Assembly: GCA_029547025.1 (NCBI GenBank)
Contig: JAKPQA010000035.1
Span: forward strand, 1-64,000
DNA from: Armatimonadota bacterium
Lineage (GTDB): Bacteria > Armatimonadota > Zipacnadia > UBA1398 > JAKPQA01
Reading direction: 5' to 3'
DNA length: 64,000 nt
Part shown: positions 1 to 64,000 of the stretch, piece after piece
Position numbering within the stretch: the stretch's first letter is position 1
Layout: the number at the start of each line of letters is the position of its first letter
Position numbers and translations under genes: made by a program
The notes under the pieces: generated by a model
The model's database searches: none
The model's input: the letters and a program-made list of their open reading frames with translations, nothing else
Told to the model about the DNA's origin: nothing

Positions 1-60
1 CAACCTCGGGCCGGTCAGGGGCCCCGCGCCCTCTGGGCGCACCCCTGTGCGGCCCCTCCA
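1..60. repeat. 60-bp direct repeat, copy A (at window edge)
   Basis: This copy matches positions 160-219 with two mismatches, giving a spacing of 159 bp. Both mismatches fall in the three-base loop of an internal hairpin (GCGCCC-tct-GGGCGC here, GCGCCC-tgc-GGGCGC in copy B), so the stem is intact in both. An outer GGGGCC/GGCCCC pair flanks the hairpin. The copy begins at base 1, so the array may continue outside the window. It lies downstream of the minus-strand gene at 338-1378, and no gene covers it. Confidence 0.8.
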
Positions 61-107
61 CGACACGCCAACCGTTGCCCGTCTTGCGGAGGGGCGCCAT
101 GGGGGGA

Positions 108-129
108 ACCACGCGTCTCCCAGCGTGGT
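108..129. repeat. 7-bp perfect inverted repeat between the direct repeats
   Basis: ACCACGC at 108-114 pairs perfectly with GCGTGGT at 123-129 around an 8-base loop. G-rich sequence (101-106) and C-rich sequence flank it and could extend the stem with a bulge. It sits between the two copies of the 60-bp repeat, in a stretch with no credible gene. It could help terminate transcription coming leftwards from the 338-1378 gene, but there is no T tract. Confidence 0.4.
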
Positions 130-159
130 GGGCCCCCAACGCGCCCGATCGGCACCCCT

Positions 160-219
160 CAACCTCGGGCCGGTCAGGGGCCCCGCGCCCTGCGGGCGCA
201 CCCCTGTGCGGCCCCTCCA
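160..219. repeat. 60-bp direct repeat, copy B
   Basis: Second copy of the 1-60 element, with the same nested hairpin arms and a changed loop (tgc instead of tct). Keeping the stem while the loop varies is what one sees in structured repeats such as REP-like elements. The remaining stretch to 337 is GC-rich and holds no gene I can support. Confidence 0.8.
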
Positions 220-337
220 AAAGACCAGGCGGGCGTTCCGCGCGACCTTCGCGAGACCCAGCCGCCCGGCCCAGGGCCCTATGCTACCGCCCATGGCATG
301 GGCCCCCGGACCCCGGCCCAGCCCACTGCAGCGGGGG

Positions 338-1378
338 CTACTGCTTGCTCAGGCGAAGCTCGAATGGGAGCGGGCCGCCCGAGAGAACGAGGACGCGGTT
401 GTTGCTCTCGAAGCGAAACTGCATGGTCTGAGTCGGTCCCTGACCGCCGGTGGTGGTGATGGCGTTGCCCTGAACCGTCCAGTGGAAGGAATCACTCTGG
501 CCCGCCACACTACTGCGCCCCGTGTGGTCGGCGTTGAGCGTGATGGTGATGGGGATCGAAGACATGGAGCCCGACCAGGTTCCCACGAAGCGGGCATCGC
601 CGCCTTCGCCCTCATCCCCCTGCGTCTCGGTCACGGATCCGCCCTCGGACACCGTGGGCTTGCCGTTATCGCCGGCCGCGGGTTGCGCCGCGGCCTCGGT
701 CCCCTTGACGTTCTCGCCGATGGGAAGCACGAAGTAGCGGCCGTCCCGGACCACCAGGGCACCGCGGAGAGTGATGAGTTCGATGCGGTAACCGAAGACG
801 ACTTCGCCAACCCCCGCCCACTGGCTCTTGCCCGTGGGGTTGTGGCGAACCAGCACGCGGAACCCACTCGGATTGCGGACGATCCCGGTGATGCCCAAGT
901 CGCATGACGAGTTCTGCCCCAGGGACCCCCCGTGGCCCGGGGCAGTGGCCGAACCGCCCGAGCCACCCGATCGAGGCGACTCCGGGCCTCCAGGCGCCGG
1001 CGCCTCACCCGCAGGCGCGCCGGGTTCGAAGGTGAGTGGGGCCCCGGCGGGCGGCAGGCTGGCTGGCATCACCCTGGCCACGGCACCCGCGGCGGGTGTC
1101 GGAGCGAACAGGGGCTTGAACGGGCTGCGGCCCAGGATGGGACTCAGGTCCCGCCCCGGCCGCACCACCAGGCGGCGCGGTCCAGCCGCCTCGGGTTCAT
1201 CCGTACCGGCCGCAGTGACCTCGGTGGTGGCGCTCGAGACAGGCCGGTCGCGGCCAGCCCAAGGCGCCATGGTGGCCCCGACGACCACGGCCAGAGCCAT
1301 CAGGGCCACGGGCGCCCACAGCACTCGCCGGTCCATGACGCTCAACCAGGTGGAATTGGAGTTGCGTTTCCTGCTCAC
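338..1378 (-). CDS. Membrane-anchored protein with PilP/GspC-like middle and beta-barrel-like C-terminus
   Basis: A 346-residue protein of unknown function. After a short basic cytoplasmic tail, residues about 18-40 form a hydrophobic anchor, followed by a Pro/Gly/Ala-rich linker (about 90-155). The middle region (about 157-225) has the pattern 'GI..I.R..SGFRVLVRH...G....VGEVVFGYRI..I....LVV..G', which resembles the periplasmic homology regions of PilP and GspC in type IV pilus and type II secretion systems. The C-terminal 80 residues begin FVGTWSGSM and alternate like a lipocalin or DUF5640-type barrel. No other secretion gene adjoins it. The PilP/GspC reading rests on pattern only; a lipocalin-like envelope protein of other function is equally possible. 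The DNA downstream carries the 60-bp repeats. Confidence 0.6.
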   Translation of the reverse strand: MSRKRNSNSTWLSVMDRRVLWAPVALMALAVVVGATMAPWAGRDRPVSSATTEVTAAGTDEPEAAGPRRLVVRPGRDLSPILGRSPFKPLFAPTPAAGAVARVMPASLPPAGAPLTFEPGAPAGEAPAPGGPESPRSGGSGGSATAPGHGGSLGQNSSCDLGITGIVRNPSGFRVLVRHNPTGKSQWAGVGEVVFGYRIELITLRGALVVRDGRYFVLPIGENVKGTEAAAQPAAGDNGKPTVSEGGSVTETQGDEGEGGDARFVGTWSGSMSSIPITITLNADHTGRSSVAGQSDSFHWTVQGNAITTTGGQGPTQTMQFRFESNNRVLVLSGGPLPFELRLSKQ

Positions 1379-1415
1379 GAGGACTCGACTTTCCCAGCGG
1401 CATAACCGCCGCGCG

Positions 1416-1433
1416 GCAGGCCCATGGGCCTGC
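1416..1433. repeat. 18-bp perfect palindrome
   Basis: GCAGGCCCATGGGCCTGC reads identically on both strands. It lies 38-55 bp upstream of the start of the minus-strand gene at 338-1378 and downstream of the gene at 1560-1778. That position fits an operator for a dimeric regulator or a short terminator stem. The rest of 1379-1559 holds nothing else I can identify. Confidence 0.4.
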
Positions 1434-1559
1434 TCCGGACGTCAGGCAAGACCGATGGACCTGCCCCTCGGCGTCCTAGACGCATTCGGCGCGCAAAGGT
1501 TCGCGCGCACGTGGTTGTGAGCGGACCCTCACACACCTCGCGGTGCCGGGTCCGCCGGA

Positions 1560-1778
1560 CTACTTGGCCCGGCGGGGCCTCCTGGTGGGCCCGGCCTCGG
1601 GTTCCGGTTCCGGCGCCGCGAAGCCCTGCCTGAAGGCATCGACCACCTGGCGGGCCGCGGAGCCCATCTTGCGGGCGCCCTCGGCCGCATAGTCCGTCAC
1701 GCGCTGACCGCACAGCTCGGATGTGAGCGCACCGATGAGGAACCCCAGCGCCAGATTCCCGAAGTAGCGGACTACCAT
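1560..1778 (-). CDS. Small hypothetical membrane-associated protein (72 aa)
   Basis: Unrecognised 72-residue protein. The start is the ATG at 1778, chosen because AGGGAGGAAG lies just upstream at good spacing; an earlier in-frame ATG at 1817 lacks this. The N-terminus (MVVRYFGNLALGFLIGAL) is a hydrophobic segment, followed by an amphipathic Ala-rich stretch and a Pro/Glu/Arg tail ending RRPRRAK. The shape resembles small YtxH-like envelope proteins (one membrane segment plus a helix), but no diagnostic motif is present. It follows the comF-like gene on the same strand with about 90 bp between them. Confidence 0.6.
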   Translation of the reverse strand: MVVRYFGNLALGFLIGALTSELCGQRVTDYAAEGARKMGSAARQVVDAFRQGFAAPEPEPEAGPTRRPRRAK

Positions 1779-1869
1779 GTCGGCTTCCTCCCTCTGTGGG
1801 ACGGTCCTGCGAATCATTCGTGCCCACTGGGCTCAAAGACGGCCCTCCGCCGAGCCGGTTGCGCTTATC

Positions 1870-2691
1870 CTACACGACATGGGATGCGGGCGCCGCTTCC
1901 GGGGTTGGCAAAACCGTCTGGCGCGCCATGGTGATCCCGTACACATCGGCCGCGCCGGCGCGTTTGAGCACGCGGGCACATTCGTTGAGCGTGGCGCCGG
2001 TCGTGAGGACATCGTCGACCAGCAGCACGACCTGATCGGCGACCGAATCCCGTCCCGCGGCCTGGAACGCGCCCCGCACGTTGCGCGCTCGCTCCCTGGC
2101 CGACAGCCGCACTTGCGGCGGCGTGTCTCGAATGCGCTGAAGCATCCACGCAAACACCGGAAGCCCCAGCCGGGAGCCCAGTTCGATGGCCAGCCGCTCG
2201 GACTGGTTGAAGCCCCTCCGGCGCTGCTGCTCGCGCGAGAGCGGCACGGGAACCACCGCGGTGATGCCCTCCAGGGGTATGCGGGGCGGCGGTGTGTAGT
2301 AGGGGTCCGCCGCCGGACCATACTCGGGTGGATCGGCCAGGCACCGGACCATGAGATCCCCCAACGGAGGAGCCAGCTCGGTGCGTTGCGAGTACTTCAG
2401 CTCGTGGATGGCCTTGCGCGTGAGGCCCGCGTAGCGGCACACACTCCGCGCCCGATCGAGTGGGTGAGGGTCTCGACAGGGGGCACACCGGTCCCCATGG
2501 TGCGTTCCAGGGTCCAACGGCAGGCCGCACGCGTGGCAGATGGGCCCGGTGATGTACTCGAGGCGGGCCACACAGGCCGGACACAGGGGGCAGGCGCTCT
2601 CCGTCTCGCAGACGCGACAGCGGGGCGGGAACACCAGATCCACCATCCGGCCGAGTACCTGCCGGACCGCCTGCATGGGCAACCATCTCAT
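1870..2691 (-). CDS. ComF family phosphoribosyltransferase-fold protein
   Basis: A 273-residue member of the ComF/GntX family. The N-terminus carries a four-Cys zinc-ribbon pattern (CRVC, CPLC) and a second pair (CHAC, CAPC) typical of ComF, at about residues 25-70. The C-terminal half is a type I phosphoribosyltransferase fold: VPVPLS and RRGFNQSE (about 145-165), then the PRPP-binding loop VLLVDDVLTTGATL (about 228-241). ComF proteins act in DNA uptake or, as GntX, in other roles; some bind DNA processing partners. No competence genes lie beside it, so its role here is open. No clear ribosome binding site precedes 2691; ATGs at 2676 and 2646 are alternatives. Confidence 0.9.
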   Translation of the reverse strand: MRWLPMQAVRQVLGRMVDLVFPPRCRVCETESACPLCPACVARLEYITGPICHACGLPLDPGTHHGDRCAPCRDPHPLDRARSVCRYAGLTRKAIHELKYSQRTELAPPLGDLMVRCLADPPEYGPAADPYYTPPPRIPLEGITAVVPVPLSREQQRRRGFNQSERLAIELGSRLGLPVFAWMLQRIRDTPPQVRLSARERARNVRGAFQAAGRDSVADQVVLLVDDVLTTGATLNECARVLKRAGAADVYGITMARQTVLPTPEAAPASHVV

Positions 2692-2733
2692 CGGGCTGGG
2701 CGCCGGGCCGCACGGCTCCGCACGCCCACTTGG

Positions 2734-2910
2734 CTAGTTCTCGCTGTATAGTTTCACCGGCGAACACAGGTTCCTCTTCTTGGCCGCCGCCCGGCCACAC
2801 TTCTTGCAGATGTACTGGGCATCTCGGACGAGGCCACGCAAGTCATTGAGCTTGGCCGAGCACTCGATGGCCTTGCACAGGCACTGATCGGCGATATCCT
2901 TCTTGGCCAT
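2734..2910 (-). CDS. Cysteine-rich microprotein (58 aa)
   Basis: A 58-residue protein starting MAKKDIADQ, preceded by GGAGGACCCT at good spacing, which fixes the start at 2910. It has six cysteines, two in a CxxC pair (YICKKCGRA) and two in a C-x-C group near residues 10-12, and is Lys-rich. This looks like a small zinc-binding or metal-binding protein. I do not recognise the family. It is divergent from the large cytochrome protein at 3052 and lies 42 bp upstream of the comF-like gene on the same strand, so it may be co-transcribed with it. Confidence 0.7.
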   Translation of the reverse strand: MAKKDIADQCLCKAIECSAKLNDLRGLVRDAQYICKKCGRAAAKKRNLCSPVKLYSEN

Positions 2911-3051
2911 AGGGTCCTCCGTATGGTCTGCGGTTCCGGCATGGGGACAGGCAACGGGCTCACCAAGGTACATCGGTGGGCGCGCTGCCGGGGTTCCCGG
3001 GACCGCGCCCCGGGAACCGATGCGTTCGGTGATCTGTGGAGGTTCGAGCGA

Positions 3052-6000
3052 ATGAGGTTTGTGCGAATGAGGTTCGAGCGTGTCATGGTCGGTCTCGGCC
3101 TGGCTGCCCTGTGCCTGTGGGGCGCCGCCCTGGCCCAACCCGGAATGGACCCGGCTGGGCTGAGTGGGGTTCGCGTCTCCGCGGACACCGAGTACAGCGC
3201 GGCACATGCCGCCGCCAGGGTGGTGGACGGCACCATCCAGGCGCCCGAAGGGAGCTGGCTCTCGGCCGACTGGACACCGCTACCGTGCACACTGACATTG
3301 GAGCTACCCGCCACCGAGGTGATCCGGTCCATCGTGCTCCACCAGGCCGTGTGGTCGGGCAACATGTACCACACCCAGGACTTCGAGATCGATGCCTCAG
3401 AGGACGGCCGGGACTGGCGGCGTGCCGGCGCCGGCCGCTTGCCTGACGAGAGTGGGGCTTCCGTCGAGGTGCCACTGGATGGATGCCGGGCCCGGTGGCT
3501 GCGCATCCGAATCCTGACCTCCTACAATCCGCAGCAGACGTGCGGCCTGGCTGAGGTGGCCGTGCGCATGGACGGCCACCCTTCCTTCGGCCCGTGCGCG
3601 GTGGAGCTGAATGGCGTGCCGGCGGGGCCGAGCGATGCCGTCGCCGGCCTGCGGGTTGCGGCCGTGCCGGGAGGACCCCAGATGGCGCTAATGGCTCGCC
3701 CGGCCACCGCCGTGGTCGCACTGGCGCGGGGCGAGGAAGCTCGGCTACGGGTGCCGGTCGGTGGTTTGGCCGGGCCGGTGACGGTGACGGCCGAAGCGGC
3801 CGGAGACCCGGGCGCCTCGGCGGCCATATCGCTGGCCGATGGGCCGGTCCGATGGCAGGAGGTCAAGCCGGGTGCCACGGTGGTCCGCGCCGAGGCCCAT
3901 GTGACGGGCGACGTGGTGGTCTCCCTCGCATCAAAGGCGACACGCGATGGCTCGACGGTTCGATGGTCCTCCATCCGTCTGATCGCGCGGGAGCGCGAGT
4001 TCGAGATCCCACTGGTCGCCGAGTCGCCGATCGAGGACCTGGGACCGCCCCCGGAGCTCCCCGCCTTACGTCCCGCCATCGAGCAGTCCCTCATCGAGTG
4101 GGACTGGGCGTGCCAGGACGGAATCGGCACCGCTCGGTGCCCGAGCACGTATGAGGAGGCCATTCGGCGGACCATCGCCCGTGGAGACGCCCTGCTCGCG
4201 GATCTGAGGTCGCGGGCAGCCGGCATGGGCGACGTGGCGCGCCGCTGGGAGGCCGTGCGGGCTCGGCTCTCCGAGCTCGACGGAGCCGATCCGATGGGCG
4301 TGAAGGCTCGAAAGCTCTGGCTCGAGGTTCACGCCGCGCGGCGGCAGATGGCGCTCAGCAACCCCTTGGCCCACGTGGGTCCCCTGCTGTTCGTCAAGCA
4401 GGTCCCCGCTGCGTTCAGCCACCAGCTGACCCAGTACTATGGACGCTATGCCCGCCCCGGGGGCGGCGTGTTCGTGCTCGACCAGCCGGGCCGGTCCATG
4501 GCATGCCGGCGGCTCGCGGCCGGGGCGTTGCCCGAGGGCAGCTATCAGCACCCGGAGCTCAGCTACGATGGCCAGCGGGTGCTCTTCTCGTTCTGCGCGA
4601 CCGACCGTGGGCCGGGCGACTCGTTCGTGGGGAATCCGGGGCGGTACTACCACCTCTACGAGATGGGCATCGATGGGTCCGACTTGAGGCAGCTGACCGA
4701 TGGCGCCTTCGACGACTTCGCACCGCGGTACCTGCCCGATGGCCGTCTGGTGTTCATCTCAACCCGGCGTCTGGGATGGCACCGGTGCGGAACTCCGGGC
4801 TGCGAGAACTACACGCTCGCCGTGGCCGAGGCCGACGGGTCGAATGCCCGGCCGGTCTCATACCACGAGACCCAGGAGTGGGATCCGGCGGTGCTCGACG
4901 ATGGCCGGATCATCTACACCCGATGGGACTACGTGGACCGGCATGCGGTGTTCTACGAGCAGCTCTGGGCCACCCTCCCCGACGGGAGCCTGCCGTCGAC
5001 CTTCTACGGGAACAACACGTTCAACCCTGTGGGCGTCTGGGAGCCCCGCCCGGTGCCCGGCTCGCCTCGCATCATGGCCACCGCGGCGCCGCATCACGGC
5101 ATGACCGCCGGCTCCATCGTCCTGGTGGATGTCGGCTACGGCGTCGACGGCGAGGCCCCGATCACTCGGCTCACTCCCGATGCGCTGTTCCCCGAGAGCG
5201 AGAGCACGCTGGCGGCGTCGTGGCGCGCCGACATCCCCGGCCTCTCGGTCGACGTGCCCATCGAGGAGCAGCGGTGGCCGGGCCACTGCTACCGGAGCCC
5301 TTACCCTCTGTCGGAGGACTACTTCCTGGCCGCGTACAGCTACGATCGGCTGATCGGTGAGCCCTCGCCCAATCCGAGGAACATGTTCGGCCTGTACCTG
5401 GTGGACCGTTGGGGGAACAAGGAACTGCTGTACCGCGACCCCAACATCGCCAGCCTCTGGCCCGTGCCGATCCGCCCCCGGACGCGCCCGCCCGTGGTGG
5501 TCTCGGGCGCCACGGGGAATGGCAAGGGCACGGGCACGATCCTGATTCAGGACATCTACGAGAGCGCTCCCGCGATCCCCCGCGATGTGGTGCGCAAGTT
5601 GCGCGTGGTCCAGCTGGTTCCCAAGTCGACCCCGGGAGCCAACAACCCGCCGGTGGGCCTGGCCAACGCCTCGCCCGGGAAGCAAGTGCTGGGCACGGTT
5701 CCGGTCGAACCCGACGGGTCGGCCTGGTTCGAAGCCCCGGCCGGGGTGCCGCTGTCGTTCCAGGCACTGGATGAGCGGGGCATGGCTGTCCAGGTCATGC
5801 GGAGCGACACCTATCTGCAGCCGGGCCAGTCCATGTCCTGCGTGGGGTGCCATGAACCGCGGACGACGGCTCCGCCCAACCGCTCGCTTCGCGCCCTGTC
5901 GCGAGCGCCCTCGAAGATCGCTCCGGGACCGGATGGCTCCAAGCCGCTGAGCTACCCTCTCCTGGTGCAACCCGTGCTCGACAAGCACTGCGTCTCGTGC

Positions 6001-6354
6001 CACTCGGGCGGCCAACCCGCGGGTGGCGTCTCGCTGACCGCGCAACCGGAGGGCCGCTACACCGTCTCGTACAACGCGCTGGCGCCCCGAGTGTCGATCT
6101 CGCAGTGGGGCGTCGGTGACTTCCGCCGGGCCAACAGCGAGCCCCTGGCAACCCCGCTGTTCTTTGGGGCCCACGGGAGCCCGCTGGCCCGCCTGCTGCT
6201 GAGCGGACACCAGGGAGTCAAGCTCGAGGGCGAGGACTGGGACCGGTTGGTGACCTGGATGGATGCCAACGCCCTGTTCTACGGCACCTTCAACTTCGAG
6301 GACCAGGCGCGGCAGCAGCGCGGAGAGCGTATCGAGGGGCCCGAGCTGGAGTAG
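3052..6354 (+). CDS. Secreted F5/8C (discoidin) - propeller - c-type cytochrome protein, hydrazine-synthase-alpha-like
   Basis: A 1100-residue exported protein. The ATG at 3052 has GGAGG nine bases upstream and begins a signal peptide (basic start, then VMVGLGLAALCLWGAALA). Residues about 30-165 form a discoidin/F5/8C carbohydrate-binding fold (LSGVRVSADTEYS to AEVAVRM). Residues about 480-900 have WD40/PD40-like blades (SDLRQLTDGAFDDFAPRY, DGRLVFISTRR) of the kind found in the middle domain of the hydrazine synthase alpha subunit family. The C-terminus has two candidate haem sites: CVGCH (about 929) and CVSCH (about 979). The family is widespread in Planctomycetota-like genomes and is mostly unrelated to anammox. 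Here there are no hydrazine synthase beta or gamma genes, so hydrazine synthesis is not supported. A polysaccharide-linked periplasmic redox role is an inference. Confidence 0.85.
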   Translation: MRFVRMRFERVMVGLGLAALCLWGAALAQPGMDPAGLSGVRVSADTEYSAAHAAARVVDGTIQAPEGSWLSADWTPLPCTLTLELPATEVIRSIVLHQAVWSGNMYHTQDFEIDASEDGRDWRRAGAGRLPDESGASVEVPLDGCRARWLRIRILTSYNPQQTCGLAEVAVRMDGHPSFGPCAVELNGVPAGPSDAVAGLRVAAVPGGPQMALMARPATAVVALARGEEARLRVPVGGLAGPVTVTAEAAGDPGASAAISLADGPVRWQEVKPGATVVRAEAHVTGDVVVSLASKATRDGSTVRWSSIRLIAREREFEIPLVAESPIEDLGPPPELPALRPAIEQSLIEWDWACQDGIGTARCPSTYEEAIRRTIARGDALLADLRSRAAGMGDVARRWEAVRARLSELDGADPMGVKARKLWLEVHAARRQMALSNPLAHVGPLLFVKQVPAAFSHQLTQYYGRYARPGGGVFVLDQPGRSMACRRLAAGALPEGSYQHPELSYDGQRVLFSFCATDRGPGDSFVGNPGRYYHLYEMGIDGSDLRQLTDGAFDDFAPRYLPDGRLVFISTRRLGWHRCGTPGCENYTLAVAEADGSNARPVSYHETQEWDPAVLDDGRIIYTRWDYVDRHAVFYEQLWATLPDGSLPSTFYGNNTFNPVGVWEPRPVPGSPRIMATAAPHHGMTAGSIVLVDVGYGVDGEAPITRLTPDALFPESESTLAASWRADIPGLSVDVPIEEQRWPGHCYRSPYPLSEDYFLAAYSYDRLIGEPSPNPRNMFGLYLVDRWGNKELLYRDPNIASLWPVPIRPRTRPPVVVSGATGNGKGTGTILIQDIYESAPAIPRDVVRKLRVVQLVPKSTPGANNPPVGLANASPGKQVLGTVPVEPDGSAWFEAPAGVPLSFQALDERGMAVQVMRSDTYLQPGQSMSCVGCHEPRTTAPPNRSLRALSRAPSKIAPGPDGSKPLSYPLLVQPVLDKHCVSCHSGGQPAGGVSLTAQPEGRYTVSYNALAPRVSISQWGVGDFRRANSEPLATPLFFGAHGSPLARLLLSGHQGVKLEGEDWDRLVTWMDANALFYGTFNFEDQARQQRGERIEGPELE

Positions 6355-6390
6355 CCCGGCACCGGCAGCCTCGAGGAGTGGGATGCGGCC

Positions 6391-7467
6391 ATGGGCCGAC
6401 CGTTCGATGGTGACACCGACACAATCCGGTGCCGGCACTGTGGCACCGTCGTGCCCCGGGACGCATTCCTGACGACGTGCCCCAGTTGCCTGAGGGACCT
6501 GGCCGACCGCCCGGCCGCGCCAACGACCGGACGCCCGACCTCACCAATCCCTCCCCCCTCGATGGTCCCCGTGCCGGGGGTCCTGGGCGAGATGACATCG
6601 CCGGGTCTGGGGCGCGTGGTCCCGACCGCCGTTCGCCTGCAGATGAAGTTCGGGACCGTGTGGGCGTTCGTGGGCTGGATGCTGTTGGCCATCGAGCTGC
6701 CGCTGAGCCTGGCCATGCTTCGGCTGTCATCGCTGGCCGATGTGACCGAGTTTCGCGGGGCTCTGTCCCGTTCGGACGGCCGCGTGACCGCGGTGGAGGC
6801 CACATCCGCCCACGAGGGACGGCGCGGTGCGGACAGTGGCACCGTCTATCGCGTCCGATTCGAGTGGACCGGCCCCGATGGCCGGCTGCGGTACGGGTCT
6901 TCCTATGTGCGCGGCCGGCGAGCCCAGCCCGGTCAGACGCTCCCGCTGGAGTACCCGAGCGACCGGCCGGACACGGCCCGGCTCACCGGCATGCGCACCG
7001 GGATGATCCCCCTGTGGGTGGCCGTGATGGTGGCGGCCCTGGGACTGCCGGGCGTGGCCATGGTGGGCCTGTCGCTGGCGGCGGCGCGCCGCGCGATCTG
7101 GCTCCTGGCCCACGGCGCCACGGCGTCGGGAGAGGTGCTCCAGCGCAAGCCGACGATGAGCCATGTCAATGGCCGGACCGTCATCCGCCACGAGGTGCAG
7201 TTCACTGATGCCCTCGGACGGCCGCAGAGGATATGGGTGAGCACGCACCGCACGGAGCGTATGGAAACGCCCGAGGGCCTGACCGTGCTCTACGATCCGG
7301 CGTGCCCCGAGCGAGCCGTGGTGCTGGGCGCCCTACCCGGCCCGCCGCGGTTCTCGCCCCGGGGGCAGTGGGAGACGCCCTGCCCGGGTGTGGCGATGGC
7401 AGGGCTGATCCTGCCGGTGCTCACCATCGTGGCGACGGCCATCGTGGGCGTCGTCGTCGGGCGGTAG
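6391..7467 (+). CDS. Zinc-ribbon membrane protein with DUF3592-like domains
   Basis: A 358-residue protein. The N-terminus is a zinc ribbon (C14, C17, C30, C33), followed by a Pro-rich linker. It then has a membrane segment (VWAFVGWMLLAIELPLSLAML), an extracytoplasmic beta-rich domain (EGRVTAVEA-type, ending YPSDRPDTARL), a second hydrophobic block (LWVAVMVAALGLPGVAMVGL), another beta-rich DUF3592-like unit (RTVIRHEVQFTDALG to VLYDPACPERAVV) and a last membrane segment. The repeat of VxYDPxxPxxA and LEYPSDRPDxA is characteristic of DUF3592. Function is unknown. It starts 36 bp after the cytochrome protein on the same strand and may be co-transcribed with it. Confidence 0.75.
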   Translation: MGRPFDGDTDTIRCRHCGTVVPRDAFLTTCPSCLRDLADRPAAPTTGRPTSPIPPPSMVPVPGVLGEMTSPGLGRVVPTAVRLQMKFGTVWAFVGWMLLAIELPLSLAMLRLSSLADVTEFRGALSRSDGRVTAVEATSAHEGRRGADSGTVYRVRFEWTGPDGRLRYGSSYVRGRRAQPGQTLPLEYPSDRPDTARLTGMRTGMIPLWVAVMVAALGLPGVAMVGLSLAAARRAIWLLAHGATASGEVLQRKPTMSHVNGRTVIRHEVQFTDALGRPQRIWVSTHRTERMETPEGLTVLYDPACPERAVVLGALPGPPRFSPRGQWETPCPGVAMAGLILPVLTIVATAIVGVVVGR

Positions 7468-7656
7468 GGGGCGGCCGCAGGCGCCGACGGCCCCGGGACC
7501 CTGCTCGCCGAGATCCTTCGCTCCGCAGATGCTCCGCTCAGGATGGCACCAACGGCAACGCGCGCCGTGCGCCCCCGAGCCACCCCGCGCGTTGACTTCG
7601 CCCTCCGCATGGGTCATCGTTCGCGTACTGCGCTGGACCGACGGAGGACATCGATC

Positions 7657-10113
7657 ATGCCTGAGAGACCCAAACGCCCGCTGGGCGATATCACGGTGCA
7701 CTGCATCGGCAACGCCCACATCGACGCCGCGTGGCTGTGGCGTTGGGATGAGACCGTCCGCGTGGTCCGCGAGACCTTCGAGTCGGCTCTCGACCGCATG
7801 GATGAGACACCCGAGTTCATCTTCACCTGCAGCCAGGTGGTGTACTTCCGCTGGATGGAGGAGCAGTACCCCGAGCTGTTCTCGCGGATCCGCGAGCGGG
7901 TCGAGGAGGGCCGGTGGGATCTGGCGGGCGGCTGGTGGGTCCAGCCCGACTGCAACATTCCGTCCGGTGAGTCGCTGGTGCGCCAGGCGCTCTACGGCCA
8001 GCGCTACCTCGACAGCCGGTTCGGGAAGATGGCCACGGTCGGCTACAACCCGGACACCTTCGGGCACTGCAACGCGATCCCGCAGCTTCTGGCCAAGTCC
8101 GGCATGAACGCGTACCTCTTCTTCCGCCCCGGGCCCCACGAGAAGACGCTCGAGGGCGAGACCTTCTGGTGGGAGTCTCCCGACGGCTCGAGGGTGCTGG
8201 CCTCGCGGCCACCCCACCATTACTGCACGGACGAGGAGGAGCTGGCCGAGCGGTTGCGTGTCGCTGCGGAGCAGGCACCGGCCCCGCTGACAGACGTGAT
8301 GTGTTTCTATGGGGTCGGCGACCACGGCGGCGGACCGACCCGGCGCGCCATCGCCTCGATCCTCGCCCACGCGGAGACGCCCGGCGGCCCGCGCGCGCGC
8401 TTCGCCCGCATCGAGGACTTCTACCGCGAGGCGGCCTCCCACGGCGCGGCGCTACCCGTGCTGCGCGATGACCTCCAGCACCATGCGCCCGGATGCTACG
8501 CGGTGCATTCCGAGGTGAAGCGCCGAAACCGCGAGTGTGAGCAGCTCCTTTCGGCGGCCGAGTCGATGGCCACACTCGCATGGGCCGCCGGCGGGCCGGA
8601 CTACCCGGATGGCGAGCTGACCCAGGCGTGGGCGGCGGTGCTGTTCAACCAGTTCCACGACATTCTGGCGGGAACCAGCATCCCGGAGGTCTACGAGGAC
8701 GCCAACGAGATGTACGACGAGGCCGAGGCGCTGGCCCAGGAGGCGCTGGAGCCCGCCCTGACGTCGCTGGCGGCTCGGGCCAACACGCGCGGCGATGGCT
8801 TGCCTCTGGTCGTGTTCAACCCGCTGAGCTGGGCGCACGAAGTGCCGGTTGAGGTCGAGATCCCGTGGGACTACCGGCTCGACCTTCTCTCCGTGTGGGG
8901 GCCAGACGGGCGCCAGGTGCCGGTCCAGATCGACCGCGTGCAGGGCCCGGCAACCGCCGGGATGCTCCGGATCGTGTTCCTCGCCAGGGTGGGCCCGATG
9001 GGCCACGCCGTGTACCACTGCAGGCCGGTCATGCCCGAGGCATTTCCCCCGCTCACAGCCGACGGGTGCCGGATCGAGAACGACCGGCTCCGCGTGGTGG
9101 TTGACGGGGAGACCGGCCGGCTGACCAGTGTGTTCGACAAGGCCAACGGCGTTGAGGTTCTGTCGCAACCGGCCGCCGACTTCCTCGTCCTGGCTGATAG
9201 GAGCGACACGTGGAGCCATGGCGTGGCCGCGTTTCGCGATGAGGTGGGCCGCTTCTCGGACGCGCAGGTCTCGGTGGCCGAGTCCGGTCCGGTCCGCGCG
9301 GTGCTGCGGGTGGAGTCGCGCTACGGCCAATCGTGCCTGCGGCAAGACCTGATCCTTTGGAGAGGCAGCGGTCTGTTGGAGGGGCGCGTTCAGCTCGACT
9401 GGCATGAGCAGCACGCCATGGTGAAGCTGGCGTTCCCGTTGGCGTTGGACCAGGCCACGGTGACTTTCGAGACGCCCTACGCGACCATCGAGCGGCCCGC
9501 CCACGGCGACGAGGAGCCCGGCCAGCAGTGGCTCGACCTGTCGGGCGTCGCGGCGAGCACCTCGCAGCCCTATGGTGCGGCGCTGCTGAACACATGCAAG
9601 TACGGGTTCGATGTGCTGGGCACCGAGGCACGCATCAGTGTGCTCCGTAGCCCGATCTACGCGTTCCATGAGCCCAAGGAGATCGACCCAAACGAGACCT
9701 ACCGGTACATCGACCAGGGACTGCAGAGCTTCACGTGGGCACTGCTGCCCCACACGGGCACCTGGCGCGAGAGCGGGGTGGTCGAACGGGCGCGGGAGCT
9801 CAACGCCGTGCCTTTGGTGTACCTGGATACCCCCCATGAGGGGGAATGGCTCGCCGAGAGCGCGAATGTGAGCGTGGAGCCTGCCCACGTGCACGTGACG
9901 GTGCTGAAGCGGGCCGAGGATGGCGATGGGGTCATCGTCCGGCTGGTGGAGACACGCGGGCAGGCTGCATCGGCCCGACTGGGGCTGGGGTTCCTGGACC
10001 AGACCTGGGAGGGCTCCATCGGGGCCTGGGAGATCAAGACGCTCCTCTTCCCCGGCCCCGGCGCGGACGGCGATGCCGTCGAGACCGACCTGCTGGAGCG
10101 CCCGCTGAGCTAG
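7657..10113 (+). CDS. Glycoside hydrolase family 38 alpha-mannosidase
   Basis: An 818-residue GH38 enzyme that hydrolyses alpha-mannosidic bonds. The start is the ATG at 7657, with GGAGGA eight bases upstream. The zinc site begins NAHIDAAWLW (H21, D23). The nucleophile is D133 in GYNPDTFGH. The DHGGGPTRRA segment and the long C-terminal beta-sandwich (GRLTSVFDKANGVEVLSQ and onwards) follow family order, and the length is typical. No signal peptide is visible, so the enzyme is probably cytoplasmic and acts on imported oligosaccharides, or is exported by another route. It is surrounded by other glycan-related genes (discoidin-cytochrome upstream, acetylxylan esterase and xylose isomerase further on). 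Confidence 0.93.
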   Translation: MPERPKRPLGDITVHCIGNAHIDAAWLWRWDETVRVVRETFESALDRMDETPEFIFTCSQVVYFRWMEEQYPELFSRIRERVEEGRWDLAGGWWVQPDCNIPSGESLVRQALYGQRYLDSRFGKMATVGYNPDTFGHCNAIPQLLAKSGMNAYLFFRPGPHEKTLEGETFWWESPDGSRVLASRPPHHYCTDEEELAERLRVAAEQAPAPLTDVMCFYGVGDHGGGPTRRAIASILAHAETPGGPRARFARIEDFYREAASHGAALPVLRDDLQHHAPGCYAVHSEVKRRNRECEQLLSAAESMATLAWAAGGPDYPDGELTQAWAAVLFNQFHDILAGTSIPEVYEDANEMYDEAEALAQEALEPALTSLAARANTRGDGLPLVVFNPLSWAHEVPVEVEIPWDYRLDLLSVWGPDGRQVPVQIDRVQGPATAGMLRIVFLARVGPMGHAVYHCRPVMPEAFPPLTADGCRIENDRLRVVVDGETGRLTSVFDKANGVEVLSQPAADFLVLADRSDTWSHGVAAFRDEVGRFSDAQVSVAESGPVRAVLRVESRYGQSCLRQDLILWRGSGLLEGRVQLDWHEQHAMVKLAFPLALDQATVTFETPYATIERPAHGDEEPGQQWLDLSGVAASTSQPYGAALLNTCKYGFDVLGTEARISVLRSPIYAFHEPKEIDPNETYRYIDQGLQSFTWALLPHTGTWRESGVVERARELNAVPLVYLDTPHEGEWLAESANVSVEPAHVHVTVLKRAEDGDGVIVRLVETRGQAASARLGLGFLDQTWEGSIGAWEIKTLLFPGPGADGDAVETDLLERPLS

Positions 10114-10166
10114 GGACAGATGCCGCCAGTCGCCCATGCCCGTCTGGGGGAGCGAGGTCAGTCAGC

Positions 10167-10514
10167 ATGGTGCACGACTTCATGGAGCTGCTGGACAGCC
10201 CGGTCTTCTGGATCTTCGGGGGCGGAACGGTCATCGCGCTGGTGGCCATCGTGGTGGACGGCATCATCAAGAGCCAGAAGCTGCGTGCCCAGGAGCGGGA
10301 GCAGGAGCGCGAGCGCGAGCGCGAGTCGAATCGGGCCCTCCTGGGACTGACGGAGTCGGACGACATGGCGGGGCTGAAGCTCCGGATCGAGGCCCTGGAG
10401 CAGGATGTGGCGAGGCTCGAGAAGCTGCTCGAGGGGCCAGCGCCGCGGCGTCTCAACTCGGCCTCAGCCTCGGCACCGGCTGGGGTCGAGCCGGAGCGGC
10501 TTGTCGACGCGTGA
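10167..10514 (+). CDS. Small membrane protein with PspB-like layout (115 aa), paralogue 1
   Basis: A 115-residue protein: hydrophobic N-terminus (VFWIFGGGTVIALVAIVVDGI), a highly charged helix rich in Arg/Glu, and then a coiled-coil segment GLKLRIEALEQDVARLEKLL. The following gene (10559-10963) has the same plan and shares the core LGLKLRIEALEKDV, so the two are tandem paralogues. The layout (one N-terminal membrane helix plus a cytoplasmic coiled coil) matches the PspB family of phage-shock membrane proteins, although no other psp gene is nearby. It starts 54 bp after the GH38 gene. Function is inferred from layout only. Confidence 0.65.
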   Translation: MVHDFMELLDSPVFWIFGGGTVIALVAIVVDGIIKSQKLRAQEREQERERERESNRALLGLTESDDMAGLKLRIEALEQDVARLEKLLEGPAPRRLNSASASAPAGVEPERLVDA

Positions 10515-10558
10515 TCGGACCGCGAGGCCTGTCCGTACCGTGGAGAGGCGGAGGTCAC

Positions 10559-10963
10559 ATGGGCGTGCTGGAGAGTCTCTTCGGGAACTTGTGGTTCTGG
10601 ATATTCGGCGTGATCGTCGGCGGCTCACTGCTTGCCAAGATGGTTCGAACGGTGGCCGACCACCGTCTGGCCATGGCACGGCTCGAGGCGGAGGAGCGTG
10701 CCCGCCTGCGCCAGCAGGAGCTCGAGACGGAGCGCCGCCTCCTCGGGGTGGACGACGATCAGAACACCCTGGGACTGAAGCTGCGGATCGAAGCGCTCGA
10801 GAAGGACGTAACCCAGCTCCGACAGTGGGTCGAGATGGTCTACCGAGCGTTGACCGATGGCCGGGAGCGATCCGAGCACGAGATGCCCCAGATGCCCCGG
10901 CGCGTGACCGTTCAGGCCAACGAGGCCGCGCACGAGGCGGCCGAGCATCAGGTGACCTCGTAG
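10559..10963 (+). CDS. Small membrane protein with PspB-like layout (134 aa), paralogue 2
   Basis: A 134-residue protein. GGAGGT at 10550-10555 sets the start at 10559. The membrane helix (LWFWIFGVIVGGSLLAKMV) is followed by a charged segment (MARLEAEERARLRQQELETE) and the coiled coil LGLKLRIEALEKDVTQLR shared with the upstream gene. It also has a WVEMVYRALTDG stretch reminiscent of the PspB C-terminus. The two genes lie 44 bp apart on the same strand and are probably co-expressed. A membrane-stress or envelope role is plausible but not shown. Confidence 0.65.
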   Translation: MGVLESLFGNLWFWIFGVIVGGSLLAKMVRTVADHRLAMARLEAEERARLRQQELETERRLLGVDDDQNTLGLKLRIEALEKDVTQLRQWVEMVYRALTDGRERSEHEMPQMPRRVTVQANEAAHEAAEHQVTS

Positions 10964-11003
10964 CGGGCGGCCGGCTGCGGTTTGCGGGGTGGAGGACTCA
11001 CCC

Positions 11004-11792
11004 CTACGGCCCCGTCGCGCCTGGGCCCCCTCGGTAGATGATGCACAGCCAATGCGAGGCGCCGTCCTCGCGGAACGGGATGGACCAGAGTGTGCCGAAG
11101 TCGGCGTAGGGGATCTCGCGGCTGGGGCCCAGATCGGGGGCCGGGTCCCAGCACTGGTAGACCTCGCGCCGGTCGTCGAAGCCGGTGACCACGCGCATGT
11201 GTTCGACGTCGTTGTCGAGCGCGGCGTACTGGTAGACGAGAACGGGCCGGCCGATGGCGATGCTGCATCGCACCAGGTCCTCGGAGCCCTCCCCGATCCA
11301 TGCGCGAGCCCCGTAGTGGGCCACGAAGTCCGCCAGACGGCTCACATGAACGCCATCGACGCGCGCGCGGGGCCCGGCCATCTCCAGCAGCGCGTCCTCG
11401 GTGGCGGGTACCCCCACGAACCGCAGGCCCATCAGCGCGCAGGCAATGGCGCACAGGGATGGGTCCGTCTGGCGGACATAGGGCACGTCGGCCACCGAGA
11501 ACCGCGGGCCGCAGACCTCACTGGCGCGCGCCAGCGCCTCCTCGATGGGCTTCCAGCGCTCCGCCGTGCGATCGTCTGAGGACAGGAACTCGGTAGCGGC
11601 CCGGAAGGCCCATCGAGCCGCCGCCCGCGCGGACTCGGCGCGGGCGGGGGTGCCCTCGGTGTAGGCCCGGGCCGAGGCCGCGACGGCACGCGCTCGAGCG
11701 GCTGAGGCCATCCCGCCATCGCCCCCGAGGCACGGAAGGGCCGCGGCGAGCAGTGCGCTCGCGAGCGTGACCCCGATGACCGTGCGACCCAA
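11004..11792 (-). CDS. Exported C39-like papain-fold peptidase
   Basis: A 262-residue protein with a signal peptide (TVIGVTLASALLAAALPCLGG) and an Ala-rich linker to about residue 95. The C-terminal two thirds match the C39-like peptidase fold: catalytic Cys in TDPSLCAIACALMG (C114), His in VEHMRVVTGFD (H198) and Asp in YQCWDPAP (D216). This is the Cys-His-Asp order of the family. C39-like domains outside bacteriocin transporters usually cleave peptides in the periplasm or outside the cell. A candidate -10 box lies just upstream of the start. The gene is on its own transcript, convergent with the PspB-like pair and divergent from the CNBD gene. Confidence 0.75.
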   Translation of the reverse strand: MGRTVIGVTLASALLAAALPCLGGDGGMASAARARAVAASARAYTEGTPARAESARAAARWAFRAATEFLSSDDRTAERWKPIEEALARASEVCGPRFSVADVPYVRQTDPSLCAIACALMGLRFVGVPATEDALLEMAGPRARVDGVHVSRLADFVAHYGARAWIGEGSEDLVRCSIAIGRPVLVYQYAALDNDVEHMRVVTGFDDRREVYQCWDPAPDLGPSREIPYADFGTLWSIPFREDGASHWLCIIYRGGPGATGP

Positions 11793-11815
11793 CGCCCGTC
11801 CCCCCTCACACGGGC

Positions 11816-11821
11816 ATTATA
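11816..11821 (-). promoter_or_regulatory. Candidate -10 box for the C39-like peptidase gene
   Basis: The minus strand reads TATAAT, a perfect consensus, 23 bp upstream of the ATG at 11792 in otherwise very GC-rich sequence. No good -35 hexamer is visible at 16-18 bp. This AT-rich island also argues that the divergent CNBD gene starts further to the right. Confidence 0.4.
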
Positions 11822-11871
11822 GCCGGGCGCGCGCCGGGAGCGAGGTGTGCGGGGAGGCAACGGGGAAGGGC

Positions 11872-12558
11872 GTGCCGAATCCGGTGTGGGTCCCGACGAT
11901 CGAGGAGCCTGTCCCGGGGCTTGCGGGGGCACAGAGCGAGGTGGCGACGTTGAACTTCGATGCGACGCGCGGCCGTCGACGCTATCAGCCCCCGGGCCGC
12001 CCTTCCCCATTCCACCGGCCGATCCGGCGGTCGCCCTTCGAACGGGAGGGCGAGCCGGTCGCCGATGGGGCCGAAGAGCGCCCGGCCCCGGATCACGGGT
12101 TCGTGAAGGGCACCATCGCGGACTCGGCTCTCTTCATCGGCCTCAGCGAAGGAGAGCGGGACGACATCGCCGCATTCGCCGAGCCCTTGGTGTTCGCGCC
12201 TGGCACGTGTATCGTCCGCGAGGGCGAGCCGGGCGATGCCCTGTTCCTGCTGGCCGAAGGCACGGTCGAGATCGTGACCGGCGAGGGGACGCCCCATCAG
12301 AAGGTGGTGGCGCGCCTCAGTGGGGGCAGCTCCCTCCAGGCCGGCTATGCCGGCGCCTTCTTTGGCGAGATGTCGCTCATCGACGTGGAACCCCGGAGCG
12401 CCACCGTGCGCGCGCAGACTGACGTGAAACTGGTTCGCCTGCCGGCTCCGGCTCTGCGGCAGTACTACCAGACGCACCGCGATGCCCACCTGGCCATGGT
12501 GAGCAATCTGGCCCGCAGTCTCTCCAGGCGGCTCCGGCTCCTGACCGAGTCGGTCTAG
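11872..12558 (+). CDS. Cyclic nucleotide-binding domain (CNBD) protein
   Basis: About 228 residues if read from the GTG at 11872. GTG codons at 11845 and 11941 and an ATG at 11767 are alternatives, and the choice is uncertain. The first 75 residues are basic and Pro-rich. The rest is a single cNMP-binding beta-roll: FVKGTIADSALFIGLSEGE (N-terminal helix), then IVREGEPGDALFLLAEGTVEI, and the phosphate-binding cassette FGEMSLIDVEPRSATVRA, which keeps the Gly-Glu and Arg that hold the cyclic phosphate and ribose. The last 30 residues are a helix (LAMVSNLARSLSRRLRLL) but there is no winged-helix DNA-binding domain, so this is not a CRP-type regulator. The class III cyclase gene follows 168 bp downstream on the same strand. 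Confidence 0.8.
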   Translation: MPNPVWVPTIEEPVPGLAGAQSEVATLNFDATRGRRRYQPPGRPSPFHRPIRRSPFEREGEPVADGAEERPAPDHGFVKGTIADSALFIGLSEGERDDIAAFAEPLVFAPGTCIVREGEPGDALFLLAEGTVEIVTGEGTPHQKVVARLSGGSSLQAGYAGAFFGEMSLIDVEPRSATVRAQTDVKLVRLPAPALRQYYQTHRDAHLAMVSNLARSLSRRLRLLTESV

Positions 12559-12726
12559 GACCGTCCCGGCCAACGCCGGCCGCGGGCGCCCATGCCCCCC
12601 TCCGCGCGATGTGGGATGGGCGCTGGTGTGTGCGCGGGTTCCGTTCGGAGGCGTTCGGAGGCCCCACTGCGAACAGGATGGCGCAGCGGGTCGGCGTCGA
12701 GTGGGGTTGCACGGAAGGGCGCTCCT

Positions 12727-15258
12727 ATGGGTCCTCATGAGCCGGAAGAGTCACTCCCCCGCACGGTTGCGCTGATGTTCACGGACATCGAGGGTTCTGT
12801 GGCCCGGTGGGAGTCCGGGGGCAAGCGCTTCGCGCAGGCACTGGCGCTGCACAACGCGGTGGTGCGCCGGGTCGTGGGGCAGCACGACGGTTTCGAGGTG
12901 CGGTTCCAGGGCGACGGTTTCATGTGCGCGTTCTGCCGCGCGTCGGATGCGCTGCGGTGTGCGGTGGCTCTGGGTCCGGCGCTGGCGGCGGAGAGGTGGC
13001 CGGAGGGAGTCGGTGTGCCCGCGATCCGCGTGGCGATCCATGCGGGTGAGGTCGATGTCGTCGACGGCGACTACGTCGGCCCGACGGCCAACATCGCGGC
13101 AAGACTCCTGGAAGCAGCGGGTGGCGGTCAGATCCTCGCCTCTGAGATCGCGGTGAACCTTGCCGATGACGAAACCTCCCGCGAGCTCAGCCCTCTCGAC
13201 CTGGGTCAGCGCCACCTGAGAGGCATTGCGAAGCCCATGGGCGTGTACCTGATTTCGCCTCCCGGCGCGAGCCCGTCGACTGGCGCGCCCTCGCGTGATC
13301 TGGGCTTCATGCCCACCAACCTGGGTGCTCAGATGGACGAGTTCGTCGGCCGCGATCGTGAGCTGCGCGAGCTGGCGTCTCGGCTGTCCGAGCCTTCGAC
13401 CCGCCTGCTGACGGTGACGGGACCCGGGGGGGTTGGCAAGACACGGCTCATTCAGCACTTGGGCATGGCCGTCGTCCCGTCGTTCGAGCATGGCGCCTGG
13501 TTCATCGAGCTGGCGGGTGTGCGCGAGCCTTTGCAAGTGCCCGCCGCGGTCGCCGCGACTCTTCGGGTTCCGCTGACCGGTCCCCCGGAGACCCAGGCCA
13601 GTGAGCTCGCATCCCACTTGTCGAGCCGCGAGCTGTTATTGCTGCTCGACAACTTCGAGCACCTGGTGGAAGGCGCGGCCACCATCGGCCACGTGCTCGC
13701 AGCGGCCCCACGCCTCAAGTGCGTGGTGACCTCTCGCGAGCGGCTGCGGCTCCGTGGCGAGCACGTGTTCCAGCTCTCGCCCCTGGAACTGCCCGATGCG
13801 GCGGCCAGCCTCGAGGAGCAGCTTGCCAGCGAGAGCATGAGGCTCCTGGCGACGCGCGTGGCAGAGGTGCGTGGGCGGCCTCTGGAGCCCGATGAAGCCG
13901 ACGAGGCCGCGCGTATCTGCCGCCGGGTTGCTGGGTTGCCGCTGGCTCTCGAACTGGCCGCGTCAGCGCTGTCGCATATGACTCTGGGCGAGTTGGCCCA
14001 GAGCCTCGACGAACACATCGCCCTGCCCCAAGCCCATCTGCGCGATGTGCCCGACCGGCTGGGCAGCATGACCGCGGCCATCGATTGGTCCATCAGTCTG
14101 CTGAGCGACGAAGAGGCGCTGGTGCTTCGCCAGTGCGCGGTGTTCGAGGGCGGGTTCTACGTCGAGGCGGCGGAGGCCGTCTGCTCGACGCGGGAGACGC
14201 GGCGGGCGCTGGATGCCCTGCGGGACAAGTCGCTGCTCGGAGTCGAGGCGCGGCGCGGCCGGACGCGCTACACCATGCTACCGGTCATCCGTGAGCACTG
14301 CCTGGCTCTGCTGGCGGACTCGGCGGAGACGTGTCGCGCTCGGGCGGCCCTCCACTTCGCGAGCGTGGCACGCCAGCTCGACCTGGTGGGGCCCGGCCAG
14401 GCGCGCGCATTGGAGTCGGCTCGAAACGACCTGGACAACATCGTCGCCGCCCTCGAGTGGGCCAGGGCCCGCGGCGCCGACGACATGATCCGCGACATCG
14501 TGTGGGGCATGTGGCCGATCTTCTGGATGGCGAACCGTCCTTCTGAGGGGTGGGACTGGCTCGGGCTGGCCATCGGCGCGAGTCGTCGTCTCGGGGACGA
14601 CCGGGCCCTCGCAACCTTGCTGATCCGCACGGCCGCGGTCTGCAAGTGGAGGTCCGACTACGACGGCATGCGGGCTCGACTGGCCGAGGGCTCGGAAGTT
14701 GCTGACCGCACGGGCCTGCCCCGTGTGTGTCTGCTGCGAGACCTCGAGGCAGCCAGTCTGGCCCTGATCGATGGCGATCCCGAGGAAGCGCGGCGCCTCT
14801 ATGGCAGTTGCCTCGTGTCGTACACCGCTCTCGGCGATCCCTGGGGCATGGTTCAGAGCCTCAAGGGCCTGGCGGAAGTGGAACTGGAGCAGGGCGACTT
14901 CGTCGCCGCCGAGTACTACACGCGCGAGGCGCTCTCCCTCGAGACGCCGGATACGCAGCCCTGGGCCGCTTCGAACACGCTCTACGAACTGGGCCGAGTG
15001 CAAATGGCCGCCGGCGACTCCGCGGGCGCGGCCCGGAGTTACGCGGAAGCCGCCGGTCTGTGCCGCGCCATCGGTGATGCCCCGGGCTTGTTCAGCCGGC
15101 TGCGGGCCCTGGCCCGGGCACGCCAGGCTGCCGGGGACCTCGAGGGGGCGCTCGAAGCCTGGGACGAGGCGGTGGCCGTCGCGCGGCGCGAGGTGCCCTA
15201 TCTGGAGGCTGAGGCCCGGGCCGAGCGGGACAGAGCGGCCGGCCAAGGCCAGGAATAG
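12727..15258 (+). CDS. Class III adenylate/guanylate cyclase fused to NTPase and TPR domains
   Basis: An 843-residue signalling protein starting at the ATG at 12727 (GGAAGG upstream). The cyclase domain (about 10-180) has FTDIEGSVARWE (metal Asp D20), FQGDGF (second metal Asp D63), VAIHAGE and PTANIAARLLEAA. Then comes an NB-ARC/AAA-like NTPase: GPGGVGKTRL (Walker A, about 232), LLLLDNFEHL (Walker B, about 303) and VTSRERLRLRGEHVFQLSPL. The C-terminal 300 residues are helical repeats (TPR-like). The order cyclase, NTPase, TPR is common in large bacterial signalling ATPases. It probably makes cAMP. The 3' end overlaps the end of the glycosyltransferase gene on the opposite strand by 61 bp. Confidence 0.88.
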   Translation: MGPHEPEESLPRTVALMFTDIEGSVARWESGGKRFAQALALHNAVVRRVVGQHDGFEVRFQGDGFMCAFCRASDALRCAVALGPALAAERWPEGVGVPAIRVAIHAGEVDVVDGDYVGPTANIAARLLEAAGGGQILASEIAVNLADDETSRELSPLDLGQRHLRGIAKPMGVYLISPPGASPSTGAPSRDLGFMPTNLGAQMDEFVGRDRELRELASRLSEPSTRLLTVTGPGGVGKTRLIQHLGMAVVPSFEHGAWFIELAGVREPLQVPAAVAATLRVPLTGPPETQASELASHLSSRELLLLLDNFEHLVEGAATIGHVLAAAPRLKCVVTSRERLRLRGEHVFQLSPLELPDAAASLEEQLASESMRLLATRVAEVRGRPLEPDEADEAARICRRVAGLPLALELAASALSHMTLGELAQSLDEHIALPQAHLRDVPDRLGSMTAAIDWSISLLSDEEALVLRQCAVFEGGFYVEAAEAVCSTRETRRALDALRDKSLLGVEARRGRTRYTMLPVIREHCLALLADSAETCRARAALHFASVARQLDLVGPGQARALESARNDLDNIVAALEWARARGADDMIRDIVWGMWPIFWMANRPSEGWDWLGLAIGASRRLGDDRALATLLIRTAAVCKWRSDYDGMRARLAEGSEVADRTGLPRVCLLRDLEAASLALIDGDPEEARRLYGSCLVSYTALGDPWGMVQSLKGLAEVELEQGDFVAAEYYTREALSLETPDTQPWAASNTLYELGRVQMAAGDSAGAARSYAEAAGLCRAIGDAPGLFSRLRALARARQAAGDLEGALEAWDEAVAVARREVPYLEAEARAERDRAAGQGQE

Positions 15259-17018
15259 CGCGCTCCGCAGATCACCTCGTCGTAGAGCAGCTTGAACTTG
15301 AGGGCCGTGCGTCTGTCATCGAAGGTGCGGGCACGCTCGCGGGCCCTGCGTCCCATCACCTTGGGGTCATGTACGCCGTTCGCGAACTCCAAGGCCCGAA
15401 CGAGCATCTCATCGGGCCCGGAACACAAGAAGCCAGTGGTGCCGTGCCGAACCGTTTCGGCGAGCCCGTCCATCGCCGGAGCGATCACGGGGAGGCCCAC
15501 CGCCATGGCCTCGAGCAGGACGCAGCCGAAGGTCTCGACCTCGACCACATGCAGGCATACGTCCATGGCCCCGAGGTGCGCGGCCATGTCATCGACGGTG
15601 CCCGGCATGATGATGCGGTCGCCGAGCTGGAGGCTGGTGACCCGGTCGCGGTACTCCTCCAGCGAATCGCCTCCGCCGCATAGCAGGACGTAGGCCTTGG
15701 GGTGGCGGCGGACCAGCTCGACGTACACGTCGAACATCGGCGGCGTGAGCTTCACGTCGTCGAGGCGCGAGCCCGTGCCGAACACCAGGGCGTCGTCGGG
15801 CAGGCCCAGGGCTCGGCGGACCAGACGCCCACAAGGCGAGGGTGCGAAGGCGCACGGGTCCGTGCCGAGCCAGATGACTTCGCGCTCTTCCCGCGGGCCG
15901 GGGTGACGGGCCGCTAAGCAGTAGAGCGGGTACACCACGCGCCGCAGACCCGGTTGGGCCGGGAGAGTCAGATACAGGTGGACACTCGCCACCACGGGTA
16001 CGCGGTCGCCGAGAGCGCGAAGCGGATCGAGCCAGCCGCTGGGTGCATAGTGCACGTGGGCGGCATCGGCCCCACGGCTCGCCAGGAGGCGGCCGGCGGA
16101 CTCGTAGTCAGCCACGGCGACGGTAACCCCGATCTCGGCGAGCTCCGGCCCGAAATGCACTGGGGGCTCAGCCAGCGCCAACGTGAGCTCATGCTGGGGG
16201 CCGTGCAGGTGCCGCGCCAGTGACACGATGGAGCGCTCGGCCCCACCACACCAGAAGCCGTCCATGAAGTGGATAATCCGCCGGGGTTCGTGGTGTTTGC
16301 GCCGGAAGTAGGCGCTGTTGCGGTCTTTCTCGACATAGAGCCAGCCTGGCCGAGGATGGGGTTGGTGGTAGGCCACCGTGCTGGGGGACGAAATGGTGCG
16401 GCGTCCCAGCAGGTAGAGCCGGTGGCCCAGATCCAGGTCCTCATGCCCATAGCCCGTGAAGGCCTCGTCGAACAGGCCGACCTCGATGGCATCGAGCCGC
16501 CGGCACGACGCGTTGCAGGTGACGAACGGGATGGCGCCCACCTGTCCCTGACCCGGCGTCCACTGTCTTTCGCACAGATGGTCCCGGGCCCACGCCTCCC
16601 AGTCCTCGGGTAGAGGCGTCGGTGGCACCTCGGCCAGCCGGCGGTCCCAGCCACATACCATGCAGGGGCCATACCGGGCGTGCAGATCGAGATGGGCGCT
16701 GACGAAACCGGGCGGGCAGAGCATTTCGGCGTCGAGGAAGATCAGAACATCGCCCCGCGCGGCCCGGATGCCCCAGTTGCGGGCCTGGGCGCGACTGTTC
16801 GAGTACGGCTTGGCGATGTACTGGAACGCATATGGCGGGTTCAGGTCCTTCACGACCTGGTGGGTTCCGTCCTCCGAGCCGTCGTCGACCACGATCACCT
16901 CAAACGAGCCGCGCCGACACGACTGGTGGGCGAGCGACACGAGTGTGTTCCGCAGCAGACGGCCACGGTTGTGGCTCGGGACAACGATGCTACACGCGAT
17001 CCGGCCTCCCGAGTCCAT
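15198..17018 (-). CDS. GT2-GT4 two-domain glycosyltransferase
   Basis: A 606-residue fusion. The start at 17018 has AGGTGAGGAG upstream; the long in-frame stretch before it is not needed for the fold. Residues about 1-270 are a GT-A (GT2) domain: IACSIVVPSHNRGRLLRNTL, VVDDGSEDGT, LIFLDAEMLCPPGF and YGHEDLDLGHRL. Residues about 275-585 are a GT-B (GT4) domain: GFWCGGAERSIVSLARHL, ALAEPP, VVASVHL, FGTGSRLDDVK and the nucleotide-sugar motif ETFGCVLLEAMAVGLPV, which retains the EX7E pair. Fusion of an inverting and a retaining transferase suggests stepwise addition of two sugars. The stop codon lies inside the coding region of the cyclase gene on the other strand. Confidence 0.87.
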   Translation of the reverse strand: MDSGGRIACSIVVPSHNRGRLLRNTLVSLAHQSCRRGSFEVIVVDDGSEDGTHQVVKDLNPPYAFQYIAKPYSNSRAQARNWGIRAARGDVLIFLDAEMLCPPGFVSAHLDLHARYGPCMVCGWDRRLAEVPPTPLPEDWEAWARDHLCERQWTPGQGQVGAIPFVTCNASCRRLDAIEVGLFDEAFTGYGHEDLDLGHRLYLLGRRTISSPSTVAYHQPHPRPGWLYVEKDRNSAYFRRKHHEPRRIIHFMDGFWCGGAERSIVSLARHLHGPQHELTLALAEPPVHFGPELAEIGVTVAVADYESAGRLLASRGADAAHVHYAPSGWLDPLRALGDRVPVVASVHLYLTLPAQPGLRRVVYPLYCLAARHPGPREEREVIWLGTDPCAFAPSPCGRLVRRALGLPDDALVFGTGSRLDDVKLTPPMFDVYVELVRRHPKAYVLLCGGGDSLEEYRDRVTSLQLGDRIIMPGTVDDMAAHLGAMDVCLHVVEVETFGCVLLEAMAVGLPVIAPAMDGLAETVRHGTTGFLCSGPDEMLVRALEFANGVHDPKVMGRRARERARTFDDRRTALKFKLLYDEVICGARYSWPWPAALSRSARASASR

Positions 17019-17023
17019 GCTCC

Positions 17024-18283
17024 TCACCTTGGGCCCCGGGTCCGGCCCGCGCGCCGGGGTGGTTGTGGGCGGACCTGCGGCCCGCGGGCATGGGTGCCGT
17101 CTGCGCGCGGCGGCCGGTCCAGCGTGGGCGAACGTCCGATCGGCTCGTCCCAGATCACGTCGCCAAACTCGAGCGGGATCTCGTAAGGCCCGATGGGCGG
17201 CATGGCGGCATTCGCGCTGGAGCGTCCGCACACGGGGCAGGCGGACTCGTTGGCGTCGAGTCGGGGCGGCGTCGACGCCTCTGCCGGCTCCGGCAGCAGT
17301 CCGGCCAGGCAGAGGGCGGCGAGCAACTCGCTGGCTCGGCGGTCCCAGGACGACCCCGCGACGAAGTCGGGGTCGACCGGCTGCCTCCTGCGCGACTGGA
17401 CGGCGGCATGGATGGCCGCCCCGATCCCGTAAGGCTGCTCGTAGGAGCGCGTGTACGGGCGGCCACGGAGTGGCTCCACCGCTTCGCTGGTGACCACCCA
17501 GCAGCCTGCGGCCCAGTACTCGTAGGCCTTGATGGGATCCACGGACGGCGCAATGGGTCCGCGGAACGGCACCAAGCCCACGTGGTGCCGGGCCATGAGG
17601 TCGATGGCGGCCGCGTTGCCCATTGCGCCCGTGTATGTGACACCGGGCCACCGGGGCACTTGCGCGTGCAGTTCGCCGACGATGGTGAGTCGGCAGTCCT
17701 CCTGAGCGGCGACGTACCCGAGGGCGGTCCAATCGAGCCAGGAGCCCTCGAGGCCACCGACAAAGCATACGCGGACGGGGTCGCCGGGAGCCCAACTGGC
17801 GGTGGAGTGCGTGAAAAGTCCCGGGCCACCATTGCGGATGAGCGCCGTCCGGGCGGCGCCCAGGGCCCGGGCGCGCTCCTCGAGCCGCGGCGCCGTGCAG
17901 GTCACGAGCCGAGCCAGCCGCATGAGCTCGGCTTCGCCCTCGAGCATGTCAGCGGAGACGTCCCCTCCCGCCGCGAAAGCCGTCCAGTCGTCCAGCGATT
18001 CGTAGACAATACCCCACCCGAGCTCCGCCAGGCGGCGGGACAGGTGGAGGTGTTCGGGGAGCGCGCTGATGGCGATCCCCCGCCGATGGGCGCACCACGG
18101 GTCCAGCTCGGGCGGTCCCAGGATCTGCACGCGGCCATCAAGCCGGCAAGCGTCCTCGCCGTGGTAGAAGGCGACGTCGTACCCTTGCCGCGCCAGCGCT
18201 CGGGCGAGCTGAGCCGGCCGCTGGCCGCCGCCGGTGGCTTCATAGGGTGAACTGGATAGATAGAGAAATGCCGCCCTGCCCAT
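17024..18283 (-). CDS. GT4-type glycosyltransferase
   Basis: A 419-residue GT-B transferase. Its N-terminal half contains ATGGGQRPAQLARALARQG and an EHLHLSRRL region; the C-terminal half contains YTGAMGNAAAIDLMARH, LVPFRGPIAP and VDPIKAYEYWAAGCWVVTSE, which occupies the donor-site position, although a classic EX7E is not clear. The last 70 residues add a CPVCGRSS zinc-knuckle-like motif and a Pro/Arg-rich tail. Its stop is 5 bp before the next gene's start, so the two glycosyltransferases form an operon. They probably build an envelope or exported polysaccharide; the acceptor is unknown. Confidence 0.8.
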   Translation of the reverse strand: MGRAAFLYLSSSPYEATGGGQRPAQLARALARQGYDVAFYHGEDACRLDGRVQILGPPELDPWCAHRRGIAISALPEHLHLSRRLAELGWGIVYESLDDWTAFAAGGDVSADMLEGEAELMRLARLVTCTAPRLEERARALGAARTALIRNGGPGLFTHSTASWAPGDPVRVCFVGGLEGSWLDWTALGYVAAQEDCRLTIVGELHAQVPRWPGVTYTGAMGNAAAIDLMARHHVGLVPFRGPIAPSVDPIKAYEYWAAGCWVVTSEAVEPLRGRPYTRSYEQPYGIGAAIHAAVQSRRRQPVDPDFVAGSSWDRRASELLAALCLAGLLPEPAEASTPPRLDANESACPVCGRSSANAAMPPIGPYEIPLEFGDVIWDEPIGRSPTLDRPPRADGTHARGPQVRPQPPRRAGRTRGPR

Positions 18284-18395
18284 GGTGCATCACCCAGCAC
18301 TTCACAATGGCTTTGCTAAGGACAGTCGTACCGGTGGTGGCTTCCACAATGAGCTAGCAAATACCTGCAAGGGTTTGAAGGTGATATGCACAGAG

Positions 18396-18424
18396 TTCAG
18401 GAAACGGGCCAGGGGAGTGATAAT
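18396..18424 (+). promoter_or_regulatory. Candidate sigma70 promoter for the encapsulin-like gene
   Basis: TTCAGG at 18396-18401 is followed by a 17-bp spacer and GATAAT at 18419-18424 (five of six matches to TATAAT). This places transcription start about 40 bp before the ATG at 18473. The intergenic region 18284-18472 is markedly more AT-rich than the surrounding DNA and is shared with the divergent glycosyltransferase operon. The -35 match is weak. Confidence 0.4.
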
Positions 18425-18472
18425 AAGCATTACCGCTGGCATTGCGAGCGGACCCATGCGGAGGTGGCACTC

Positions 18473-19381
18473 ATGTCCGACCAGACGCGTGGTACGGGTG
18501 GTCCGGGCCGCGGCCCGGGTACCGAGGATCTCACGAGGCCGTACAACCTGACTCGGCAGTACATGCTGGCCGAGGGCGCCGAGGTGACCCCCACAGACGC
18601 AGTCCAGGCCACGGTGAACTCGCTCGTCGAGAGGCTCCTCGTGGGGCGCAGGCTCTTCGAGGTGGTTCACTCCGGCACAGACGTCCCATCCGGCATCGTG
18701 TGGGCGCAGACGCAGGCCCATGGCGGAGACAAGGCCGAGGGCCCGACCGTGGAGGTCAGTACGGCCCAGATCGCCGCTCCCAGCACGCGTCTGTGGGCGG
18801 CGGTGGAGATCGACGAGTCTGAGATCGACCTCCGAGCATGCATAGCCCGGTCTAGCGCCCTGGTCGATGTGGCCCGGCAGATGGCGCTCCAGGAGGACCG
18901 GGTGGTCTTCCAGCAGGTGTGGGAGCGGAGCTCCCGGCTGCCCGCGACCCACGGTGGTCGCTCTGCTGATGGGGATCCCGCCGCGACAGCGCTCACCACG
19001 GCGTTAGGCACGCTCCGCGGGGCCGGCCATCGCGGGGGCGTCGCTCTGCTACTCGCGGCTGGAGATGGCTTCCGCGACATCGAGTCGGAGCTAGCTCGGA
19101 CGGGCTGCATCGCTCGGGTGGCGCCCCTGTTCGCTCTCGGGATCCACGCCGTTCCCCTCATGGCGTCTGGGGACGCGCTGGTAGTCGCCCCCGAGGGGTC
19201 CGGTGCCAGCATCACCGTGGGCCAGAACTACGCCGTGTCGTGCATTGAGTGCAGCGGGCCGCGGCTGAGGTTCGGGATCTGTACGACGTTTGGCGTCTCT
19301 CCCGGCGCTCCAGCCGCGCAGTGCCGGTTGAGCGTGCCCGAACCGCCGGCTCCCGGCGGCGCCCAGCGGAAGCGCGGGTAG
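18473..19381 (+). CDS. Encapsulin-like (linocin M18 / HK97-fold) shell protein
   Basis: A 302-residue protein. GGAGGTGG at 18460-18467 fixes the ATG at 18473. It follows family 1 encapsulin order: helix ATVNSLVERLLVGRRLFEVV (about 47-65); E-loop-like GPTVEVSTAQI (about 90-100); spine-like RLWAAVEIDESEIDL (106-120); VARQMALQEDRVVFQQ (133-148, compare the AMAEDRAIL/AEFEDEVIF segments of known encapsulins); A-domain strands VALLLAAGDGFRDIESEL (190-207), DALVVAPEGSGASITVGQNYAV (234-255) and LRFGICTTFGV (265-275). A 20-residue Gly/Pro-rich N-terminal extension and a Pro-rich C-terminal tail (about 290-302) are additional. These shells enclose cargo enzymes, but no peroxidase, ferritin-like or other known cargo gene is adjacent. 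The next gene (esterase) lacks a typical cargo-loading peptide. Phage capsid origin is less likely because no phage genes surround it. Confidence 0.72.
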   Translation: MSDQTRGTGGPGRGPGTEDLTRPYNLTRQYMLAEGAEVTPTDAVQATVNSLVERLLVGRRLFEVVHSGTDVPSGIVWAQTQAHGGDKAEGPTVEVSTAQIAAPSTRLWAAVEIDESEIDLRACIARSSALVDVARQMALQEDRVVFQQVWERSSRLPATHGGRSADGDPAATALTTALGTLRGAGHRGGVALLLAAGDGFRDIESELARTGCIARVAPLFALGIHAVPLMASGDALVVAPEGSGASITVGQNYAVSCIECSGPRLRFGICTTFGVSPGAPAAQCRLSVPEPPAPGGAQRKRG

Positions 19382-19468
19382 ACACGGCCCCTCGGGCCAT
19401 TGGCCTTCCTGCGCGCCTCGTGGCCGCCTGTGGTATCGTTCCCCTGACATTCTGGGGAGGTACCCGAC

Positions 19469-20752
19469 GTGGCCCGACACCGTTTGCTGCTGCGCTGCCT
19501 GCTTGGTCTTGCCGTACTCTGCAGTGTCGTCTCTTCCGTCTCGGCGGAGGCGACGCTGCGTGTCAACACCGACCGGCCTGACGCCATCTACGCGTGCGGG
19601 GATGATGCCACATTCGCCGTGGGTCTCCAGCGCGATGGCGGCCCCGTGGTCGAGGCCACCGTCCAGTATCGGCTGACCCTCGACGGCGGCAAGCTCCTCG
19701 GCGAGGGCGAGCTCGCGGTTCGCGACGGCCGAGCAGAGGTGCGCGCGACGCTGGCGGAGCCCGGCTTCGTGCGCCTCTCGGTGACATTCGCCGGGGAGGA
19801 CGGCCACATCGACGCCATGGCCGCGGCGGCCTTCGACCCCGAGCACATCGTGCCATCGGCCGACGAGCCGGCGGACTTCGTCGAGTTCTGGGCGAGGCAG
19901 AAGGCCGAGTTGGCCACCATCGCTCCCGACCCGCGGCTCGAGGAGCGGGCCGACCTGTCCAGCGACCAGCGGACGGTCTACAAGATCAGCCTGGCGAACA
20001 TCGGCGGCAGCCGCGTCTACGGCTGGCTGGCAGTGCCCAAGTCCCCGGGCCCCTATCCCGCCGTGCTGACCGTCCCCTGGGCAGGTGTGTACCCGACACC
20101 CGTCGGGCTCATCGACTGGGCGGACCGAGGCTTCCTCGCCATGGCCATCAGCGCGCACGACTACGATGTCGACATGCCGGCGGAGGAGTACAAGAAGCTC
20201 GAGGAGGGCCCGCTCAAGGGCTATCCCCATCAGGGGCGCGAGAGCCGCGAGACGGGTTACTTCCGCCGGGTGTTCCTCGGATGCGTTCGGGCCGTGGACT
20301 ACCTGACATCCCGCGAAGACTGGGACGGGACGTCGCTGATCGTCACCGGTTCGAGCCAGGGGGGAGGGCTATCGCTGGTCACGGCGGGGCTCGACCGCCG
20401 AGTGACGGCCCTGGCGGCGAATGTGCCGGCGCTGTGTGACCACCTCGGGTACAAGGCGGGCCACCAGCCGGGCTGGCCGCGCCTGGTGACTGAGGGCGCC
20501 GCCGACCAGGAACAGGCTGCGGGCTACTTCGATGCCGTCAACTTCGCGCGCCACGTGGCCTGCCCGGCCATTGTCGGAGTAGGCTTCATCGACACCGTGT
20601 GCCCCCCCACGGGCGTCTACGCTGCCTACAACGTGCTCGGCGGCCCGAAGCAGATCGTCCCGACGCCCTTAATGGGACACTCACAGAGCGAGGTGTATGG
20701 TGCCTTGCTCCATCGCTGGATCCCCGAGCAGGCCGGCCGAGCCGCCCGGTAA
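19469..20752 (+). CDS. Exported acetyl xylan esterase-like alpha/beta hydrolase
   Basis: A 427-residue protein starting at a GTG with GGGGAGG just upstream. Signal peptide: LLLRCLLGLAVLCSVVSSVSA. Residues about 28-115 form an Ig-like beta domain; the rest is an AXE1 / cephalosporin-deacetylase alpha/beta hydrolase. The catalytic triad is visible: Ser in GSSQGGGLS (about 295), Asp in GFIDTVCPP (about 373) and His in GHSQSE (about 402). Oxyanion-side residues sit in the VPWAGVYP region. The enzyme removes acetyl groups from hemicellulose or related oligosaccharides in the periplasm. It starts 87 bp after the encapsulin-like gene. A polysaccharide role matches the GH38 mannosidase and xylose isomerase in this window; an encapsulin cargo role is not supported by its sequence. 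Confidence 0.86.
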   Translation: MARHRLLLRCLLGLAVLCSVVSSVSAEATLRVNTDRPDAIYACGDDATFAVGLQRDGGPVVEATVQYRLTLDGGKLLGEGELAVRDGRAEVRATLAEPGFVRLSVTFAGEDGHIDAMAAAAFDPEHIVPSADEPADFVEFWARQKAELATIAPDPRLEERADLSSDQRTVYKISLANIGGSRVYGWLAVPKSPGPYPAVLTVPWAGVYPTPVGLIDWADRGFLAMAISAHDYDVDMPAEEYKKLEEGPLKGYPHQGRESRETGYFRRVFLGCVRAVDYLTSREDWDGTSLIVTGSSQGGGLSLVTAGLDRRVTALAANVPALCDHLGYKAGHQPGWPRLVTEGAADQEQAAGYFDAVNFARHVACPAIVGVGFIDTVCPPTGVYAAYNVLGGPKQIVPTPLMGHSQSEVYGALLHRWIPEQAGRAAR

Positions 20753-21109
20753 CGCGACCGTCATCACTCCGGCCTCACACAGCTCCCTGCCCGCCACAAG
20801 CGAGTGTCCCCCGCTGTGCTGCGCGCACGCGAGGGCGGCGCTCCGCAGGTATGAGAGCGGCAGTGACGGTGAGTGCTGCGTGCGCCCTGACATTGGCGTC
20901 CGGCGGGTCCTCTCCGCGCGCCAACCCGCCACTTCGTTGGGAACAATGCTGAGTGGGCCGCTGTTTCACGGAAGAACTACCTGGAAGCGGCGCGCGGCCG
21001 AACTTCGGCGCAACGGCCCTCGCGGCAGGGCATTGTGCCCTGGCGCCACGGTTGCCTGCCCCCAGGCGGGGGTAGCGTGCGTCCTGGTGCGCGTGGGGAG
21101 GACCCTGCC
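20753..21109. other. Noncoding stretch with terminator-like hairpins
   Basis: No credible gene here. CAGGGCA at 21026-21032 and TGCCCTG at 21036-21042 form a perfect 7-bp stem with a 3-base loop. Close by, GCCTG and CAGGC flank CCC. These may end the esterase transcript. The sequence immediately before 21110 carries the ribosome binding site (GGGGAGGA) of the kinase. Confidence 0.5.
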
Positions 21110-24100
21110 GTGGATCTTCGGGCGATCCTGGACCGTTCCGACATCCCCGAGGACGTGAGGCGAGCCCTGCAGGCGCACCTCGCGGACCCGTCCACCCGAG
21201 AGGACCGGCTCTATCGCGAGCTCTTCGAGAGGTCCAGCGATGCGGTTTTCCTGCTGCACGGGACCCGCTTCATCGACTGCAACCTCGCCGCCGCGGCGCT
21301 GTTCGGTGCCGGCAGCCGGGAGCACCTGATCGGCCAACACCCTTCGGTTATCTCGCCTCCGCGCCAGCCCGACGGCACCCCCTCGGCCGAGGCCGCTGAC
21401 ACCTACATCGGGAGAGCGTATGCCTATGGCACGGTCCGGTTCGACTGGGTCCACCGGCGCATGGATGGCGCCGAGTTCGATGCCGAAGTCGTGCTCACGG
21501 CCATGCGGCACCACGGCCGCAACCTGATCCATGCCGTCGTGCGGGACATCTCCGAGCGGCGGGCCGCCGCGGCCCGCCTTGCCGAGTCCGAGGCGAACCT
21601 GCGCGCGATCATCGGGAACACCGATGACCTGATCTTCTCGATCGACCGCCACGGTGTTCTGCTGGCCTGCAATGAAGCGTTCGCGGATGCGATGCGGCGC
21701 GAGCTCGGAGTCGATGTGGTGGTTGGGCAGGCCCTGCCTATCGCGGAGCTGGCGCTGCGCGACTGGTGGGTGCCGCGGATCGACCGAGCCCTAGCCGGAG
21801 AGCGCGTGTACGAAGAGTACCCCTTCGTCCTCACTGACCGGCCCAGGCATTTCCGGGTCTCAATCAGTCCTATCGAGGGCGACGACGGTATCGTTGGCGC
21901 GAGTTGCTTCCTCCATGACGTGACAGCCGAACGCCGAGCGCAGGAGGCCTTGGCCATGGAACGCTACCTCCTGCGCTCCGTGATCGACGCCCTGCCCGAC
22001 CAGGTGTTTGTGAAGGACACGCAGTGCCGTTTCGTGCTCGCGAACCGACAGACCGTCATCGGATGCGGCGCGGAGACCGAGTCTGATGTGCTGGGCAGGA
22101 CCGACCTCGACCTCTTCGACCCGGCTTGGGCCCGCCAGTGCCTCGAGGAGGAACAGGCGCTGATCGCTACGGGTTCCGGCTTCCGCGACCGTGATCAGTC
22201 GGTGGTCACGCCCGACGGCAGGGCCGAGTACTACCTGTCCACCAAGTTGCCATTGCGGGATGTCAGTGGTGAGATCATCGGGTTGGTCGGTATCAACCAC
22301 TGGGTGACCAAGGAGCGCGAGGCGCTCCGCATCGCGGAGGAGAGTGAGGCCAACACGGCGGCGGTACTCCGGGCAAGCCCGGTGGCGACCATCGTCTTGC
22401 ACCACGGCACTATCGTTCGGGCGAACGAGGCCGCGGTGACGCTCACGGGACGTGCCCGCGAGGAGCTCATCGGGCTTCCCTGGCGGGTCCTCTATGCTTC
22501 GGCTGAGGAGTATGACCGTGCCAGCACGCGGTTCCAGGAGCAGATCGCGAGGGAGGGCCTGGCCGCTGTCGAGACCCAGTTCGCCCACTCGGACGGGCGG
22601 CGGGTCGACGTCCTGCTGCGCGCCTGCCCCATCGACCCCGCCAACCCCTCAGACGCCATCGTGGTCACGGCCATGGACATCACCGAGCGTCGGCAGGCCG
22701 AGGAGGCCCTCCGGTCCAGTGAGGCGAGGCTGGCCGCCATCCTGCGGGCCGCGCCGGCCGGAATCGCCGTGACCCGTGGCCAGGTTTTCGATATGGTGAG
22801 CGATCGGTACAGCGAACTCACCGGATACGCGCGAGACGATCTGGTGGGCCAGAGCCCGCGCCTGCTCTACGCCTCCGACGAGGAGTTCGCGCGAGTGGGC
22901 GAGTACCTCGAGCGGCAGATCTCCGAATACGGCAACGCCATGGTCGAGACCCAGTATGTGAGAGCCGACGGCCAACGTGTCCACGTGCTGCTGAGTGCGT
23001 GCCCTCTCGAACTGGGCGACCAGGATGGTCCCCTGGTCGTGGCCGCGCTCGACGTCACCGAGAAGCGCCAGGCCGATGAAGAACGGCGCCGGCTTGAGGC
23101 CGATGCGCAGCGACTGCAGCGCCTCGAGAGCATTGGCGTCCTCGCGGGCGGAATCGCCCACGACTTCAACAACTTGCTGTCAGCCATCCTGGGCTTCAGT
23201 GAGCTCGCTCTCATGGAGGCGCCCGAGGGCGGCAGGGAATGTCAGCGTCTCGAACACATTGTGGCGGCGGGCGAGAGGGCGCGCGACCTCGTGCGCCAGA
23301 TCCTCACCTTTAGCCGACGAACTGAGTCCCAGCCCATGGCGGTCCAGCTGCAACCCATCGTCAAGGAGAGCCTGAAGTTTCTGCGTGCTTCGCTCCCGTC
23401 GACGATCGAGCTCCGTTCGAGCCTCGATGCCGAGTGTGGCAAGGTGCTGGTCGACCCGACCCAGTTCCATCAGGTCGTCATGAACCTGTGCACCAACGCG
23501 GGGCAGGCGCTGATGGCCGTCGGGGGCGGCGTGCTCGAGGTGCAGTTGTCTGAAGTCGACATCGACGCGGCATTGGCCGAACGCATCTCCGTGGCCACTC
23601 TCGGCCGCTACGCCCGGCTGAGCGTCAGCGATACCGGCATCGGGATGGACCCCGGCACCCTCGACCGCATCTTCGAGCCGTTCTTCACCACCAAGCCCAG
23701 CGGCGAAGGCACGGGGCTGGGCCTGTCCACGGTCCACGGCGTGGTTCGCAGCCACTCGGGTGGCATCACCGTCTATAGCGAGCCGCAGGTCGGCACGACC
23801 TTCCACGTCTACCTCCCCGTGACGACGGAAGACACCGAAGCGCCTGCCGAGACCGGGGTCGTGCTGCCCACGGGAAGCGAGCGCGTCATGGTGGTCGACG
23901 ACGAGCCGGCGGTGGCCGCCATGGCTGGCGAAGCTCTGCGCGCATTGGGCTACGAGGTCGAGGAGTTCACCGACAGCCGCAAAGCGTTGCGCGAATTCCG
24001 AGAGGACCCGGAGCGATTCGACCTGGTGCTGACCGACCAGACCATGCCCCACTTCACGGGCAGCCAGCTCCGAGCGTCCATGCAGTTCCTGAGACCCGGC

Positions 24101-24238
24101 CTACCGATCATCATCGTCACGGGGTTCCACCCTCGAGTGAGGTCCGAGCCAACAGACGGCGGGGCCGCCACCCGTGGTGCTCTCCAAACCCTACACGATC
24201 TCGGAGCTCGCCCGGCAGGTTCGCGCGGCGCTCGATGA
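21110..24238 (+). CDS. Multi-PAS hybrid sensor histidine kinase, receiver domain frameshifted
   Basis: From the GTG at 21110 (GGGGAGGA upstream). About five PAS domains fill residues 30-660; the last two share the lines R(V/L)LYAS.EE.......(Q/E)RQI and VETQ(F/Y)...DG(R/Q)RV.VLL.ACP, indicating internal duplication. Then comes HisKA of the HWE/HisKA-type AGGIAHDFNNLLSAILGFSELAL (His about 684), HATPase (NLCTNAGQAL, SDTGIGMDP, GEGTGLGLSTVHG) and a receiver (VMVVDDEPAVAA; phospho-acceptor Asp in LVLTDQTMP, about 974). The receiver runs into a different frame after GGGG at 24161-24164. Reading one base later restores VVLSKPYTISELARQVRAAL, the missing conserved Lys-Pro and last helix, ending at TAG 24273-24275. 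This is either an assembly error or a real disruption. It has no membrane segments, so it is a cytoplasmic sensor. Confidence 0.9.
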   Translation: MDLRAILDRSDIPEDVRRALQAHLADPSTREDRLYRELFERSSDAVFLLHGTRFIDCNLAAAALFGAGSREHLIGQHPSVISPPRQPDGTPSAEAADTYIGRAYAYGTVRFDWVHRRMDGAEFDAEVVLTAMRHHGRNLIHAVVRDISERRAAAARLAESEANLRAIIGNTDDLIFSIDRHGVLLACNEAFADAMRRELGVDVVVGQALPIAELALRDWWVPRIDRALAGERVYEEYPFVLTDRPRHFRVSISPIEGDDGIVGASCFLHDVTAERRAQEALAMERYLLRSVIDALPDQVFVKDTQCRFVLANRQTVIGCGAETESDVLGRTDLDLFDPAWARQCLEEEQALIATGSGFRDRDQSVVTPDGRAEYYLSTKLPLRDVSGEIIGLVGINHWVTKEREALRIAEESEANTAAVLRASPVATIVLHHGTIVRANEAAVTLTGRAREELIGLPWRVLYASAEEYDRASTRFQEQIAREGLAAVETQFAHSDGRRVDVLLRACPIDPANPSDAIVVTAMDITERRQAEEALRSSEARLAAILRAAPAGIAVTRGQVFDMVSDRYSELTGYARDDLVGQSPRLLYASDEEFARVGEYLERQISEYGNAMVETQYVRADGQRVHVLLSACPLELGDQDGPLVVAALDVTEKRQADEERRRLEADAQRLQRLESIGVLAGGIAHDFNNLLSAILGFSELALMEAPEGGRECQRLEHIVAAGERARDLVRQILTFSRRTESQPMAVQLQPIVKESLKFLRASLPSTIELRSSLDAECGKVLVDPTQFHQVVMNLCTNAGQALMAVGGGVLEVQLSEVDIDAALAERISVATLGRYARLSVSDTGIGMDPGTLDRIFEPFFTTKPSGEGTGLGLSTVHGVVRSHSGGITVYSEPQVGTTFHVYLPVTTEDTEAPAETGVVLPTGSERVMVVDDEPAVAAMAGEALRALGYEVEEFTDSRKALREFREDPERFDLVLTDQTMPHFTGSQLRASMQFLRPGLPIIIVTGFHPRVRSEPTDGGAATRGALQTLHDLGARPAGSRGAR

Positions 24239-24275
24239 GGCGAATGCGCGCCAGAGCGCCGTCGAGTCCCAGTAG
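24161..24275 (+). pseudogene. Frameshifted end of the hybrid kinase receiver domain
   Basis: Deleting one G of the run at 24161-24164 makes the translation continue as DGGPPPVVLSKPYTIS and then through to TAG at 24273-24275, 3 bp before the convergent aldehyde dehydrogenase stop. The restored residues include the conserved receiver Lys followed by Pro and the final helix. The unshifted frame instead ends at 24238 in a basic tail with no similarity to receivers. A homopolymer run beside the break makes a consensus error plausible. Confidence 0.75.
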
Positions 24276-24278
24276 TGG

Positions 24279-25730
24279 TCAGGCCATCCCGACCGAGACA
24301 TACTGGGTCTCCAGATACTCGGCGATACCCTCGGCGCCGCCTTCGCGCCCCATGCCCGACTCCTTCATCCCACCAAACGGGCACTCGGCTGTGGCGGGGA
24401 CCATGTCGTTGAGCCCGACGATGCCGAACCGGAGGGCCTCGCACACCTCGATCGCCCGCGACAGGTCCCGAGTGAACACATAGGCCGCCAGACCATACGG
24501 CGTGTCGTTGGCTTCGCGGATGGCCTCGTCCACCGTGCCGAAGCGGAACAGCGGCATGAGCGGACCGAAGGTCTCCTCGCACCGGAGCCGTGCCCCAGGC
24601 GGGACCTGGTCGAGTACGGTGGGCAGGAACCAGAACCCGCGCTCGAACCCTGCTCCCTCCGGGGGGCGGCCCCCCGCCAGGATGCGAGCGCCTCGGGTGC
24701 GGGCATCATCGACCAGGGACATCATCCGCTCCACGGCCTCCCGTGCGAAGAGGGGGCCGCAGTGTGTACCCTCCTGCATCGGGTCGCCCACCACCAGAGC
24801 CTCGGCGCGCCGGACGACCTCGCGGACATACTCGTCGTAGATCGACTGGTGCACGTAGAACCGGGCCGCCGCGATACATACCTGGCCGTTATTGCGGAAC
24901 TTGGCTTGTACCGTCGCGGCCGCGACGCGCTCGACATCCACATCGGGGAAGATCAGCACCGGGGCACTCCCGCCGAGTTCGAGCGACAGCTTCTTCACCT
25001 GACCCGCCGCGCCTTGCATCAGCTGCTTCCCAACCTCGGTCGAGCCCGTGAAGCTCACCTTGCGGCAGCGGGGGTCATCCATGAAAACGCCCATGAGCTC
25101 GCGGGCGGGCCCCAGCACATGGTTGATCACGCCGGGCGGGAAACCGGCCTCGTGCAGGCACGCGACCATCTGCATGGCGGCCAGGGGGGCGTGGATCGAC
25201 GGCCGCGCCACGATGGTGCATCCGGCGGCCGTGGCCGCCGCGATCTTGCGGGCGGGCAGCAGCAGGGGGAAGTTCCAGGCCGTCGCGGCGGCACAGACAC
25301 CCACGGGCTGGTGGAGCACCCAACGGCGCACCCCGTCTCTGCTCGGGGGGACCCATCTGCCGTAGACCCGCTTCCCTTCCTCTCCCATCCACTCGAACTG
25401 GGCGGCGGCGGCCAGGGTCTCGCCCAGCGACTCCGGGACGGGTTTGCCCACTTCCGACGACATGGTCCGAGCGATCTCGGGTGCTCGCTCGCGAATGAGA
25501 TCGGCCGCTCGGCGCAGAATGGCCCCCCGCTCCCATGCGTTCATACGGCCCCACGGCCCCAGCGCCTGGGCCGCCGCGTCCAGGGCTCGCCGGGCATCGG
25601 TTGCGTCGCCGTAGGGCACGTGTGCGAGCGGCTCCTCGGTTGCGGGGTTGATCACCGCTTCAGTGCGGCCGGAGGCCGCCGCGCAGAACTCACCACCGAT
25701 GTACAGGGCGCAATCAGGGCTCATAGCCAT
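24279..25730 (-). CDS. NAD(P)-dependent aldehyde dehydrogenase (semialdehyde dehydrogenase type)
   Basis: A 483-residue ALDH-superfamily enzyme oxidising an aldehyde to an acid with NAD(P). Characteristic segments: [18 protein letters not shown] (about 148-165), [11 protein letters not shown] (about 225), general base Glu in [10 protein letters not shown] (about 252), catalytic Cys in [10 protein letters not shown] (about 286), [10 protein letters not shown], and the C-terminal [17 protein letters not shown]. Family relatives oxidise succinate semialdehyde or 2-oxoglutarate semialdehyde. The start overlaps the dehydratase gene's end by 17 bp, so they form an operon on the minus strand. A dehydratase plus semialdehyde dehydrogenase is the usual pair for oxidative sugar-acid degradation ending in 2-oxoglutarate, but the exact substrate is not shown. 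Confidence 0.88.
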
Positions 25731-27393
25731 GGTGGACCTCCAGGCCGGCGCCCTCGTCGGCCCCCAGGGCCAGGGCGCGGTAGATGTTCAGAAAACCACC
25801 GGACGCAAAGCGCTCCGGCCCACGGTACGTTGCCAGACGTCGCTGGATCTCCGCGTCCGGCAACTCCACGTCCAGGCGCCGGCCGGGGATATCGATGACG
25901 ATCGTATCTCCCTCGGCCACGGCGGCCAAAGGGCCTCCGGCCGCGGCCTCGGGGCACACGTGGCCGATACAGGGACCGCGCGTTGCCCCCGAGTACCGCG
26001 CATCGGTCACCATGGCCACCGATTCGCCAAGCCCCATGCCCACCAGCAACGCCGCGGGGATCGAGAGCTCTCTCATTCCCGGGCCGCCGCGCGGGCCCTC
26101 GTGGCGGATCACCAACACATCGCCGGCCGCGACCTGATGGCTCAGGAGCCGCTCCCGGACATGCTCCTCACTCTCGCACACTCGGGCAGGCCCTCGGTGC
26201 CGCCGCATCGAGGGGGCCACTCCCGACTGCTTCACCACCGCGCCGCGCGGCGCCAGGTTGCCGTACAGCACGGCCAGGCCGCCCTCCGAAGCCAGGGGGT
26301 CCGTCGCGGGCCGGATCACGCTCCCGTCGGCCCCGGCGACCCCGTTGAGCCGGTCCCCCAGCGAGCCCCCTTCGGCCATCGGCGCCGTCGCGTCCAGCAC
26401 CCCCGCCCGCTGCAGTTCCGCCAGGAGCGCACGCACGCCGCCGACGCCGTGGAAGTCCGTAACGGTGAACGGGCTCGAGGGCTTCAGACGGGTCAGGAGA
26501 GGTGTCGCGCGGCTGAGCCGGTCGAAGTCGCCAAGCGTCAGCGGCAGCCCCAGCTCGCGTGACAGGGCCAGCACGTGGAGCACCATGTTGGTCGATCCGC
26601 CCAGGGCCAGCCCCATGCGTATGGCGTTCTCGATACCCCGCATGTCCAGGCAGTCGCGTACCCTCGGTCCACCATCGGCCAGAGCCACGATGCGGCGTCC
26701 CGCGTCGTGGGCCACGGCCAAATGGTCATCCGAGAGGGCCGCCACCGTGGCGCTACCGGGCAGCCCCAGGCCCAGGGTCTCGACCACGCACGACATGGTC
26801 AGCGCCGTGCCCATCATGTTGCAGGCACCGGGCGACGGACAGGCGTGCGCCTCGACGTCGTCGAGCTGCCCCAGGCTGATGGTCCCCGCCGCGGCGCGTC
26901 CCATGGCCTCCTTGACATCCGAAGCCACCATGGGCCCCAGGCTCGTCTGCCCCACGGGCATGACGCCCCCCAGAACGAAGAGCGTGGGTAGGTTGCATCG
27001 GGCGGCTGCCAGGAGAAGACCCGGGATGATCTTGTCACACGACCCGATCATCACGGCCGCCTGGCAGCTGTGGGCTTGAAGTGCGAGCTCTGCCGCGGCC
27101 GCAATGGCCTCGCGCATGGGGAGGATGTAGTGCATGCCTGGCCCCTGGGCGATCCCGTCACAGGGCGCTGGAACGCCGAACTCAATGGGCATGCCCCCCG
27201 ACCCCGCCACGGCCTCGCGCACCACCCGGCCCAATCGGTCGAGGTGCGCATGGCCCGGGTTGGCGGTGGAATAGGAGTTGATAATGCCCACCAGCGGCCC
27301 GCCGAACTGCCGTGGGCCATGCCCGGCGGCGCGGTACAGTGCGCGAGCGTAGGTCGACTCGAATCCCTCGAGCGGACGCGAACCCATGGTCAT
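25714..27393 (-). CDS. IlvD/Edd family dehydratase (sugar-acid or dihydroxy-acid)
   Basis: A 559-residue Fe-S dehydratase. The three cluster cysteines sit in [24 protein letters not shown] and the [11 protein letters not shown] region. The C-terminal half has [14 protein letters not shown] and [29 protein letters not shown] with the metal-binding residues of the fold. The family includes dihydroxy-acid dehydratase (branched-chain amino acids), phosphogluconate dehydratase and aldonate dehydratases. Coupling to an aldehyde dehydrogenase by a 17-bp overlap suggests the aldonate role, but the ThDP enzyme across the divergent promoter region leaves a branched-chain pathway reading possible. Confidence 0.88.
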
Positions 27394-27500
27394 CCTCCGC
27401 CGGGCAGTCTATCGCGCGATCGCCCCGCCCACAAGGTTCCCGAACCTCCGGCGCCGAACGCCTGGGCTATTCCGTTCTGTGGTGTGGGAGTGGGTTGTCG

Positions 27501-29294
27501 ATGCGTTTGACTGGTGGAGAGATCATCGCCGAGCTGCTGATTCAGGCAGGCGTGCCCTATGTGGTTGGAATACCCGGGCATGGCAGTATTGCGCTGGTGG
27601 ACGCTCTGCGCCTGCGGAGCGATCGGATCCGAGTGCTGCAGCCACTACACGAGAGTGCAGCGGTGCACCTCGCCGACGGCTATTACCGTGCAGCGGGCCG
27701 GCCCCTGGCCGCCTTCACGTCCATCGGCCCGGGGGCCCTCAACACGGCCATCGGCCTGGCCACGGCCTATGTGGACTCGACGGCCGTGCTGGTGTTCACC
27801 GGCGAGACCCATGTGCATATGTTCGGTGTCGGGGTGCTCCAGGAGATCGAACGGCACACCGACGCCGCCAACTGGCGCGTCCTCGAACCCGTGAGCAAGC
27901 GCCACTTCATGGCCCTCCAGGCGCGCCAGATACCCCGGATCATGAGCCGGGCATTCAACCAGATGCTGACCGGTCGCCCGGGGCCCGTCACCATCGGCCT
28001 CCCGATGGATGTTCAGGCCGAGGCTGTGGATGTCGATCTGCCCGACCTGCGTCTGCGCCGGCCGGCGAGCGCCCCACTCCCCGACCCTCGCGAGATCTCG
28101 CGCGCCGCCGACCTTCTGCATGGCGCCACCCGGCCGGTGATCCTCGTCGGCGGAGGCGTCCGGTCGGCTCGAGCCTATCCCGAGCTGATGCGGGCTGCCG
28201 AGGCCTGCGGTGCGGCCGTCGTCAACACGATGATGGGGTTGGGATCCTTCCCGGCCGACCATCCCCTCTACGCCTGGTGCACGGGGGCCAAGGGGAGCGA
28301 GTGTGGCCTCGCACTGACGCGCTCCGCCGACGTGATCCTCGCCGTCGGCTGCCGCTTCGCCGATGAGACCGCCTGCTCGTACCGCCACGACGTGGCATTC
28401 GCGGCCGAGGGCACCCGGATCATTCAGCTCGATATCGACCCGCATGAGATCGGCAAGAACTATCCGGTCGAGGTCGGCATCGTCGCCGACGCCCGGGCGG
28501 GATTGGCGGCGCTGGCGGATGCCCTCGAGGCTCTCGGTCCACGCGACTGGCGCGAGGCCGGCTACACGGCAGAGATCGGCCGGCGCCGCGATGAATGGCT
28601 CACCACGCTCGCCGGATGCCGTGATGCAGACCGCGACCCCATGGACATCTCCTCCTTGCTGCGGCAAGCCCGGCAAGCCCTTCCGCGCGAGACGCTGATC
28701 GTCCATTCCTCGGGGAACACGCAAGCCCAGATGATCCAGGAGTTCCCCTTCTACGAGCCCGGGACGTGCATCACGACCGGAGGCTTCTCAACCATGGGCT
28801 TCACTCTCCCTGCCGCGCTGGGCGCCAAGCTGGCATGCCCGGAGCGCCCCGTGGCCGGCGTGGTCGGTGACGGCGACTTCCTCATGCACGTGCAGGAGCT
28901 GTCCACGGCCGTGCGCTACGGCATCCCCGTCGTCTTCATCGTTGCGAACAACTTCGGATGGATCTCGATCCGCGATCTGCAGATGGCGGCATTCGGCGAG
29001 GACTGTCGCTACGCCACCGACTTCGAGCGTCAGGGCCAGCCCTACTCGCCGGACCTGGCGGGGATCGCCCGCGACTTCGGCTGCTGGAGCACGCGCATCT
29101 CGCGCGCGGACCAGGTCGGCCCGGCCATTCGCGACGCCCTGGACGCCGGTCGGCCCGCAGTGGTCGAGGCACTCGTCGCTCGGGACTGGCCACACACCGG
29201 CACGCCAGCCATGGGCTGGTGGGATGTGCCGATCCCCGCCTACATGGGCCACAGCGGCGACTACGCCCAGGGGAAGCTGCAGGAGGGCGTGTAG
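27501..29294 (+). CDS. Thiamine diphosphate-dependent enzyme, acetolactate synthase-like
   Basis: A 597-residue ThDP enzyme, starting at the ATG at 27501 with GGGAG upstream. N-terminal PYR domain: LTGGEIIAELLIQAGVPYVVGIPG, with the catalytic Glu in QPLHESAAVHLADGYYRA, and AFTSIGPGALNTAIGLATAYVDS. Central domain: RPVILVGGGVRSA. C-terminal PP domain: VGDGDFLMHVQELSTA followed by VVFIVANN, the GDG-X-NN cofactor-binding motif. The architecture fits acetolactate synthase, benzoylformate decarboxylase, 2-hydroxyacyl-CoA lyase and related enzymes. No small regulatory subunit of acetolactate synthase is beside it. It is divergent from the dehydratase/ALDH operon, with 107 bp between, so a shared regulator is likely. 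Confidence 0.87.
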   Translation: MRLTGGEIIAELLIQAGVPYVVGIPGHGSIALVDALRLRSDRIRVLQPLHESAAVHLADGYYRAAGRPLAAFTSIGPGALNTAIGLATAYVDSTAVLVFTGETHVHMFGVGVLQEIERHTDAANWRVLEPVSKRHFMALQARQIPRIMSRAFNQMLTGRPGPVTIGLPMDVQAEAVDVDLPDLRLRRPASAPLPDPREISRAADLLHGATRPVILVGGGVRSARAYPELMRAAEACGAAVVNTMMGLGSFPADHPLYAWCTGAKGSECGLALTRSADVILAVGCRFADETACSYRHDVAFAAEGTRIIQLDIDPHEIGKNYPVEVGIVADARAGLAALADALEALGPRDWREAGYTAEIGRRRDEWLTTLAGCRDADRDPMDISSLLRQARQALPRETLIVHSSGNTQAQMIQEFPFYEPGTCITTGGFSTMGFTLPAALGAKLACPERPVAGVVGDGDFLMHVQELSTAVRYGIPVVFIVANNFGWISIRDLQMAAFGEDCRYATDFERQGQPYSPDLAGIARDFGCWSTRISRADQVGPAIRDALDAGRPAVVEALVARDWPHTGTPAMGWWDVPIPAYMGHSGDYAQGKLQEGV

Positions 29295-29422
29295 CGGCGC
29301 CCGCTCCCACACATGCTCCGTGACGGCCACGGCAAAGAGCAGCTCACCGTGGAGGCAGCACACTTCGCCGTCCTCTACCGGCCCGTGCCCCTGACAGACC
29401 GCAGCCTCACTGGCCTCGCGGA

Positions 29423-29431
29423 TGATATACT
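29423..29431 (+). promoter_or_regulatory. Candidate extended -10 promoter for the prepilin-like gene
   Basis: TGATATACT carries an extended -10 element (TG, one base, TATACT) about 50 bp upstream of the GTG at 29484. No -35 hexamer is clear, which extended -10 promoters can do without. The surrounding 29295-29483 has no other gene. Confidence 0.35.
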
Positions 29432-29483
29432 TATCATGGAATATGCATTCTGGGCCAAGTCCCAGGAGAGGAAGGAAACGCGC

Positions 29484-30239
29484 GTGCGCTACCGTCGTGG
29501 CTTCACCCTCATCGAACTGCTTGTGGTCATCGCCATCATCGCAATCCTCGCGGCCATCCTCTTTCCCGTCTTCGCCAAGGCCCGCGAGAAAGCACGCCAA
29601 GCCAGTTGTTTGAGCAATGTGAAGCAACTCGCCCTCGGCGCCGTCATGTACGCACAGGACTGGGACCAAGTCACCCTCGCCTACGGCATGGGCGACTCGC
29701 TGGGACAGGTCATCTACTGGCCGAGCCTCATCTACCCGTACACCAAGAACATGCAGATCAGCGTGTGCAACAGCCACTACTACGACTACACGGCCAACAA
29801 CTCCTGGACGTCTCCGTTGAACCTGGGCCGCGACGGCCAACCCATCGGCCCCGGGGGCGCATTTCAGATCTCCTACTGCCTCAACGGGATCGAGACCTAC
29901 AACGGGGCGTGGGGGCCGGTGTCATGGTCTGACGGCGCGTCGCGGCACTTCGGACCGGCCGGACAGCCCGACGCCGCCATCGAGGCGCCGGCCGAGACAC
30001 TGCTGATCTTCGAGGCCTGCTGCCCCGACATGCACAATGCTCAGCACATGTATGGCTGGGGCTACAACCCGGCCTGGCCCTGTCAGCCGCGCATCCGCCA
30101 CAACGGCGGCATGAACATCGGCTTCTGTGACGGCCATGGCAAGTGGATGAAGTACTCGCAGATCACCCCCGACAAGCTCTCGGCCGTGAAAAGCGGGGCC
30201 TGGAGCGGGATCCAGATTCCCGATATCGACTATCGCTAG
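29484..30239 (+). CDS. Prepilin-like exported protein, DUF1559 type
   Basis: About 251 residues from the GTG at 29484, preceded by AGGAGAGGAAGG. An ATG at 29436 would give a longer leader and is less likely. The type IV prepilin signal [16 protein letters not shown] is cleaved after Gly by a prepilin peptidase, leaving a methylated Phe. The following [18 protein letters not shown] segment is typical of Armatimonadota and Planctomycetota. The C-terminal half has [19 protein letters not shown], the conserved H-X-G and DGH block of DUF1559, whose function is unknown. It is followed by a strong hairpin at 30262-30297. No pilus assembly gene is nearby. Confidence 0.85.
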
Positions 30240-30261
30240 CCGCCCGAACAGGGAGCGTCGG

Positions 30262-30297
30262 AACGCGGGCGCGCCGGGTTCTCAGCGCGCCCGCGTT
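30262..30297 (+). terminator. 13-bp perfect stem-loop after the prepilin-like gene
   Basis: AACGCGGGCGCGC at 30262-30274 pairs perfectly with GCGCGCCCGCGTT at 30285-30297 around a 10-base loop. It lies 22 bp after the stop codon. A run of T does not follow, so termination would depend on the strong GC stem. Confidence 0.6.
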
Positions 30298-30409
30298 GTC
30301 TGTAGCGGTTCGGCACCCCATCGGCCCCCCGAGGCGTTATGCTTAGGAGGGTAGCGTTGCCGATCGCGTCGGCCCGGCGGCCGCGCAGTCGCAATCGGGG
30401 TGGAATCCC

Positions 30410-31252
30410 GTGGACCGGGAGCTCCAACGAAAGTACGCGCGCCTACAGGACATCCTGCGCGACATGGGCGGCGTCCTGGTCGCCTTCTCGGGTGGCGTGG
30501 ACAGCACGCTCCTGCTGCGGGTGGCGCACGATGTGCTGGGCCCGCGCGCTCTGGCCGTCACGGCCTGCTCGGAAACGTACCCGGCTCGCGAACGTGCCGA
30601 GGCCCGCGAGTACATCCGTGCGATCGGCGCGCGCGCGGCCGAGATCGAAACCAGCGAACTCGCTCTCCCCGGCTTCGCCGGGAACCCTCCCGACCGCTGC
30701 TACCACTGCAAGACCGAGCTGTTCTCGACTCTCAGACGCATGGCCGAGGCCGAGGGCTTGCCGTGCGTCGCGGACGGCTCCAATGTCGACGACCTGGAGG
30801 ACTTCCGCCCCGGCGCACGGGCGCTCGGCGAACTCGGTATTCGCAGCCCGCTCCGCGAGGCCGGACTCGGCAAGCGCGAGATCCGCGAGCTCTCGCGCTG
30901 GCTGGGGTTGCCGACCTGGAACCGCCCGTCGGCTGCGTGCTTGTCCTCCAGATTCCCCTACGGCACCCCCATCACGCGCGAGGCACTGGCCCAGGTCGAG
31001 GCGGCCGAGGACCTTCTCCGCAGCATGGGGTTCCGGCAGATCCGTGTCCGGCACCACTCGGGGGGGCTGGCCCGTATCGAGGTGGACCCCGAGGAGATCC
31101 ATCGCTTTGCCGATCCCGGGTTGCGCCAGGAGGTTGTGGCCAGCTTCCGGGGAATCGGCTATACCTACGTATCCCTGGATCTCCAGGGCTACCGCACCGG
31201 GAGCATGAACGAGGTGCTCCCAGCCCATCAGCGCGAGGCGGCGGCGGTCTAG
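30410..31252 (+). CDS. larE: ATP-dependent sulfur transferase LarE
   Basis: A 280-residue PP-loop protein starting at a GTG. The PP-loop is AFSGGVDSTLLL (SGGVDS, 27-32). RPSAACLSSRFPYG carries the cysteine (C177) whose sulfur is sacrificed, in the family member studied in Lactiplantibacillus, for making the nickel-pincer cofactor of lactate racemase. This protein also has CYHC (C97, C100). Homologues with three such cysteines have been reported to bind an Fe-S cluster instead of sacrificing a residue, and this one fits that pattern. LarB and LarC are not in the window, so LarE is separated from its partners. It is followed 16 bp later by nadB, suggesting co-transcription. Confidence 0.88.
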   Translation: MDRELQRKYARLQDILRDMGGVLVAFSGGVDSTLLLRVAHDVLGPRALAVTACSETYPARERAEAREYIRAIGARAAEIETSELALPGFAGNPPDRCYHCKTELFSTLRRMAEAEGLPCVADGSNVDDLEDFRPGARALGELGIRSPLREAGLGKREIRELSRWLGLPTWNRPSAACLSSRFPYGTPITREALAQVEAAEDLLRSMGFRQIRVRHHSGGLARIEVDPEEIHRFADPGLRQEVVASFRGIGYTYVSLDLQGYRTGSMNEVLPAHQREAAAV

Positions 31253-31268
31253 AGGCGAATGGCACCCA

Positions 31269-32936
31269 ATGGGACGGCGGTATCTCGTCGATTGCGATCT
31301 CTCCACGCTCGACCGGCACACGTGTGACGTGCTCGTCGTCGGCACCGGTGTGGCCGGGCTCTCGTGCGCGCTCAGTGCCGCGAACCTGGGCAAGCGTGTC
31401 GTACTGCTCACCAAGAGCACGCTCTATGAGAACAACACGGCCTACGCCCAAGGGGGCATCGCGGCCGCTCTTTCACCCGACGACACTCCCGCCCTGCATG
31501 CCCAAGACACCTTCGCCGCGGGCGCAGGACTGTGCGACGAAGACAACGTCAACCAGCTCGTCACCCTGGGGCCGCTGCGTGTCCTCGAACTCATCGCCAT
31601 GGGCGCCACGTTTGACTCCGAGAACGGCGTCCTGTGCCTGGGGCGCGAGGCGGCTCACAGTAGCCGTCGCATCGCCCATGCCCGCGGCGACGCCACGGGA
31701 AGAGAGATCCACGAGACTCTCTCGCGCGCCGTCCTCAACCACGCCAATGTGGACCTCCGCCAGGGCACTCTGCTCGTGGATCTGCTGACACACGACGGCC
31801 GGTGCGTCGGCGCCCTGACCTTCATGCCCGACCGCGGCCGGCTCGCCGTGATCCTGGCGCCGGCCACCGTGTTGGCCACGGGCGGCCTCGGCGCCGTCTA
31901 CGCGCGAACCACCAACCCCACCGTCGCCACCGGCGGCGGCATCGCCGCCGCGTTCCGCGCCGGCGCGGATGTGATGGACATGGAGTTCGTCCAGTTCCAC
32001 CCCACCGCGCTGGCGACCGACACGTACCCGATGTTCCTGATCTCCGAGGCGGTCCGGGGCGAGGGGGCCATCATACGCGACGTCTCCGGCGTCGCATTCA
32101 TGCGCGAGTACCACCCCGACGGCGAGTTGGCGCCCCGCGACGTGGTTGCCCGAGCCATCTTCGACCGCATGAATCGCACGGGGGCCGACCACGTCCTTCT
32201 CGACTTCTCCTCCCTGAGCACCGAGGAGATCGAGAACCACTTCCCCACAATCCTCCGCACCTGCCTGAGCAGCAACTATGATCCGCGCAAGGAACCCGTG
32301 CCCATCGCCCCCGCCGCTCACTATGCCATGGGGGGCATCCGGGTGGACGCCGACGGCCGCACGTCACTCCCGAGCCTCTATGCCTGCGGCGAATGCGCCT
32401 GCACGGGGATTCACGGCGCCAATCGGTTGGCCTCGAACTCCCTGCTCGAGGGTCTGGTGTTTGGCACCGGATCGGGCGCCAGTGCCGCCTCGCTCTCTGA
32501 CGAGGATCTGTCGCACATGACCGCGGTCCCGCGCCAGATCTCCGGCAATGGCAGCCGATCCAGGGGTTCGCTGGATGTGGAGGCCACCACCCAGGCCCTG
32601 CGCAACCTCATGTGGTCCGCATGTGGCATCGTTCGGTCCGGCCCCGGGCTCGAAGCGGCCATCGATCAGATTCGCGAGTGGGAACGCGCCATGGGCACCC
32701 CGGCATGGGATGCCGCGGCCTTCGAGCTGTGCAACATGCTGACCGTCGCGCGGCTGATCGCCGAATCGGCGCTGTGCCGCAGGGAGAGCCGTGGCGCTCA
32801 CTTCCGCTCCGACGCGCCCGAGACTGATGATGAGAACTGGCTGTGCCGGATCGTGCGGCGCCTCGATCAGGCTGCTGACGCAGGGGATTACGCCACGGTG
32901 GAGCAGATGGACCCGGTGTCTGAGCGAGCAGGCTAG
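31269..32936 (+). CDS. nadB: L-aspartate oxidase
   Basis: A 555-residue flavoprotein oxidising L-aspartate to iminosuccinate, the first step of de novo NAD synthesis. FAD-binding motif VLVVGTGVAGLSCALSAA (about 21-38); NNTAYAQGGIAAALSPDD; EAAHSSRRIAHARGDATGREIHETL, the catalytic Arg/His region; QFHPTAL; and the C-terminal GECACTGIHGANRLASNSLLEGLVFG that separates NadB from fumarate reductase flavoproteins. nadA and nadC are not adjacent. Its TAG stop is followed directly by the ankyrin gene. Confidence 0.93.
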   Translation: MGRRYLVDCDLSTLDRHTCDVLVVGTGVAGLSCALSAANLGKRVVLLTKSTLYENNTAYAQGGIAAALSPDDTPALHAQDTFAAGAGLCDEDNVNQLVTLGPLRVLELIAMGATFDSENGVLCLGREAAHSSRRIAHARGDATGREIHETLSRAVLNHANVDLRQGTLLVDLLTHDGRCVGALTFMPDRGRLAVILAPATVLATGGLGAVYARTTNPTVATGGGIAAAFRAGADVMDMEFVQFHPTALATDTYPMFLISEAVRGEGAIIRDVSGVAFMREYHPDGELAPRDVVARAIFDRMNRTGADHVLLDFSSLSTEEIENHFPTILRTCLSSNYDPRKEPVPIAPAAHYAMGGIRVDADGRTSLPSLYACGECACTGIHGANRLASNSLLEGLVFGTGSGASAASLSDEDLSHMTAVPRQISGNGSRSRGSLDVEATTQALRNLMWSACGIVRSGPGLEAAIDQIREWERAMGTPAWDAAAFELCNMLTVARLIAESALCRRESRGAHFRSDAPETDDENWLCRIVRRLDQAADAGDYATVEQMDPVSERAG

Positions 32937-32965
32937 TGCCCGATGACCGGGAAGAGGTGATCCCG

Positions 32966-33538
32966 ATGACACTGCATGAGGCGGCGCGCGCGGGCTGCTG
33001 TGAGACCATCCGCGCCCTGCTGGCTGCCGGGGCTGACGCCAATGCCGAGGTGGACGACGGATGGACGCCGCTCCACAGCGCTGCCAAGGGGGGACACGCA
33101 GATGCCGCGCGCCTGCTATTGGATGCGGGTGCCGACCCCTGCCGCGCCACGGCCGGCGGATGGACGGCCCTCCATCTCGCAGCCAAGAGCGGGGACGCCG
33201 GCCTCGTCGAACTCCTGCTCGCCCGCGGAGCGGCCATCGATGCGCCCTTGGCAGCGGGCCCGACACCCCTGCACGCGGCCGCCCACGAGGGCCACACGGC
33301 TGTGGTCGAGCAGCTTCTCGAGCACGACGCGAACGTTGATGCCACCACCCGCGCCGGCACCACGCCGCTGCACTTGGCCGCATACGCCGGTCACGTCGAG
33401 GTCGTCGAGCGCCTGGCCGCCCGAGGCGCGTCCCTGGACGTCCGGGATGAGTGGGGCCACACGCCTGCGGATCTGGCTCGCTTCGCCGGCTACGTCGACG
33501 CCGTCGAGTTGCTCGCCCGTCACGCCGCTGCCGACTAG
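32966..33538 (+). CDS. Ankyrin repeat protein
   Basis: About 190 residues from the ATG at 32966, with GAAGAGGTGA upstream; a GTG at 32936, overlapping the nadB stop, would add ten residues. It consists of roughly six ankyrin repeats with the pattern G.TPLH.AA..GH...V..LL..GA........, for example GWTPLHSAAKGGHADAARLL and GTTPLHLAAYAGHVEVVERL. It has no signal peptide and no other domain, so it is probably a cytoplasmic protein-protein interaction module. Its partner is unknown. Confidence 0.87.
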   Translation: MTLHEAARAGCCETIRALLAAGADANAEVDDGWTPLHSAAKGGHADAARLLLDAGADPCRATAGGWTALHLAAKSGDAGLVELLLARGAAIDAPLAAGPTPLHAAAHEGHTAVVEQLLEHDANVDATTRAGTTPLHLAAYAGHVEVVERLAARGASLDVRDEWGHTPADLARFAGYVDAVELLARHAAAD

Positions 33539-33641
33539 CCGCGCCCCGGGGGAGGATTCGGCGGCAACGATGCGGGATACACCGTCAGGGCGCGCCGCTG
33601 CCTAGTCTCGGCGCCCTGGACCCGTTATTGGGGAGGTCGTT

Positions 33642-34676
33642 ATGGCGGAACACACTCAGTACCGATTCACCGCAGGACCCTGGAATGTCCACAGCGGCGC
33701 GGATCCCTTCGGGCCCCCGGTCCGCGACGAGATCGACTTCGCCGCTAAGGTGGCGAAACTCCAGTCCCTGGGATACCACGGCGTGCAGTTCCACGACGAC
33801 GACGTCGTGAGTGCCGATGCTGACCCAGCCACCACCGCCCGAGTGGCGGCCGAGGTCAAGAAGATCCTGGACGACCACGGCATGGTCGCCGAGTTCGTGG
33901 CACCCCGACTGTGGGAGGATCCCCGAACCATCGACGGCGCCGTCACGTCCAACGATCCCCGGTGCCGAAAGTACGCGCTCGACCGCTCCCTCCGAGCCGT
34001 CGATATCGCCAAGATGATAGGCACCCGCAACATCGTGCTCTGGCCCGCCCGTGAGGGCACCTACATCCGCGAGGCCAAGGACGCCAAGGCGGCCGTCGGG
34101 CTCATGGTGGATTACATCAATGCCCTGCTCGATCGCGATCCCGAGATCCGCGTGCTGGGCGAGATGAAGCCCAATGAGCCCATGGACCACGCCTACTTCC
34201 CCACCACGGGGCACTTCCTCGCCATGGCCTACCGGACCAAAGACCCCGACCGGGTCGGAGTTCTGATCGAGTCGGCCCACGCCATCCTCGCCGGGCTCGA
34301 TCCCTCCGACGAGATGGCCTTCGCCCTGTGGCACGGCAAGCTGTGGGGGGTGCACCTGAACGATCAGAATGGTCTCAAGTTCGATGAGGATAAGGCCTTC
34401 GGAGCCGTCGATCTCCGGCGTGCATTCAACCAGGTGCGCGTGCTCGAGGAGAGCGGCTACGGCCGCAACGGCGAGATGGTGGGGTTCGATGTGAAGGCGA
34501 TGCGGACCCAGGCCACCGAGCGAAGCTTCCAGCACCTGGCCAATAGCAAGGAGATATTCCTCCGGCTCGTCGATATCGTTCGCAGCCTCGACGCGTCCGA
34601 GATCTCCGAGCTCCGGAGAACCCGCGACTACGAGGTGCTCGAGATGTACATCGTCCGCCAGATCATGGGCGGCTAG
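33642..34676 (+). CDS. xylA: Xylose isomerase family sugar isomerase
   Basis: A 344-residue TIM-barrel isomerase, shorter than the usual 380-440 of XylA. It keeps the active-site set: H51 and D52-54 in FHDDD, E174 and K176 in [17 protein letters not shown]210 and H213 in LIESAHA, D241 in HLNDQNG, D248/D250 in KFDED and D283 in GFDVKAM. These bind two divalent metals and interconvert xylose and xylulose, or glucose and fructose. ACE-type spacing matches the actinobacterial-like class of the family. No xylulokinase neighbours it, though a PfkB kinase lies 6 kb away. A perfect 9-bp stem-loop follows the stop. Confidence 0.88.
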
Positions 34677-34693
34677 GTCAACACGACACCCGG

Positions 34694-34719
34694 GGGCCGG
34701 CCGTTCGCCCGGCCGGCCC
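34694..34719 (+). terminator. 9-bp perfect stem-loop after the xylose isomerase gene
   Basis: GGGCCGGCC at 34694-34702 pairs with GGCCGGCCC at 34711-34719 around an 8-base loop, 18 bp after the stop, and is followed by TCTTCC. The remaining noncoding stretch to 34915 contains only the ribosome binding site of the next gene. Confidence 0.65.
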
Positions 34720-34915
34720 TCTTCCGCTCTGCTCCCGCCGCCCCACCAGAACGCATTACATCGCCTACACTGTCAAATCTGCGTCAAGTCCATGCAACTT
34801 GCATACACAACCCGTCCCCTCTGCTTTCGCACCATGGTATGGATTCCTCCGCGCCCACAGCCGAAGCGGGCGCTCGTGCGTGGGGGCTTACCATGAAGTC
34901 GTGGGGGAGGTTGAT

Positions 34916-37246
34916 GTGTTGCGTCTTCGCTTTCGGAGCCTGGCTGCCAAGCTCTCCTTCGCGTTCATCGCGATCGCAGTCCTGTGTGTCGCTCTGCAGG
35001 GCGCGCTCGCGGTCCGCGCGACGCGGCCCGAAGTCACGGCCATGGGCCGCGAAAACCTGGTTGCCATCACCAACGGCGTTCTGGCCATGTGCCAAGCCCA
35101 GCAGGATCTGCTCAACCAGGTGCTCGACTTCGACCTCCGCTTGGCCGAGAGCACCCTGGCCCAGTACGGCCGCATCACCGAAGGGCCCAAGGTCACTCTG
35201 ACGGTAGCCGACCAGACCACCCAGGCGACGACCACCGTCACCGTACCGACGTGGAGGGCGGGGGCACAGCCGGTTCACGATGACTGGACCATCGTCGACA
35301 CCGTCCAGCGGCTGGCCCCTGAAGGCACAACATGCACCATCTTCCAGCGCACCGAACCGGGTCTGCTGCGCGTTTCGACCAATGTGAAGAAGGGCGACGG
35401 GTCCCGCGCCGTCGGCACCTACATCCCCGCGTCCAGCCCGGTGGCGCAGACCGTCCTCCGGGGGCAGACCTACCAGGGCATCGCCAACGTGATGGGCAAG
35501 CCCTACGTGGCGCTCTACAAGCCGCTGAAAGGTGAGGCCGGGGAGGTCATCGGTGCGCTGTACGTGGGCGTCCCCCAGGAGAGCGTCACGTCGCTGCGGC
35601 GGGCCATCATGGACATCAAAGTCGGTGACACCGGCTACGTGTACGTCCTGGACAGCAAGGGCAACTACGTCATCAGCAAAGATGGCAAACGGGACGGCGA
35701 GAACATTCTCGGAGCCAAGGATGCCAACGGCCGCGAGTTCATCAAGGAGATCGTCGACCCGGAGAGCCAGGCGCGGAAGACGGGCTGGATCGAGTACCCC
35801 TGGCAGAACGAGGGGGAGAAGGCCGCGCGCGTGAAGATTGTACGTCTCGCCTACTTCGAGCCATGGAACTGGGTCATCGGTGCCGGGAGCTACGTGGATG
35901 AGTTCCAAAAGCCCGTGGCCGCGGTGACCCGCTCGATCCTGAAGAGCTCCGCCGCTGCGCTGGCCGTCGCGGCCGTGGTTGGCCTATGGATCGCGTTCGG
36001 CGTGGCGAAGCCCATCCGGCGCGTGGCTGAGCGGCTTGAAGCCATCTCCGGTGGAGGGGCCGACCTGACTCAGGAGCTCGAGGTGCTCTCCGTCGACGAG
36101 ACCGGCCGTCTCGCCGCCGCCTTCAACCGCTTCGTCGCCGGCCTGGCTCAGATGGTACGGGACATCCGCGAGGCCACCGACCAGGTCTCGCACGGAGCCC
36201 AGACCACCGCGAGCAGTGCGGAGGCCGCGGCATGTGGTGTGCAGGAGATCGCCACCACCGCGGGCAGCGTGGCCGAGGGGGCCGCGCAGCAGCGCGCAAG
36301 CCTCACCGAAGCATCCCGGCTCGTGGGCGAGCAGGACAGCGCCCTGTCCTCCCTGGCCGGGTCCGCCAGCGCGCTGGTCCAGCAGGTCCGCGAGGCTTCC
36401 CTGAGCCTGCAGCAGATGAGTCAGGCGGTGCAGAGCGCCGCCGACCAGGCTCAGTCGGTCGCCCAGGCGGCTGAGCGCGCGCACGAGGCGGCACAGCGAG
36501 GGGGTACCATGGTCCGCTCGTCCCTCCAGGGCATGGAGAGGACCGGGGCGTCGGCAGAGGAGTCCATGCGCCGCATCGAACACCTCGCTGAGAAATCGCG
36601 CGCCATCGGCGACATTGTTGACGTCATCGACGACGTGTCGGAGCAGACGAACCTGCTCGCTCTGAACGCTGCCATCGAGGCCGCCCGCGCCGGAGAGCAT
36701 GGCAAGGGCTTCGCCGTCGTGGCCGACGAGGTCCGCAAGCTGGCCGAGAGAGCCACTCACTCGGCCGACGAGATCCGCTCGCTGATCCGCGAGGTCCAGA
36801 ACGGCGTGGCCGAGGCCGTCGAATGCCAGCGGGCCGGCACCCGCGAAGTCGCCGAGGGGCTCGCGTTGGCGTCCCAGGCCGGCGAGGCGATTGATGAGAT
36901 CGTCGGGTCCGTGGCCGATGCCGCCGAAGCGGTACAGCAGATCAGCGCGGCCACCGAGCAGTTGCTCGCCCAGTGCGAGGAGACTCGCGCCCTGGCCTCG
37001 GAGATGGAGGCCGTCAGCGAGCGGAGCCAGGAAATGCTGGCCATGGTCGCCGATGTGGCGTCCCGCGTGCGTTCCAGCACCGAGGGCGCCTGCCAACTCG
37101 CCGAGAGTGCTGCGGCGGCCGCCGAGCAGTCCTCCGCCGCCACCGAGGAACTCGCTGCCGGCATCGAGGAGATGACCGCCATCACCCAGGAGGTCTCCTC
37201 GGCCGCCGAGCGGGTCAAGGATATGGTCTCGCGGTTCCGCGTCTAG
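34916..37246 (+). CDS. Methyl-accepting chemotaxis protein with Cache sensor domain, copy 1
   Basis: A 776-residue chemoreceptor starting at a GTG (34916) with GGGGGAGG upstream; an in-frame TTG follows it. One membrane helix near residues 12-34, then a long periplasmic Cache_3-Cache_2-like ligand domain ([55 protein letters not shown]), a second helix at about 341-363, HAMP ([22 protein letters not shown]) and a methyl-accepting domain with hairpin tip [38 protein letters not shown] (about 575-610). The C-terminus has no adaptation-enzyme pentapeptide. It is a tandem paralogue of the gene at 37500, and no other che gene is nearby. Confidence 0.93.
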
Positions 37247-37273
37247 CTCGTCCGTCCGACCGGAATCTGTCCC

Positions 37274-37318
37274 GGCGGCAGCGATCAGCCACGAGATACC
37301 CGGCGCGTCGCTGCCGCC
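37274..37318 (+). terminator. 11-bp perfect stem-loop between the two chemoreceptor genes
   Basis: GGCGGCAGCGA at 37274-37284 pairs with TCGCTGCCGCC at 37308-37318, with a 23-base loop. It is 28 bp after the first receptor's stop and probably separates the two transcripts. The palindromic run GTATGTACGTAC (from 37322) follows it. The other bases to 37499 carry no gene. Confidence 0.5.
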
Positions 37319-37499
37319 ATTGGTATGTACGTACCCGTCTGAACCCCGGCGACGGTCCGGCCCCGAGCGCGAGCGTCACAGAGACCTAACATACCAGCCA
37401 CCCCACTTCATCCCATAGCTCCCCGATGGAACAATGTCTATGAAGATGATCCCACGTGTGTGGGACCACATCGCCGCGAACGGATGGGAGGGTCTTCCT

Positions 37500-39836
37500 G
37501 TGCGGCGAGGCCTGCGGTCTTGCGGCCTGGCTGCCAAGCTGCTTGTCGCGTTCGTCGTGGTCGGCGCCCTGTGCGCTGCCGCAGAGGGGGTGTTCGCTCT
37601 TCGAACGGTTCGGCCCGAAGTCGCCAGTACGGCCCGGCAGAATCTGGAGGCCATCACTCGAGGGGTCCTGGCTATGTGCCAGGTCCAGCAGGATCTACTG
37701 AGCAAGACTCTGGATAATGACCTGCGCATCACAAAGCGCATCATCGCCGAGTACGGGGGCAACATCACCGAAGGTCCCCAGACCACACTCCAGGCGATCG
37801 ACCAGGTTACCGGTCAGTCCACCATGGTTCAGGTACCGACTTGGCGCGTTGGTCCGCAGCCGATCCATGGGGACTCCACCATCGTCGACCGCGTCCGCGA
37901 CCTCACGGCCGACGAGACGACCTGCACCATCTTCCAGCGTACCGAGCCGGGCCTCCTCTGGGTATCGACCAATGTCAAGAGAAACGACGGCACTCGCGCG
38001 GTGGGCACCTACATTCCGGTGTCCAGTCCCGTGACCCAGGCCGTGCTGCGGGGGGAGACGTACCGGGGCATCGCCAACGTGATGGGCAAGCCCTACGTGG
38101 CCGTCTATGAGCCGCTCAGGGGGCCGGCGGGCCAAGTCATCGGCGCCCTCTACGTCGGCGTGCCTCAGGACAGCGTCACGTCCTTGCGGCAGGGCATCAT
38201 GGACATCAAGGTCGGCGCGACCGGATACGCGTTCGTACTGGACAGCCAGGGTAACTACGTCGTGAGCGCGGGTGGAAAGCGTGACGGCGAGAACATCCTC
38301 GAAACCAAGGATGCCACCGGTCGCCCGTTCATCAAGGAGATCTGCGACCCGCAGAGCGAGGCGCGTCGCACCGGCTGGATCCGCTACGCCTGGAAGAACG
38401 ACGGTGAAGACAAAGCTCGCATGAAGCTGGTGCGGCTCGTCCACTTCGAGCCATGGGACTGGATCATCGGTGCGGGCAGCTACGAGGACGAGATCAACTC
38501 ATCCGTCCATGCCGTCTCCCGGTCCCTGGTCATCAGCGCCGTGTTCGGGTTGCTGTGTGCCTCGTTGCTCGGCGGATGGATAGCGCGACGAGTCGTGCAG
38601 CCCATCCGGCGAGTCCTGGAGCGGCTCGAGGCCATTTCGGGCGGCGGAGCCGATCTCACCCAGCAGATCGAGGTCTCGAGCCGCGATGAGGTCGGCCGCC
38701 TGGCCGAGGCGTTCAACCGCTTCGTCGCGGGGCTGGCACAGATGGTGCGTGACATCCGCGACGCCACCGTACAGGTCTCCAGCGGGTGTCAAACGACCGC
38801 GGCCAGCGCCGAGGGTGCCGCGTCGGGCGTCCAGGAGATTGCCTCGTCATCGGGCAGTGTGGCCGAGGGGGCGGCCCGTCAGCGCGAGGCCCTCATCGAG
38901 GCAACCCAGCTGGTCGGCGAGCAAGACCAGGCCGTGGCATCACTGGTGGACTCCTCCTGCCAGCTGGTGGCCCAGGTCCGCGAGGCCGCGCTGAGCCTGA
39001 AGCAGATGGGCCAGGCGGTCCAAAGCGCTGCCGCGCAGGCTGAGGAAGTGGGCCGCTCGGCCAGTGCCGCCCAGGAAGCTGCCCTGCGCGGCGGGGCTAT
39101 GGTCCGCGCATCGCTCGAGGGCATGGAGCGGATGGGTGCCTCCGCCGAGGAGTCGACGCGGCGCATCGAGCGCCTCGCCGAGAAGTCCGGCGCCATCGGC
39201 GACATCGTCGATGTGATCGATGACGTGTCGGAGCAGACCAACCTGCTGGCCCTCAACGCGGCCATTGAGGCCGCGCGGGCGGGTGAACACGGCCGAGGCT
39301 TCGCCGTGGTGGCCGATGAGGTCCGCAAGCTCGCCGAACGGGCGACCCAGTCGGCCGGCGAGATCCGGTCCCTGATCGAGGAGGTGCAACGCGGCGTCGC
39401 CGAGGCCGTCGAGTGCCAGCGCTCGGGCGCCACCGAGATGGCTGAGGGGCTACGCCTGGCCACGCAGGCGGGCGAGGCCATCGACGAGATCGTGGCATCC
39501 GTCTCGGACGCCGCCAGTGCCGTTCAGCAGATCAGTGCCGCCACCGAACAGCTTCTGGCCCAATGCGAGCAAACGCGGGGGATAACCTCCCAGGTCGAGT
39601 CCTTGAGCGAGCGAAGCCAGCAGATCCTGGCCGCCGTCGCCCAAGTCGCCTCGCGGGTGCGCGCCAGCACTGAAGACGCCTTCGGGCTCGCCGAAGGCGC
39701 GGCGGCCGCCGCCGAACAATCGTCAGCGGCCACCGAGGAGCTGGCCGCGGGCATCGAGGAGATGACGGCCGTCTCTCAGGAGGTCTCGGCGGCGGCCGAG
39801 CGGGTCCAGGCCATGGTCGCCCATTTCCGCGTCTGA
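37500..39836 (+). CDS. Methyl-accepting chemotaxis protein with Cache sensor domain, copy 2
   Basis: A 778-residue chemoreceptor from the GTG at 37500 (GGGAGGG upstream). It has nearly the same length, domain order and much of the sequence of the receptor at 34916: [33 protein letters not shown], the [22 protein letters not shown] and the tip [31 protein letters not shown]. Differences concentrate in the first 130 residues and in periplasmic loops such as [14 protein letters not shown]. Parallel starts at matching distances from the first membrane helix support the GTG choice in both. Recent tandem duplication with ligand-domain divergence is the simplest reading. Confidence 0.93.
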
Positions 39837-39862
39837 CCCCAAAGACGTCACGCCACCCCGAC

Positions 39863-39904
39863 GATGGCCACCCGCCCGAGCGACGATGCGAGCGGGTGGC
39901 CATC
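39863..39904. terminator. 13-bp perfect stem-loop between convergent genes
   Basis: GATGGCCACCCGC at 39863-39875 pairs perfectly with GCGGGTGGCCATC at 39892-39904 around a 16-base loop. It lies between the end of the second receptor (39836) and the end of the minus-strand MshEN-like gene (39949), so it can serve both as a bidirectional terminator. Confidence 0.65.
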
Positions 39905-39948
39905 CCCCATGCCACGGCGACCGCGCGGCGTTCCACGGCCATCCCGCC

Positions 39949-40173
39949 TCAGGCGGACCCGCTTCCGTTATCTGTCTCGGTGAGCTCTGGCCATGCCTGG
40001 TCAACCCGGGCATCGGCAATGTCCTCGGCCCGGACTCCAAACAGGTCTTCGAGGATCGGGCCGATCTTGCCACCCCGCTCGGCCTGGATCGCCAGGGCCT
40101 CGTCGAGCTGGTCACCGGTGATGACGCCATTCTTCACCAGCACTTCGCCCAGTCGTGGACGCGTGGTGGACAC
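39949..40173 (-). CDS. Stand-alone MshEN/GspE N-terminal domain-like protein
   Basis: About 74 residues from the GTG at 40173, with GGGGGGAG five bases upstream. An ATG at 40233 would add 20 residues (KRGLSLSEEQYRLTRGGS). The core RLGEVLVKNGVITGDQLDEALAIQAERGGKIGPILEDLF matches the N-terminal domain of GspE/PilB-type ATPases, a domain that in MshE binds cyclic di-GMP. No ATPase domain is attached, and it lies beside the chemoreceptors on the opposite strand. A small signal-binding or adaptor role is an inference. Confidence 0.7.
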   Translation of the reverse strand: MSTTRPRLGEVLVKNGVITGDQLDEALAIQAERGGKIGPILEDLFGVRAEDIADARVDQAWPELTETDNGSGSA

Positions 40174-40380
40174 GCGACTCCCCCCTCTTGTGAGTCGGTA
40201 CTGCTCCTCAGACAACGAGAGGCCTCGCTTCATTGTTCCGACGACTCTGTGCCCCCGGACCGACGGCTCAGCCGGGCCGATTCCTGTGGATGAGAGGAGT
40301 TGACCTGGACGGCAGCCGAACATGGTTCCGTGAACGGTTCGACCGGCGCTGCCGGTGTTGTCTGTCTCTGAGGTGCGACC

Positions 40381-41289
40381 ATGGCGTTTGATGTGGTGGG
40401 CGTTGGGGCCAGCGCCCTGGACTATTTGTGTGTGGTGCCCAGTCCCCCCAAGCCCGACGAGAAGATGCGCATGGAGGACTTCAGCGTCCAGGGCGGCGGG
40501 CCTGCGGCCACCGCCATGGTCACGGCGGCGCGCCTCGGCCTGTCTGCCTGCCTCTTCGCCCGAACGGGCAGCGACAGCATGGGGCACTTCCAGCTCGCCG
40601 AACTGGAGCGAGAGGGAGTCGATGTCAGCTACGTCTCCCAGGTCGAAGGTGCCAGCAGCGTCTTCGCCTTCGTGATGGTCGATCGCAAGTCGGGCTACCG
40701 CTCCATAGTCTACAACGGTGGGACGCTGCCGCCGTTGGCCGAATCCGACCTGCGGCAGGATGTGATCCGGCGGGCGGGCTGCTTGGTCGTGGATCCCTAC
40801 GAGCTCGGCGCGGCCACGGTGGCCTCGGCCTGGGCGCGTGAAGCCTCAATCCCAGTGATCCTCGATGCCGATGCCGTGGTGCCGGGCGTCAGCCAGGTGG
40901 TGCCGCTGTGCGACTATGTGATTGGCCCGGCCGAGTTCGCCACGGCCTTCGCAGAGACACGGAGCCTCAAGCGCGCCGTCGAGTTTCTTCTCAGCTATGG
41001 CCCCAGTGTGGTGATCATCACGATGGGGGAGAAGGGATGCCAGTGTTTCACGCGCGATGAGAGGTTCTCGGTTCCGGCGTACAAGGTCGATGTCGTCGAC
41101 ACAACGGGGGCCGGTGACGTCTTCCATGGTGCCTGCGCCCTGGGCGTTGTGCGCGGCTGGGATCTCCGCCGCATCGTTGAGTTCGCGTCGGCCACGGCCG
41201 CCCTCAAGTGCACCTCGCTCGGTGGCCGGGCGGGAATCCCCAGGCTGGCGGAAGTGGAGCGCTTCATGCTCCATCAGCGCCCCGGATAG
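40381..41289 (+). CDS. PfkB family carbohydrate kinase
   Basis: A 302-residue ribokinase-family sugar kinase. N-terminal VGVGASALDYLCVV; sugar-binding GGGPAATAMVTAARLG; PfkB signature 2 DTTGAGDVFHGACALG at about residues 240-255, whose last Asp is the catalytic base; and an ATP-binding GEKGCQCFTRD region. Substrate cannot be told from sequence: ribose, fructose, 2-keto-3-deoxygluconate and nucleosides are all phosphorylated by family members. Given the dehydratase/ALDH operon nearby, a keto-deoxy sugar-acid substrate is possible. It is followed 39 bp later by the LptF/G permease pair. Confidence 0.88.
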   Translation: MAFDVVGVGASALDYLCVVPSPPKPDEKMRMEDFSVQGGGPAATAMVTAARLGLSACLFARTGSDSMGHFQLAELEREGVDVSYVSQVEGASSVFAFVMVDRKSGYRSIVYNGGTLPPLAESDLRQDVIRRAGCLVVDPYELGAATVASAWAREASIPVILDADAVVPGVSQVVPLCDYVIGPAEFATAFAETRSLKRAVEFLLSYGPSVVIITMGEKGCQCFTRDERFSVPAYKVDVVDTTGAGDVFHGACALGVVRGWDLRRIVEFASATAALKCTSLGGRAGIPRLAEVERFMLHQRPG

Positions 41290-41328
41290 GGTGCACCCGG
41301 TGAATACGCGCACGGACCGGTGCGTCAC

Positions 41329-42426
41329 ATGGCTGTGAGACACCGCCTCCGGGTTCCCATCCTTTATCGCTATCTGGCCGCCGAGATGATGCTCCCTGTC
41401 GTGGCGTGGCTGTTTGGGCTCGTGGTCGTGCTCGACGGGAACTTCCTGTTCATTCTCCTCCGCCTGGCCGGCGGCCGGGATCTCCCCTGGGACGCCACGA
41501 TCCAGCACCTGGTGTACCGCATACCCTATGCCATCTTCATGGGCATCCCGATGGCGTATCTGTTCGGTACCGCACTGTGCCTCAACCGGTTCGGTCGTGA
41601 TGGCGAGCTCACCGCCATGCGGATGGGCGGCCTGACGCCCAGACGCATCCTGGCCCCTTCGATCATCGCCAGCGTGTTCTGGGCTCTGGCGGCCTTCGTG
41701 GTCAGTGATCGGATCATGCCCCAGACCCAGCACAAGGCGGACTCAGGCTTGAGAAGTATCCTGATGGGCAACATCACCCTCGATACCACGCGTGACGTGC
41801 TGGTCAAGGTACCTCAGAGCGATACGATGCTCTATGTGCGTCACGCCGATCTGCCCAGCAACACGCTCCGCACCGTTGTCCTGGCAAGGGCATTTGACCC
41901 ACACCATCGCGAGTTCACGGTGGCCGAGTCGGCGGTCTTCGTGGACGACATGTGGCGGCTCAATGGCGGCCGCCGGTATGTGTTCGACCGCGACGGCCGC
42001 GTCATCCAGCACGGGCCGGTGCAGACCATCGATATCGACCTGCGCGCCATCATTACGAACTATTGGGAGGACTACCGGAGCCCCGAGGAGCAGTCGACAA
42101 GACAGTTGGCCGAGCGCATTCGATTCCTGCGTGATAGCGGACAGCCGGCCAATGTGGAGATCAACGAGTTCCACTCGAAGTTCGCCATCGCGTGTGCGTG
42201 TATCGCGTTCTCCCTGGTGGTGGGTCCGCTCACGCTCCGCTATGGCGGCGGGGGGAGCTTCACCGGGCTGCTGCTCGCGACCCTGGTGCTCTTCGTCTAC
42301 TACGTCATTCTCGCCTGGGGCAAGATCCTGGGGCACGCCGGCCGTATGGACCCGGCGCTTGGCGCGTGGATCCAGAACATCGTGTACCTCGTCGCCGGTT
42401 CCTTCCTGATCTGGCGCAGCGAGTGA
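41329..42426 (+). CDS. LptF/LptG family lipopolysaccharide-export permease
   Basis: A 365-residue permease from the ATG at 41329; a GTG at 41320 is possible. The pattern is typical: an initial basic end (RHRLRVPILYRYLAAEMMLP), hydrophobic helices (VVAWLFGLVVVLDGNFLFILL), the LCLNRFGRDGELTAMRMGGLTPRRIL coupling region, a periplasmic beta-jellyroll domain (about 150-270), and final helices. The family moves LPS out of the inner membrane as part of LptB2FG. Its twin at 42448 begins 21 bp after its stop, as in typical lptF-lptG pairs. This supports an outer membrane with lipopolysaccharide-like lipid. Confidence 0.88.
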   Translation: MAVRHRLRVPILYRYLAAEMMLPVVAWLFGLVVVLDGNFLFILLRLAGGRDLPWDATIQHLVYRIPYAIFMGIPMAYLFGTALCLNRFGRDGELTAMRMGGLTPRRILAPSIIASVFWALAAFVVSDRIMPQTQHKADSGLRSILMGNITLDTTRDVLVKVPQSDTMLYVRHADLPSNTLRTVVLARAFDPHHREFTVAESAVFVDDMWRLNGGRRYVFDRDGRVIQHGPVQTIDIDLRAIITNYWEDYRSPEEQSTRQLAERIRFLRDSGQPANVEINEFHSKFAIACACIAFSLVVGPLTLRYGGGGSFTGLLLATLVLFVYYVILAWGKILGHAGRMDPALGAWIQNIVYLVAGSFLIWRSE

Positions 42427-42447
42427 GGAGGCCGGAGGGGGGCGGAC

Positions 42448-43527
42448 ATGCTCAGACTCGTGTACCGGTACCTGGCCTCGGAGCTGATTGTTCCCTTCTT
42501 CTCGTGGATCATCGGCCTGGTACTCCTGCTCGTTGGCAACTTCCTGTTCCTGCTGCTCAAGTCGGCCGAGGGGCGCCCCTTGCCCTGGGATCTGACACTG
42601 CGGTATCTGGTCTTCCGCGTCCCCTTCGCGCTGGTGCTGTGCGCGCCCATGGCGTTCCTGTTCGCGGTGGCCCTGACGATCAACCGGTTCGCCCGCGATG
42701 GAGAGCTCACTGGCCTGCGCATGGGTGGGATGGGACCGCGGCGCATCCTGCTGCCCTTCTTCGCCGCTGGCCTCTTGCTCTCGGTGATCGACTTCACCAT
42801 CTATGATGCCGTGGTGCCGTGGGCCAATCACGTGTCTGACAACGCCGTCCGAGGCATACTCCTCCAGCAGGCAGAACTCAAACCCAGTGAGGACCTGGTG
42901 ATCAAGCCGCCGGGTGGCGATGTGATCTTCTTCGCCAAAGACATGGACCTCGCGCATGATCTGCTCAAGGGGGTCGTCCTCTGCCGGCTCCTGCCCCAGT
43001 CGTTCCCTGAGTTTGTGGTGGCGAGCCAGGCTGAGCTCAAGGACAACGTCTGGCACCTCTCGGATGGGTGCATGTTCCAGTTTGATGATGAGGGCTATCT
43101 GAGGGCCGGGATGGTGGCCGATAGGGTCACCATCGACCTGAAGGAGGTGTTTGCCGAGTACCTGGAGGACCGATGGAACCCGGAGCAGATGAGTGTCGGT
43201 CAGCTCAGCCAGAGGGTGCATGAGCTGAAGCGCGGAGGTCGAAAGGCCTCGATGGAGATCAGCGAGATGCACTCGAAGTTCGCGATTCCGTTCGCGTGTC
43301 TGGCGTTCACACTGCTGGCCGGTCCGCTGGCATTGCGGTTCGGGACGGGCGCCAGCGCCTTCACGGGCCTCCTGATGGCGGCAGTTGTGCTCTTTATCTA
43401 CTACCTTCTTCTCGCTTGGAGCAAGGTGCTCGGCCCCACGGGAAGGATGGACCCGGTACTGGCGGCTTGGATGCCCAACGCAGTCTTCGCCGTGCTGGGC
43501 GCGGTCGCGTTGGTGCGGAGCCGCTAA
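42448..43527 (+). CDS. LptF/LptG family permease, second subunit
   Basis: A 359-residue paralogue of the gene at 41329, sharing RLVYRYLASELIVPFFSW, INRFARDGELTGLRMGGMGPRRIL, the jellyroll, and C-terminal helices with RMDPVLAAWMPNAVFAVLG. It has a good ribosome binding site (GGAGGGGGG). Together they should form the two transmembrane subunits of the LPS exporter; the ATPase LptB and bridge proteins LptA/C are not in the window. Each protein has the Pro/Gly-rich coupling helix (MGPRRIL) that would contact the ATPase. Assignment to F or G individually is not certain. Confidence 0.88.
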   Translation: MLRLVYRYLASELIVPFFSWIIGLVLLLVGNFLFLLLKSAEGRPLPWDLTLRYLVFRVPFALVLCAPMAFLFAVALTINRFARDGELTGLRMGGMGPRRILLPFFAAGLLLSVIDFTIYDAVVPWANHVSDNAVRGILLQQAELKPSEDLVIKPPGGDVIFFAKDMDLAHDLLKGVVLCRLLPQSFPEFVVASQAELKDNVWHLSDGCMFQFDDEGYLRAGMVADRVTIDLKEVFAEYLEDRWNPEQMSVGQLSQRVHELKRGGRKASMEISEMHSKFAIPFACLAFTLLAGPLALRFGTGASAFTGLLMAAVVLFIYYLLLAWSKVLGPTGRMDPVLAAWMPNAVFAVLGAVALVRSR

Positions 43528-43547
43528 CGGCCGAATGGGAGGCCGCC

Positions 43548-44309
43548 ATGACGCGTTGCCCCAAGTGCCTGCGGCAGTTCGGCGATCAGTGCACGGAGTG
43601 CCCCGAGTGCGGAGAGCCCACGGTCAGGGGGCTCGCCCCTCTTGGACCGGTCGAGAAGCGTGAGGAGCGATTGGTGTGCGTTCACCGTCTCGAGGACCGC
43701 GTGGCGGCGGGGGCCATCATGGGTCTGCTCGAGCAGGCGGGCATCCGGGCCATCGTGCGCGAGGACTCGGCGGAGCACGTCTTCGGGGTCTCCTCGCTCG
43801 GGGTGGGCCGCTACGGCGGGATATGCGTCCTCGAACCGGATGCCGTTCGAGCGACCGAGCTCATCGAGGAGTACCTTCGGGCAGTAGGGAGCCCCGAATC
43901 GACGGGGGAGGAGGGGGACGGGGAGACAGCCATGACGCATTGCCCGCGGTGTCTACAGTGTTTCGCCGACCACTGCACGGAGTGTCCCGATTGCGGACAA
44001 CCCACGGTGAGGGGGCCTGTTCCGATCGGGAGGGACCGTAAGCGAGAGCAGCGCCTGGTGAGTGTCTATCAGCCCACGGACGCGCTCGAGGCGGGCAACA
44101 TCGTGGCGATTCTGGAGCAAGGAGGCCTTCGGGCGACCGCGATCGAGGACCGCACGGTGAACCTGCGGGTGGCGCCCCCTCCGGCGATCACCCCGTGGGG
44201 GGTTGTCTGCGTTCTGGAGCACGATGCATCGAGGGCCGCCCAGCTCATCGAGGAGTACCTGCGGGCGGTGTCGGCGCCGGGGGCGAGCAGCGACCCGGAG
44301 GCAGGCTAG
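43548..44309 (+). CDS. Tandem zinc-ribbon / DUF2007-like protein
   Basis: A 253-residue protein with two near-identical halves. Half 1 begins MTRCPKCLRQFGDQCTEC and half 2 (from Met129) begins MTHCPRCLQCFADHCTEC. Each has a CxxC...CxxC zinc ribbon and then a 90-residue alpha/beta unit (LEDRVAAGAIMGLLEQAGI, AGNIVAILEQGGLRAT) of the DUF2007 signal-transducing type, ending in ATELIEEYLRAVG or AAQLIEEYLRAVS. Before the second Met, the DNA GGGGGACGGGGAGACAGCC looks like a ribosome binding site, as if two adjacent genes had fused. It follows the permease gene by 20 bp. Its role is unknown. Confidence 0.82.
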   Translation: MTRCPKCLRQFGDQCTECPECGEPTVRGLAPLGPVEKREERLVCVHRLEDRVAAGAIMGLLEQAGIRAIVREDSAEHVFGVSSLGVGRYGGICVLEPDAVRATELIEEYLRAVGSPESTGEEGDGETAMTHCPRCLQCFADHCTECPDCGQPTVRGPVPIGRDRKREQRLVSVYQPTDALEAGNIVAILEQGGLRATAIEDRTVNLRVAPPPAITPWGVVCVLEHDASRAAQLIEEYLRAVSAPGASSDPEAG

Positions 44310-45286
44310 TGGCGGCGTCTCGATCCGTGGCGTTCGCGCTGCTGCTGTCGGTCGCACTGCCGGCCGGGGCAGGATCCGCCACAGAGCCCTTTGAGATGTC
44401 ACGCGATGGTTTCACCATCCAGTACCATGCCCGCCGGCGTTCGGCGACCGGCGAGATCTTCCGGGTACTGAGCGAAGCCCGGGCGGCGGTGAGCGCCCGG
44501 CTGGGTACCGAGGCCCCGCCCCCGGTGACGGTTCGCTTCTGCGAGTCCGCGCAGGAGTTCCACGAGTCCATTGGGCTGCGCGTGCCCTGGTACGTGGCCG
44601 CAGTGGCCCTCCCGGAGGAACGGCGGATCGCCGTGGAGTGGGACGTGGCATTCCCGAGTTTGCGCCAGGTTCTTGCCCACGAGCTCTGCCACATCTACCT
44701 CCACGAGTCCCTTGGACCGCACGCGCGAGCTGTGCCGCTGTGGATGGAGGAGGCGATCGCCAAGCACGTGTCCGGCGAATGGACCGAGAGCGACGAGGTA
44801 GTCCTCCAGGAGGCCGTGCTCGGTGGTAAGCTTCTCGGGTTTGGATCGATCGAGCGCGACTTCCCGTCGCAGCACCGGGCCGCGACGGTGGCGTATGCTC
44901 AGAGCGCCACGTTCCTCGCCTTCGCGGAGCAGCGGCACGGGCCTCTGGTGCTCAGAGCCTATCTGGATGGCGTGCGCGGAGGCCTGGGCCATCGCGAAGC
45001 GCTGGAGGCGGCGACGGGTCGGGATCTGGACTCACTGGAAGCTGAGTGGAAGGAGTACCTGCGGCTCCGATTCCGCCGGCGGATGCTGGCGGACCGCGTG
45101 GACGAACTGATCTTCAGCTTCATGGCGGTGCTCCTTCTCGTGTGTGCCGGCGTGGTGTGGGTGCGGCGGCGGCGCTGGCTGGCCGAGCAGGACGCCGAGG
45201 AGTTCCCGGAGGAACTGGGGAACGGCCCAAGCATGACCGGCTATCCACCCAGGCGTCGTGGGCGCTACTTCGGCCCGCGTTTCTGA
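44309..45286 (+). CDS. Exported gluzincin peptidase (peptidase MA-like)
   Basis: About 325 residues from a GTG (44309) overlapping the previous stop codon. Signal peptide (SVAFALLLSVALPAGAGSA), then the zinc-metalloprotease motif HELCHIYLHE (H124, E125, H128) with a downstream Glu in WMEEAIAKHVSGEW, as in gluzincins with an HExxH-(18-64)-E arrangement. A single membrane helix near the C-terminus (ELIFSFMAVLLLVCAGVVWVRRRR) anchors it. Peptidase MA-like proteins are of unknown substrate; envelope protein turnover is plausible. The tricorn-like protease follows 20 bp later, so they may act together. Confidence 0.83.
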   Translation: MAASRSVAFALLLSVALPAGAGSATEPFEMSRDGFTIQYHARRRSATGEIFRVLSEARAAVSARLGTEAPPPVTVRFCESAQEFHESIGLRVPWYVAAVALPEERRIAVEWDVAFPSLRQVLAHELCHIYLHESLGPHARAVPLWMEEAIAKHVSGEWTESDEVVLQEAVLGGKLLGFGSIERDFPSQHRAATVAYAQSATFLAFAEQRHGPLVLRAYLDGVRGGLGHREALEAATGRDLDSLEAEWKEYLRLRFRRRMLADRVDELIFSFMAVLLLVCAGVVWVRRRRWLAEQDAEEFPEELGNGPSMTGYPPRRRGRYFGPRF

Positions 45287-45306
45287 TGATACGAGGAGCG
45301 GTATCC

Positions 45307-48300
45307 ATGCCCGTGTTCCTGATCTTCCTGTTGTCGCAGGTCTCGGCGCCATCGATGTTGGCCGATGCGCAGCGCCTCCCTGTCATCCAAGGCGCTCGTT
45401 TTCCCGCGCTGTCGCCGGACGCCAAGGAGATCGCTTTCAGCTACCGTGGTGACTTGTGGGTTGCGGACATCGCGTCGCGTGTGGCCCGGCGCTTGACGGT
45501 GAGTGAGGGCTACGAGTACCGGGCGGTGTGGTCGCGGGACGGCCGCTACATCGCGTTCGCCTCAGACCGCTACGGCAATAACGATGTCTTCGTCATGCCG
45601 GCCGAGGGCGGGACGATCGCCCGGCTCACGTACCACTCCGCCAACGATCGGCCGGTGGACTGGTCGCCGGATGGCAAGCGCCTTCTGATCTCGTCGGCGC
45701 GAGAGACCCGTTTCCAGTGCCCCTATGAGATCGATGTCGACACGGGTCGTACGACCAAGGTGATGGAGGATGTCACCAACCTGACGCCCGGGATGTACGA
45801 CCCCGATGGCCGGGACTTCCTCTGTGTTCGCGGCGGTAGCTCTTGGTGGCGCATCGGATACCGCGGTGCAACGAACCCGGACATCTACATCTATGACCGT
45901 GAGGCCAAAGAACTGAGGCGCCTGACGGACTTCGACGGGCGCGATGAATGGCCGCTGTTCTCACCTGACGGCCGGCAAGTCTACTTCGTCAGCGAGCGCG
46001 ACGGCGCTCCCAACATCTACCGACTTGACCTCGCGTCCGGAGCCATCGAGGCCATCACCAAGCTGGATGGTGATGGCGCGATGTGGCCCAGCATCTCGGC
46101 CAACGGCAGCACCATCGTGTTCGAGCACGCGAACGGCCTCTGGACGGTACCGACCAAGGGGGGGGACCCCAAGGAGCTGCGGATGCGGGCACCGATTGAC
46201 TATCCGCAGACATTCGAGTCCCGCAAGAGCGTGAGCTCGGGCATTACCGAGCTGGAGGTGGCGCCGGACGGGAAGTTGCTGGCCGTGTGTGTGAACGGCG
46301 ACATCCTGTTGCTCAAACCCGAGTTCGAGAATGACTCGATCCGGCTGACGGACCACCCGGGGAACGACTCGGACTTCATGTGGTCGCCCGACAGCAAGAA
46401 GCTGGTGTTCACCTCAGATCGCACCGGCAACAGCGACCTGTTCATTGCGGATGCCGAGACGCTTCAGGTGCGGCAGCTCACGAACACGCCCGAGTACGAG
46501 CATTCGCCCCGGTTCAACCCGAAGGGCGACCAGGTCTACTTCACGCGTTCGGCGGCCGACGGGCTGTATTCGATCCCGGCCGAGGGGGGCGACATCCGGC
46601 AGGTTCACCCAGGCCCCTTCGTCGAGGAGTACAGCTTCTCGCCCTGCGGGCACTGGCTGGCCCTGGGGCTGCAGGACACTGTCGGCACGCGGGACCTGTG
46701 GATCGTGCCCGCAGAGGGCGGCGAGGCCCACAACATCACGAAGTATCCCGGCGGCAACTACTCACCCGTGTGGGATCCCAACGGCGAGTATCTGTTTTTC
46801 GTCTCAACCCGCACGGGTAATGGGGACATCTACTCCGTGCGCCTGACCAAGGATGCCGAGAAGTTCGACGATTACCAGGCTCAGGAGGAAGAGAAGGCCA
46901 AGCGAGAGGGTAAGAAGCCGGCGCCGCCAGAGAAGCCGGCCGAGGATGGGGAGAAGAAGCCGAACGGTGGGAACGATGGGGAGACGCCGGAGACCCCCAA
47001 GGACGAGGAAGCCAAGCCGGCCGAGGGCGAGGCAAAGCCAGCCGAGGAGGCCCAACCCGAGAAGGAGCCCATCGCCATCGACTTCGATGACATCGAGAAC
47101 CGTGCTCGGCGGCTCACGTCGACCAACGAGGGCGAAGGCAACCTGACCATCGCCCCCAAGGGAGACCGACTGGTCTACACCGTGGCACCCCGCGGCGAAC
47201 CGCAGGTGTGGCAGATGAAGCCCGACGGGAAGGACGCGAAGCCGTTCATCAGCGGAAACGTCGCGGCTGGAGCGCTGCGGTGGACCGCAAGCGGCGATCG
47301 GCTGTACTACTCGGCGAACGGCAAGCCCTACTACGTCGGCGCAGGTGGTGGCGGCGGGTCGGAAGTCAGTTTCCGGTTCGAGTATGTCGACGATGCGCGC
47401 GTCCGCCAAGTGGCGGCCTTCAACCAAGCGTGGATGGCACTGGACGAGCACTTCTATGACGGCAACTTCCACGGTGTGGACTGGAAGGCCATCCGCGAGA
47501 AGTACGCCAAGATGGTGGATGGCACCCTGGTGCCCGGTGACTTCAACATCGTGGTCCAGCGCATGATCGGAGAGCTGAACGCATCGCACCTGGGGTGCTA
47601 CGGGGGCGGCATCAGTGGCCCGGAAACCGGCCTGCTGGGGCTCGACTACGATGAGTCGTACGAGGGTCCAGGCGTGAAGGTGATCGGTCGTCTCTACAAC
47701 GGCCCGTGCACCAAAGCGGGCAGCGAGGTGGCGGCCGGCGAGTACATCCTGCAGATCAACGGGAAGGATGTGCAGTTTGGCGAGAGTCTCTTCGATGCCC
47801 TCAAGGGGATGGTCGGCAAGCGAGTCAAGCTCACCGTGAACTCCAAGCCCGAGGCCGAGGGCGCCCGGACGATCTCCGTGAAGCCCATCGGCGGTGGCGA
47901 GTGGGCGAACCTGCGGTACGAACAGTGGGTCCGGGACAACCGCAACAGGGTGCTCGAGCTTTCGGGTGGAAGGCTGTACTACCTGCACATCCGGAGCATG
48001 GACGGGGCATCGCTGGAGCGCTTCCGCCGCGATCTGTTCGGCGAGGCCCAGCGCTACGAGGGGCTGGTCATCGATGTCCGCTACAACGGCGGGGGCCGCA
48101 TCCACGATGACCTGCTCGAAGAGCTCACCAAGAAGGTCCATGTCTACGAGAACCAGCGGAACGCGCCGGCGGTTACTCAGCCCATCCGCCAGTACGACAA
48201 GCCGAAAGTGCTTATCATCAATGAGCACTGTGCCAGCGACTCGGAGATCTTCCCCAATGGCTTCCGAGAGAAGAAGCTGGGCAAGATCGTCGGGGTCCGA

Positions 48301-48543
48301 ACCTATGGGGGTGTGATTGGCACTTATGATATCACCCTCCTGAATGGCCACGGGTTCCGGATTCCCGTGACGGGCTGGTATACCCTGAACGGCACCAACC
48401 TGGAGAACTACGGTGTGCCGCCCGACATCGAGGTGCCCTACCCGTATGAGGCCTATCGCGATGGCCGCGATCCCCAGATCGAGGCCGCGGTGGCCGAGCT
48501 GCTGAAGACCGTGGGCGCCCCGGAGGAGCCGGCCGCCCCGTAG
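45307..48543 (+). CDS. Tricorn-like protease / S41 family with N-terminal propeller
   Basis: A 1078-residue protein with a signal peptide (MPVFLIFLLSQVSAPSMLA). The ATG at 45307 has GAGGAGC upstream; an ATG at 45286 overlaps the previous stop. Residues about 25-520 are a beta-propeller of PD40 repeats (WSRDGRYIAFASDRYGNNDVFVMPAEGG). An acidic/Lys/Pro-rich linker follows (526-588), then a second propeller part (about 600-680), a PDZ-like domain (GPGVKVIGRLYNGPCTKAGS, about 790) and the S41 catalytic domain with nucleophile S977 in HCASDSEIF and IDVRYNGGG before it. Tricorn proteins degrade peptides from upstream proteolysis. Here export suggests a periplasmic role. Confidence 0.9.
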   Translation: MPVFLIFLLSQVSAPSMLADAQRLPVIQGARFPALSPDAKEIAFSYRGDLWVADIASRVARRLTVSEGYEYRAVWSRDGRYIAFASDRYGNNDVFVMPAEGGTIARLTYHSANDRPVDWSPDGKRLLISSARETRFQCPYEIDVDTGRTTKVMEDVTNLTPGMYDPDGRDFLCVRGGSSWWRIGYRGATNPDIYIYDREAKELRRLTDFDGRDEWPLFSPDGRQVYFVSERDGAPNIYRLDLASGAIEAITKLDGDGAMWPSISANGSTIVFEHANGLWTVPTKGGDPKELRMRAPIDYPQTFESRKSVSSGITELEVAPDGKLLAVCVNGDILLLKPEFENDSIRLTDHPGNDSDFMWSPDSKKLVFTSDRTGNSDLFIADAETLQVRQLTNTPEYEHSPRFNPKGDQVYFTRSAADGLYSIPAEGGDIRQVHPGPFVEEYSFSPCGHWLALGLQDTVGTRDLWIVPAEGGEAHNITKYPGGNYSPVWDPNGEYLFFVSTRTGNGDIYSVRLTKDAEKFDDYQAQEEEKAKREGKKPAPPEKPAEDGEKKPNGGNDGETPETPKDEEAKPAEGEAKPAEEAQPEKEPIAIDFDDIENRARRLTSTNEGEGNLTIAPKGDRLVYTVAPRGEPQVWQMKPDGKDAKPFISGNVAAGALRWTASGDRLYYSANGKPYYVGAGGGGGSEVSFRFEYVDDARVRQVAAFNQAWMALDEHFYDGNFHGVDWKAIREKYAKMVDGTLVPGDFNIVVQRMIGELNASHLGCYGGGISGPETGLLGLDYDESYEGPGVKVIGRLYNGPCTKAGSEVAAGEYILQINGKDVQFGESLFDALKGMVGKRVKLTVNSKPEAEGARTISVKPIGGGEWANLRYEQWVRDNRNRVLELSGGRLYYLHIRSMDGASLERFRRDLFGEAQRYEGLVIDVRYNGGGRIHDDLLEELTKKVHVYENQRNAPAVTQPIRQYDKPKVLIINEHCASDSEIFPNGFREKKLGKIVGVRTYGGVIGTYDITLLNGHGFRIPVTGWYTLNGTNLENYGVPPDIEVPYPYEAYRDGRDPQIEAAVAELLKTVGAPEEPAAP

Positions 48544-48566
48544 CGAATCCGGAGGCTGGATGGCGC

Positions 48567-48598
48567 GCGGTGCCCGCTCGCAAGCGGGCGGGCACCGC
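48567..48598 (+). terminator. 11-bp perfect stem-loop after the tricorn-like gene
   Basis: GCGGTGCCCGC at 48567-48577 pairs with GCGGGCACCGC at 48588-48598 around a 10-base loop, 24 bp after the stop. An internal CCCGCT/AGCGGG pairing is an alternative. Its right edge lies 18 bp before the BON gene start, so it may attenuate rather than end transcription. Confidence 0.55.
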
Positions 48599-48615
48599 CG
48601 ATGGAGGGACGATCG

Positions 48616-48867
48616 ATGGCTGTTGAGGATAAGCAGATTGCCATGCGCGTGCGCCGCGAGATTGTCCGCCGATCCCTCGATGCGTCGCAGCTCATGATCC
48701 ACGTCGCCCACGGGCACGTTGAGCTCGGGGGAATCATCAAACCCGCCAACAAGAACGCGGCCATCGACATGGCGAAGGAACTCGAGTTCGCGCGGGAGCG
48801 CGTCATACGCATCCCGGGTGTCCGCGACATGACGTGGCGCTACTTGAGGTTCTTTGGCGGGGCGTAG
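48616..48867 (+). CDS. BON domain protein (83 aa)
   Basis: An 83-residue protein from the ATG at 48616, with GGAGGG upstream. The whole chain is one BON-like domain: MRVRREIVRRSLDASQLMIHVAHGHVELGGIIKPANKNAAIDMAKELEF-type alternation, ending in IPGVRDMTWRYLRF. BON domains bind phospholipids or act in membrane-associated assemblies. It has no signal peptide. Length is that of a single BON module. Confidence 0.75.
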   Translation: MAVEDKQIAMRVRREIVRRSLDASQLMIHVAHGHVELGGIIKPANKNAAIDMAKELEFARERVIRIPGVRDMTWRYLRFFGGA

Positions 48868-48914
48868 CGCGCTCGCGGACTCACCCGCCACACCTGGACG
48901 TGGACTGTATTGGC

Positions 48915-49559
48915 ATGATGGAAGACCGTCAACGTTCCCTGGGGAATGGTTCGCATGTGTGGCGAGACCGCGCCGCCCGGGCGGGCCGCTCGGTTCAGCT
49001 CGCAAGGAGCCGCCTGCACTCCTGGACGGCGTTGGCCGCTCTCATTGTGGCTCGGCCGTCGCACTGGACCGATGTGTGGGAGCTCGTCCCGATTGCCGCG
49101 GGGCTGCTGTTGCGGTCTTGGGCCCTGGGCCACCTCCGGAAGAACGAAGAGCTCTGCACCTCAGGCCCCTATGCGTACACCCGCAACCCGCTCTACCTGG
49201 GCAGTGCGCTGATCCTGCTTGGGTACTGCCTGATGGTGAACAGCGTCTGGTTCGCGCTCCTCGTGTGTCTGGTGGGTGTCGCGGTCAGACGGGTTGTGGT
49301 GTGGCGTGAAGAGGCCGAGCTGATGGCTCGCTTTGGTGAGCAGTACGCGGCGTACCGCCGAAGCGTGCCCGCCGTCATCCCGCGGTGGGTGCCCTACCGC
49401 GACGGAGTGGCCAGGCCGTTCTCGTGGGAGCAGGCCTGGCGAAACAACCTCGCCCAGGGATGGCTGCTGGTGTGGCTGTTTGCCGTGATGCTGGAGGCGA
49501 AGCAGGAGATCACGGAGGCTTGGTTGGGGATTCACTACCCTCCGGCCTGGCTCTCCTAG
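48915..49559 (+). CDS. Isoprenylcysteine carboxyl methyltransferase-like membrane protein
   Basis: A 214-residue protein from the ATG at 48915 (or the next ATG, 48918). It has several membrane helices and the hallmark CTSGPYAYTRNPLYLGSALILLGY, where GPYxxxRNPxYLG binds S-adenosylmethionine and forms the family's signature loop, followed by a conserved RREEAELMARFGEQYAAYRRSVP segment. The ICMT/PEMT-like family methylates prenylated or lipid substrates. The bacterial substrate here is unknown, and the next gene is on the other strand. Confidence 0.82.
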   Translation: MMEDRQRSLGNGSHVWRDRAARAGRSVQLARSRLHSWTALAALIVARPSHWTDVWELVPIAAGLLLRSWALGHLRKNEELCTSGPYAYTRNPLYLGSALILLGYCLMVNSVWFALLVCLVGVAVRRVVVWREEAELMARFGEQYAAYRRSVPAVIPRWVPYRDGVARPFSWEQAWRNNLAQGWLLVWLFAVMLEAKQEITEAWLGIHYPPAWLS

Positions 49560-49583
49560 CCTGCCCGCTCCGGGTGCACGGCG

Positions 49584-49808
49584 TTACTCGATCAGCGACG
49601 CCATGACGATCAGGCGCTGGGGAACATAGACCAGATCGGACTGGGTCGATTGGTACCACCGGCGTAGCCGATCGTGGACGGTGACCGAGCCCGGCCGGAT
49701 CACCCAGCCCCGCTCATCGACAGCGACGAGCTCGCCCTCGATCGAGGCGCTCTCCCCCCACAGCTCCTCCATAACGACACTGACCGTCTTCCCCACAAAC
49801 TGCTGCAT
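49584..49808 (-). CDS. Hypothetical small protein (74 aa)
   Basis: A 74-residue protein; GGAGGTCGCGGCA precedes the ATG at 49808. The alternation FVGKTVSVVMEEL, ASIEGELVAVDERGWVI and DLVYVPQRLIVMASLI is that of a small Sm-like beta barrel, with positive patches between. I recognise no family. It faces the ICMT-like gene convergently and lies 56 bp from the start of nothing else on its strand, while the GT-C gene ends further right on the same strand. Confidence 0.6.
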   Translation of the reverse strand: MQQFVGKTVSVVMEELWGESASIEGELVAVDERGWVIRPGSVTVHDRLRRWYQSTQSDLVYVPQRLIVMASLIE

Positions 49809-49863
49809 TGCCGCGACCTCCTGCCGTCTTCGCCACTGAGTGTCTCTGCCGGACCGTGCCGAG

Positions 49864-51405
49864 TCAATACGGCCGCACCATGGGTAGCATGACAGCCGCC
49901 ATCAGCAGAACCTGGGCGATCTGCAGGCTTGCAGTCATGGCCAGCCAGCGCGGCACCTCGTTCGCGGGCTGGCCGGGACCTGGAGCAGGCAATGCACCCG
50001 CCACAAGCAATGGCATCAGAAAGAGCCAGATTCGGCCCACCTCCCCCCGAACCAGGCCGAGGGCACTGGGCAGCACCATGGCCGACAGCCCAGCGACGGC
50101 CAGGGCCAAGCCCGCCGTCATGGGCCGTCGCGGACTCCAGAGCTTGAGCTGCGCCCAGACCATGGACGCCACCCGTGCGGCGACCGGCAGCCCGAGGAAC
50201 AGGGCGAGTTCAACGAAGTTGAGCCACGCCCATACCGCATGGGTGCGTTGGGGGCCCAGTGTCGCTCTGGCGTGGGCATTCAGGCCCTGCTCGCACACCG
50301 CGATGAGGTTGACACCGAGTGTGACGGACACCAGGGCCCACGCACCGGCGAACCCGGAGGCGAAGGCGACGGCTCGGATCGCCAGCCGGCGGACCGTCGG
50401 CCGGCTCGGCGAGAGGACAACCGCGAGAACACCGACGGCGACGCAACACGTGAGAAAGCCGAAGGTGACCGCCGTCCCCAGTCCGGCGACCACGCCCGCA
50501 GCCGCGAACCACACCCAGTGATCACGCGTGATCCCCTCGACAGCGAGCCACGCCAGGACCATGGAGATGAACAGGACCCACTGATCGGCGCACTGCCCCA
50601 ACAGCAGCAGGCTCGGCGCGGTGGCGAACAACAGAGCGACCCACAGGGCCCGAGAGATGTCGGTCAGCCGCCGGACCAGCGCGAACAGCGGGATGAGGGA
50701 GAGCGCCCCGAAGAGACTCGGCGCCACGGCCGCGGCAGCTGCGGCGGGCACGGCGCCATCGGGGAGCTGGGCGGCGCCAGGGTAGTGGCGGGCGAAGCGA
50801 CCCAGCTCGGCCAGACTCATGCCACCCACGCCCTCGGCGAAACGCGTGGCAAGGGCGCGCCCGATCTCGATGTCTCGGGCAGGAACCACGAAGACCCAGT
50901 GGAGCAGCACCATACCCGGCGGGTGTGTCGCCAAGTGGTAGCCGGCGTGGCGCATCGTCTCGAGGTAGTCTCGGCAGTAGCTCACGGGATCCTCGAGGCG
51001 GAATGCGGAGTCGAAGTACTCGCTGGCGACGGGGCTGAACTGCGAGGCCACGGCCCACGCCATCCCACCCGGATAGCCGACCGACAGGGCGACCTGACAC
51101 AGGAACACGGAGCCAACCAGTAGCAGCAGGGTGGCCGCAGTCCAGAAGCGTGGGTGGGTTCCACGCTGTCGCATCCAGAGTGCGGCACCGACCAGGACAC
51201 CGGACGCGAGGAGAGCCCGCGCAATCCCGAACAGGCCGTGCATCGGAGTCGGCATGGCACTCGCCTGCCACACCCACTCCGGCGGGTACCCAAGGGGCCA
51301 GCGGAGCACCAACAGCCACACGGCCAGCAGGGCCACGAGGGCGCACTGTGCCAGGGCGAGCATCCGGGCACCGCGCGGCGAAGAAGGCGGAGTCGGTTCA
51401 GCCAT
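49864..51405 (-). CDS. GT-C fold membrane glycosyltransferase-like protein
   Basis: A 513-residue protein with about ten or more hydrophobic helices, read from the ATG at 51405. The extracytoplasmic loop after the first helices holds SAFRLEDPVSYCRDYLETMR and YHLATHPPGMVLLHWVFVV; an acidic residue and an HPPG motif in this position are typical of GT39-type (RgtA/B/C/D) transferases that use polyprenyl-phosphate sugars. The rest is alternating hydrophobic segments. It could glycosylate lipids or exported proteins. It is divergent from the hydrogenase gene with a 309-bp gap. Confidence 0.75.
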   Translation of the reverse strand: MAEPTPPSSPRGARMLALAQCALVALLAVWLLVLRWPLGYPPEWVWQASAMPTPMHGLFGIARALLASGVLVGAALWMRQRGTHPRFWTAATLLLLVGSVFLCQVALSVGYPGGMAWAVASQFSPVASEYFDSAFRLEDPVSYCRDYLETMRHAGYHLATHPPGMVLLHWVFVVPARDIEIGRALATRFAEGVGGMSLAELGRFARHYPGAAQLPDGAVPAAAAAAVAPSLFGALSLIPLFALVRRLTDISRALWVALLFATAPSLLLLGQCADQWVLFISMVLAWLAVEGITRDHWVWFAAAGVVAGLGTAVTFGFLTCCVAVGVLAVVLSPSRPTVRRLAIRAVAFASGFAGAWALVSVTLGVNLIAVCEQGLNAHARATLGPQRTHAVWAWLNFVELALFLGLPVAARVASMVWAQLKLWSPRRPMTAGLALAVAGLSAMVLPSALGLVRGEVGRIWLFLMPLLVAGALPAPGPGQPANEVPRWLAMTASLQIAQVLLMAAVMLPMVRPY

Positions 51406-51714
51406 GCTCGGCGTGTTCGGCGGCCGGGGGCAGGCACCCTTGTGCCCCGGACCAGATGGCAGATGGCAGAGCCTGCCGTCGGCGTGGCGGCCGAACATGG
51501 CCTGCTGGAACTATGCCTTGCCTCCGCCAGGGGCTGCTCGCTAGAATGCGGTCCAGTAGTGGGAATGGTTGTTGCGTAGTGGTCCGAGTCGGTCCCTCGT
51601 GACACATCCCGCCGGTGGCAGGCCTGGACGGCAGCGCGACCGCCGGAGCAGAGTAGCCGCCTGGGGCACGTGCGTCCCGAGGGGTCTTTTGCTTCGAGAG
51701 CTCCGGAGGCCCCC
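51406..51714. other. Intergenic region between GT-C and hydrogenase genes
   Basis: 309 bp with no gene. GGGGCA at 51427-51432 and TGCCCC at 51443-51448 form a 6-bp stem near the GT-C start. CGGAGG at 51704-51709 is the ribosome binding site for the hydrogenase gene. I found no small-subunit gene, promoter consensus or regulator site that I can support. Confidence 0.5.
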
Positions 51715-53049
51715 ATGGCGAGTGTGAGCGTCAACGTCCATAACATCACCCGCGTCGAAGGCCACGGCAACATCGTCCTGAACGTTCGCGACGGCACCAT
51801 CGAAGAGCTGCGGCTTGAGATCACGGAATCCCCGCGCTTCTACGAGGCCATGCTCGTGGGCCGGAACTGGGATGAGGCGCAGGAGATCTCGTGCCGCATC
51901 TGTGGTATCTGCTCCACCGGGCACTCGACGGCGTCGCTGCGGGCCATGGAGGCCGCGCTGGGGGTGACGCCGTCCGAGCAAACGGTCCTCCTGCGGAAAC
52001 TGGCTCTCCACGGTGAGCACAACCAGAGCCATGTGCTCCACGTGCTGTTCCTGGTCGCCCCCGACCTGCTGGGCGCCCCGAGCGTGGTGCCTTTGGCGTC
52101 GACCCACCGCCCGGTGATCGAGATGGCGTTGCGTCTCAAGCGGTTGGCCAACGACCACATTGCGCTCGTGACTGGCCGGCATATCCATGGCGTGAATCTC
52201 AAGGTCAATGGGTTCCACAGTCTGCCGAAGGAGAAGGCGCTTGCGGCCCTGCGTGAGCGCTTGGTGGCGTCGCGAGATGATATCCAGGCCACGATTGAAC
52301 TGGTGGCGTCGCTGAAGCTGCCTGACTTCGAGCGAGCGGGCGAGTACGTGGCCAACAGCCGTGCGGATGAGTATGCCTTCTACGATGGCACCATCACGTC
52401 GTTCCGGCCGCTCCAGTGCGACCACTGCGGGCACACGCTGAAAGAGGGCTACCGGGAGGAGTATCCGATTGAGCGGTATCGCGACATCGCGCGCGAGACG
52501 GTGGTGAAGCACTCGCATGCCAAACACACGGCCTCGGTCCACGGGTCCTATGCTGTGGGCGCACTGGCGCGGGTGAACATCAACTACGATCTGCTACATC
52601 CGGCAGCCAAGCAAGCGGCCGAGGCGCTTGGGTTTCGGGCTCCGTGTATGAACCCGTTCATGAACAACGTGGCGCAACTCATCGAGGTCGTCCACTGCAC
52701 CGAGGACTCCATCGCGATCATCGACAAGCTCCTGGAGCGCGGGATTCAGCAGGAGGACACGAGTGTCGAGGTGCGGGCCGGGCGCGGGGCGGCCGCCGTC
52801 GAGGTACCCCGAGGCATCCTGTTCCACGAGTACGAGGTCGATGACGACGGCAAGATCGTCGCGGCGAACCTCATCATTCCGACGGGCCAGAACCTGAACA
52901 ACATCGAGCACGACATGCGGGCCCTGGTGCCGCAGATCCTGACGCTGAGCCACGACGAGATCCGGCTCATGCTGGAGATGCTGGTCCGTGCTTACGACCC
53001 GTGCATCTCGTGTGCTACCCACCTGCTGGATGTGCGCTTCGTTGGATGA
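51715..53049 (+). CDS. [NiFe]-hydrogenase large subunit, group-3-like, without a small subunit nearby
   Basis: A 444-residue catalytic subunit with CGGAGG six bases upstream. N-terminal ITRVEGHGNI; L1 motif RICGICSTGH (C63, C66, with C60 just before; H70), and L2 motif DPCISCATH (C430, C433, H436), which together ligate the Ni-Fe centre. An 8-residue tail LLDVRFVG follows H436 and is the kind of peptide removed by the maturation protease, whose gene overlaps this one by 20 bp. Sequence and length resemble the alpha subunits of group 3 (cytoplasmic, bidirectional) enzymes. The usual partners (small subunit, NAD/NADP-linked diaphorase, Fe-S subunits) are absent from both sides. Either they are elsewhere, or the protein works as an orphan. 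Confidence 0.88.
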   Translation: MASVSVNVHNITRVEGHGNIVLNVRDGTIEELRLEITESPRFYEAMLVGRNWDEAQEISCRICGICSTGHSTASLRAMEAALGVTPSEQTVLLRKLALHGEHNQSHVLHVLFLVAPDLLGAPSVVPLASTHRPVIEMALRLKRLANDHIALVTGRHIHGVNLKVNGFHSLPKEKALAALRERLVASRDDIQATIELVASLKLPDFERAGEYVANSRADEYAFYDGTITSFRPLQCDHCGHTLKEGYREEYPIERYRDIARETVVKHSHAKHTASVHGSYAVGALARVNINYDLLHPAAKQAAEALGFRAPCMNPFMNNVAQLIEVVHCTEDSIAIIDKLLERGIQQEDTSVEVRAGRGAAAVEVPRGILFHEYEVDDDGKIVAANLIIPTGQNLNNIEHDMRALVPQILTLSHDEIRLMLEMLVRAYDPCISCATHLLDVRFVG

Positions 53050-53563
53050 GGAATGGTCGGCCCGGGCCGGGCGGACGGTGGTCATTGGGGTCGGCAACCG
53101 GTTGATGGGCGATGAGGGGATCGGCGTCCGGGTGGTGGAGGAACTGAAGCGGCGCTCGCTGCCCGACGACGTGGACGTGGTGGACGCGGGTACCATCGGG
53201 CTGGATCTGCTGTTTGTGCTCGAGGGGTATGCGCGGGCCGTGATCGTGGATGCGGCCGAGATGGGTCTGCCGGCGGGAGAAGTGCGCGTGCTGGGTCCGG
53301 CCGATCTGGCAGAAGCCGGTCCCGTGTCCGACGCTCACGGAATGGGTGTTGCCCAGGTGCTCGAGCTCGCGGAGGCCATGGGGCTTTGCCCCGCGAATGT
53401 GGTTCTCGTGGGTGTACAGCCGGACAGGGTTGGTCCCGCATTGGACCTGTCGAAGCCCGTGGAGGCGGCTCTGGCCGGTGCCGTGAGGTGTGTGGAGGCG
53501 CTGGTGCGAACGCCAGGGGACGGGGCAGCCCGTGTGCCCCGCTCGGGGCCATGGCATGAGTAG
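53030..53563 (+). CDS. Hydrogenase maturation protease
   Basis: About 177 residues from the ATG at 53030 (TTG 53042 or GTG 53080 are alternatives without clear ribosome sites). The HyaD/HybD fold is visible: VVIGVGNRLMGDEGIGVRVVEEL, with the metal-binding Glu of DEGIG; VIVDAAEMGLPAGEVRVL, with the metal-binding Asp; and SDAHGMGVAQVLELA, with the metal-binding His. The nickel-sensing endopeptidase trims the large subunit's C-terminal tail. Its gene overlaps the end of the hydrogenase gene, confirming the pair. Confidence 0.88.
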   Translation: MCASLDEEWSARAGRTVVIGVGNRLMGDEGIGVRVVEELKRRSLPDDVDVVDAGTIGLDLLFVLEGYARAVIVDAAEMGLPAGEVRVLGPADLAEAGPVSDAHGMGVAQVLELAEAMGLCPANVVLVGVQPDRVGPALDLSKPVEAALAGAVRCVEALVRTPGDGAARVPRSGPWHE

Positions 53564-53605
53564 GTTGCTCGGAACAGAGTCGCTGGCTCAAGGGAGGCGC
53601 GTGGA

Positions 53606-54025
53606 ATGCCTGACGGCCACAAGATCCTGATCGTGGATGATGACCCGGATCAGGTCGACTCCACCCGGTTGATCCTCGAGAGCAACGGCTATGACGTCGT
53701 CGTGGCCTACGACGCACGTCAGGCCTTCGAGACGGCTCTGGCCGAGAAGCCGGACCTGATTGTGCTCGACATCATGATGCCGGATGGCACGGAAGGGTTC
53801 CAGCTCGTGAGCCGTCTTCGCAACGAGCTGCCCGAGGAGCAGGCGAACGTCCCGATCATCATCGTGTCGGCCATCCACGACTACACGACGCTGCGGCTGT
53901 ACCCCGATCAGTCGGATACGACGTATGCCCCGGGGGAGTATCTCGACGCCCAGGGCTTCATCGACAAGCCGGCCGAGCCCCGGCAACTGCTCGGGAAGGT
54001 CGCCGAGCTTCTGCGGAAGCCGTAA
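53606..54025 (+). CDS. Single-domain response regulator
   Basis: A 139-residue receiver with no output domain. KILIVDDDPDQVDSTRLIL (D11-D13), phospho-acceptor D55 in LIVLDIMMPDG, and K121 in FIDKPAEP. Before that Lys the chain has an insert (YPDQSDTTYAPGEYLD) longer than usual. It lies between the hydrogenase pair and the histidine kinase, 37 bp before the kinase start on the same strand. The kinase is the likely phosphodonor. Output may be by protein contact. Confidence 0.88.
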   Translation: MPDGHKILIVDDDPDQVDSTRLILESNGYDVVVAYDARQAFETALAEKPDLIVLDIMMPDGTEGFQLVSRLRNELPEEQANVPIIIVSAIHDYTTLRLYPDQSDTTYAPGEYLDAQGFIDKPAEPRQLLGKVAELLRKP

Positions 54026-54062
54026 CTGCCGCGCGGCCGGGCCCACCCGGATCGGTGCCCCC

Positions 54063-55445
54063 ATGGCGAGCAGGCCACTGGAGACCGTCGACCCCGAGCT
54101 GCGAGACCGGATGCGGTGGCTTATTGGTCTGCGCTGGGTTGCCGCGTTCGGGCTGGCCGTGGCGTCAATCGTGTCGTCCTTCTGGCCCGCGCTGGGCATC
54201 GCGTGGCATCCCGTGCTGGGCCTGGCTCTGGCTCTGGTCGTGGCCAACGCGCTGATCTCCGCGGCCGTCGCGCGGTTTCCGCCCGTGGGAGAGACGGGCC
54301 TCCGACGGTTCAACAAGGCGCAGATCGGGGTGGATCTGGCGGCCTTGACGGGTCTGTGCCTGTTCTCGGGCGGCGTCCACTCGCCTTTCCTCGCGTTCTT
54401 CGTGTTCCACATGATCCTCACGAGCATCCTGCTCTCGCCGCGTGACAGCTACGAGGGGGCCACCGTGGCGGTGGGGTTCATCGCCGCGATCTATCTGCTC
54501 ACCGATCGTGAGACCCGGCAGGGCCCAAGCGCCGTACTTGTGGTGGCCGTCATGATCACCACCGTCTACACATGTGTCTACCTGACGACATCCATTACCA
54601 CCGCTTTGCGGGCGCGCGAACGCGAGCGGGCCCGGCTCACCGAGGAGCTTGCGGCACGGGCCGAGGCGTTGCGGCGGGCGTATGACGAGATCGAGGAGAC
54701 ACGCAAGCTCGAGCTGCGGTACATGCGCAAGGTGGCTCACGAACTCCGGTCGCCGCTGGCGGCGGCCATCTCCTCGCTGCAGGTCGTCGGGCTGGGTATG
54801 GCGGGTGAGCTCGCGGAGCGCCAGGCGCAGATGGTGGGCCGCGTCGAGACGCGGATGCGCCAGCTCCTGAAGACCGTGGACGACCTGTTGCTGCTGGCGC
54901 GAGAGCGGGCGCGCGCCAACGCCGTGGCCGGGCCCGGCGATCTGGTTAGCCTCGCCGCAGTGATCGGGGCGGTGGTGGAACTCCTGGAGGCGCGAGCCCA
55001 GGCGAGTGGCGTGGCGCTTGCGACGGACCTGCCGCCCGACCTGCCGGCGATCCGGGCCGATCGCGAGGCCCTAACACAGGTGTTCACCAACCTGATTGGC
55101 AACGGCATCAAGTACACGCCCGAGGGGGGAGCGGTGCGCGTGTCGGCTCGTGCGGAGGACGGTGCCGTGGCGGTTTGTGTCGCCGACACGGGGATCGGGA
55201 TCCCGGCCGAGGACGTGCCGCGGGTATTTGAGGAGTTCTTCCGTGCCTCGAATGCCCGAAGCCATGCCGCGGTGGGCACGGGCCTGGGCCTCGCCATCGC
55301 CAGGAGCGCCGTCGAGGCCCTGGGCGGATCGATACGGGTCTCGAGCCAGGAGGGAGTCGGCACCCAGTTTACCGTCACCCTCCCGATCGAGCCCTCGCAG
55401 GGTCCCCTGGCCGTCTCCGGTCTGGCCCCCTCGCCCCCTGAATGA
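54063..55445 (+). CDS. Membrane histidine kinase
   Basis: A 460-residue kinase. The N-terminal half has about five hydrophobic helices (GLRWVAAFGLAVASIVSSFWP, VLGLALALVVANALISAAVA, and others), resembling membrane-integral sensors of the RegB/PrrB type, though no redox-quinone motif is sure. HisKA: YMRKVAHELRSPLAAAISSLQVV (His about 226). HATPase: NLIGNGIKYTPEGG, CVADTGIGIP, GTGLGLAIARS. A signal entering through the membrane, possibly redox or hydrogen-linked given the hydrogenase next door, is a hypothesis only. Confidence 0.88.
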   Translation: MASRPLETVDPELRDRMRWLIGLRWVAAFGLAVASIVSSFWPALGIAWHPVLGLALALVVANALISAAVARFPPVGETGLRRFNKAQIGVDLAALTGLCLFSGGVHSPFLAFFVFHMILTSILLSPRDSYEGATVAVGFIAAIYLLTDRETRQGPSAVLVVAVMITTVYTCVYLTTSITTALRARERERARLTEELAARAEALRRAYDEIEETRKLELRYMRKVAHELRSPLAAAISSLQVVGLGMAGELAERQAQMVGRVETRMRQLLKTVDDLLLLARERARANAVAGPGDLVSLAAVIGAVVELLEARAQASGVALATDLPPDLPAIRADREALTQVFTNLIGNGIKYTPEGGAVRVSARAEDGAVAVCVADTGIGIPAEDVPRVFEEFFRASNARSHAAVGTGLGLAIARSAVEALGGSIRVSSQEGVGTQFTVTLPIEPSQGPLAVSGLAPSPPE

Positions 55446-55704
55446 GGGGTCGGCGGACACCCTTTCGCACTCTCAGGAAGGTATCAGGGCCCGAGGGCTC
55501 GGAAATAGGCGCTAGTTCCCGGCTGTCGGCGGAGCCCCCCTGGGGCGGCCCGCCCCACGTGGGGCCGCCGTTATGGGGGCCCGCGTTGTGTTACCGCCCC
55601 CGCGCCTCCGCGAAACGGTGGGGCGCCTCGCTTGCCGTCAGCCGTGATGCGTGCGGGACGGGCCGTGCCCGGCCCGTGCCTGCATGGAGGGAGTCGCGGC
55701 CATC
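55446..55704. other. Noncoding stretch with a G/C-rich palindrome
   Basis: 259 bp with no gene. CCCCACGTGGGG at 55553-55564 is a perfect 12-bp palindrome; GGCGG at 55544-55548 and CCGCC at 55565-55569 extend it with a four-base bulge. GGGGGCCC and CCCCCGCG runs lie around it. It could end the kinase transcript or bind a regulator of the efflux operon. The efflux adaptor's ribosome site (GGAGGGA at 55686-55692) closes the region. Confidence 0.5.
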
Positions 55705-57729
55705 ATGTCCTGGCTACGACGGCGCGCGCCGACGATCGCTCTGGGGGTCATCCTCATCGCGGTGACGGTCACGGCCGAGATGACTCACCGGCAGCCATCG
55801 AAGCCCCGGGCCAGCAAGTCCGAGGCGGTAACGCCTGTCCCCGTGCAGACCGCCGAGGCGAAGCTCCGCAGATTGCCGCGTACGGTGGAGGTCTCGGGCC
55901 AGGTCGAGCCGTTGGTGCGGGCCGAGGTGGCGCCCGAGATCATGGGCCGGATTCTCGAAATGGGGCCGCGCGAGGGCGACCAGGTGTCGGAGGGGACTGT
56001 GCTGGCGCGCATCGACGACAGTGCGGCCCAGGCCGAGGTCGCCCGGGCCAACGCCATGGTCGCTGCGGCCCGCGCAGCGAAGTCCCAGGCCGAAGCCGCG
56101 TTCAAGATCCAGCAGACCCAGAGCGAGGTGCGGGTCTCGCAGGCCCAGCAGGACCTCGCCATGGCGCAGAGCTCCCGCGAGGAGGAGAAGGCCCAGGCGG
56201 ACGAGGCCGTGCGCCAGGCCGAGTCGGCCGTGGCGGCCGCCCAGGCGCTCGTCGACCTGGTCAAGGAGGGCGCACGGAAGCAGGAGAAGGCTCAGGCCCA
56301 GGAACGGGTGCGGCAGGCTCAGGCCGGGCTGGAGCAGGCCCGTGCTGCCCTGGACAAGGCCAGAAACGGGCCGCGTCCCCAGGAAGTCAAGGAAGCCGAG
56401 CACGCGGTGGCCCAGGCCCAGTCGGCTGTAGACCAGGCCGAAGCCGCGCTCAGCAAGGCGAGGGAGGGCGCACGGAGGCAGGAGCGGGCCGAGGCCGATC
56501 AGTCGGTGATCCTCGCCGAGGCCCAGTACACCACGGCTGAGGCCGCCCACCGGCGCATGAAGGCCCTGATGGACGCCGAGGTGATCTCGAAGCAGGCGTT
56601 CGAGGAATCTGAGCTTAAGCTACAGGCTGCTAAGTCCGCACTGGAAGTCGCCCGCCAGCGGACCAACCTGGTGCATGAGGGTGCCCGCACACAAGACATC
56701 CAATCGGCGGAAGCGGCGGTGTCTCAGGCCAAGGCGGCCCACAGTGCGGCTCTGGAGCGCCTCAAGCTTCTGCAGGAGGGCACGCGACCCGAGGACGTCC
56801 GGATGGCCGAGCAGCAGGTCGCCGCCGCCGAGTCGGCGGTCGAACAGGCCAGACAGCATGCCGAGATGCTGCTCGAAGGCCCCCGCTCGCAGGAGGTCAT
56901 CCAGGCCGAGGAGGCGCTGCGCCAGGCGGAGGCACAGGCCGAGATCGCGCGCAAGGCTCGCGATATGGTGCACGCGGGAGCTCGGCCCGAGAAGGTCAAG
57001 CAGGCGGAGGACGCCGTGCGCATGGCCGAGGCGTCCACTGAGGAGAACACCATTCGTCAGCAGGCGGTCGAGGCAGCCCAAGCGGCCTTGGCGCAAGCCG
57101 AGGCGGCAGCCCAGGCCGCCAACGTTACACTGGCGCACACGCAGGTTCGATGCCCGTATACCGGGATCGTGGTCGAGCGGCTCGCCGACGCCGGGGACAT
57201 GGCGGTGCCCGGTCAGCCGATCGTGGTGATTCAGCCCAACGATCGATTCCAGCTCCGCTGCGACGTCCCCGAGGCCGAGGCGAAGCTCCTCCAGACCAAC
57301 CAGCGCATCGACGTGGTGATCGACGCCATCGGCGCGAAGCCACTGTCGGCCACCGTGGTGACTGTGACCCCGTCGACGGATGCCTCGAGCCGATCCTCGG
57401 TGGTGAAGCTGGCGCTGCCGGCCGATCCGCGCCTGCGCTCGGGGCAGTTCGGCCGTGCCCGCATCCCCATTGGCCAGCGGCCGGGCATCGTGGTGCCCAT
57501 CGCGGCCGTGCGCCGGCATGAGTCGGTCACCAGCGTGTTCGTGGTGGACCGCGGTTTCGCGCGCAGTCGCCTCGTGCGTATCGGCGAGGACCGCGGCAAG
57601 CAGATCGAGATCATTGCCGGCCTCGAGGGCGGCGAGCAGGTCATCGTGTCCGATGTCGAGCGGCTTGTCGACGGCATCCCGGTCAAGACGGGACAGGCCA
57701 GCCCCAGAGCCAAACGGGCGGAGCAGTGA
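55705..57729 (+). CDS. RND efflux periplasmic adaptor with very long repetitive coiled-coil hairpin
   Basis: A 674-residue HlyD/AcrA-family adaptor, about 1.7 times the usual length; the start is the ATG at 55705 (ATG 55684 is possible). Membrane helix [15 protein letters not shown]; first half of the lipoyl/barrel region [22 protein letters not shown], second half [29 protein letters not shown]. Between them is a helical hairpin of about 370 residues. Seven units start with a G(A/P/T)R motif (codons beginning 56266, 56365, 56464, 56677, 56776, 56875, 56974), exactly 33 residues apart, plus a degenerate unit at 56167. A tip segment [21 protein letters not shown] separates four units on each side. 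The ends of the chain form the barrel and membrane-proximal domains. It is the first gene of the pump operon. Confidence 0.9.
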
Positions 57730-57736
57730 TGGCAGC

Positions 57737-60700
57737 GTGAGTGACCAGGAGCGCCCCGCCGGCGAGGGGGGGCACGTGCAGGGCGAGGTGCGGTCCGGGC
57801 CGGGACGGCATCGCTATGGCCTGGCCGGCGCCACGGCCCACATGTTCATCGACTCGAAGCTCACTCCCCTGGTGGTCTTCGCGTCGCTGATGCTTGGCGC
57901 CATGGCCGCGCTTCTCATCCCCCGAGAGGAAGAACCCCAGATCATCGTCCCCATGGTCGACATCTTCGTGCAGATGCCGGGGGCATCGGCCGAGGAGGTC
58001 GAGCAACGGGTTACCAAGCCCATGGAGAAGCTCCTTTGGGAGATCCCGGGGGTCGAGTACATCTACACGACATCGAGCTCTGGCCAGTGCATGGCCATTG
58101 TGCGATTCCGCGTCGGGCAAGACGAGGAGGACAGCCTCGTCCGGCTCTGCAACAAGCTTTACTCCAACTACGACCTCATCCCCCCGGGCTGTTCCGAGCC
58201 TCTGGTGAAGCTCCGTTCCATCGACGATGTGCCCGTGCTGGCTCTGACGCTGTGGACCGATGCTCCGTACTATGAGCGCGGGGGCCAGGTTCTGCGGCGG
58301 GTGGCCGCCCAGCTGGAGGATGACCTGAAGGAAGTCCCGGACGTCTCGTCGACGCGGATCATCGGTGGGGACCGCCGGCAGATCTGCGTCCGCGCGGACC
58401 GCGTGCGGCTCGCCGGACACGGCGTCGATCTGGACCGGCTGATCCAGGCACTCCGCGGCGCCAACCGAGAGCTACCATCGGGTTCCTTCTCGGCCCAGGA
58501 TTACCGCTTCCAGGTCGACACAGGCGAGTTCCTGAAGTCGGCGGCCGATGTGGAGTCGGTTGTGGTCACCGTCGGGCCCGGTGGGCCAGTCTACGTTCGC
58601 GACGTGGCGGACGTCAGTGACACCGGCGAGGAGCCGAGCAGCTATGTCTACTTCGGCCTGGGCCCAAGGAGTGAGGAGAAGGGCGTTCGCCCCATCGGCT
58701 ACGACCGTACCTTCGACGCCGTGACCATATCCGTGGCCAAGCGCAAGGGCACCAATGCGGCTACCGTGGCCCACCAGGTGCTGCGCAAGGTCAAGACCCT
58801 CCGTGGCGCGGCCTATCCCTCGGATGTGCACATCACCGTCACCCGCAACTACGGCGAGACGGCCCTCGAGAAGGCCAATGAGCTGCTGAAGCACCTGCTG
58901 ATCGCCACGCTGTCGGTAGCGGTACTGATCGCCTTCGCGCTGGGGGTCCGTGAGGCGGGAGTGGTGCTGGTCGCGGTCCCCGTAACCCTGGCGCTCACCC
59001 TGATGGTCTTCTTCCTCTACCGCTACACGCTCAACCGGGTAACGCTGTTCGCGCTCATCTTCTCCATCGGCATCCTGGTCGACGATGCCATTGTGGTCGT
59101 CGAGAACATCGTGCGGCACTTCCGTCTGCCCGAGAACCGGGGTCGGGCGGCTTCCCAGATCGCCGTCGATGCGGTGGCCGAGGTGGGGAATCCGACCATC
59201 CTCGCGACCTTCACGGTGATCGCGGCCATTCTGCCTCTGGCCTTCGTTCGGGGACTCATGGGCCCCTACATGCGCCCTATCCCCGTGGGGGCGTCGGCGG
59301 CCATGATCTTTTCCCTGGTGATCGCCTTCGTGATCTCGCCCTGGGCGTCGATCCGGCTGCTCAGACGGCAGGGGCGTGGCGGTCACGAGGGCGAGCGAGA
59401 GGGACGCGCGACCCGGCTCTACCGTCGGGTCATGGGCGCCTTGGTCCATCGCAGGGGCGTGCGATGGGGGTTTCTGATCGGCGTTGTGGTGTTGCTGGGA
59501 CTCGCCGTGTCCATGCTCTTCGTCAAGCTCGTCAAGGTGAAGATGCTGCCCTTTGACAACAAGAGCGAGTTTCAGATCATTGTGGACATGCCCGAAGGCT
59601 CGACCCTGGAACAGACTTCGGCGCTGTGCCGGCAGCTTGGGAACTACGTCAGCGGCGTACCCGAGGTCACCGACTACCAGTGCTACGTCGGTACATCCGG
59701 GCCGTTCAACTTCAATGGTCTCGTCCGGCACTACTTCCTGCGCTCGGCCGCGAACGAGGCGGACATCCAGGTGAACCTGGTTGATCGCCATCACCGGAAG
59801 GCCCAGAGCCACGACATCGCCAAGCGGGTACGGCCCGACTTGGTGAGACTCGCCCAGCCCTATGGGGCGCGGATCAAAGTGGCTGAGGTGCCGCCCGGAC
59901 CTCCAGTCCTGCAGACCATGGTGGCCGAGATCTATGGTCCGGACATGCGACGGCAGCGCGAGATTGCGGCCCAGATCCTCTCGGTCTTCGAGAAGACGCC
60001 CGGGGTTGTCGACGCCGACTGGTATGTCGAGGAGACCATGAGGACCGTTGACGGCAAGGCCAGGTTGGTGCCTGGCCCTCAGACCAAGTATCGCTTCATG
60101 GTCGACAAGGAGAAGGCGGCTTATCACGGCATCACGGGCGAGCAGATCGCGGGCACGCTTAACGCGGCTCTCCATGGCGCCGTCGTGGGCCTGGCGCATA
60201 TTCCCGACGAGAAAGAGGACGTCGACATCTGCGTGCGGCTGCCCGAGTCGCAGCGATCCAGTGTGGACGACCTTCGGCAGATCCAGATCGCCTCGCGATC
60301 CGGCGAGCTCGTTCCGCTCGGCGAACTGGCCCGGGTTCAGGTAACTGAGGGCGATGAGGCCATCTACCACAAGAACTTGCAGCCCGTGGTGTATGTCACC
60401 GCGGACCTGGCGGGTGTCATCGAGAGCCCGGTCTACGCCATTCTGAAGATGAACCGCACCATCGACCGCATGAAGCTCCCCGAGGGGTATCGGCTCAAGC
60501 GGTACACCACGCATCAGCCGTTCTCGACGGCACGGTACTCCATGAAGTGGGACGGCGAGTGGCACATCACCTACGAGGTCTTCCGCGACATGGGACTGGC
60601 CTTCGCGGTGGTCCTCGTGCTGATCTATGTGCTGGTTGTGGGATGGTTCCAGTCGTTCTGGAAGCCCATCGTGATCCTGGCGGCGATTCCCTTCTCACTG

Positions 60701-61222
60701 GTCGGGATCTTGCCGGCACACTGGGCTATGGGCGCGTTCTTCACGGCGACATCGATGATCGGCTTCATCGCGGGAGCCGGTATTGTGGTCCGCAACTCGA
60801 TCATCCTTGTCGATTTCATCGAGCTCCGCCTGCAGCAGGGATCCCACCTCGACCAGGCGGTGATTGATGCCGGTGCGATCCGGTTCCGCCCGATGCTGCT
60901 CACGGCGGCCGCCGTGGTGGTGGGCTCGGCGGTGATCTTGTTCGACCCCATCTTCCAGGGCTTGGCGATTGCACTGATGGCTGGCGAGGTGGCCTCGCTC
61001 CTGCTCTCTCGAATGACCGTGCCGGTGCTCTACTTCATGGCCGAGGCCCGAGCGCTGCGGCGCTCCGGTCAGGCAGACCGCATCACGGCGATCGGCCCGA
61101 GCGCGGTCGAGGGCTCCAGGGATGCCGCGCAACAACCGATTGTCGGCTCAGCCTTCGGCCCCGACGTCTCGGACCCGCTGTCCACTTCCGGGGAGGAGGG
61201 GTCCGATGACACGCCTGTCTAG
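57737..61222 (+). CDS. RND family efflux transporter, inner-membrane pump
   Basis: About 1161 residues from the GTG at 57737; a GTG at 57776 is an alternative. First helix [22 protein letters not shown]; porter region ([31 protein letters not shown]); the helix pair with [18 protein letters not shown]; and a second half with [18 protein letters not shown] and [22 protein letters not shown]. The AcrB-like order of two 6-helix halves with large periplasmic domains is complete, and it is proton-driven. The TolC gene begins inside its last 17 bp. Substrate class (drugs, metals or lipids) is not shown; no metal-binding Met cluster is evident. Confidence 0.92.
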
Positions 61223-62534
61223 GTTCGCATGGCTGGCGGCCCTGATCGTCCAGGCGGCACTGCCGTCGTTCGGCGAGGATGCGCCGCCGGCGCCGCCGGC
61301 CCCGCAGGCGGCCAACCCGGCCGACGAGTACGACCTCCAGCGTTGCGTTGATGTGGCCCTCTCACGGAACCCATCCATCCGGGCGGCTGCCGCGTCGGTG
61401 GCGGTCGCGATGGCCGATCTCAAACAGGCGAAAGGCCTCAATGATCCCAAGCTCACGGCTGCCGGAGGCGTGTCACTGTACCAGAGCGACCCCAGCTTCG
61501 CGGTGCCTGGCCTGGGACGACTCGTATTCGGCCAGCGGCTCAATGTGGATGCCAGCCTGCAGTTTGAGTTCCCGCTCTACACCGGCGGTCAATCCGACGC
61601 CGCCGAGGATCAAGCCCGTGCGGGTGTGCGGGCCGCGGCCTACGCCGAGGTCCGAGCCAATCAGGCCGTGGCCCTGCAGGCGGTCGAGGCCTATTTTGGG
61701 GTGCTCAGGGCTCGGGGAGCCACGCAAGTCGCCGAGAGGCAGCTTGAGGCGCTCCAGGCCCAGAATCGCGCTGTCTCTGAGATGTACAGGGTGGGTCTCG
61801 TCGCGCGGCTGGACGCGTTGAGGGTGGCCGCGGCCTTGGCCGCGGCCGAGGAAGCGGTCGTCGTGTCCCACAACGCTGAGAAGGTGGCAGTGGCCGCCCT
61901 GCGGGCCGTCCTTGGCCTCCCACCGGACACGCCGATCACCGTGGTCGAGCGCTACGATGATGTGGCGCTACCGGCGACCCTGGATGAGGCACTCGCCGAG
62001 GCCCAACAGCAGCGGGCCGACCTCCACGAGATCGAGGCTCACATCGCGGCCGCCGATGCCGCTTACCGTCTGGCCGAGGCCGGGCGTCACTTCACGCTGG
62101 GCCTGTACACTCGCGCGGATTTCCTCCGGACCTCACTCCTGCCTCAGACCGGCATCCTCTCGGGTGGGATCCAGTTCCGGATCCCTCTCTTTGATGGCGA
62201 CCAGTCGGACGCCGGCAAGAATCGGGCCCAGGCTCAGAAGGAGAAGCTTATCGCTTTCCGTGACAGCCTCCGGGACCAGGTCAATCTCCAGGTTACTGAA
62301 GCTTTCCTTGCCCAGGAGTCTGCGACCCGGCGCGTGGCTACGGCCCAGCGAGGTGTCCAGGCGGCCGAAGAAGGCTTCCAGCTCGCCGCAGTGGGCTATG
62401 CCAACCAGGTCGTCCCGCTAACCGACATGCTGGATGCCCAGGCACGCCGGACTCAGTCCCAGAACGACTTGGTGAACGCCACGTACGACCGCCGCATGGC
62501 CATGGCTCGGCTGGTGAACGTGCTCGGGCGCTAG
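61206..62534 (+). CDS. TolC family outer membrane efflux protein
   Basis: A 442-residue TolC-like protein from the ATG at 61206, with GGGGAGGAGGGG upstream. Signal peptide [20 protein letters not shown]. The two structural repeats are seen: helices with [30 protein letters not shown] and [41 protein letters not shown], each with the QVxxAY-like and EexxxLxxxryxxG patterns. It should form the trimeric outer-membrane channel for the pump. The adaptor's longer-than-usual hairpin would need to dock on it. Confidence 0.9.
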
Positions 62535-62564
62535 GCATTTCAGCGTGGGCCTTGTGTCGCTGCC

Positions 62565-62593
62565 TTGAGGCACCCTCCATCTCCCGCTACACT
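62565..62593 (+). promoter_or_regulatory. Candidate sigma70 promoter upstream of thiC
   Basis: TTGAGG at 62565-62570, a 17-bp spacer, and TACACT at 62588-62593. This would give a leader of about 120 bases. The leader has no TPP riboswitch core (no CTGAGA box), which thiC genes often carry, so its regulation is probably different here. Confidence 0.45.
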
Positions 62594-62721
62594 AGGATCA
62601 CTCGATCGCACTCGGCCCCTCTCGCGGGTGGGAGATCCCATCATCGAACGGGTGGTGTGGCCGGTCCGGGATCTTTCTCTGCTTTCCTCCCGTTGTTTGG
62701 AGAACGAGGCTGGTGCCAACG

Positions 62722-64000
62722 ATGACTCAGCTGGAAGCCGTCCGGGAAGGACGGATCACCGATGTTCTGAAGGCCGCGGCGGCACGTGACGCCGTGGACG
62801 TGTCGCGGCTCCGAGACCTGGTAGCCTCGGGCCGCGCCGTCGTGCCTGCTAACGTGGGGCATACGAACCTGGCACCCGTCGCCATCGGCGAAGGGCTGCC
62901 GGTGAAGATCAACGCCAATATCGGAACGTCGCCGGAGCGCGCCTGCGTCGAGGAGGAGGCGGCGAAACTCCGTGCCGCCCTCGATGCCGGTGCGCATGCC
63001 GTGATGGACTTGTCGACCGGCGGCGATCTCCACGCGATTCGGCGAGAGTTGATCGCGCAGTGTCCGGCCGTCTTTGGGACTGTGCCCATCTACGAAGTGG
63101 CCGTCGAGCTGGGCCGCCAGGGCAGGCACATCACCGAGATGGAGCCCGATCATCTCTTCGGCGTCATCGAGAGGCACGCGCAGGACGGAGTGGACTTCAT
63201 CACGGTGCACTGCGGTGTGGTCCGCGACAGCGTGGCGCGGCTACAGGCAGAGGGCCGGACGTGCGATATCGTCAGTCGGGGTGGGGCCTTCCTGGCCGCG
63301 TGGGTCCTCGCCAACGAGCAAGAGAACCCATTGTACAGCCGCTATGACGACCTCCTGGAGATCTGCAGGCAGTACGACGTCACGCTGAGCCTGGGCGACG
63401 GGCTCAGGCCCGGGTGCCTGGCTGACGCGACGGATCGGGCCCAGGTGCAGGAGACCATCGTCCTGGGCGAGCTGGTCGATCGCGCCAGGGCGGCCGGCGT
63501 CCAGGCCATGGTGGAAGGTCCGGGCCACATGCCGCTCGACCAGATCGAGGCCAACGTCCGGCTCGAGAAGCGGCTGTGCCATGGCGCACCTTTTTATGTC
63601 CTCGGCCCGATCGTGACAGACCTGGCGCCCGGCTACGATCACATCTCGGGTGCCATCGGCGGCGCCCTGGCGGCGTGGGCCGGCGCAGACTTCCTGTGCT
63701 ATGTCACCCCGGCCGAGCACTTGGGCCTGCCCACTCCGGCCGATGTCAGACAGGGCGTGATTGCCTCACGCATCGCCGGCCACGCGGCCGACATCGCGCG
63801 CGGGCTGCCTGGGGCGCGGGAGCAGGATGACGCCATGGGCAAGGCCCGGCGCGCGCGCGACTGGGAACGCCAGGCAGAGCTGGCCCTGGACCCCGAGGCC
63901 GTCCGCGCGTCCAGGGCCGTAAGGGAGGCCCTCCGGCGCGACGCGGGGCAGGATCCCGAGGACGCCTGCTCCATGTGCGGGCGCTTCTGCTCCGTGCGGA
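62722..64000 (+). CDS. thiC: Phosphomethylpyrimidine synthase ThiC (truncated by window end)
   Basis: Read from the ATG at 62722; a GTG at 62713 (GGAGAACGAGG upstream) is an alternative. At least 426 residues, cut by the window edge a few residues after the cluster motif. ThiC converts 5-aminoimidazole ribotide to hydroxymethylpyrimidine phosphate for thiamin, using radical SAM chemistry. Family segments: VPANVGHTNLAPVAIGEGLPVKINANIGTS, GADAVMDLSTGGD-like AHAVMDLSTGGDLHAIRREL, VEGPGHMPLDQIE, FYVLGPIVTDLAPGYDHI and SGAIGGALAAWAGADFLCYVTPAEHLGLP. Near the end DACSMCGRFCS carries the Fe-S cysteines in a C-x2-C-x3-C spacing seen in short ThiC forms. No other thiamin gene is visible. Confidence 0.95.
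   Translation, partial: MTQLEAVREGRITDVLKAAAARDAVDVSRLRDLVASGRAVVPANVGHTNLAPVAIGEGLPVKINANIGTSPERACVEEEAAKLRAALDAGAHAVMDLSTGGDLHAIRRELIAQCPAVFGTVPIYEVAVELGRQGRHITEMEPDHLFGVIERHAQDGVDFITVHCGVVRDSVARLQAEGRTCDIVSRGGAFLAAWVLANEQENPLYSRYDDLLEICRQYDVTLSLGDGLRPGCLADATDRAQVQETIVLGELVDRARAAGVQAMVEGPGHMPLDQIEANVRLEKRLCHGAPFYVLGPIVTDLAPGYDHISGAIGGALAAWAGADFLCYVTPAEHLGLPTPADVRQGVIASRIAGHAADIARGLPGAREQDDAMGKARRARDWERQAELALDPEAVRASRAVREALRRDAGQDPEDACSMCGRFCSVR

Follow-up and report, generated by a model that had tools for sequence, protein, structure and literature searches.

The window analyzed here, a stretch of 64,000 nucleotides (positions 1 to 64,000 of contig JAKPQA010000035.1 of an Armatimonadota bacterium), contained a gene for an encapsulin-like (Linocin_M18) protein of 302 aa on the plus strand at 18473..19381, referred to below as the shell gene. 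The gene started at an ATG at 18473, a few bases downstream of GGAGGTG, and ended at 19381. A preliminary description had placed a 302-residue protein at 18284-19381; its length and end were right, and its start fell in the divergent promoter region. This intergenic region (18284..18472, 189 bases) held the GGAGGTG ribosome-binding site, and neither a sigma-70-like promoter nor a terminator was found within it. On its other side, on the minus strand, lay a GT1/GT4-type glycosyltransferase of 419 aa (GT1, 17024..18283), composed of a catalytic part of approximately residues 1-337 and a P/R/G-rich tail of 80 residues. GT1 scored 23.9 bits against Glyco_trans_1_4, slightly below the cut-off of 27. 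The end of GT1 was coupled to the start of a bifunctional glycosyltransferase of 606 aa (GT2-GT4, 15198..17018, minus strand), which matched Glycos_transf_2 and Glycos_transf_1 and contained the sequence motifs of both active sites. Convergent with GT2-GT4 was a STAND-type regulator of 888 aa (cyclase-like, NB-ARC, and TPR; 12592..15258, plus strand). Downstream of the shell gene was an AXE1 esterase (19469..20752, plus strand), so that the neighbors were as first described, with glycosyltransferases on one side and an esterase on the other. The gene starts of the neighbors are approximate.

The family membership of the shell protein was examined by profile searches. The Linocin_M18 profile (PF04454), proposed earlier as a check, matched it with 48.8 bits (E 7e-13, Pfam cut-off 24.3) over profile positions 18-235 of 253, and this was the only match in the 6.3 Mb genome. 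Profile-profile comparison (hhalign) with six canonical encapsulins gave a probability of 98% and an E value of 9e-14 over 241 columns. When a profile of the window protein and its one divergent relative (see below) was compared with solved structures, all 33 of the 33 matches were encapsulins or nanocages built from them, the best being the Thermotoga maritima encapsulin (E 4.5e-8). The similarity to encapsulins was therefore far beyond chance. AlphaFold run on the single sequence gave an unusable model (mean pLDDT 38), and viral contigs searched to deepen the alignment provided no usable encapsulins. The NCBIfam model of family 1 encapsulins (encap_f1, NF041155) scored the protein at 35.9 bits, below its cut-off of 100, so that, judged by its sequence, the window protein is an encapsulin homologue outside canonical family 1. 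The proposed match to family 1 encapsulins thus stood as homology and failed as membership. The FGICTTFGV stretch described as terminal was near the C-terminus but not at it.

We ran PF04454 against 291 phylum genomes. The matches were mostly canonical shells (mostly >130 bits), together with a second weak one in G257, a genome that belongs to the same class but to a different family and also carries a canonical encapsulin. The divergent G257 shell scored about 50.4-50.5 bits with PF04454 (cut-off 24.3) and 50.4 bits with NF041155 (cut-off 100), compared to 236.6 bits for the canonical G257 copy. The window and G257 divergent shells were 26% identical and paired in the tree with a support of 96/98, on very long branches that call for caution about long-branch effects. 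Both genes had an open frame, a ribosome-binding site, and a codon-position GC content like that of real genes. Protein searches of the phylum genomes, GTDB contigs, plasmids, and phages found no third divergent shell, and the GT2-GT4 matches in a scan of GTDB genome contigs were all generic glycosyltransferases, none of which had an encapsulin in its vicinity. The known divergent members are two, and all conservation arguments below rest on this one pair.

The cargo pocket was compared next to that of a characterized shell. In the K. pneumoniae encapsulin, cryo-EM and mutants identified Arg34, Asp229, and Ile230 as the residues that bind the targeting peptide, and mutation of Arg34 or Asp229 almost abolishes cargo loading (PMC10960027). 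Asp229 was equated with the GQD aspartate by counting residues in the T. maritima alignment, with the K. pneumoniae numbering taken as equal to that of T. maritima on the basis of equal alignment offsets. Arg34 was invariant in 22 of 22 canonical phylum shells and was kept in both divergent ones. Position 229 was Asp in all 22 canonical shells and Asn in both divergent shells; in the window protein this was Asn252 (codon 19226..19228, plus strand). The change from Asp to Asn was the sole common replacement of the divergent shells among the 21 canonical-invariant columns; 10-12 of the 21 otherwise invariant canonical residues were lost. The residue after the Asn was Tyr or Phe, where the canonical neighbor is usually aliphatic, but Phe was also present at this position in two canonical shells, making that part of the difference weaker. 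Neither divergent shell had the full Arg34 and Asp229 pair of family 1.

We further investigated whether the usual cargo was encoded at these loci. No [ILV]G[SDN]L tail was present near the terminus of any called gene of the window, and no IGSL/VGDL-type tail was found at the divergent locus of G257 (L032). The canonical shells of four genomes of the class (G257, G253, G270, and G289; loci L163, L165, L168, and L169) served as the positive control. Each was immediately preceded, on its own strand, by the gene for a ferritin-like protein of 126-135 aa ending in IGSLRGQ, IGSLR, VGDLTKQ, or VGDLTGGIS. The G257 protein matched the EncB cargo family, and no EncB-type protein scored above the cut-off in the window genome. 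Since the canonical loci of the class displayed the usual tails, a code of this kind at the divergent loci would not have escaped notice. As a separate observation, EncB-type ferritin-like proteins without an IGSL/VGDL tail stood, in four genomes of the class, at the site of the encapsulin operon of their relatives (L188:5612-6004 in G271, L184:4138-4458 in G290, L185:3934-4248 in G288, and L186:4278-4616 in G267), and neither an encapsulin gene nor a hidden divergent shell was found near them. Shell and targeting peptide appear to have been lost jointly, most clearly within one genus, in which G270 has both and G271 neither; the L186 protein is encoded close to the end of its contig, where a shell gene may simply be cut off.

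The shell gene had been described as an orphan. Comparison with G257 argued otherwise, since the shell, GT2-GT4, and STAND regulator genes are kept together as a block in another family of the class as well. The order was the same in both genomes: regulator (plus), GT2-GT4 (minus), a motif-bearing ORF (minus), and shell gene (plus), so that the neighborhood check proposed earlier returned the regulator, GT2-GT4, and the motif ORF as conserved co-occurring genes, in one homologue (G257). In an all-against-all comparison of 95 kb on the window side with the whole 84.7 kb G257 contig, the block members were the only orthologues, and outside the block the contigs had in common just kinase and glycosyltransferase domains. 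The two regulators had 39% identity over 832 aa, and neither was as close to any of the four next best regulators of the phylum as to the other. The GT2-GT4 proteins were 45% identical over 590 aa; across 46 class genomes, only two had orthologues (scores of 1246 and 1260 bits, the next match being 138), and these are the ones that carry the divergent shells. The shell protein thus diverged faster (26%) than its partners (39-45%). The slot downstream of the shell gene, by comparison, was occupied in G257 by a ceramidase-like gene unrelated to the AXE1 esterase. The esterase, speculated to be a possible cargo, was rejected as such because it was not conserved in G257, and is regarded as a neighbor outside the system. 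As the downstream genes differ between the genomes, the partner should lie on the glycosyltransferase side, and the glycosyltransferase module is the likely partner of the shell. We also looked for a DNA element common to the two intergenic regions, and none was found. Separately, the Pfam domain Guanylate_cyc was detected only in the window regulator (12592-15258) and not in the G257 copy (L032:3851-6442), in which the cyclase-like domain appears less conserved.

The ORF coupled to and just upstream of GT2-GT4 was the 419-aa GT1 in the window and a 130-aa protein in G257, which are unrelated except for a shared peptide. This candidate docking motif, PIGPYEIPLEFGDVIWD, comprised residues 363-379 in the GT1 tail (17147..17197, minus strand) and was identical at 11 of 17 positions to its G257 counterpart, PIGPYEIPIELLQAGWD, at residues 64-80; the core common to both was PIGPYEIP[LI]E. 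The claim that no neighbor had a typical cargo-loading tail was therefore correct for the canonical motif, but the GT1 tail did share a motif, with the G257 ORF only. In a shuffle test, the motif score was reached by 0/2000 shuffles against the GT1 tail and by 1/2000 against the whole of GT1. All codon differences within PIGPYEIP were synonymous and at third positions, indicating that selection acts on the peptide. A scan of the 291 genomes with the degenerate pattern P-x-GPYE-x-P found one copy each in the window genome and G257, both beside the divergent shell gene, plus two other matches, within the noise of a reversed control. Class homologues of GT1 aligned to residues 58-337 only and lacked the tail, indicating that the 80-residue tail is an addition. 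PIGPYEIP was internal to its ORFs rather than terminal, and was encoded on the strand divergent from the shell gene. Looser matches in the window genome fell in unrelated proteins. A large protein on another contig of this genome (C354; L195:1074-3017, minus strand) has GLGPYDLPPVAVRAEWD near residue 499, which fits GPY[ED][IL]P-x7-WD with the spacing of the candidate motif and may be a chance match.

The divergent shells were compared with known systems. They resembled family 1 encapsulins (T. maritima, M. tuberculosis Cfp29, and K. pneumoniae) in the HK97-type sequence signature over the 241 aligned columns, a spine helix with A..E (QED in P0002), the pocket Arg34, and an E-loop region of about canonical length. 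They differed from family 1 in having an N-terminal extension of about 40 residues, in the replacement in both proteins of Arg8 and the helix Trp (the R...W..D motif of the elongated N-terminal helix), in the lack of the conserved GLL...W segment of 15-20 residues after the spine helix, and in the lack of a ferritin, peroxidase, or IGSL-tailed partner at their loci. Among the cargos listed in a survey of encapsulins (Andreas and Giessen 2021, PMC8346489) are peroxidases, ferritin-like proteins, and other enzymes; neither glycosyltransferases nor Armatimonad names occur in its text. Its 90 unassigned family 1 systems similarly have no recognized cargo type and varied neighborhoods; unlike the present case, with its N-terminal extension, their notable members are N-terminal truncations. 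A text search of a limited collection of papers returned no relevant one pairing encapsulins with glycosyltransferases. With family 2 encapsulins (2A and 2B) the window protein shares a disordered N-extension, and a cNMP-binding protein is encoded nearby (11767-12558). Unlike family 2B shells, the window protein itself contained no inserted cNMP domain (Pfam: Linocin_M18 only), and a link to 2B through the nearby gene was rejected because that gene is not conserved in G257. The PADLOC models of anti-phage defence gave no match.

Our preferred explanation, held tentatively, is a combined one: a divergent HK97-type subfamily of encapsulin-like shell proteins that uses an altered cargo code and is linked genetically to a glycosyltransferase module. 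The protein would keep the encapsulin fold and probably assemble into a shell, and its pocket, with the Arg kept and an Asn plus an aromatic residue, may bind PIGPYEIP[LI]E instead of IGSL/VGDL. The cargo would be GT1, or an adaptor that brings in the coupled GT2-GT4 enzyme, with the motif carried by the GT1 tail in the window and by the 130-aa protein in G257. Expression may be controlled by the neighboring STAND regulator. Against this reading stand the fast divergence of the shell protein, its missing post-spine segment, and the motif's internal position and divergent strand, given that canonical cargo genes of the class share the strand of their shell. The fullest form of this idea, a new encapsulin subfamily that encloses the glycosyltransferase module through an internal PIGPYEIP[LI]E tag read by the Asn-aromatic pocket, we consider unlikely as a whole. 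If true, it would be the first carbohydrate-synthesizing encapsulin compartment. A shell subfamily tied to a sugar-polymer module, in which a pocket residue and a candidate tag changed as a pair, would illustrate the rewiring of a cargo code and offer engineers a second tag-shell pair, possibly an orthogonal one.

A doubtful but quite possible alternative to the preferred combined reading is that the protein has an encapsulin fold without assembling, and serves the glycosyltransferases as a soluble scaffold or regulator, with PIGPYEIP binding to the scaffold or to GT2-GT4. Fast divergence and the missing post-spine segment could mean that the protein can no longer form a shell; together with the internal position of the motif, and the loss of 10-12 of 21 invariant residues, they leave real room for such a role. 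The motif ORF is also translationally coupled to GT2-GT4 and not to the shell gene. Against this, the E-loop region is about as long as in canonical shells, the protein aligns from N-arm to C-terminus over 241 columns, and Arg34 is kept.

It is rather improbable that this is an ordinary shell whose real cargo is encoded elsewhere, with a glycosyltransferase neighborhood due to co-regulation or shared descent of the segment and a PIGPYEIP motif unrelated to the shell. Some real room for it is left by the fast divergence, the missing post-spine segment, and the internal motif. Proximity to glycosyltransferases can be incidental, as family f8 shows: two GT4 genes adjoin a canonical encapsulin there and persist in relatives from which the shell has disappeared. 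The STAND-type regulators are also common in the phylum (132/291 genomes). However, the two contigs lack synteny outside this conserved block, the genomes with GT2-GT4 orthologues are the two that carry divergent shells, and no canonical-type tail was present at the locus.

A domesticated or remnant phage capsid of the encapsulin-related type is very unlikely. A viral protein annotated as phage head protein phrog_771 (L181:1985-3070, IMG/VR 3300027580_000106) scored 46 bits with the canonical encapsulin profile, much like P0003 (45 bits), and the divergent shells share with such capsids a distant HK97-type homology. Unlike this viral protein, neither divergent protein matched any PHROG (none at E <1 for the window protein), no phage-like gene was detected among the family-searched neighbors of either locus, and tblastn against 50,697 phage records gave no match; furthermore, the frame was intact in two families of one class. 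As an observation of its own, this viral protein may be closely related to the family 1 shell. The high divergence could also suggest that a canonical encapsulin gene is decaying into a pseudogene, which is highly improbable given the gene-like features of both copies (an uninterrupted frame, a ribosome-binding site, and GC by codon position), as a pseudogene would not remain open down to 26% identity.

Elsewhere in the window, positions 2923-6354 encoded a protein of 1143 aa with an HZS_alpha domain (hydrazine synthase alpha middle domain, 82 bits) and an F5/8 type C domain.

What the first reader, a model, noticed from the sequence alone, without database searches (positions are those of the whole stretch)
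55705..57729. Efflux adaptor with 4+4 symmetric 33-residue repeats in its hairpin
Codons starting the G(A/P/T)R motif occur at 56266, 56365, 56464, 56677, 56776, 56875 and 56974, with the first three and last four each spaced by exactly 99 bp. A degenerate unit occurs at 56167. The break (213 bp) holds the hairpin tip ([13 protein letters not shown]). This gives four units on each arm. 33 residues is three hendecads, so the repeats would stack in register along an antiparallel coiled coil. Known adaptors have arms several times shorter (established knowledge). A hairpin of this length could span most of the periplasm. Internal tandem duplication that extends both arms together is implied.
Basis: seen in the sequence. 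Interest (0 to 1): 0.7.

Follow-up and report, generated by a model that had tools for sequence, protein, structure and literature searches.

The report
Extra-long jointed efflux-pump adaptor hairpin
A drug-pump connector protein in an uncultured Armatimonadota bacterium carries a helical arm about four and a half times as long as the E. coli one, built from matched repeats; in its phylum arm length follows the lineage plus the kind of pump, as if each species measured the gap between its two membranes.

Summary
In detail: 33-residue units at 99-bp spacing, four per arm (one degenerate), around a standard TolC-contact tip. The protein is an RND periplasmic adaptor (TIGR01730, above cut-off) in an adaptor-RND pump-TolC operon of an Armatimonadota genome. 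Its arms are 190 and 189 residues, against 41/40 in E. coli AcrA. AlphaFold2 predicts helices broken in register at each G-x-R; the pairing of the arms is inferred. In 106 adaptors the two arms match within -3 to +7 residues in 105; the exception is a landmark error. Close relatives step 132/130, 165/163, 198/196. So the single hairpin with matched arms is supported. The hendecad reading is not: units are heptads interrupted by a five-residue G-x-R break. New here: across 32 Armatimonadota genomes plus E. coli, hairpin length is additive, lineage baseline plus pump-type offset (R2 0.97); RND and MacB-type adaptors co-vary after phylogenetic correction (r = 0.84). Different pump types in this genome each imply about 18-22 nm more reach than in E. 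coli if the arms are straight. I infer that hairpin length tracks membrane spacing; no Armatimonadota periplasm width was available to prove it. New variant of a known kind.

The parts
55705..57729 (+). RND-type periplasmic adaptor; ATG start at 55705 (the ORF can start at GTG 55651; protein P0001 is numbered from 55651)
   Evidence: ORF; TIGR01730 RND_mfp 185.9 bits against cut-off 94.9; PF13437 and PF16576 above cut-off
55912..56013 (+). first half of the lipoyl domain, aa 88-121
   Evidence: strands in the AF2 model; landmark used for arm lengths
56014..56583 (+). ascending hairpin arm, aa 122-311, 190 residues
   Evidence: AF2 helices 124-206, 210-239, 243-272, 276-308
56167..56265 (+). 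unit U1 (degenerate, no G-x-R)
   Evidence: 42% aa identity to U2
56266..56364 (+). unit U2 EGARKQEK...
56365..56463 (+). unit U3 NGPRPQEV...
56464..56562 (+). unit U4 EGARRQER..., leads into the tip
56575..56616 (+). hairpin tip [14 protein letters not shown], expected TolC contact
   Evidence: non-helical 309-313 in AF2; same motif as AcrA YISKQEYDQA
56587..57153 (+). descending hairpin arm, aa 313-501, 189 residues
   Evidence: AF2 helices 314-343, 347-375, 380-406, 414-441, 446-462, 464-495
56677..56775 (+). unit D1 EGARTQDI...
56776..56874 (+). unit D2 EGTRPEDV...
56875..56973 (+). unit D3 EGPRSQEV...
56974..57072 (+). unit D4 AGARPEKV..., degrades after about 20 residues
57154..57690 (+). 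second lipoyl half, beta-barrel and membrane-proximal domain, aa 502-680
   Evidence: AF2 strands; structural matches to AcrA, MexA, BesA over 61-683
57827..61222 (+). RND pump (AcrB/MdtC class), 1131 aa from the position scanned; exact start not settled
   Evidence: PF00873 E=6.6e-151
61206..62534 (+). TolC-type outer-membrane factor (OEP), ordinary size; start at 61206 inferred from the signal peptide (ORF opens at 61122)
   Evidence: PF02321 E=8.9e-46; TIGR01844 130.7 bits

Best explanation
This is the periplasmic adaptor of a tripartite RND efflux pump. Its alpha-hairpin is one long antiparallel coiled coil made of about four roughly 45-50 A heptad segments per arm, joined at paired G-x-R hinges; both arms are equal, so the tip can reach a normal-sized TolC channel far above a normal-sized pump. 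Hairpin length in this phylum is set by two additive terms: how far apart the membranes are in that lineage, and how much of the gap the pump's own periplasmic head fills (RND least hairpin, MacB-type more, EmrB and YbhF most). Shown: repeats, arm equality, 7n+5 architecture, operon, additive lineage and pump-type pattern. Predicted: helices and in-register breaks. Inferred: the pairing of the arms, a straight hairpin of about 27-29 nm, and a membrane gap wider than in E. coli by about 18-22 nm.
For: Repeats and tip. Arms 190/189. 105 of 106 adaptors with equal arms, r = 0.986, arm 55-227 residues; about 6% would be expected within 7 residues if the tip lay anywhere in the middle 40%. Matched 33/33 steps in relatives. 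AF2 models of this protein (33-residue units) and of a 26-residue-unit paralogue both put helix breaks at nearly equal distances from the tip on the two arms. Both models align over the whole hairpin, in sequence order, with antiparallel coiled coils of MukB or Rad50, with large rmsd. Length = genome + pump type: R2 0.97, genome given type F=41.5 p=2e-23, type given genome F=49 p=2e-15, 33 genomes including E. coli, 80 cells. RND vs MacB-type across 31 genomes r=0.91; independent contrasts on an rpoB tree r=0.84, 0 of 5000 permutations reach it. Hairpin tips of RND and MacB-type adaptors in one genome are no more alike than between genomes (0.284 vs 0.284), so swapping of hairpins between paralogues is not the cause. 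Pump and TolC here are of ordinary size. The type order matches E. coli (AcrA 82, MacA 96, EmrA 128, YbhG 134 residues in all).
Against: No Armatimonadota periplasm width was found, so the wide gap is not measured. pTM is 0.45 and pLDDT drops to about 60 at the hinges: AF2 gives helices and breaks, not the overall shape, and coordinates or predicted errors could not be inspected. Within this genome RND adaptors differ (163, 177, 190 per arm), so a strict single ruler fails unless pump subtype or bending absorbs about 40 A. In some genomes (G051, G065, G081) RND and MacB-type hairpins are about equal. rpoB distances and roughly one genome per family are a coarse phylogenetic control; the additive model uses 37 parameters for 80 cells.
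Confidence: 0.62

Rival explanations
1. The hairpin bends or folds back at the G-x-R hinges into a shorter bundle, as the CusB hairpin does, so its contour length overstates its reach and the periplasm is ordinary.
For: Paired helix breaks with low confidence at each G-x-R; CusB is known to fold its hairpin back (PMC4446572); RND adaptors of one genome differ by up to 27 residues per arm, which bending could absorb.
Against: Folding back would relax the need for lineage-wide coordination, yet length is additive in lineage and pump type and the type order follows how much the pump protrudes. Arms stay equal at every length.
Confidence: 0.2
2. The long hairpin runs alongside or around TolC (deep interpenetration or a sheath) rather than bridging a wider gap.
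For: Older deep-interpenetration models exist for AcrA-TolC (PMC4446572).
Against: From general knowledge the TolC alpha-barrel is about 100 A long, much less than 270-290 A; it would not explain why EmrB and YbhF-type adaptors of the same lineages are longer still by a roughly fixed amount.
Confidence: 0.08
3. Neutral tandem expansion: repeats grow and shrink by slippage, with arm equality the only constraint, and lineages differ by inheritance.
For: A near-identical 99-bp tandem copy in one arm of L020 shows that units do duplicate; closely related genomes share lengths.
Against: RND and MacB-type adaptors, whose hairpins are not more alike within a genome than between genomes, still change together after phylogenetic correction.
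Confidence: 0.1

Closest known systems
AcrA/MexA, RND periplasmic adaptors (TIGR01730)
   Same: Domain order, tip motif, operon with RND pump and TolC, structural match over residues 61-683
   Different: Arms 190/189 against 41/40; hairpin segmented by G-x-R breaks
YbhG of E. coli (NF002939), ABC-type adaptor
   Same: Similar G-x-R heptad unit flanking the tip, one per arm, arms 67/66; profile matches in four stretches, E=1.9e-38
   Different: 132.5 bits against a cut-off of 393; pump here is RND; four units per arm instead of one
EmrA (Aquifex, 4tko), longest hairpin of the solved structures met here
   Same: Very long antiparallel coiled coil with heptad phase shifts (PMC4158417)
   Different: About 80-84 residues per arm (127 A) against about 190; EmrA lacks a membrane-proximal domain and serves an MFS pump
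CusB
   Same: RND adaptor whose hairpin departs from a simple two-helix rod
   Different: CusB is short and folded back; no tandem units
SlpA/OmpM outer-membrane tethers of deep-branching diderms including Armatimonadetes (PMC9388160)
   Same: Long periplasmic coiled coils whose length varies between species and matches envelope dimensions (28 nm, wall at 30 nm in D. radiodurans)
   Different: Unrelated protein; tethers outer membrane to wall, not pump to channel

Membership tests
RND periplasmic adaptor (TIGR01730 RND_mfp) | Profile score above curated cut-off | tested here: met
   185.9 bits, cut-off 94.9
RND periplasmic adaptor (TIGR01730 RND_mfp) | Encoded with an RND permease and an outer-membrane factor | tested here: met
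   PF00873 and PF02321 directly downstream; same order in L131 and L132
RND periplasmic adaptor (TIGR01730 RND_mfp) | Lipoyl, beta-barrel and membrane-proximal domains around an alpha-hairpin | tested here: met
   AF2 model and structural matches to AcrA, MexA, BesA, Z 14-16; predicted, not solved
RND periplasmic adaptor (TIGR01730 RND_mfp) | Hairpin is one antiparallel pair | tested here: inconclusive
   Equal arms in homologues and in-register breaks support it; global fold confidence low (pTM 0.45)
RND periplasmic adaptor (TIGR01730 RND_mfp) | Binds TolC by its tip | not testable with these tools
   Only the tip motif is seen to be conserved
YbhG (NF002939) | Score above equivalog cut-off | tested here: not met
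   132.5 against 393
EmrA/EmrK (TIGR00998) | Score above cut-off; MFS partner | tested here: not met
   63.8 against 390.8; partner is RND
HlyD type I secretion adaptor (TIGR01843) | Score above cut-off | tested here: not met
   21.0 against 208.65
Hendecad coiled coil | Core spacing 3-4-4, period 11 | tested here: not met
   Core at 8, 11, 15, 18, 22, 25, 29, 32 of 32 units; 26-residue units exist

The most novel reading that the evidence does not exclude
Adaptor hairpins act as a species-wide molecular ruler: unrelated efflux adaptors of one cell are lengthened together, in units of about 26-33 residues on both arms, so that each spans the same membrane gap minus the height of its own pump. 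In this Armatimonadota cell the gap at pumps would be about 40-45 nm, roughly twice that of E. coli, and genome sequence alone would predict periplasm width.
Probability: 0.5. Interest if true: 0.78.

Novelty: new variant of a known kind. Interest (0 to 1): 0.62.

Why it matters
How envelope-spanning pumps match the distance between two membranes is an open question; a review notes that some transporters seem too short for the visible gap (PMC5771553), and lengthening the E. coli tether Lpp makes AcrB and TolC conditionally essential (PMC8824477). A pattern in which adaptor length equals lineage plus pump type would turn genome sequence into a prediction of membrane spacing that tomography can test. 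The jointed 7n+5 unit also shows a modular way to lengthen a hairpin while keeping both arms matched. I found no description of either in the open-access papers searched.

Tried and rejected
Hendecad reading: rejected on the core profile and the 26-residue units. Exchange of hairpins between paralogues as the cause of within-genome similarity: rejected on tip-centred identity. OmpM/SlpA stalk length as an independent ruler: SLH proteins exist in all seven genomes tried, but those read carry collagen-like and short coiled stretches and would only measure membrane to wall; not pursued. Two scans of named genome contigs gave only two close relatives plus three remote ones. Genomes of other phyla could not be used as search centres. 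The first arm-length regex mis-set landmarks in some loci (L017, L042, L046, L047, L051; later L055, L068, L085, L092, L113); corrected by stricter landmarks or by hand. L068 is the one remaining outlier. Literature searches for species-dependent hairpin length or Armatimonadota envelope width gave nothing direct; the main 2021 review is held only in part (300,000 of 747,799 characters).

Full report
WHAT IS THERE. The ORF 55651-57729 (ATG at 55705) encodes an RND periplasmic adaptor: TIGR01730 185.9 bits against a cut-off of 94.9, PF13437 and PF16576 above cut-off. It is followed by an RND pump (57827-61222) and a TolC-family protein (about 61206-62534), and preceded by a response regulator and a histidine kinase (53606-55445). 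The only two close named relatives found are Armatimonadota MAGs, WJIW01000517 and UBA1398, with the same adaptor-pump-TolC order.

THE OBSERVATION. The repeats are exactly as described: 33-residue units starting at 56167 (degenerate), 56266, 56365, 56464 and 56677, 56776, 56875, 56974, with the tip [14 protein letters not shown] between. Self-similarity at lag 33 is 1.02 against a shuffle maximum of 0.30. Unit identity is 24-52%, against 12.5% expected from composition. At DNA level the copies are about 42-61% alike, so the array is old.

ARCHITECTURE. Measured from the end of the first lipoyl half to the tip and from the tip to the second lipoyl half, the arms are 190 and 189 residues. E. 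coli AcrA gives 41/40, YbhG 67/66, EmrA 62/65. Aquifex EmrA, called exceptionally long, has a 168-residue, 127 A coiled coil (PMC4158417). At 1.41-1.55 A per residue (from the AcrA and EmrA figures in that paper) a straight hairpin here would be about 27-29 nm. AlphaFold2 (pLDDT 84, pTM 0.45) predicts helices 124-206, 210-239, 243-272, 276-308 and 314-343, 347-375, 380-406, 414-441, 446-462, 464-495. The breaks lie 38, 71 and 104 residues before the tip residue 312 and 33, 66, 98 and 132 after it, i.e. nearly in register; the fourth descending break faces the degenerate unit U1. A paralogue with 26-residue units (L003, 4+4) also has breaks that face each other, one of them missing on the descending arm. 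Structure alignment matches the ordinary domains to AcrA, MexA and BesA (Z 14-16) and lays both arms in order along antiparallel coiled coils of MukB or, for L003, Rad50, with large rmsd. Overall straightness is not established, and pairing of the arms is inferred from equal arms and facing breaks.

HEPTADS, NOT HENDECADS. Across 32 aligned 33-residue units the hydrophobic positions are 8, 11, 15, 18, 22, 25, 29, 32, with I/V/L alternating with Ala; Gly2 and Arg4 are fixed by the search motif itself. That is a heptad pattern with a five-residue break. Spacings between motifs on one arm are 5 modulo 7 in 44 of 61 cases, including 26, 33 and 61. 33 is also three times 11, but 26 is not a multiple of 11. 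The G-x-R pair flanking the tip is 71 residues apart in 56 hairpins, as it is here.

MATCHED ARMS. In 106 distinct adaptors with a clear tip, ascending and descending arms correlate at r = 0.986 over 55-227 residues, and 105 differ by -3 to +7 residues; the exception, L068, is a wrong landmark. A second series runs 131/128, 163/159, 195/190. One relative, L020 in G068 (196/190), carries a 33-residue tandem copy in its ascending arm whose DNA is 97-100% identical over the central 66 bases, while the descending arm holds only older copies. Units can therefore be duplicated on one arm at a time.

GENOME-WIDE PATTERN. The adaptor is not alone. In its own genome the other hairpin adaptors have arms of 163/159 (RND), 177/175 (RND, 26-residue units), 209/209 (next to a YbhF-type ABC exporter and a TolC) and 198/192 (contig end); a sixth adaptor, next to a MacB-like ABC transporter, has no hairpin. 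I collected RND-, MacB-, EmrB- and YbhF-associated adaptors, typed by their neighbouring pump gene where it could be seen, from Armatimonadota genomes chosen mostly one per family. In 33 genomes including E. coli, genome alone explains 83.5% of the variance in hairpin length, pump type alone 5.6%, both together 97.0% (residual 17 residues over two arms); without E. coli the joint figure is 96.1%. Type offsets relative to EmrB are YbhF -9, MacB -27, RND -65 (window-like pumps) and -78 (MdtB-like pumps), broadly the order seen in E. coli (AcrA 82, MacA 96, EmrA 128, YbhG 134). RND and MacB-type lengths correlate across 31 genomes (r = 0.91) and as independent contrasts on an rpoB tree (r = 0.84, 25 contrasts; 0 of 5000 permutations). 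RND and MacB-type hairpins of one genome are no more alike around the tip than those of different genomes (0.284 in both), so copying of hairpins between paralogues does not explain it. A small set from other phyla, RND-type: 68 residues in Gemmatimonadota, Bacteroidota, Ignavibacteria and Rhodocyclaceae, 82 in E. coli and Janthinobacterium, 124 in four cyanobacteria.

MECHANISM. A hairpin must carry its tip from the top of the pump to the bottom of TolC. Pump and TolC here are of ordinary size, so the extra length sits in the adaptor. RND pumps protrude furthest and have the shortest hairpins; EmrB barely protrudes and has among the longest. Compared with the E. coli counterpart of each type, this genome's adaptors are longer per arm by about 149 residues (window adaptor), 120-136 (other RND) and 142 (YbhF type), i.e. 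about 18-22 nm at 1.5 A per residue. That different pump types give similar figures is what a wider membrane gap predicts. Wide gaps exist in another deep-branching diderm: D. radiodurans has a periplasm of 121 nm (PMC9388160). No Armatimonadota measurement was found, so this last step is inference. Against a strict ruler: RND adaptors within this genome differ by up to 27 residues per arm, and a few genomes show no RND-MacB difference. Pump subtype, bending at the hinges, or local variation in spacing could account for this.

COMPARISON AND VERDICT. It is a member of the RND adaptor family and carries a unit like the one seen once per arm in YbhG, repeated about four times. Reviews state that adaptor hairpins vary by heptads (PMC4446572) and that EmrA is long because EmrB lacks much of a periplasmic domain (PMC13328181). 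I found no description of multi-unit hairpins of this length or of lineage-wide coordination, within the open-access library searched. New variant of a known kind; the coordination is the more interesting part.

Noticed in passing
L020:1390-3483 (aa 205 and 238): A 33-residue unit is duplicated in tandem with 97-100% DNA identity over the central 66 bases in the ascending arm only, a snapshot of unit gain.
   Followed up: partly
L281-L285, L287, L133-L135, L077: RND adaptor hairpin totals take few values by lineage: 68 (Gemmatimonadota, Bacteroidota, Ignavibacteria, Rhodocyclaceae), 82 (E. coli, Janthinobacterium), 124 (four different cyanobacteria).
   Followed up: partly
L114, L121, L127: EmrA-like MFS adaptors in Armatimonadota are also greatly lengthened (299, 299 and 425 residues against 128 in E. 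coli EmrA).
   Followed up: yes
L176 (G059): Longest hairpin seen: MacB-type adaptor with arms 227/220.
   Followed up: no
L005: Paralogue whose ascending arm has 33-residue units with a THPKGR-type break instead of G-x-R, while the descending arm repeats differ; yet arms are 198/192.
   Followed up: no
L006 (G000:C91, about 10.5 kb): Adaptor with no hairpin beside a MacB-like ABC transporter, in the genome with very long hairpins elsewhere.
   Followed up: no
window 53606-55445: Response regulator and histidine kinase with a PilS-like membrane region (below Pfam cut-off) directly upstream of the efflux operon; possible regulator.
   Followed up: no
window 51670-53563: NiFe hydrogenase large subunit and its maturation protease next to the efflux operon.
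   Followed up: no
window 2923-6354: Large protein with an F5/8 type C domain and the Pfam domain called hydrazine synthase alpha middle domain.
   Followed up: no
window 45046-48543: Tricorn-like protease: PD40 propeller repeats, tricorn C1 and PDZ domains, S41 peptidase.
   Followed up: no
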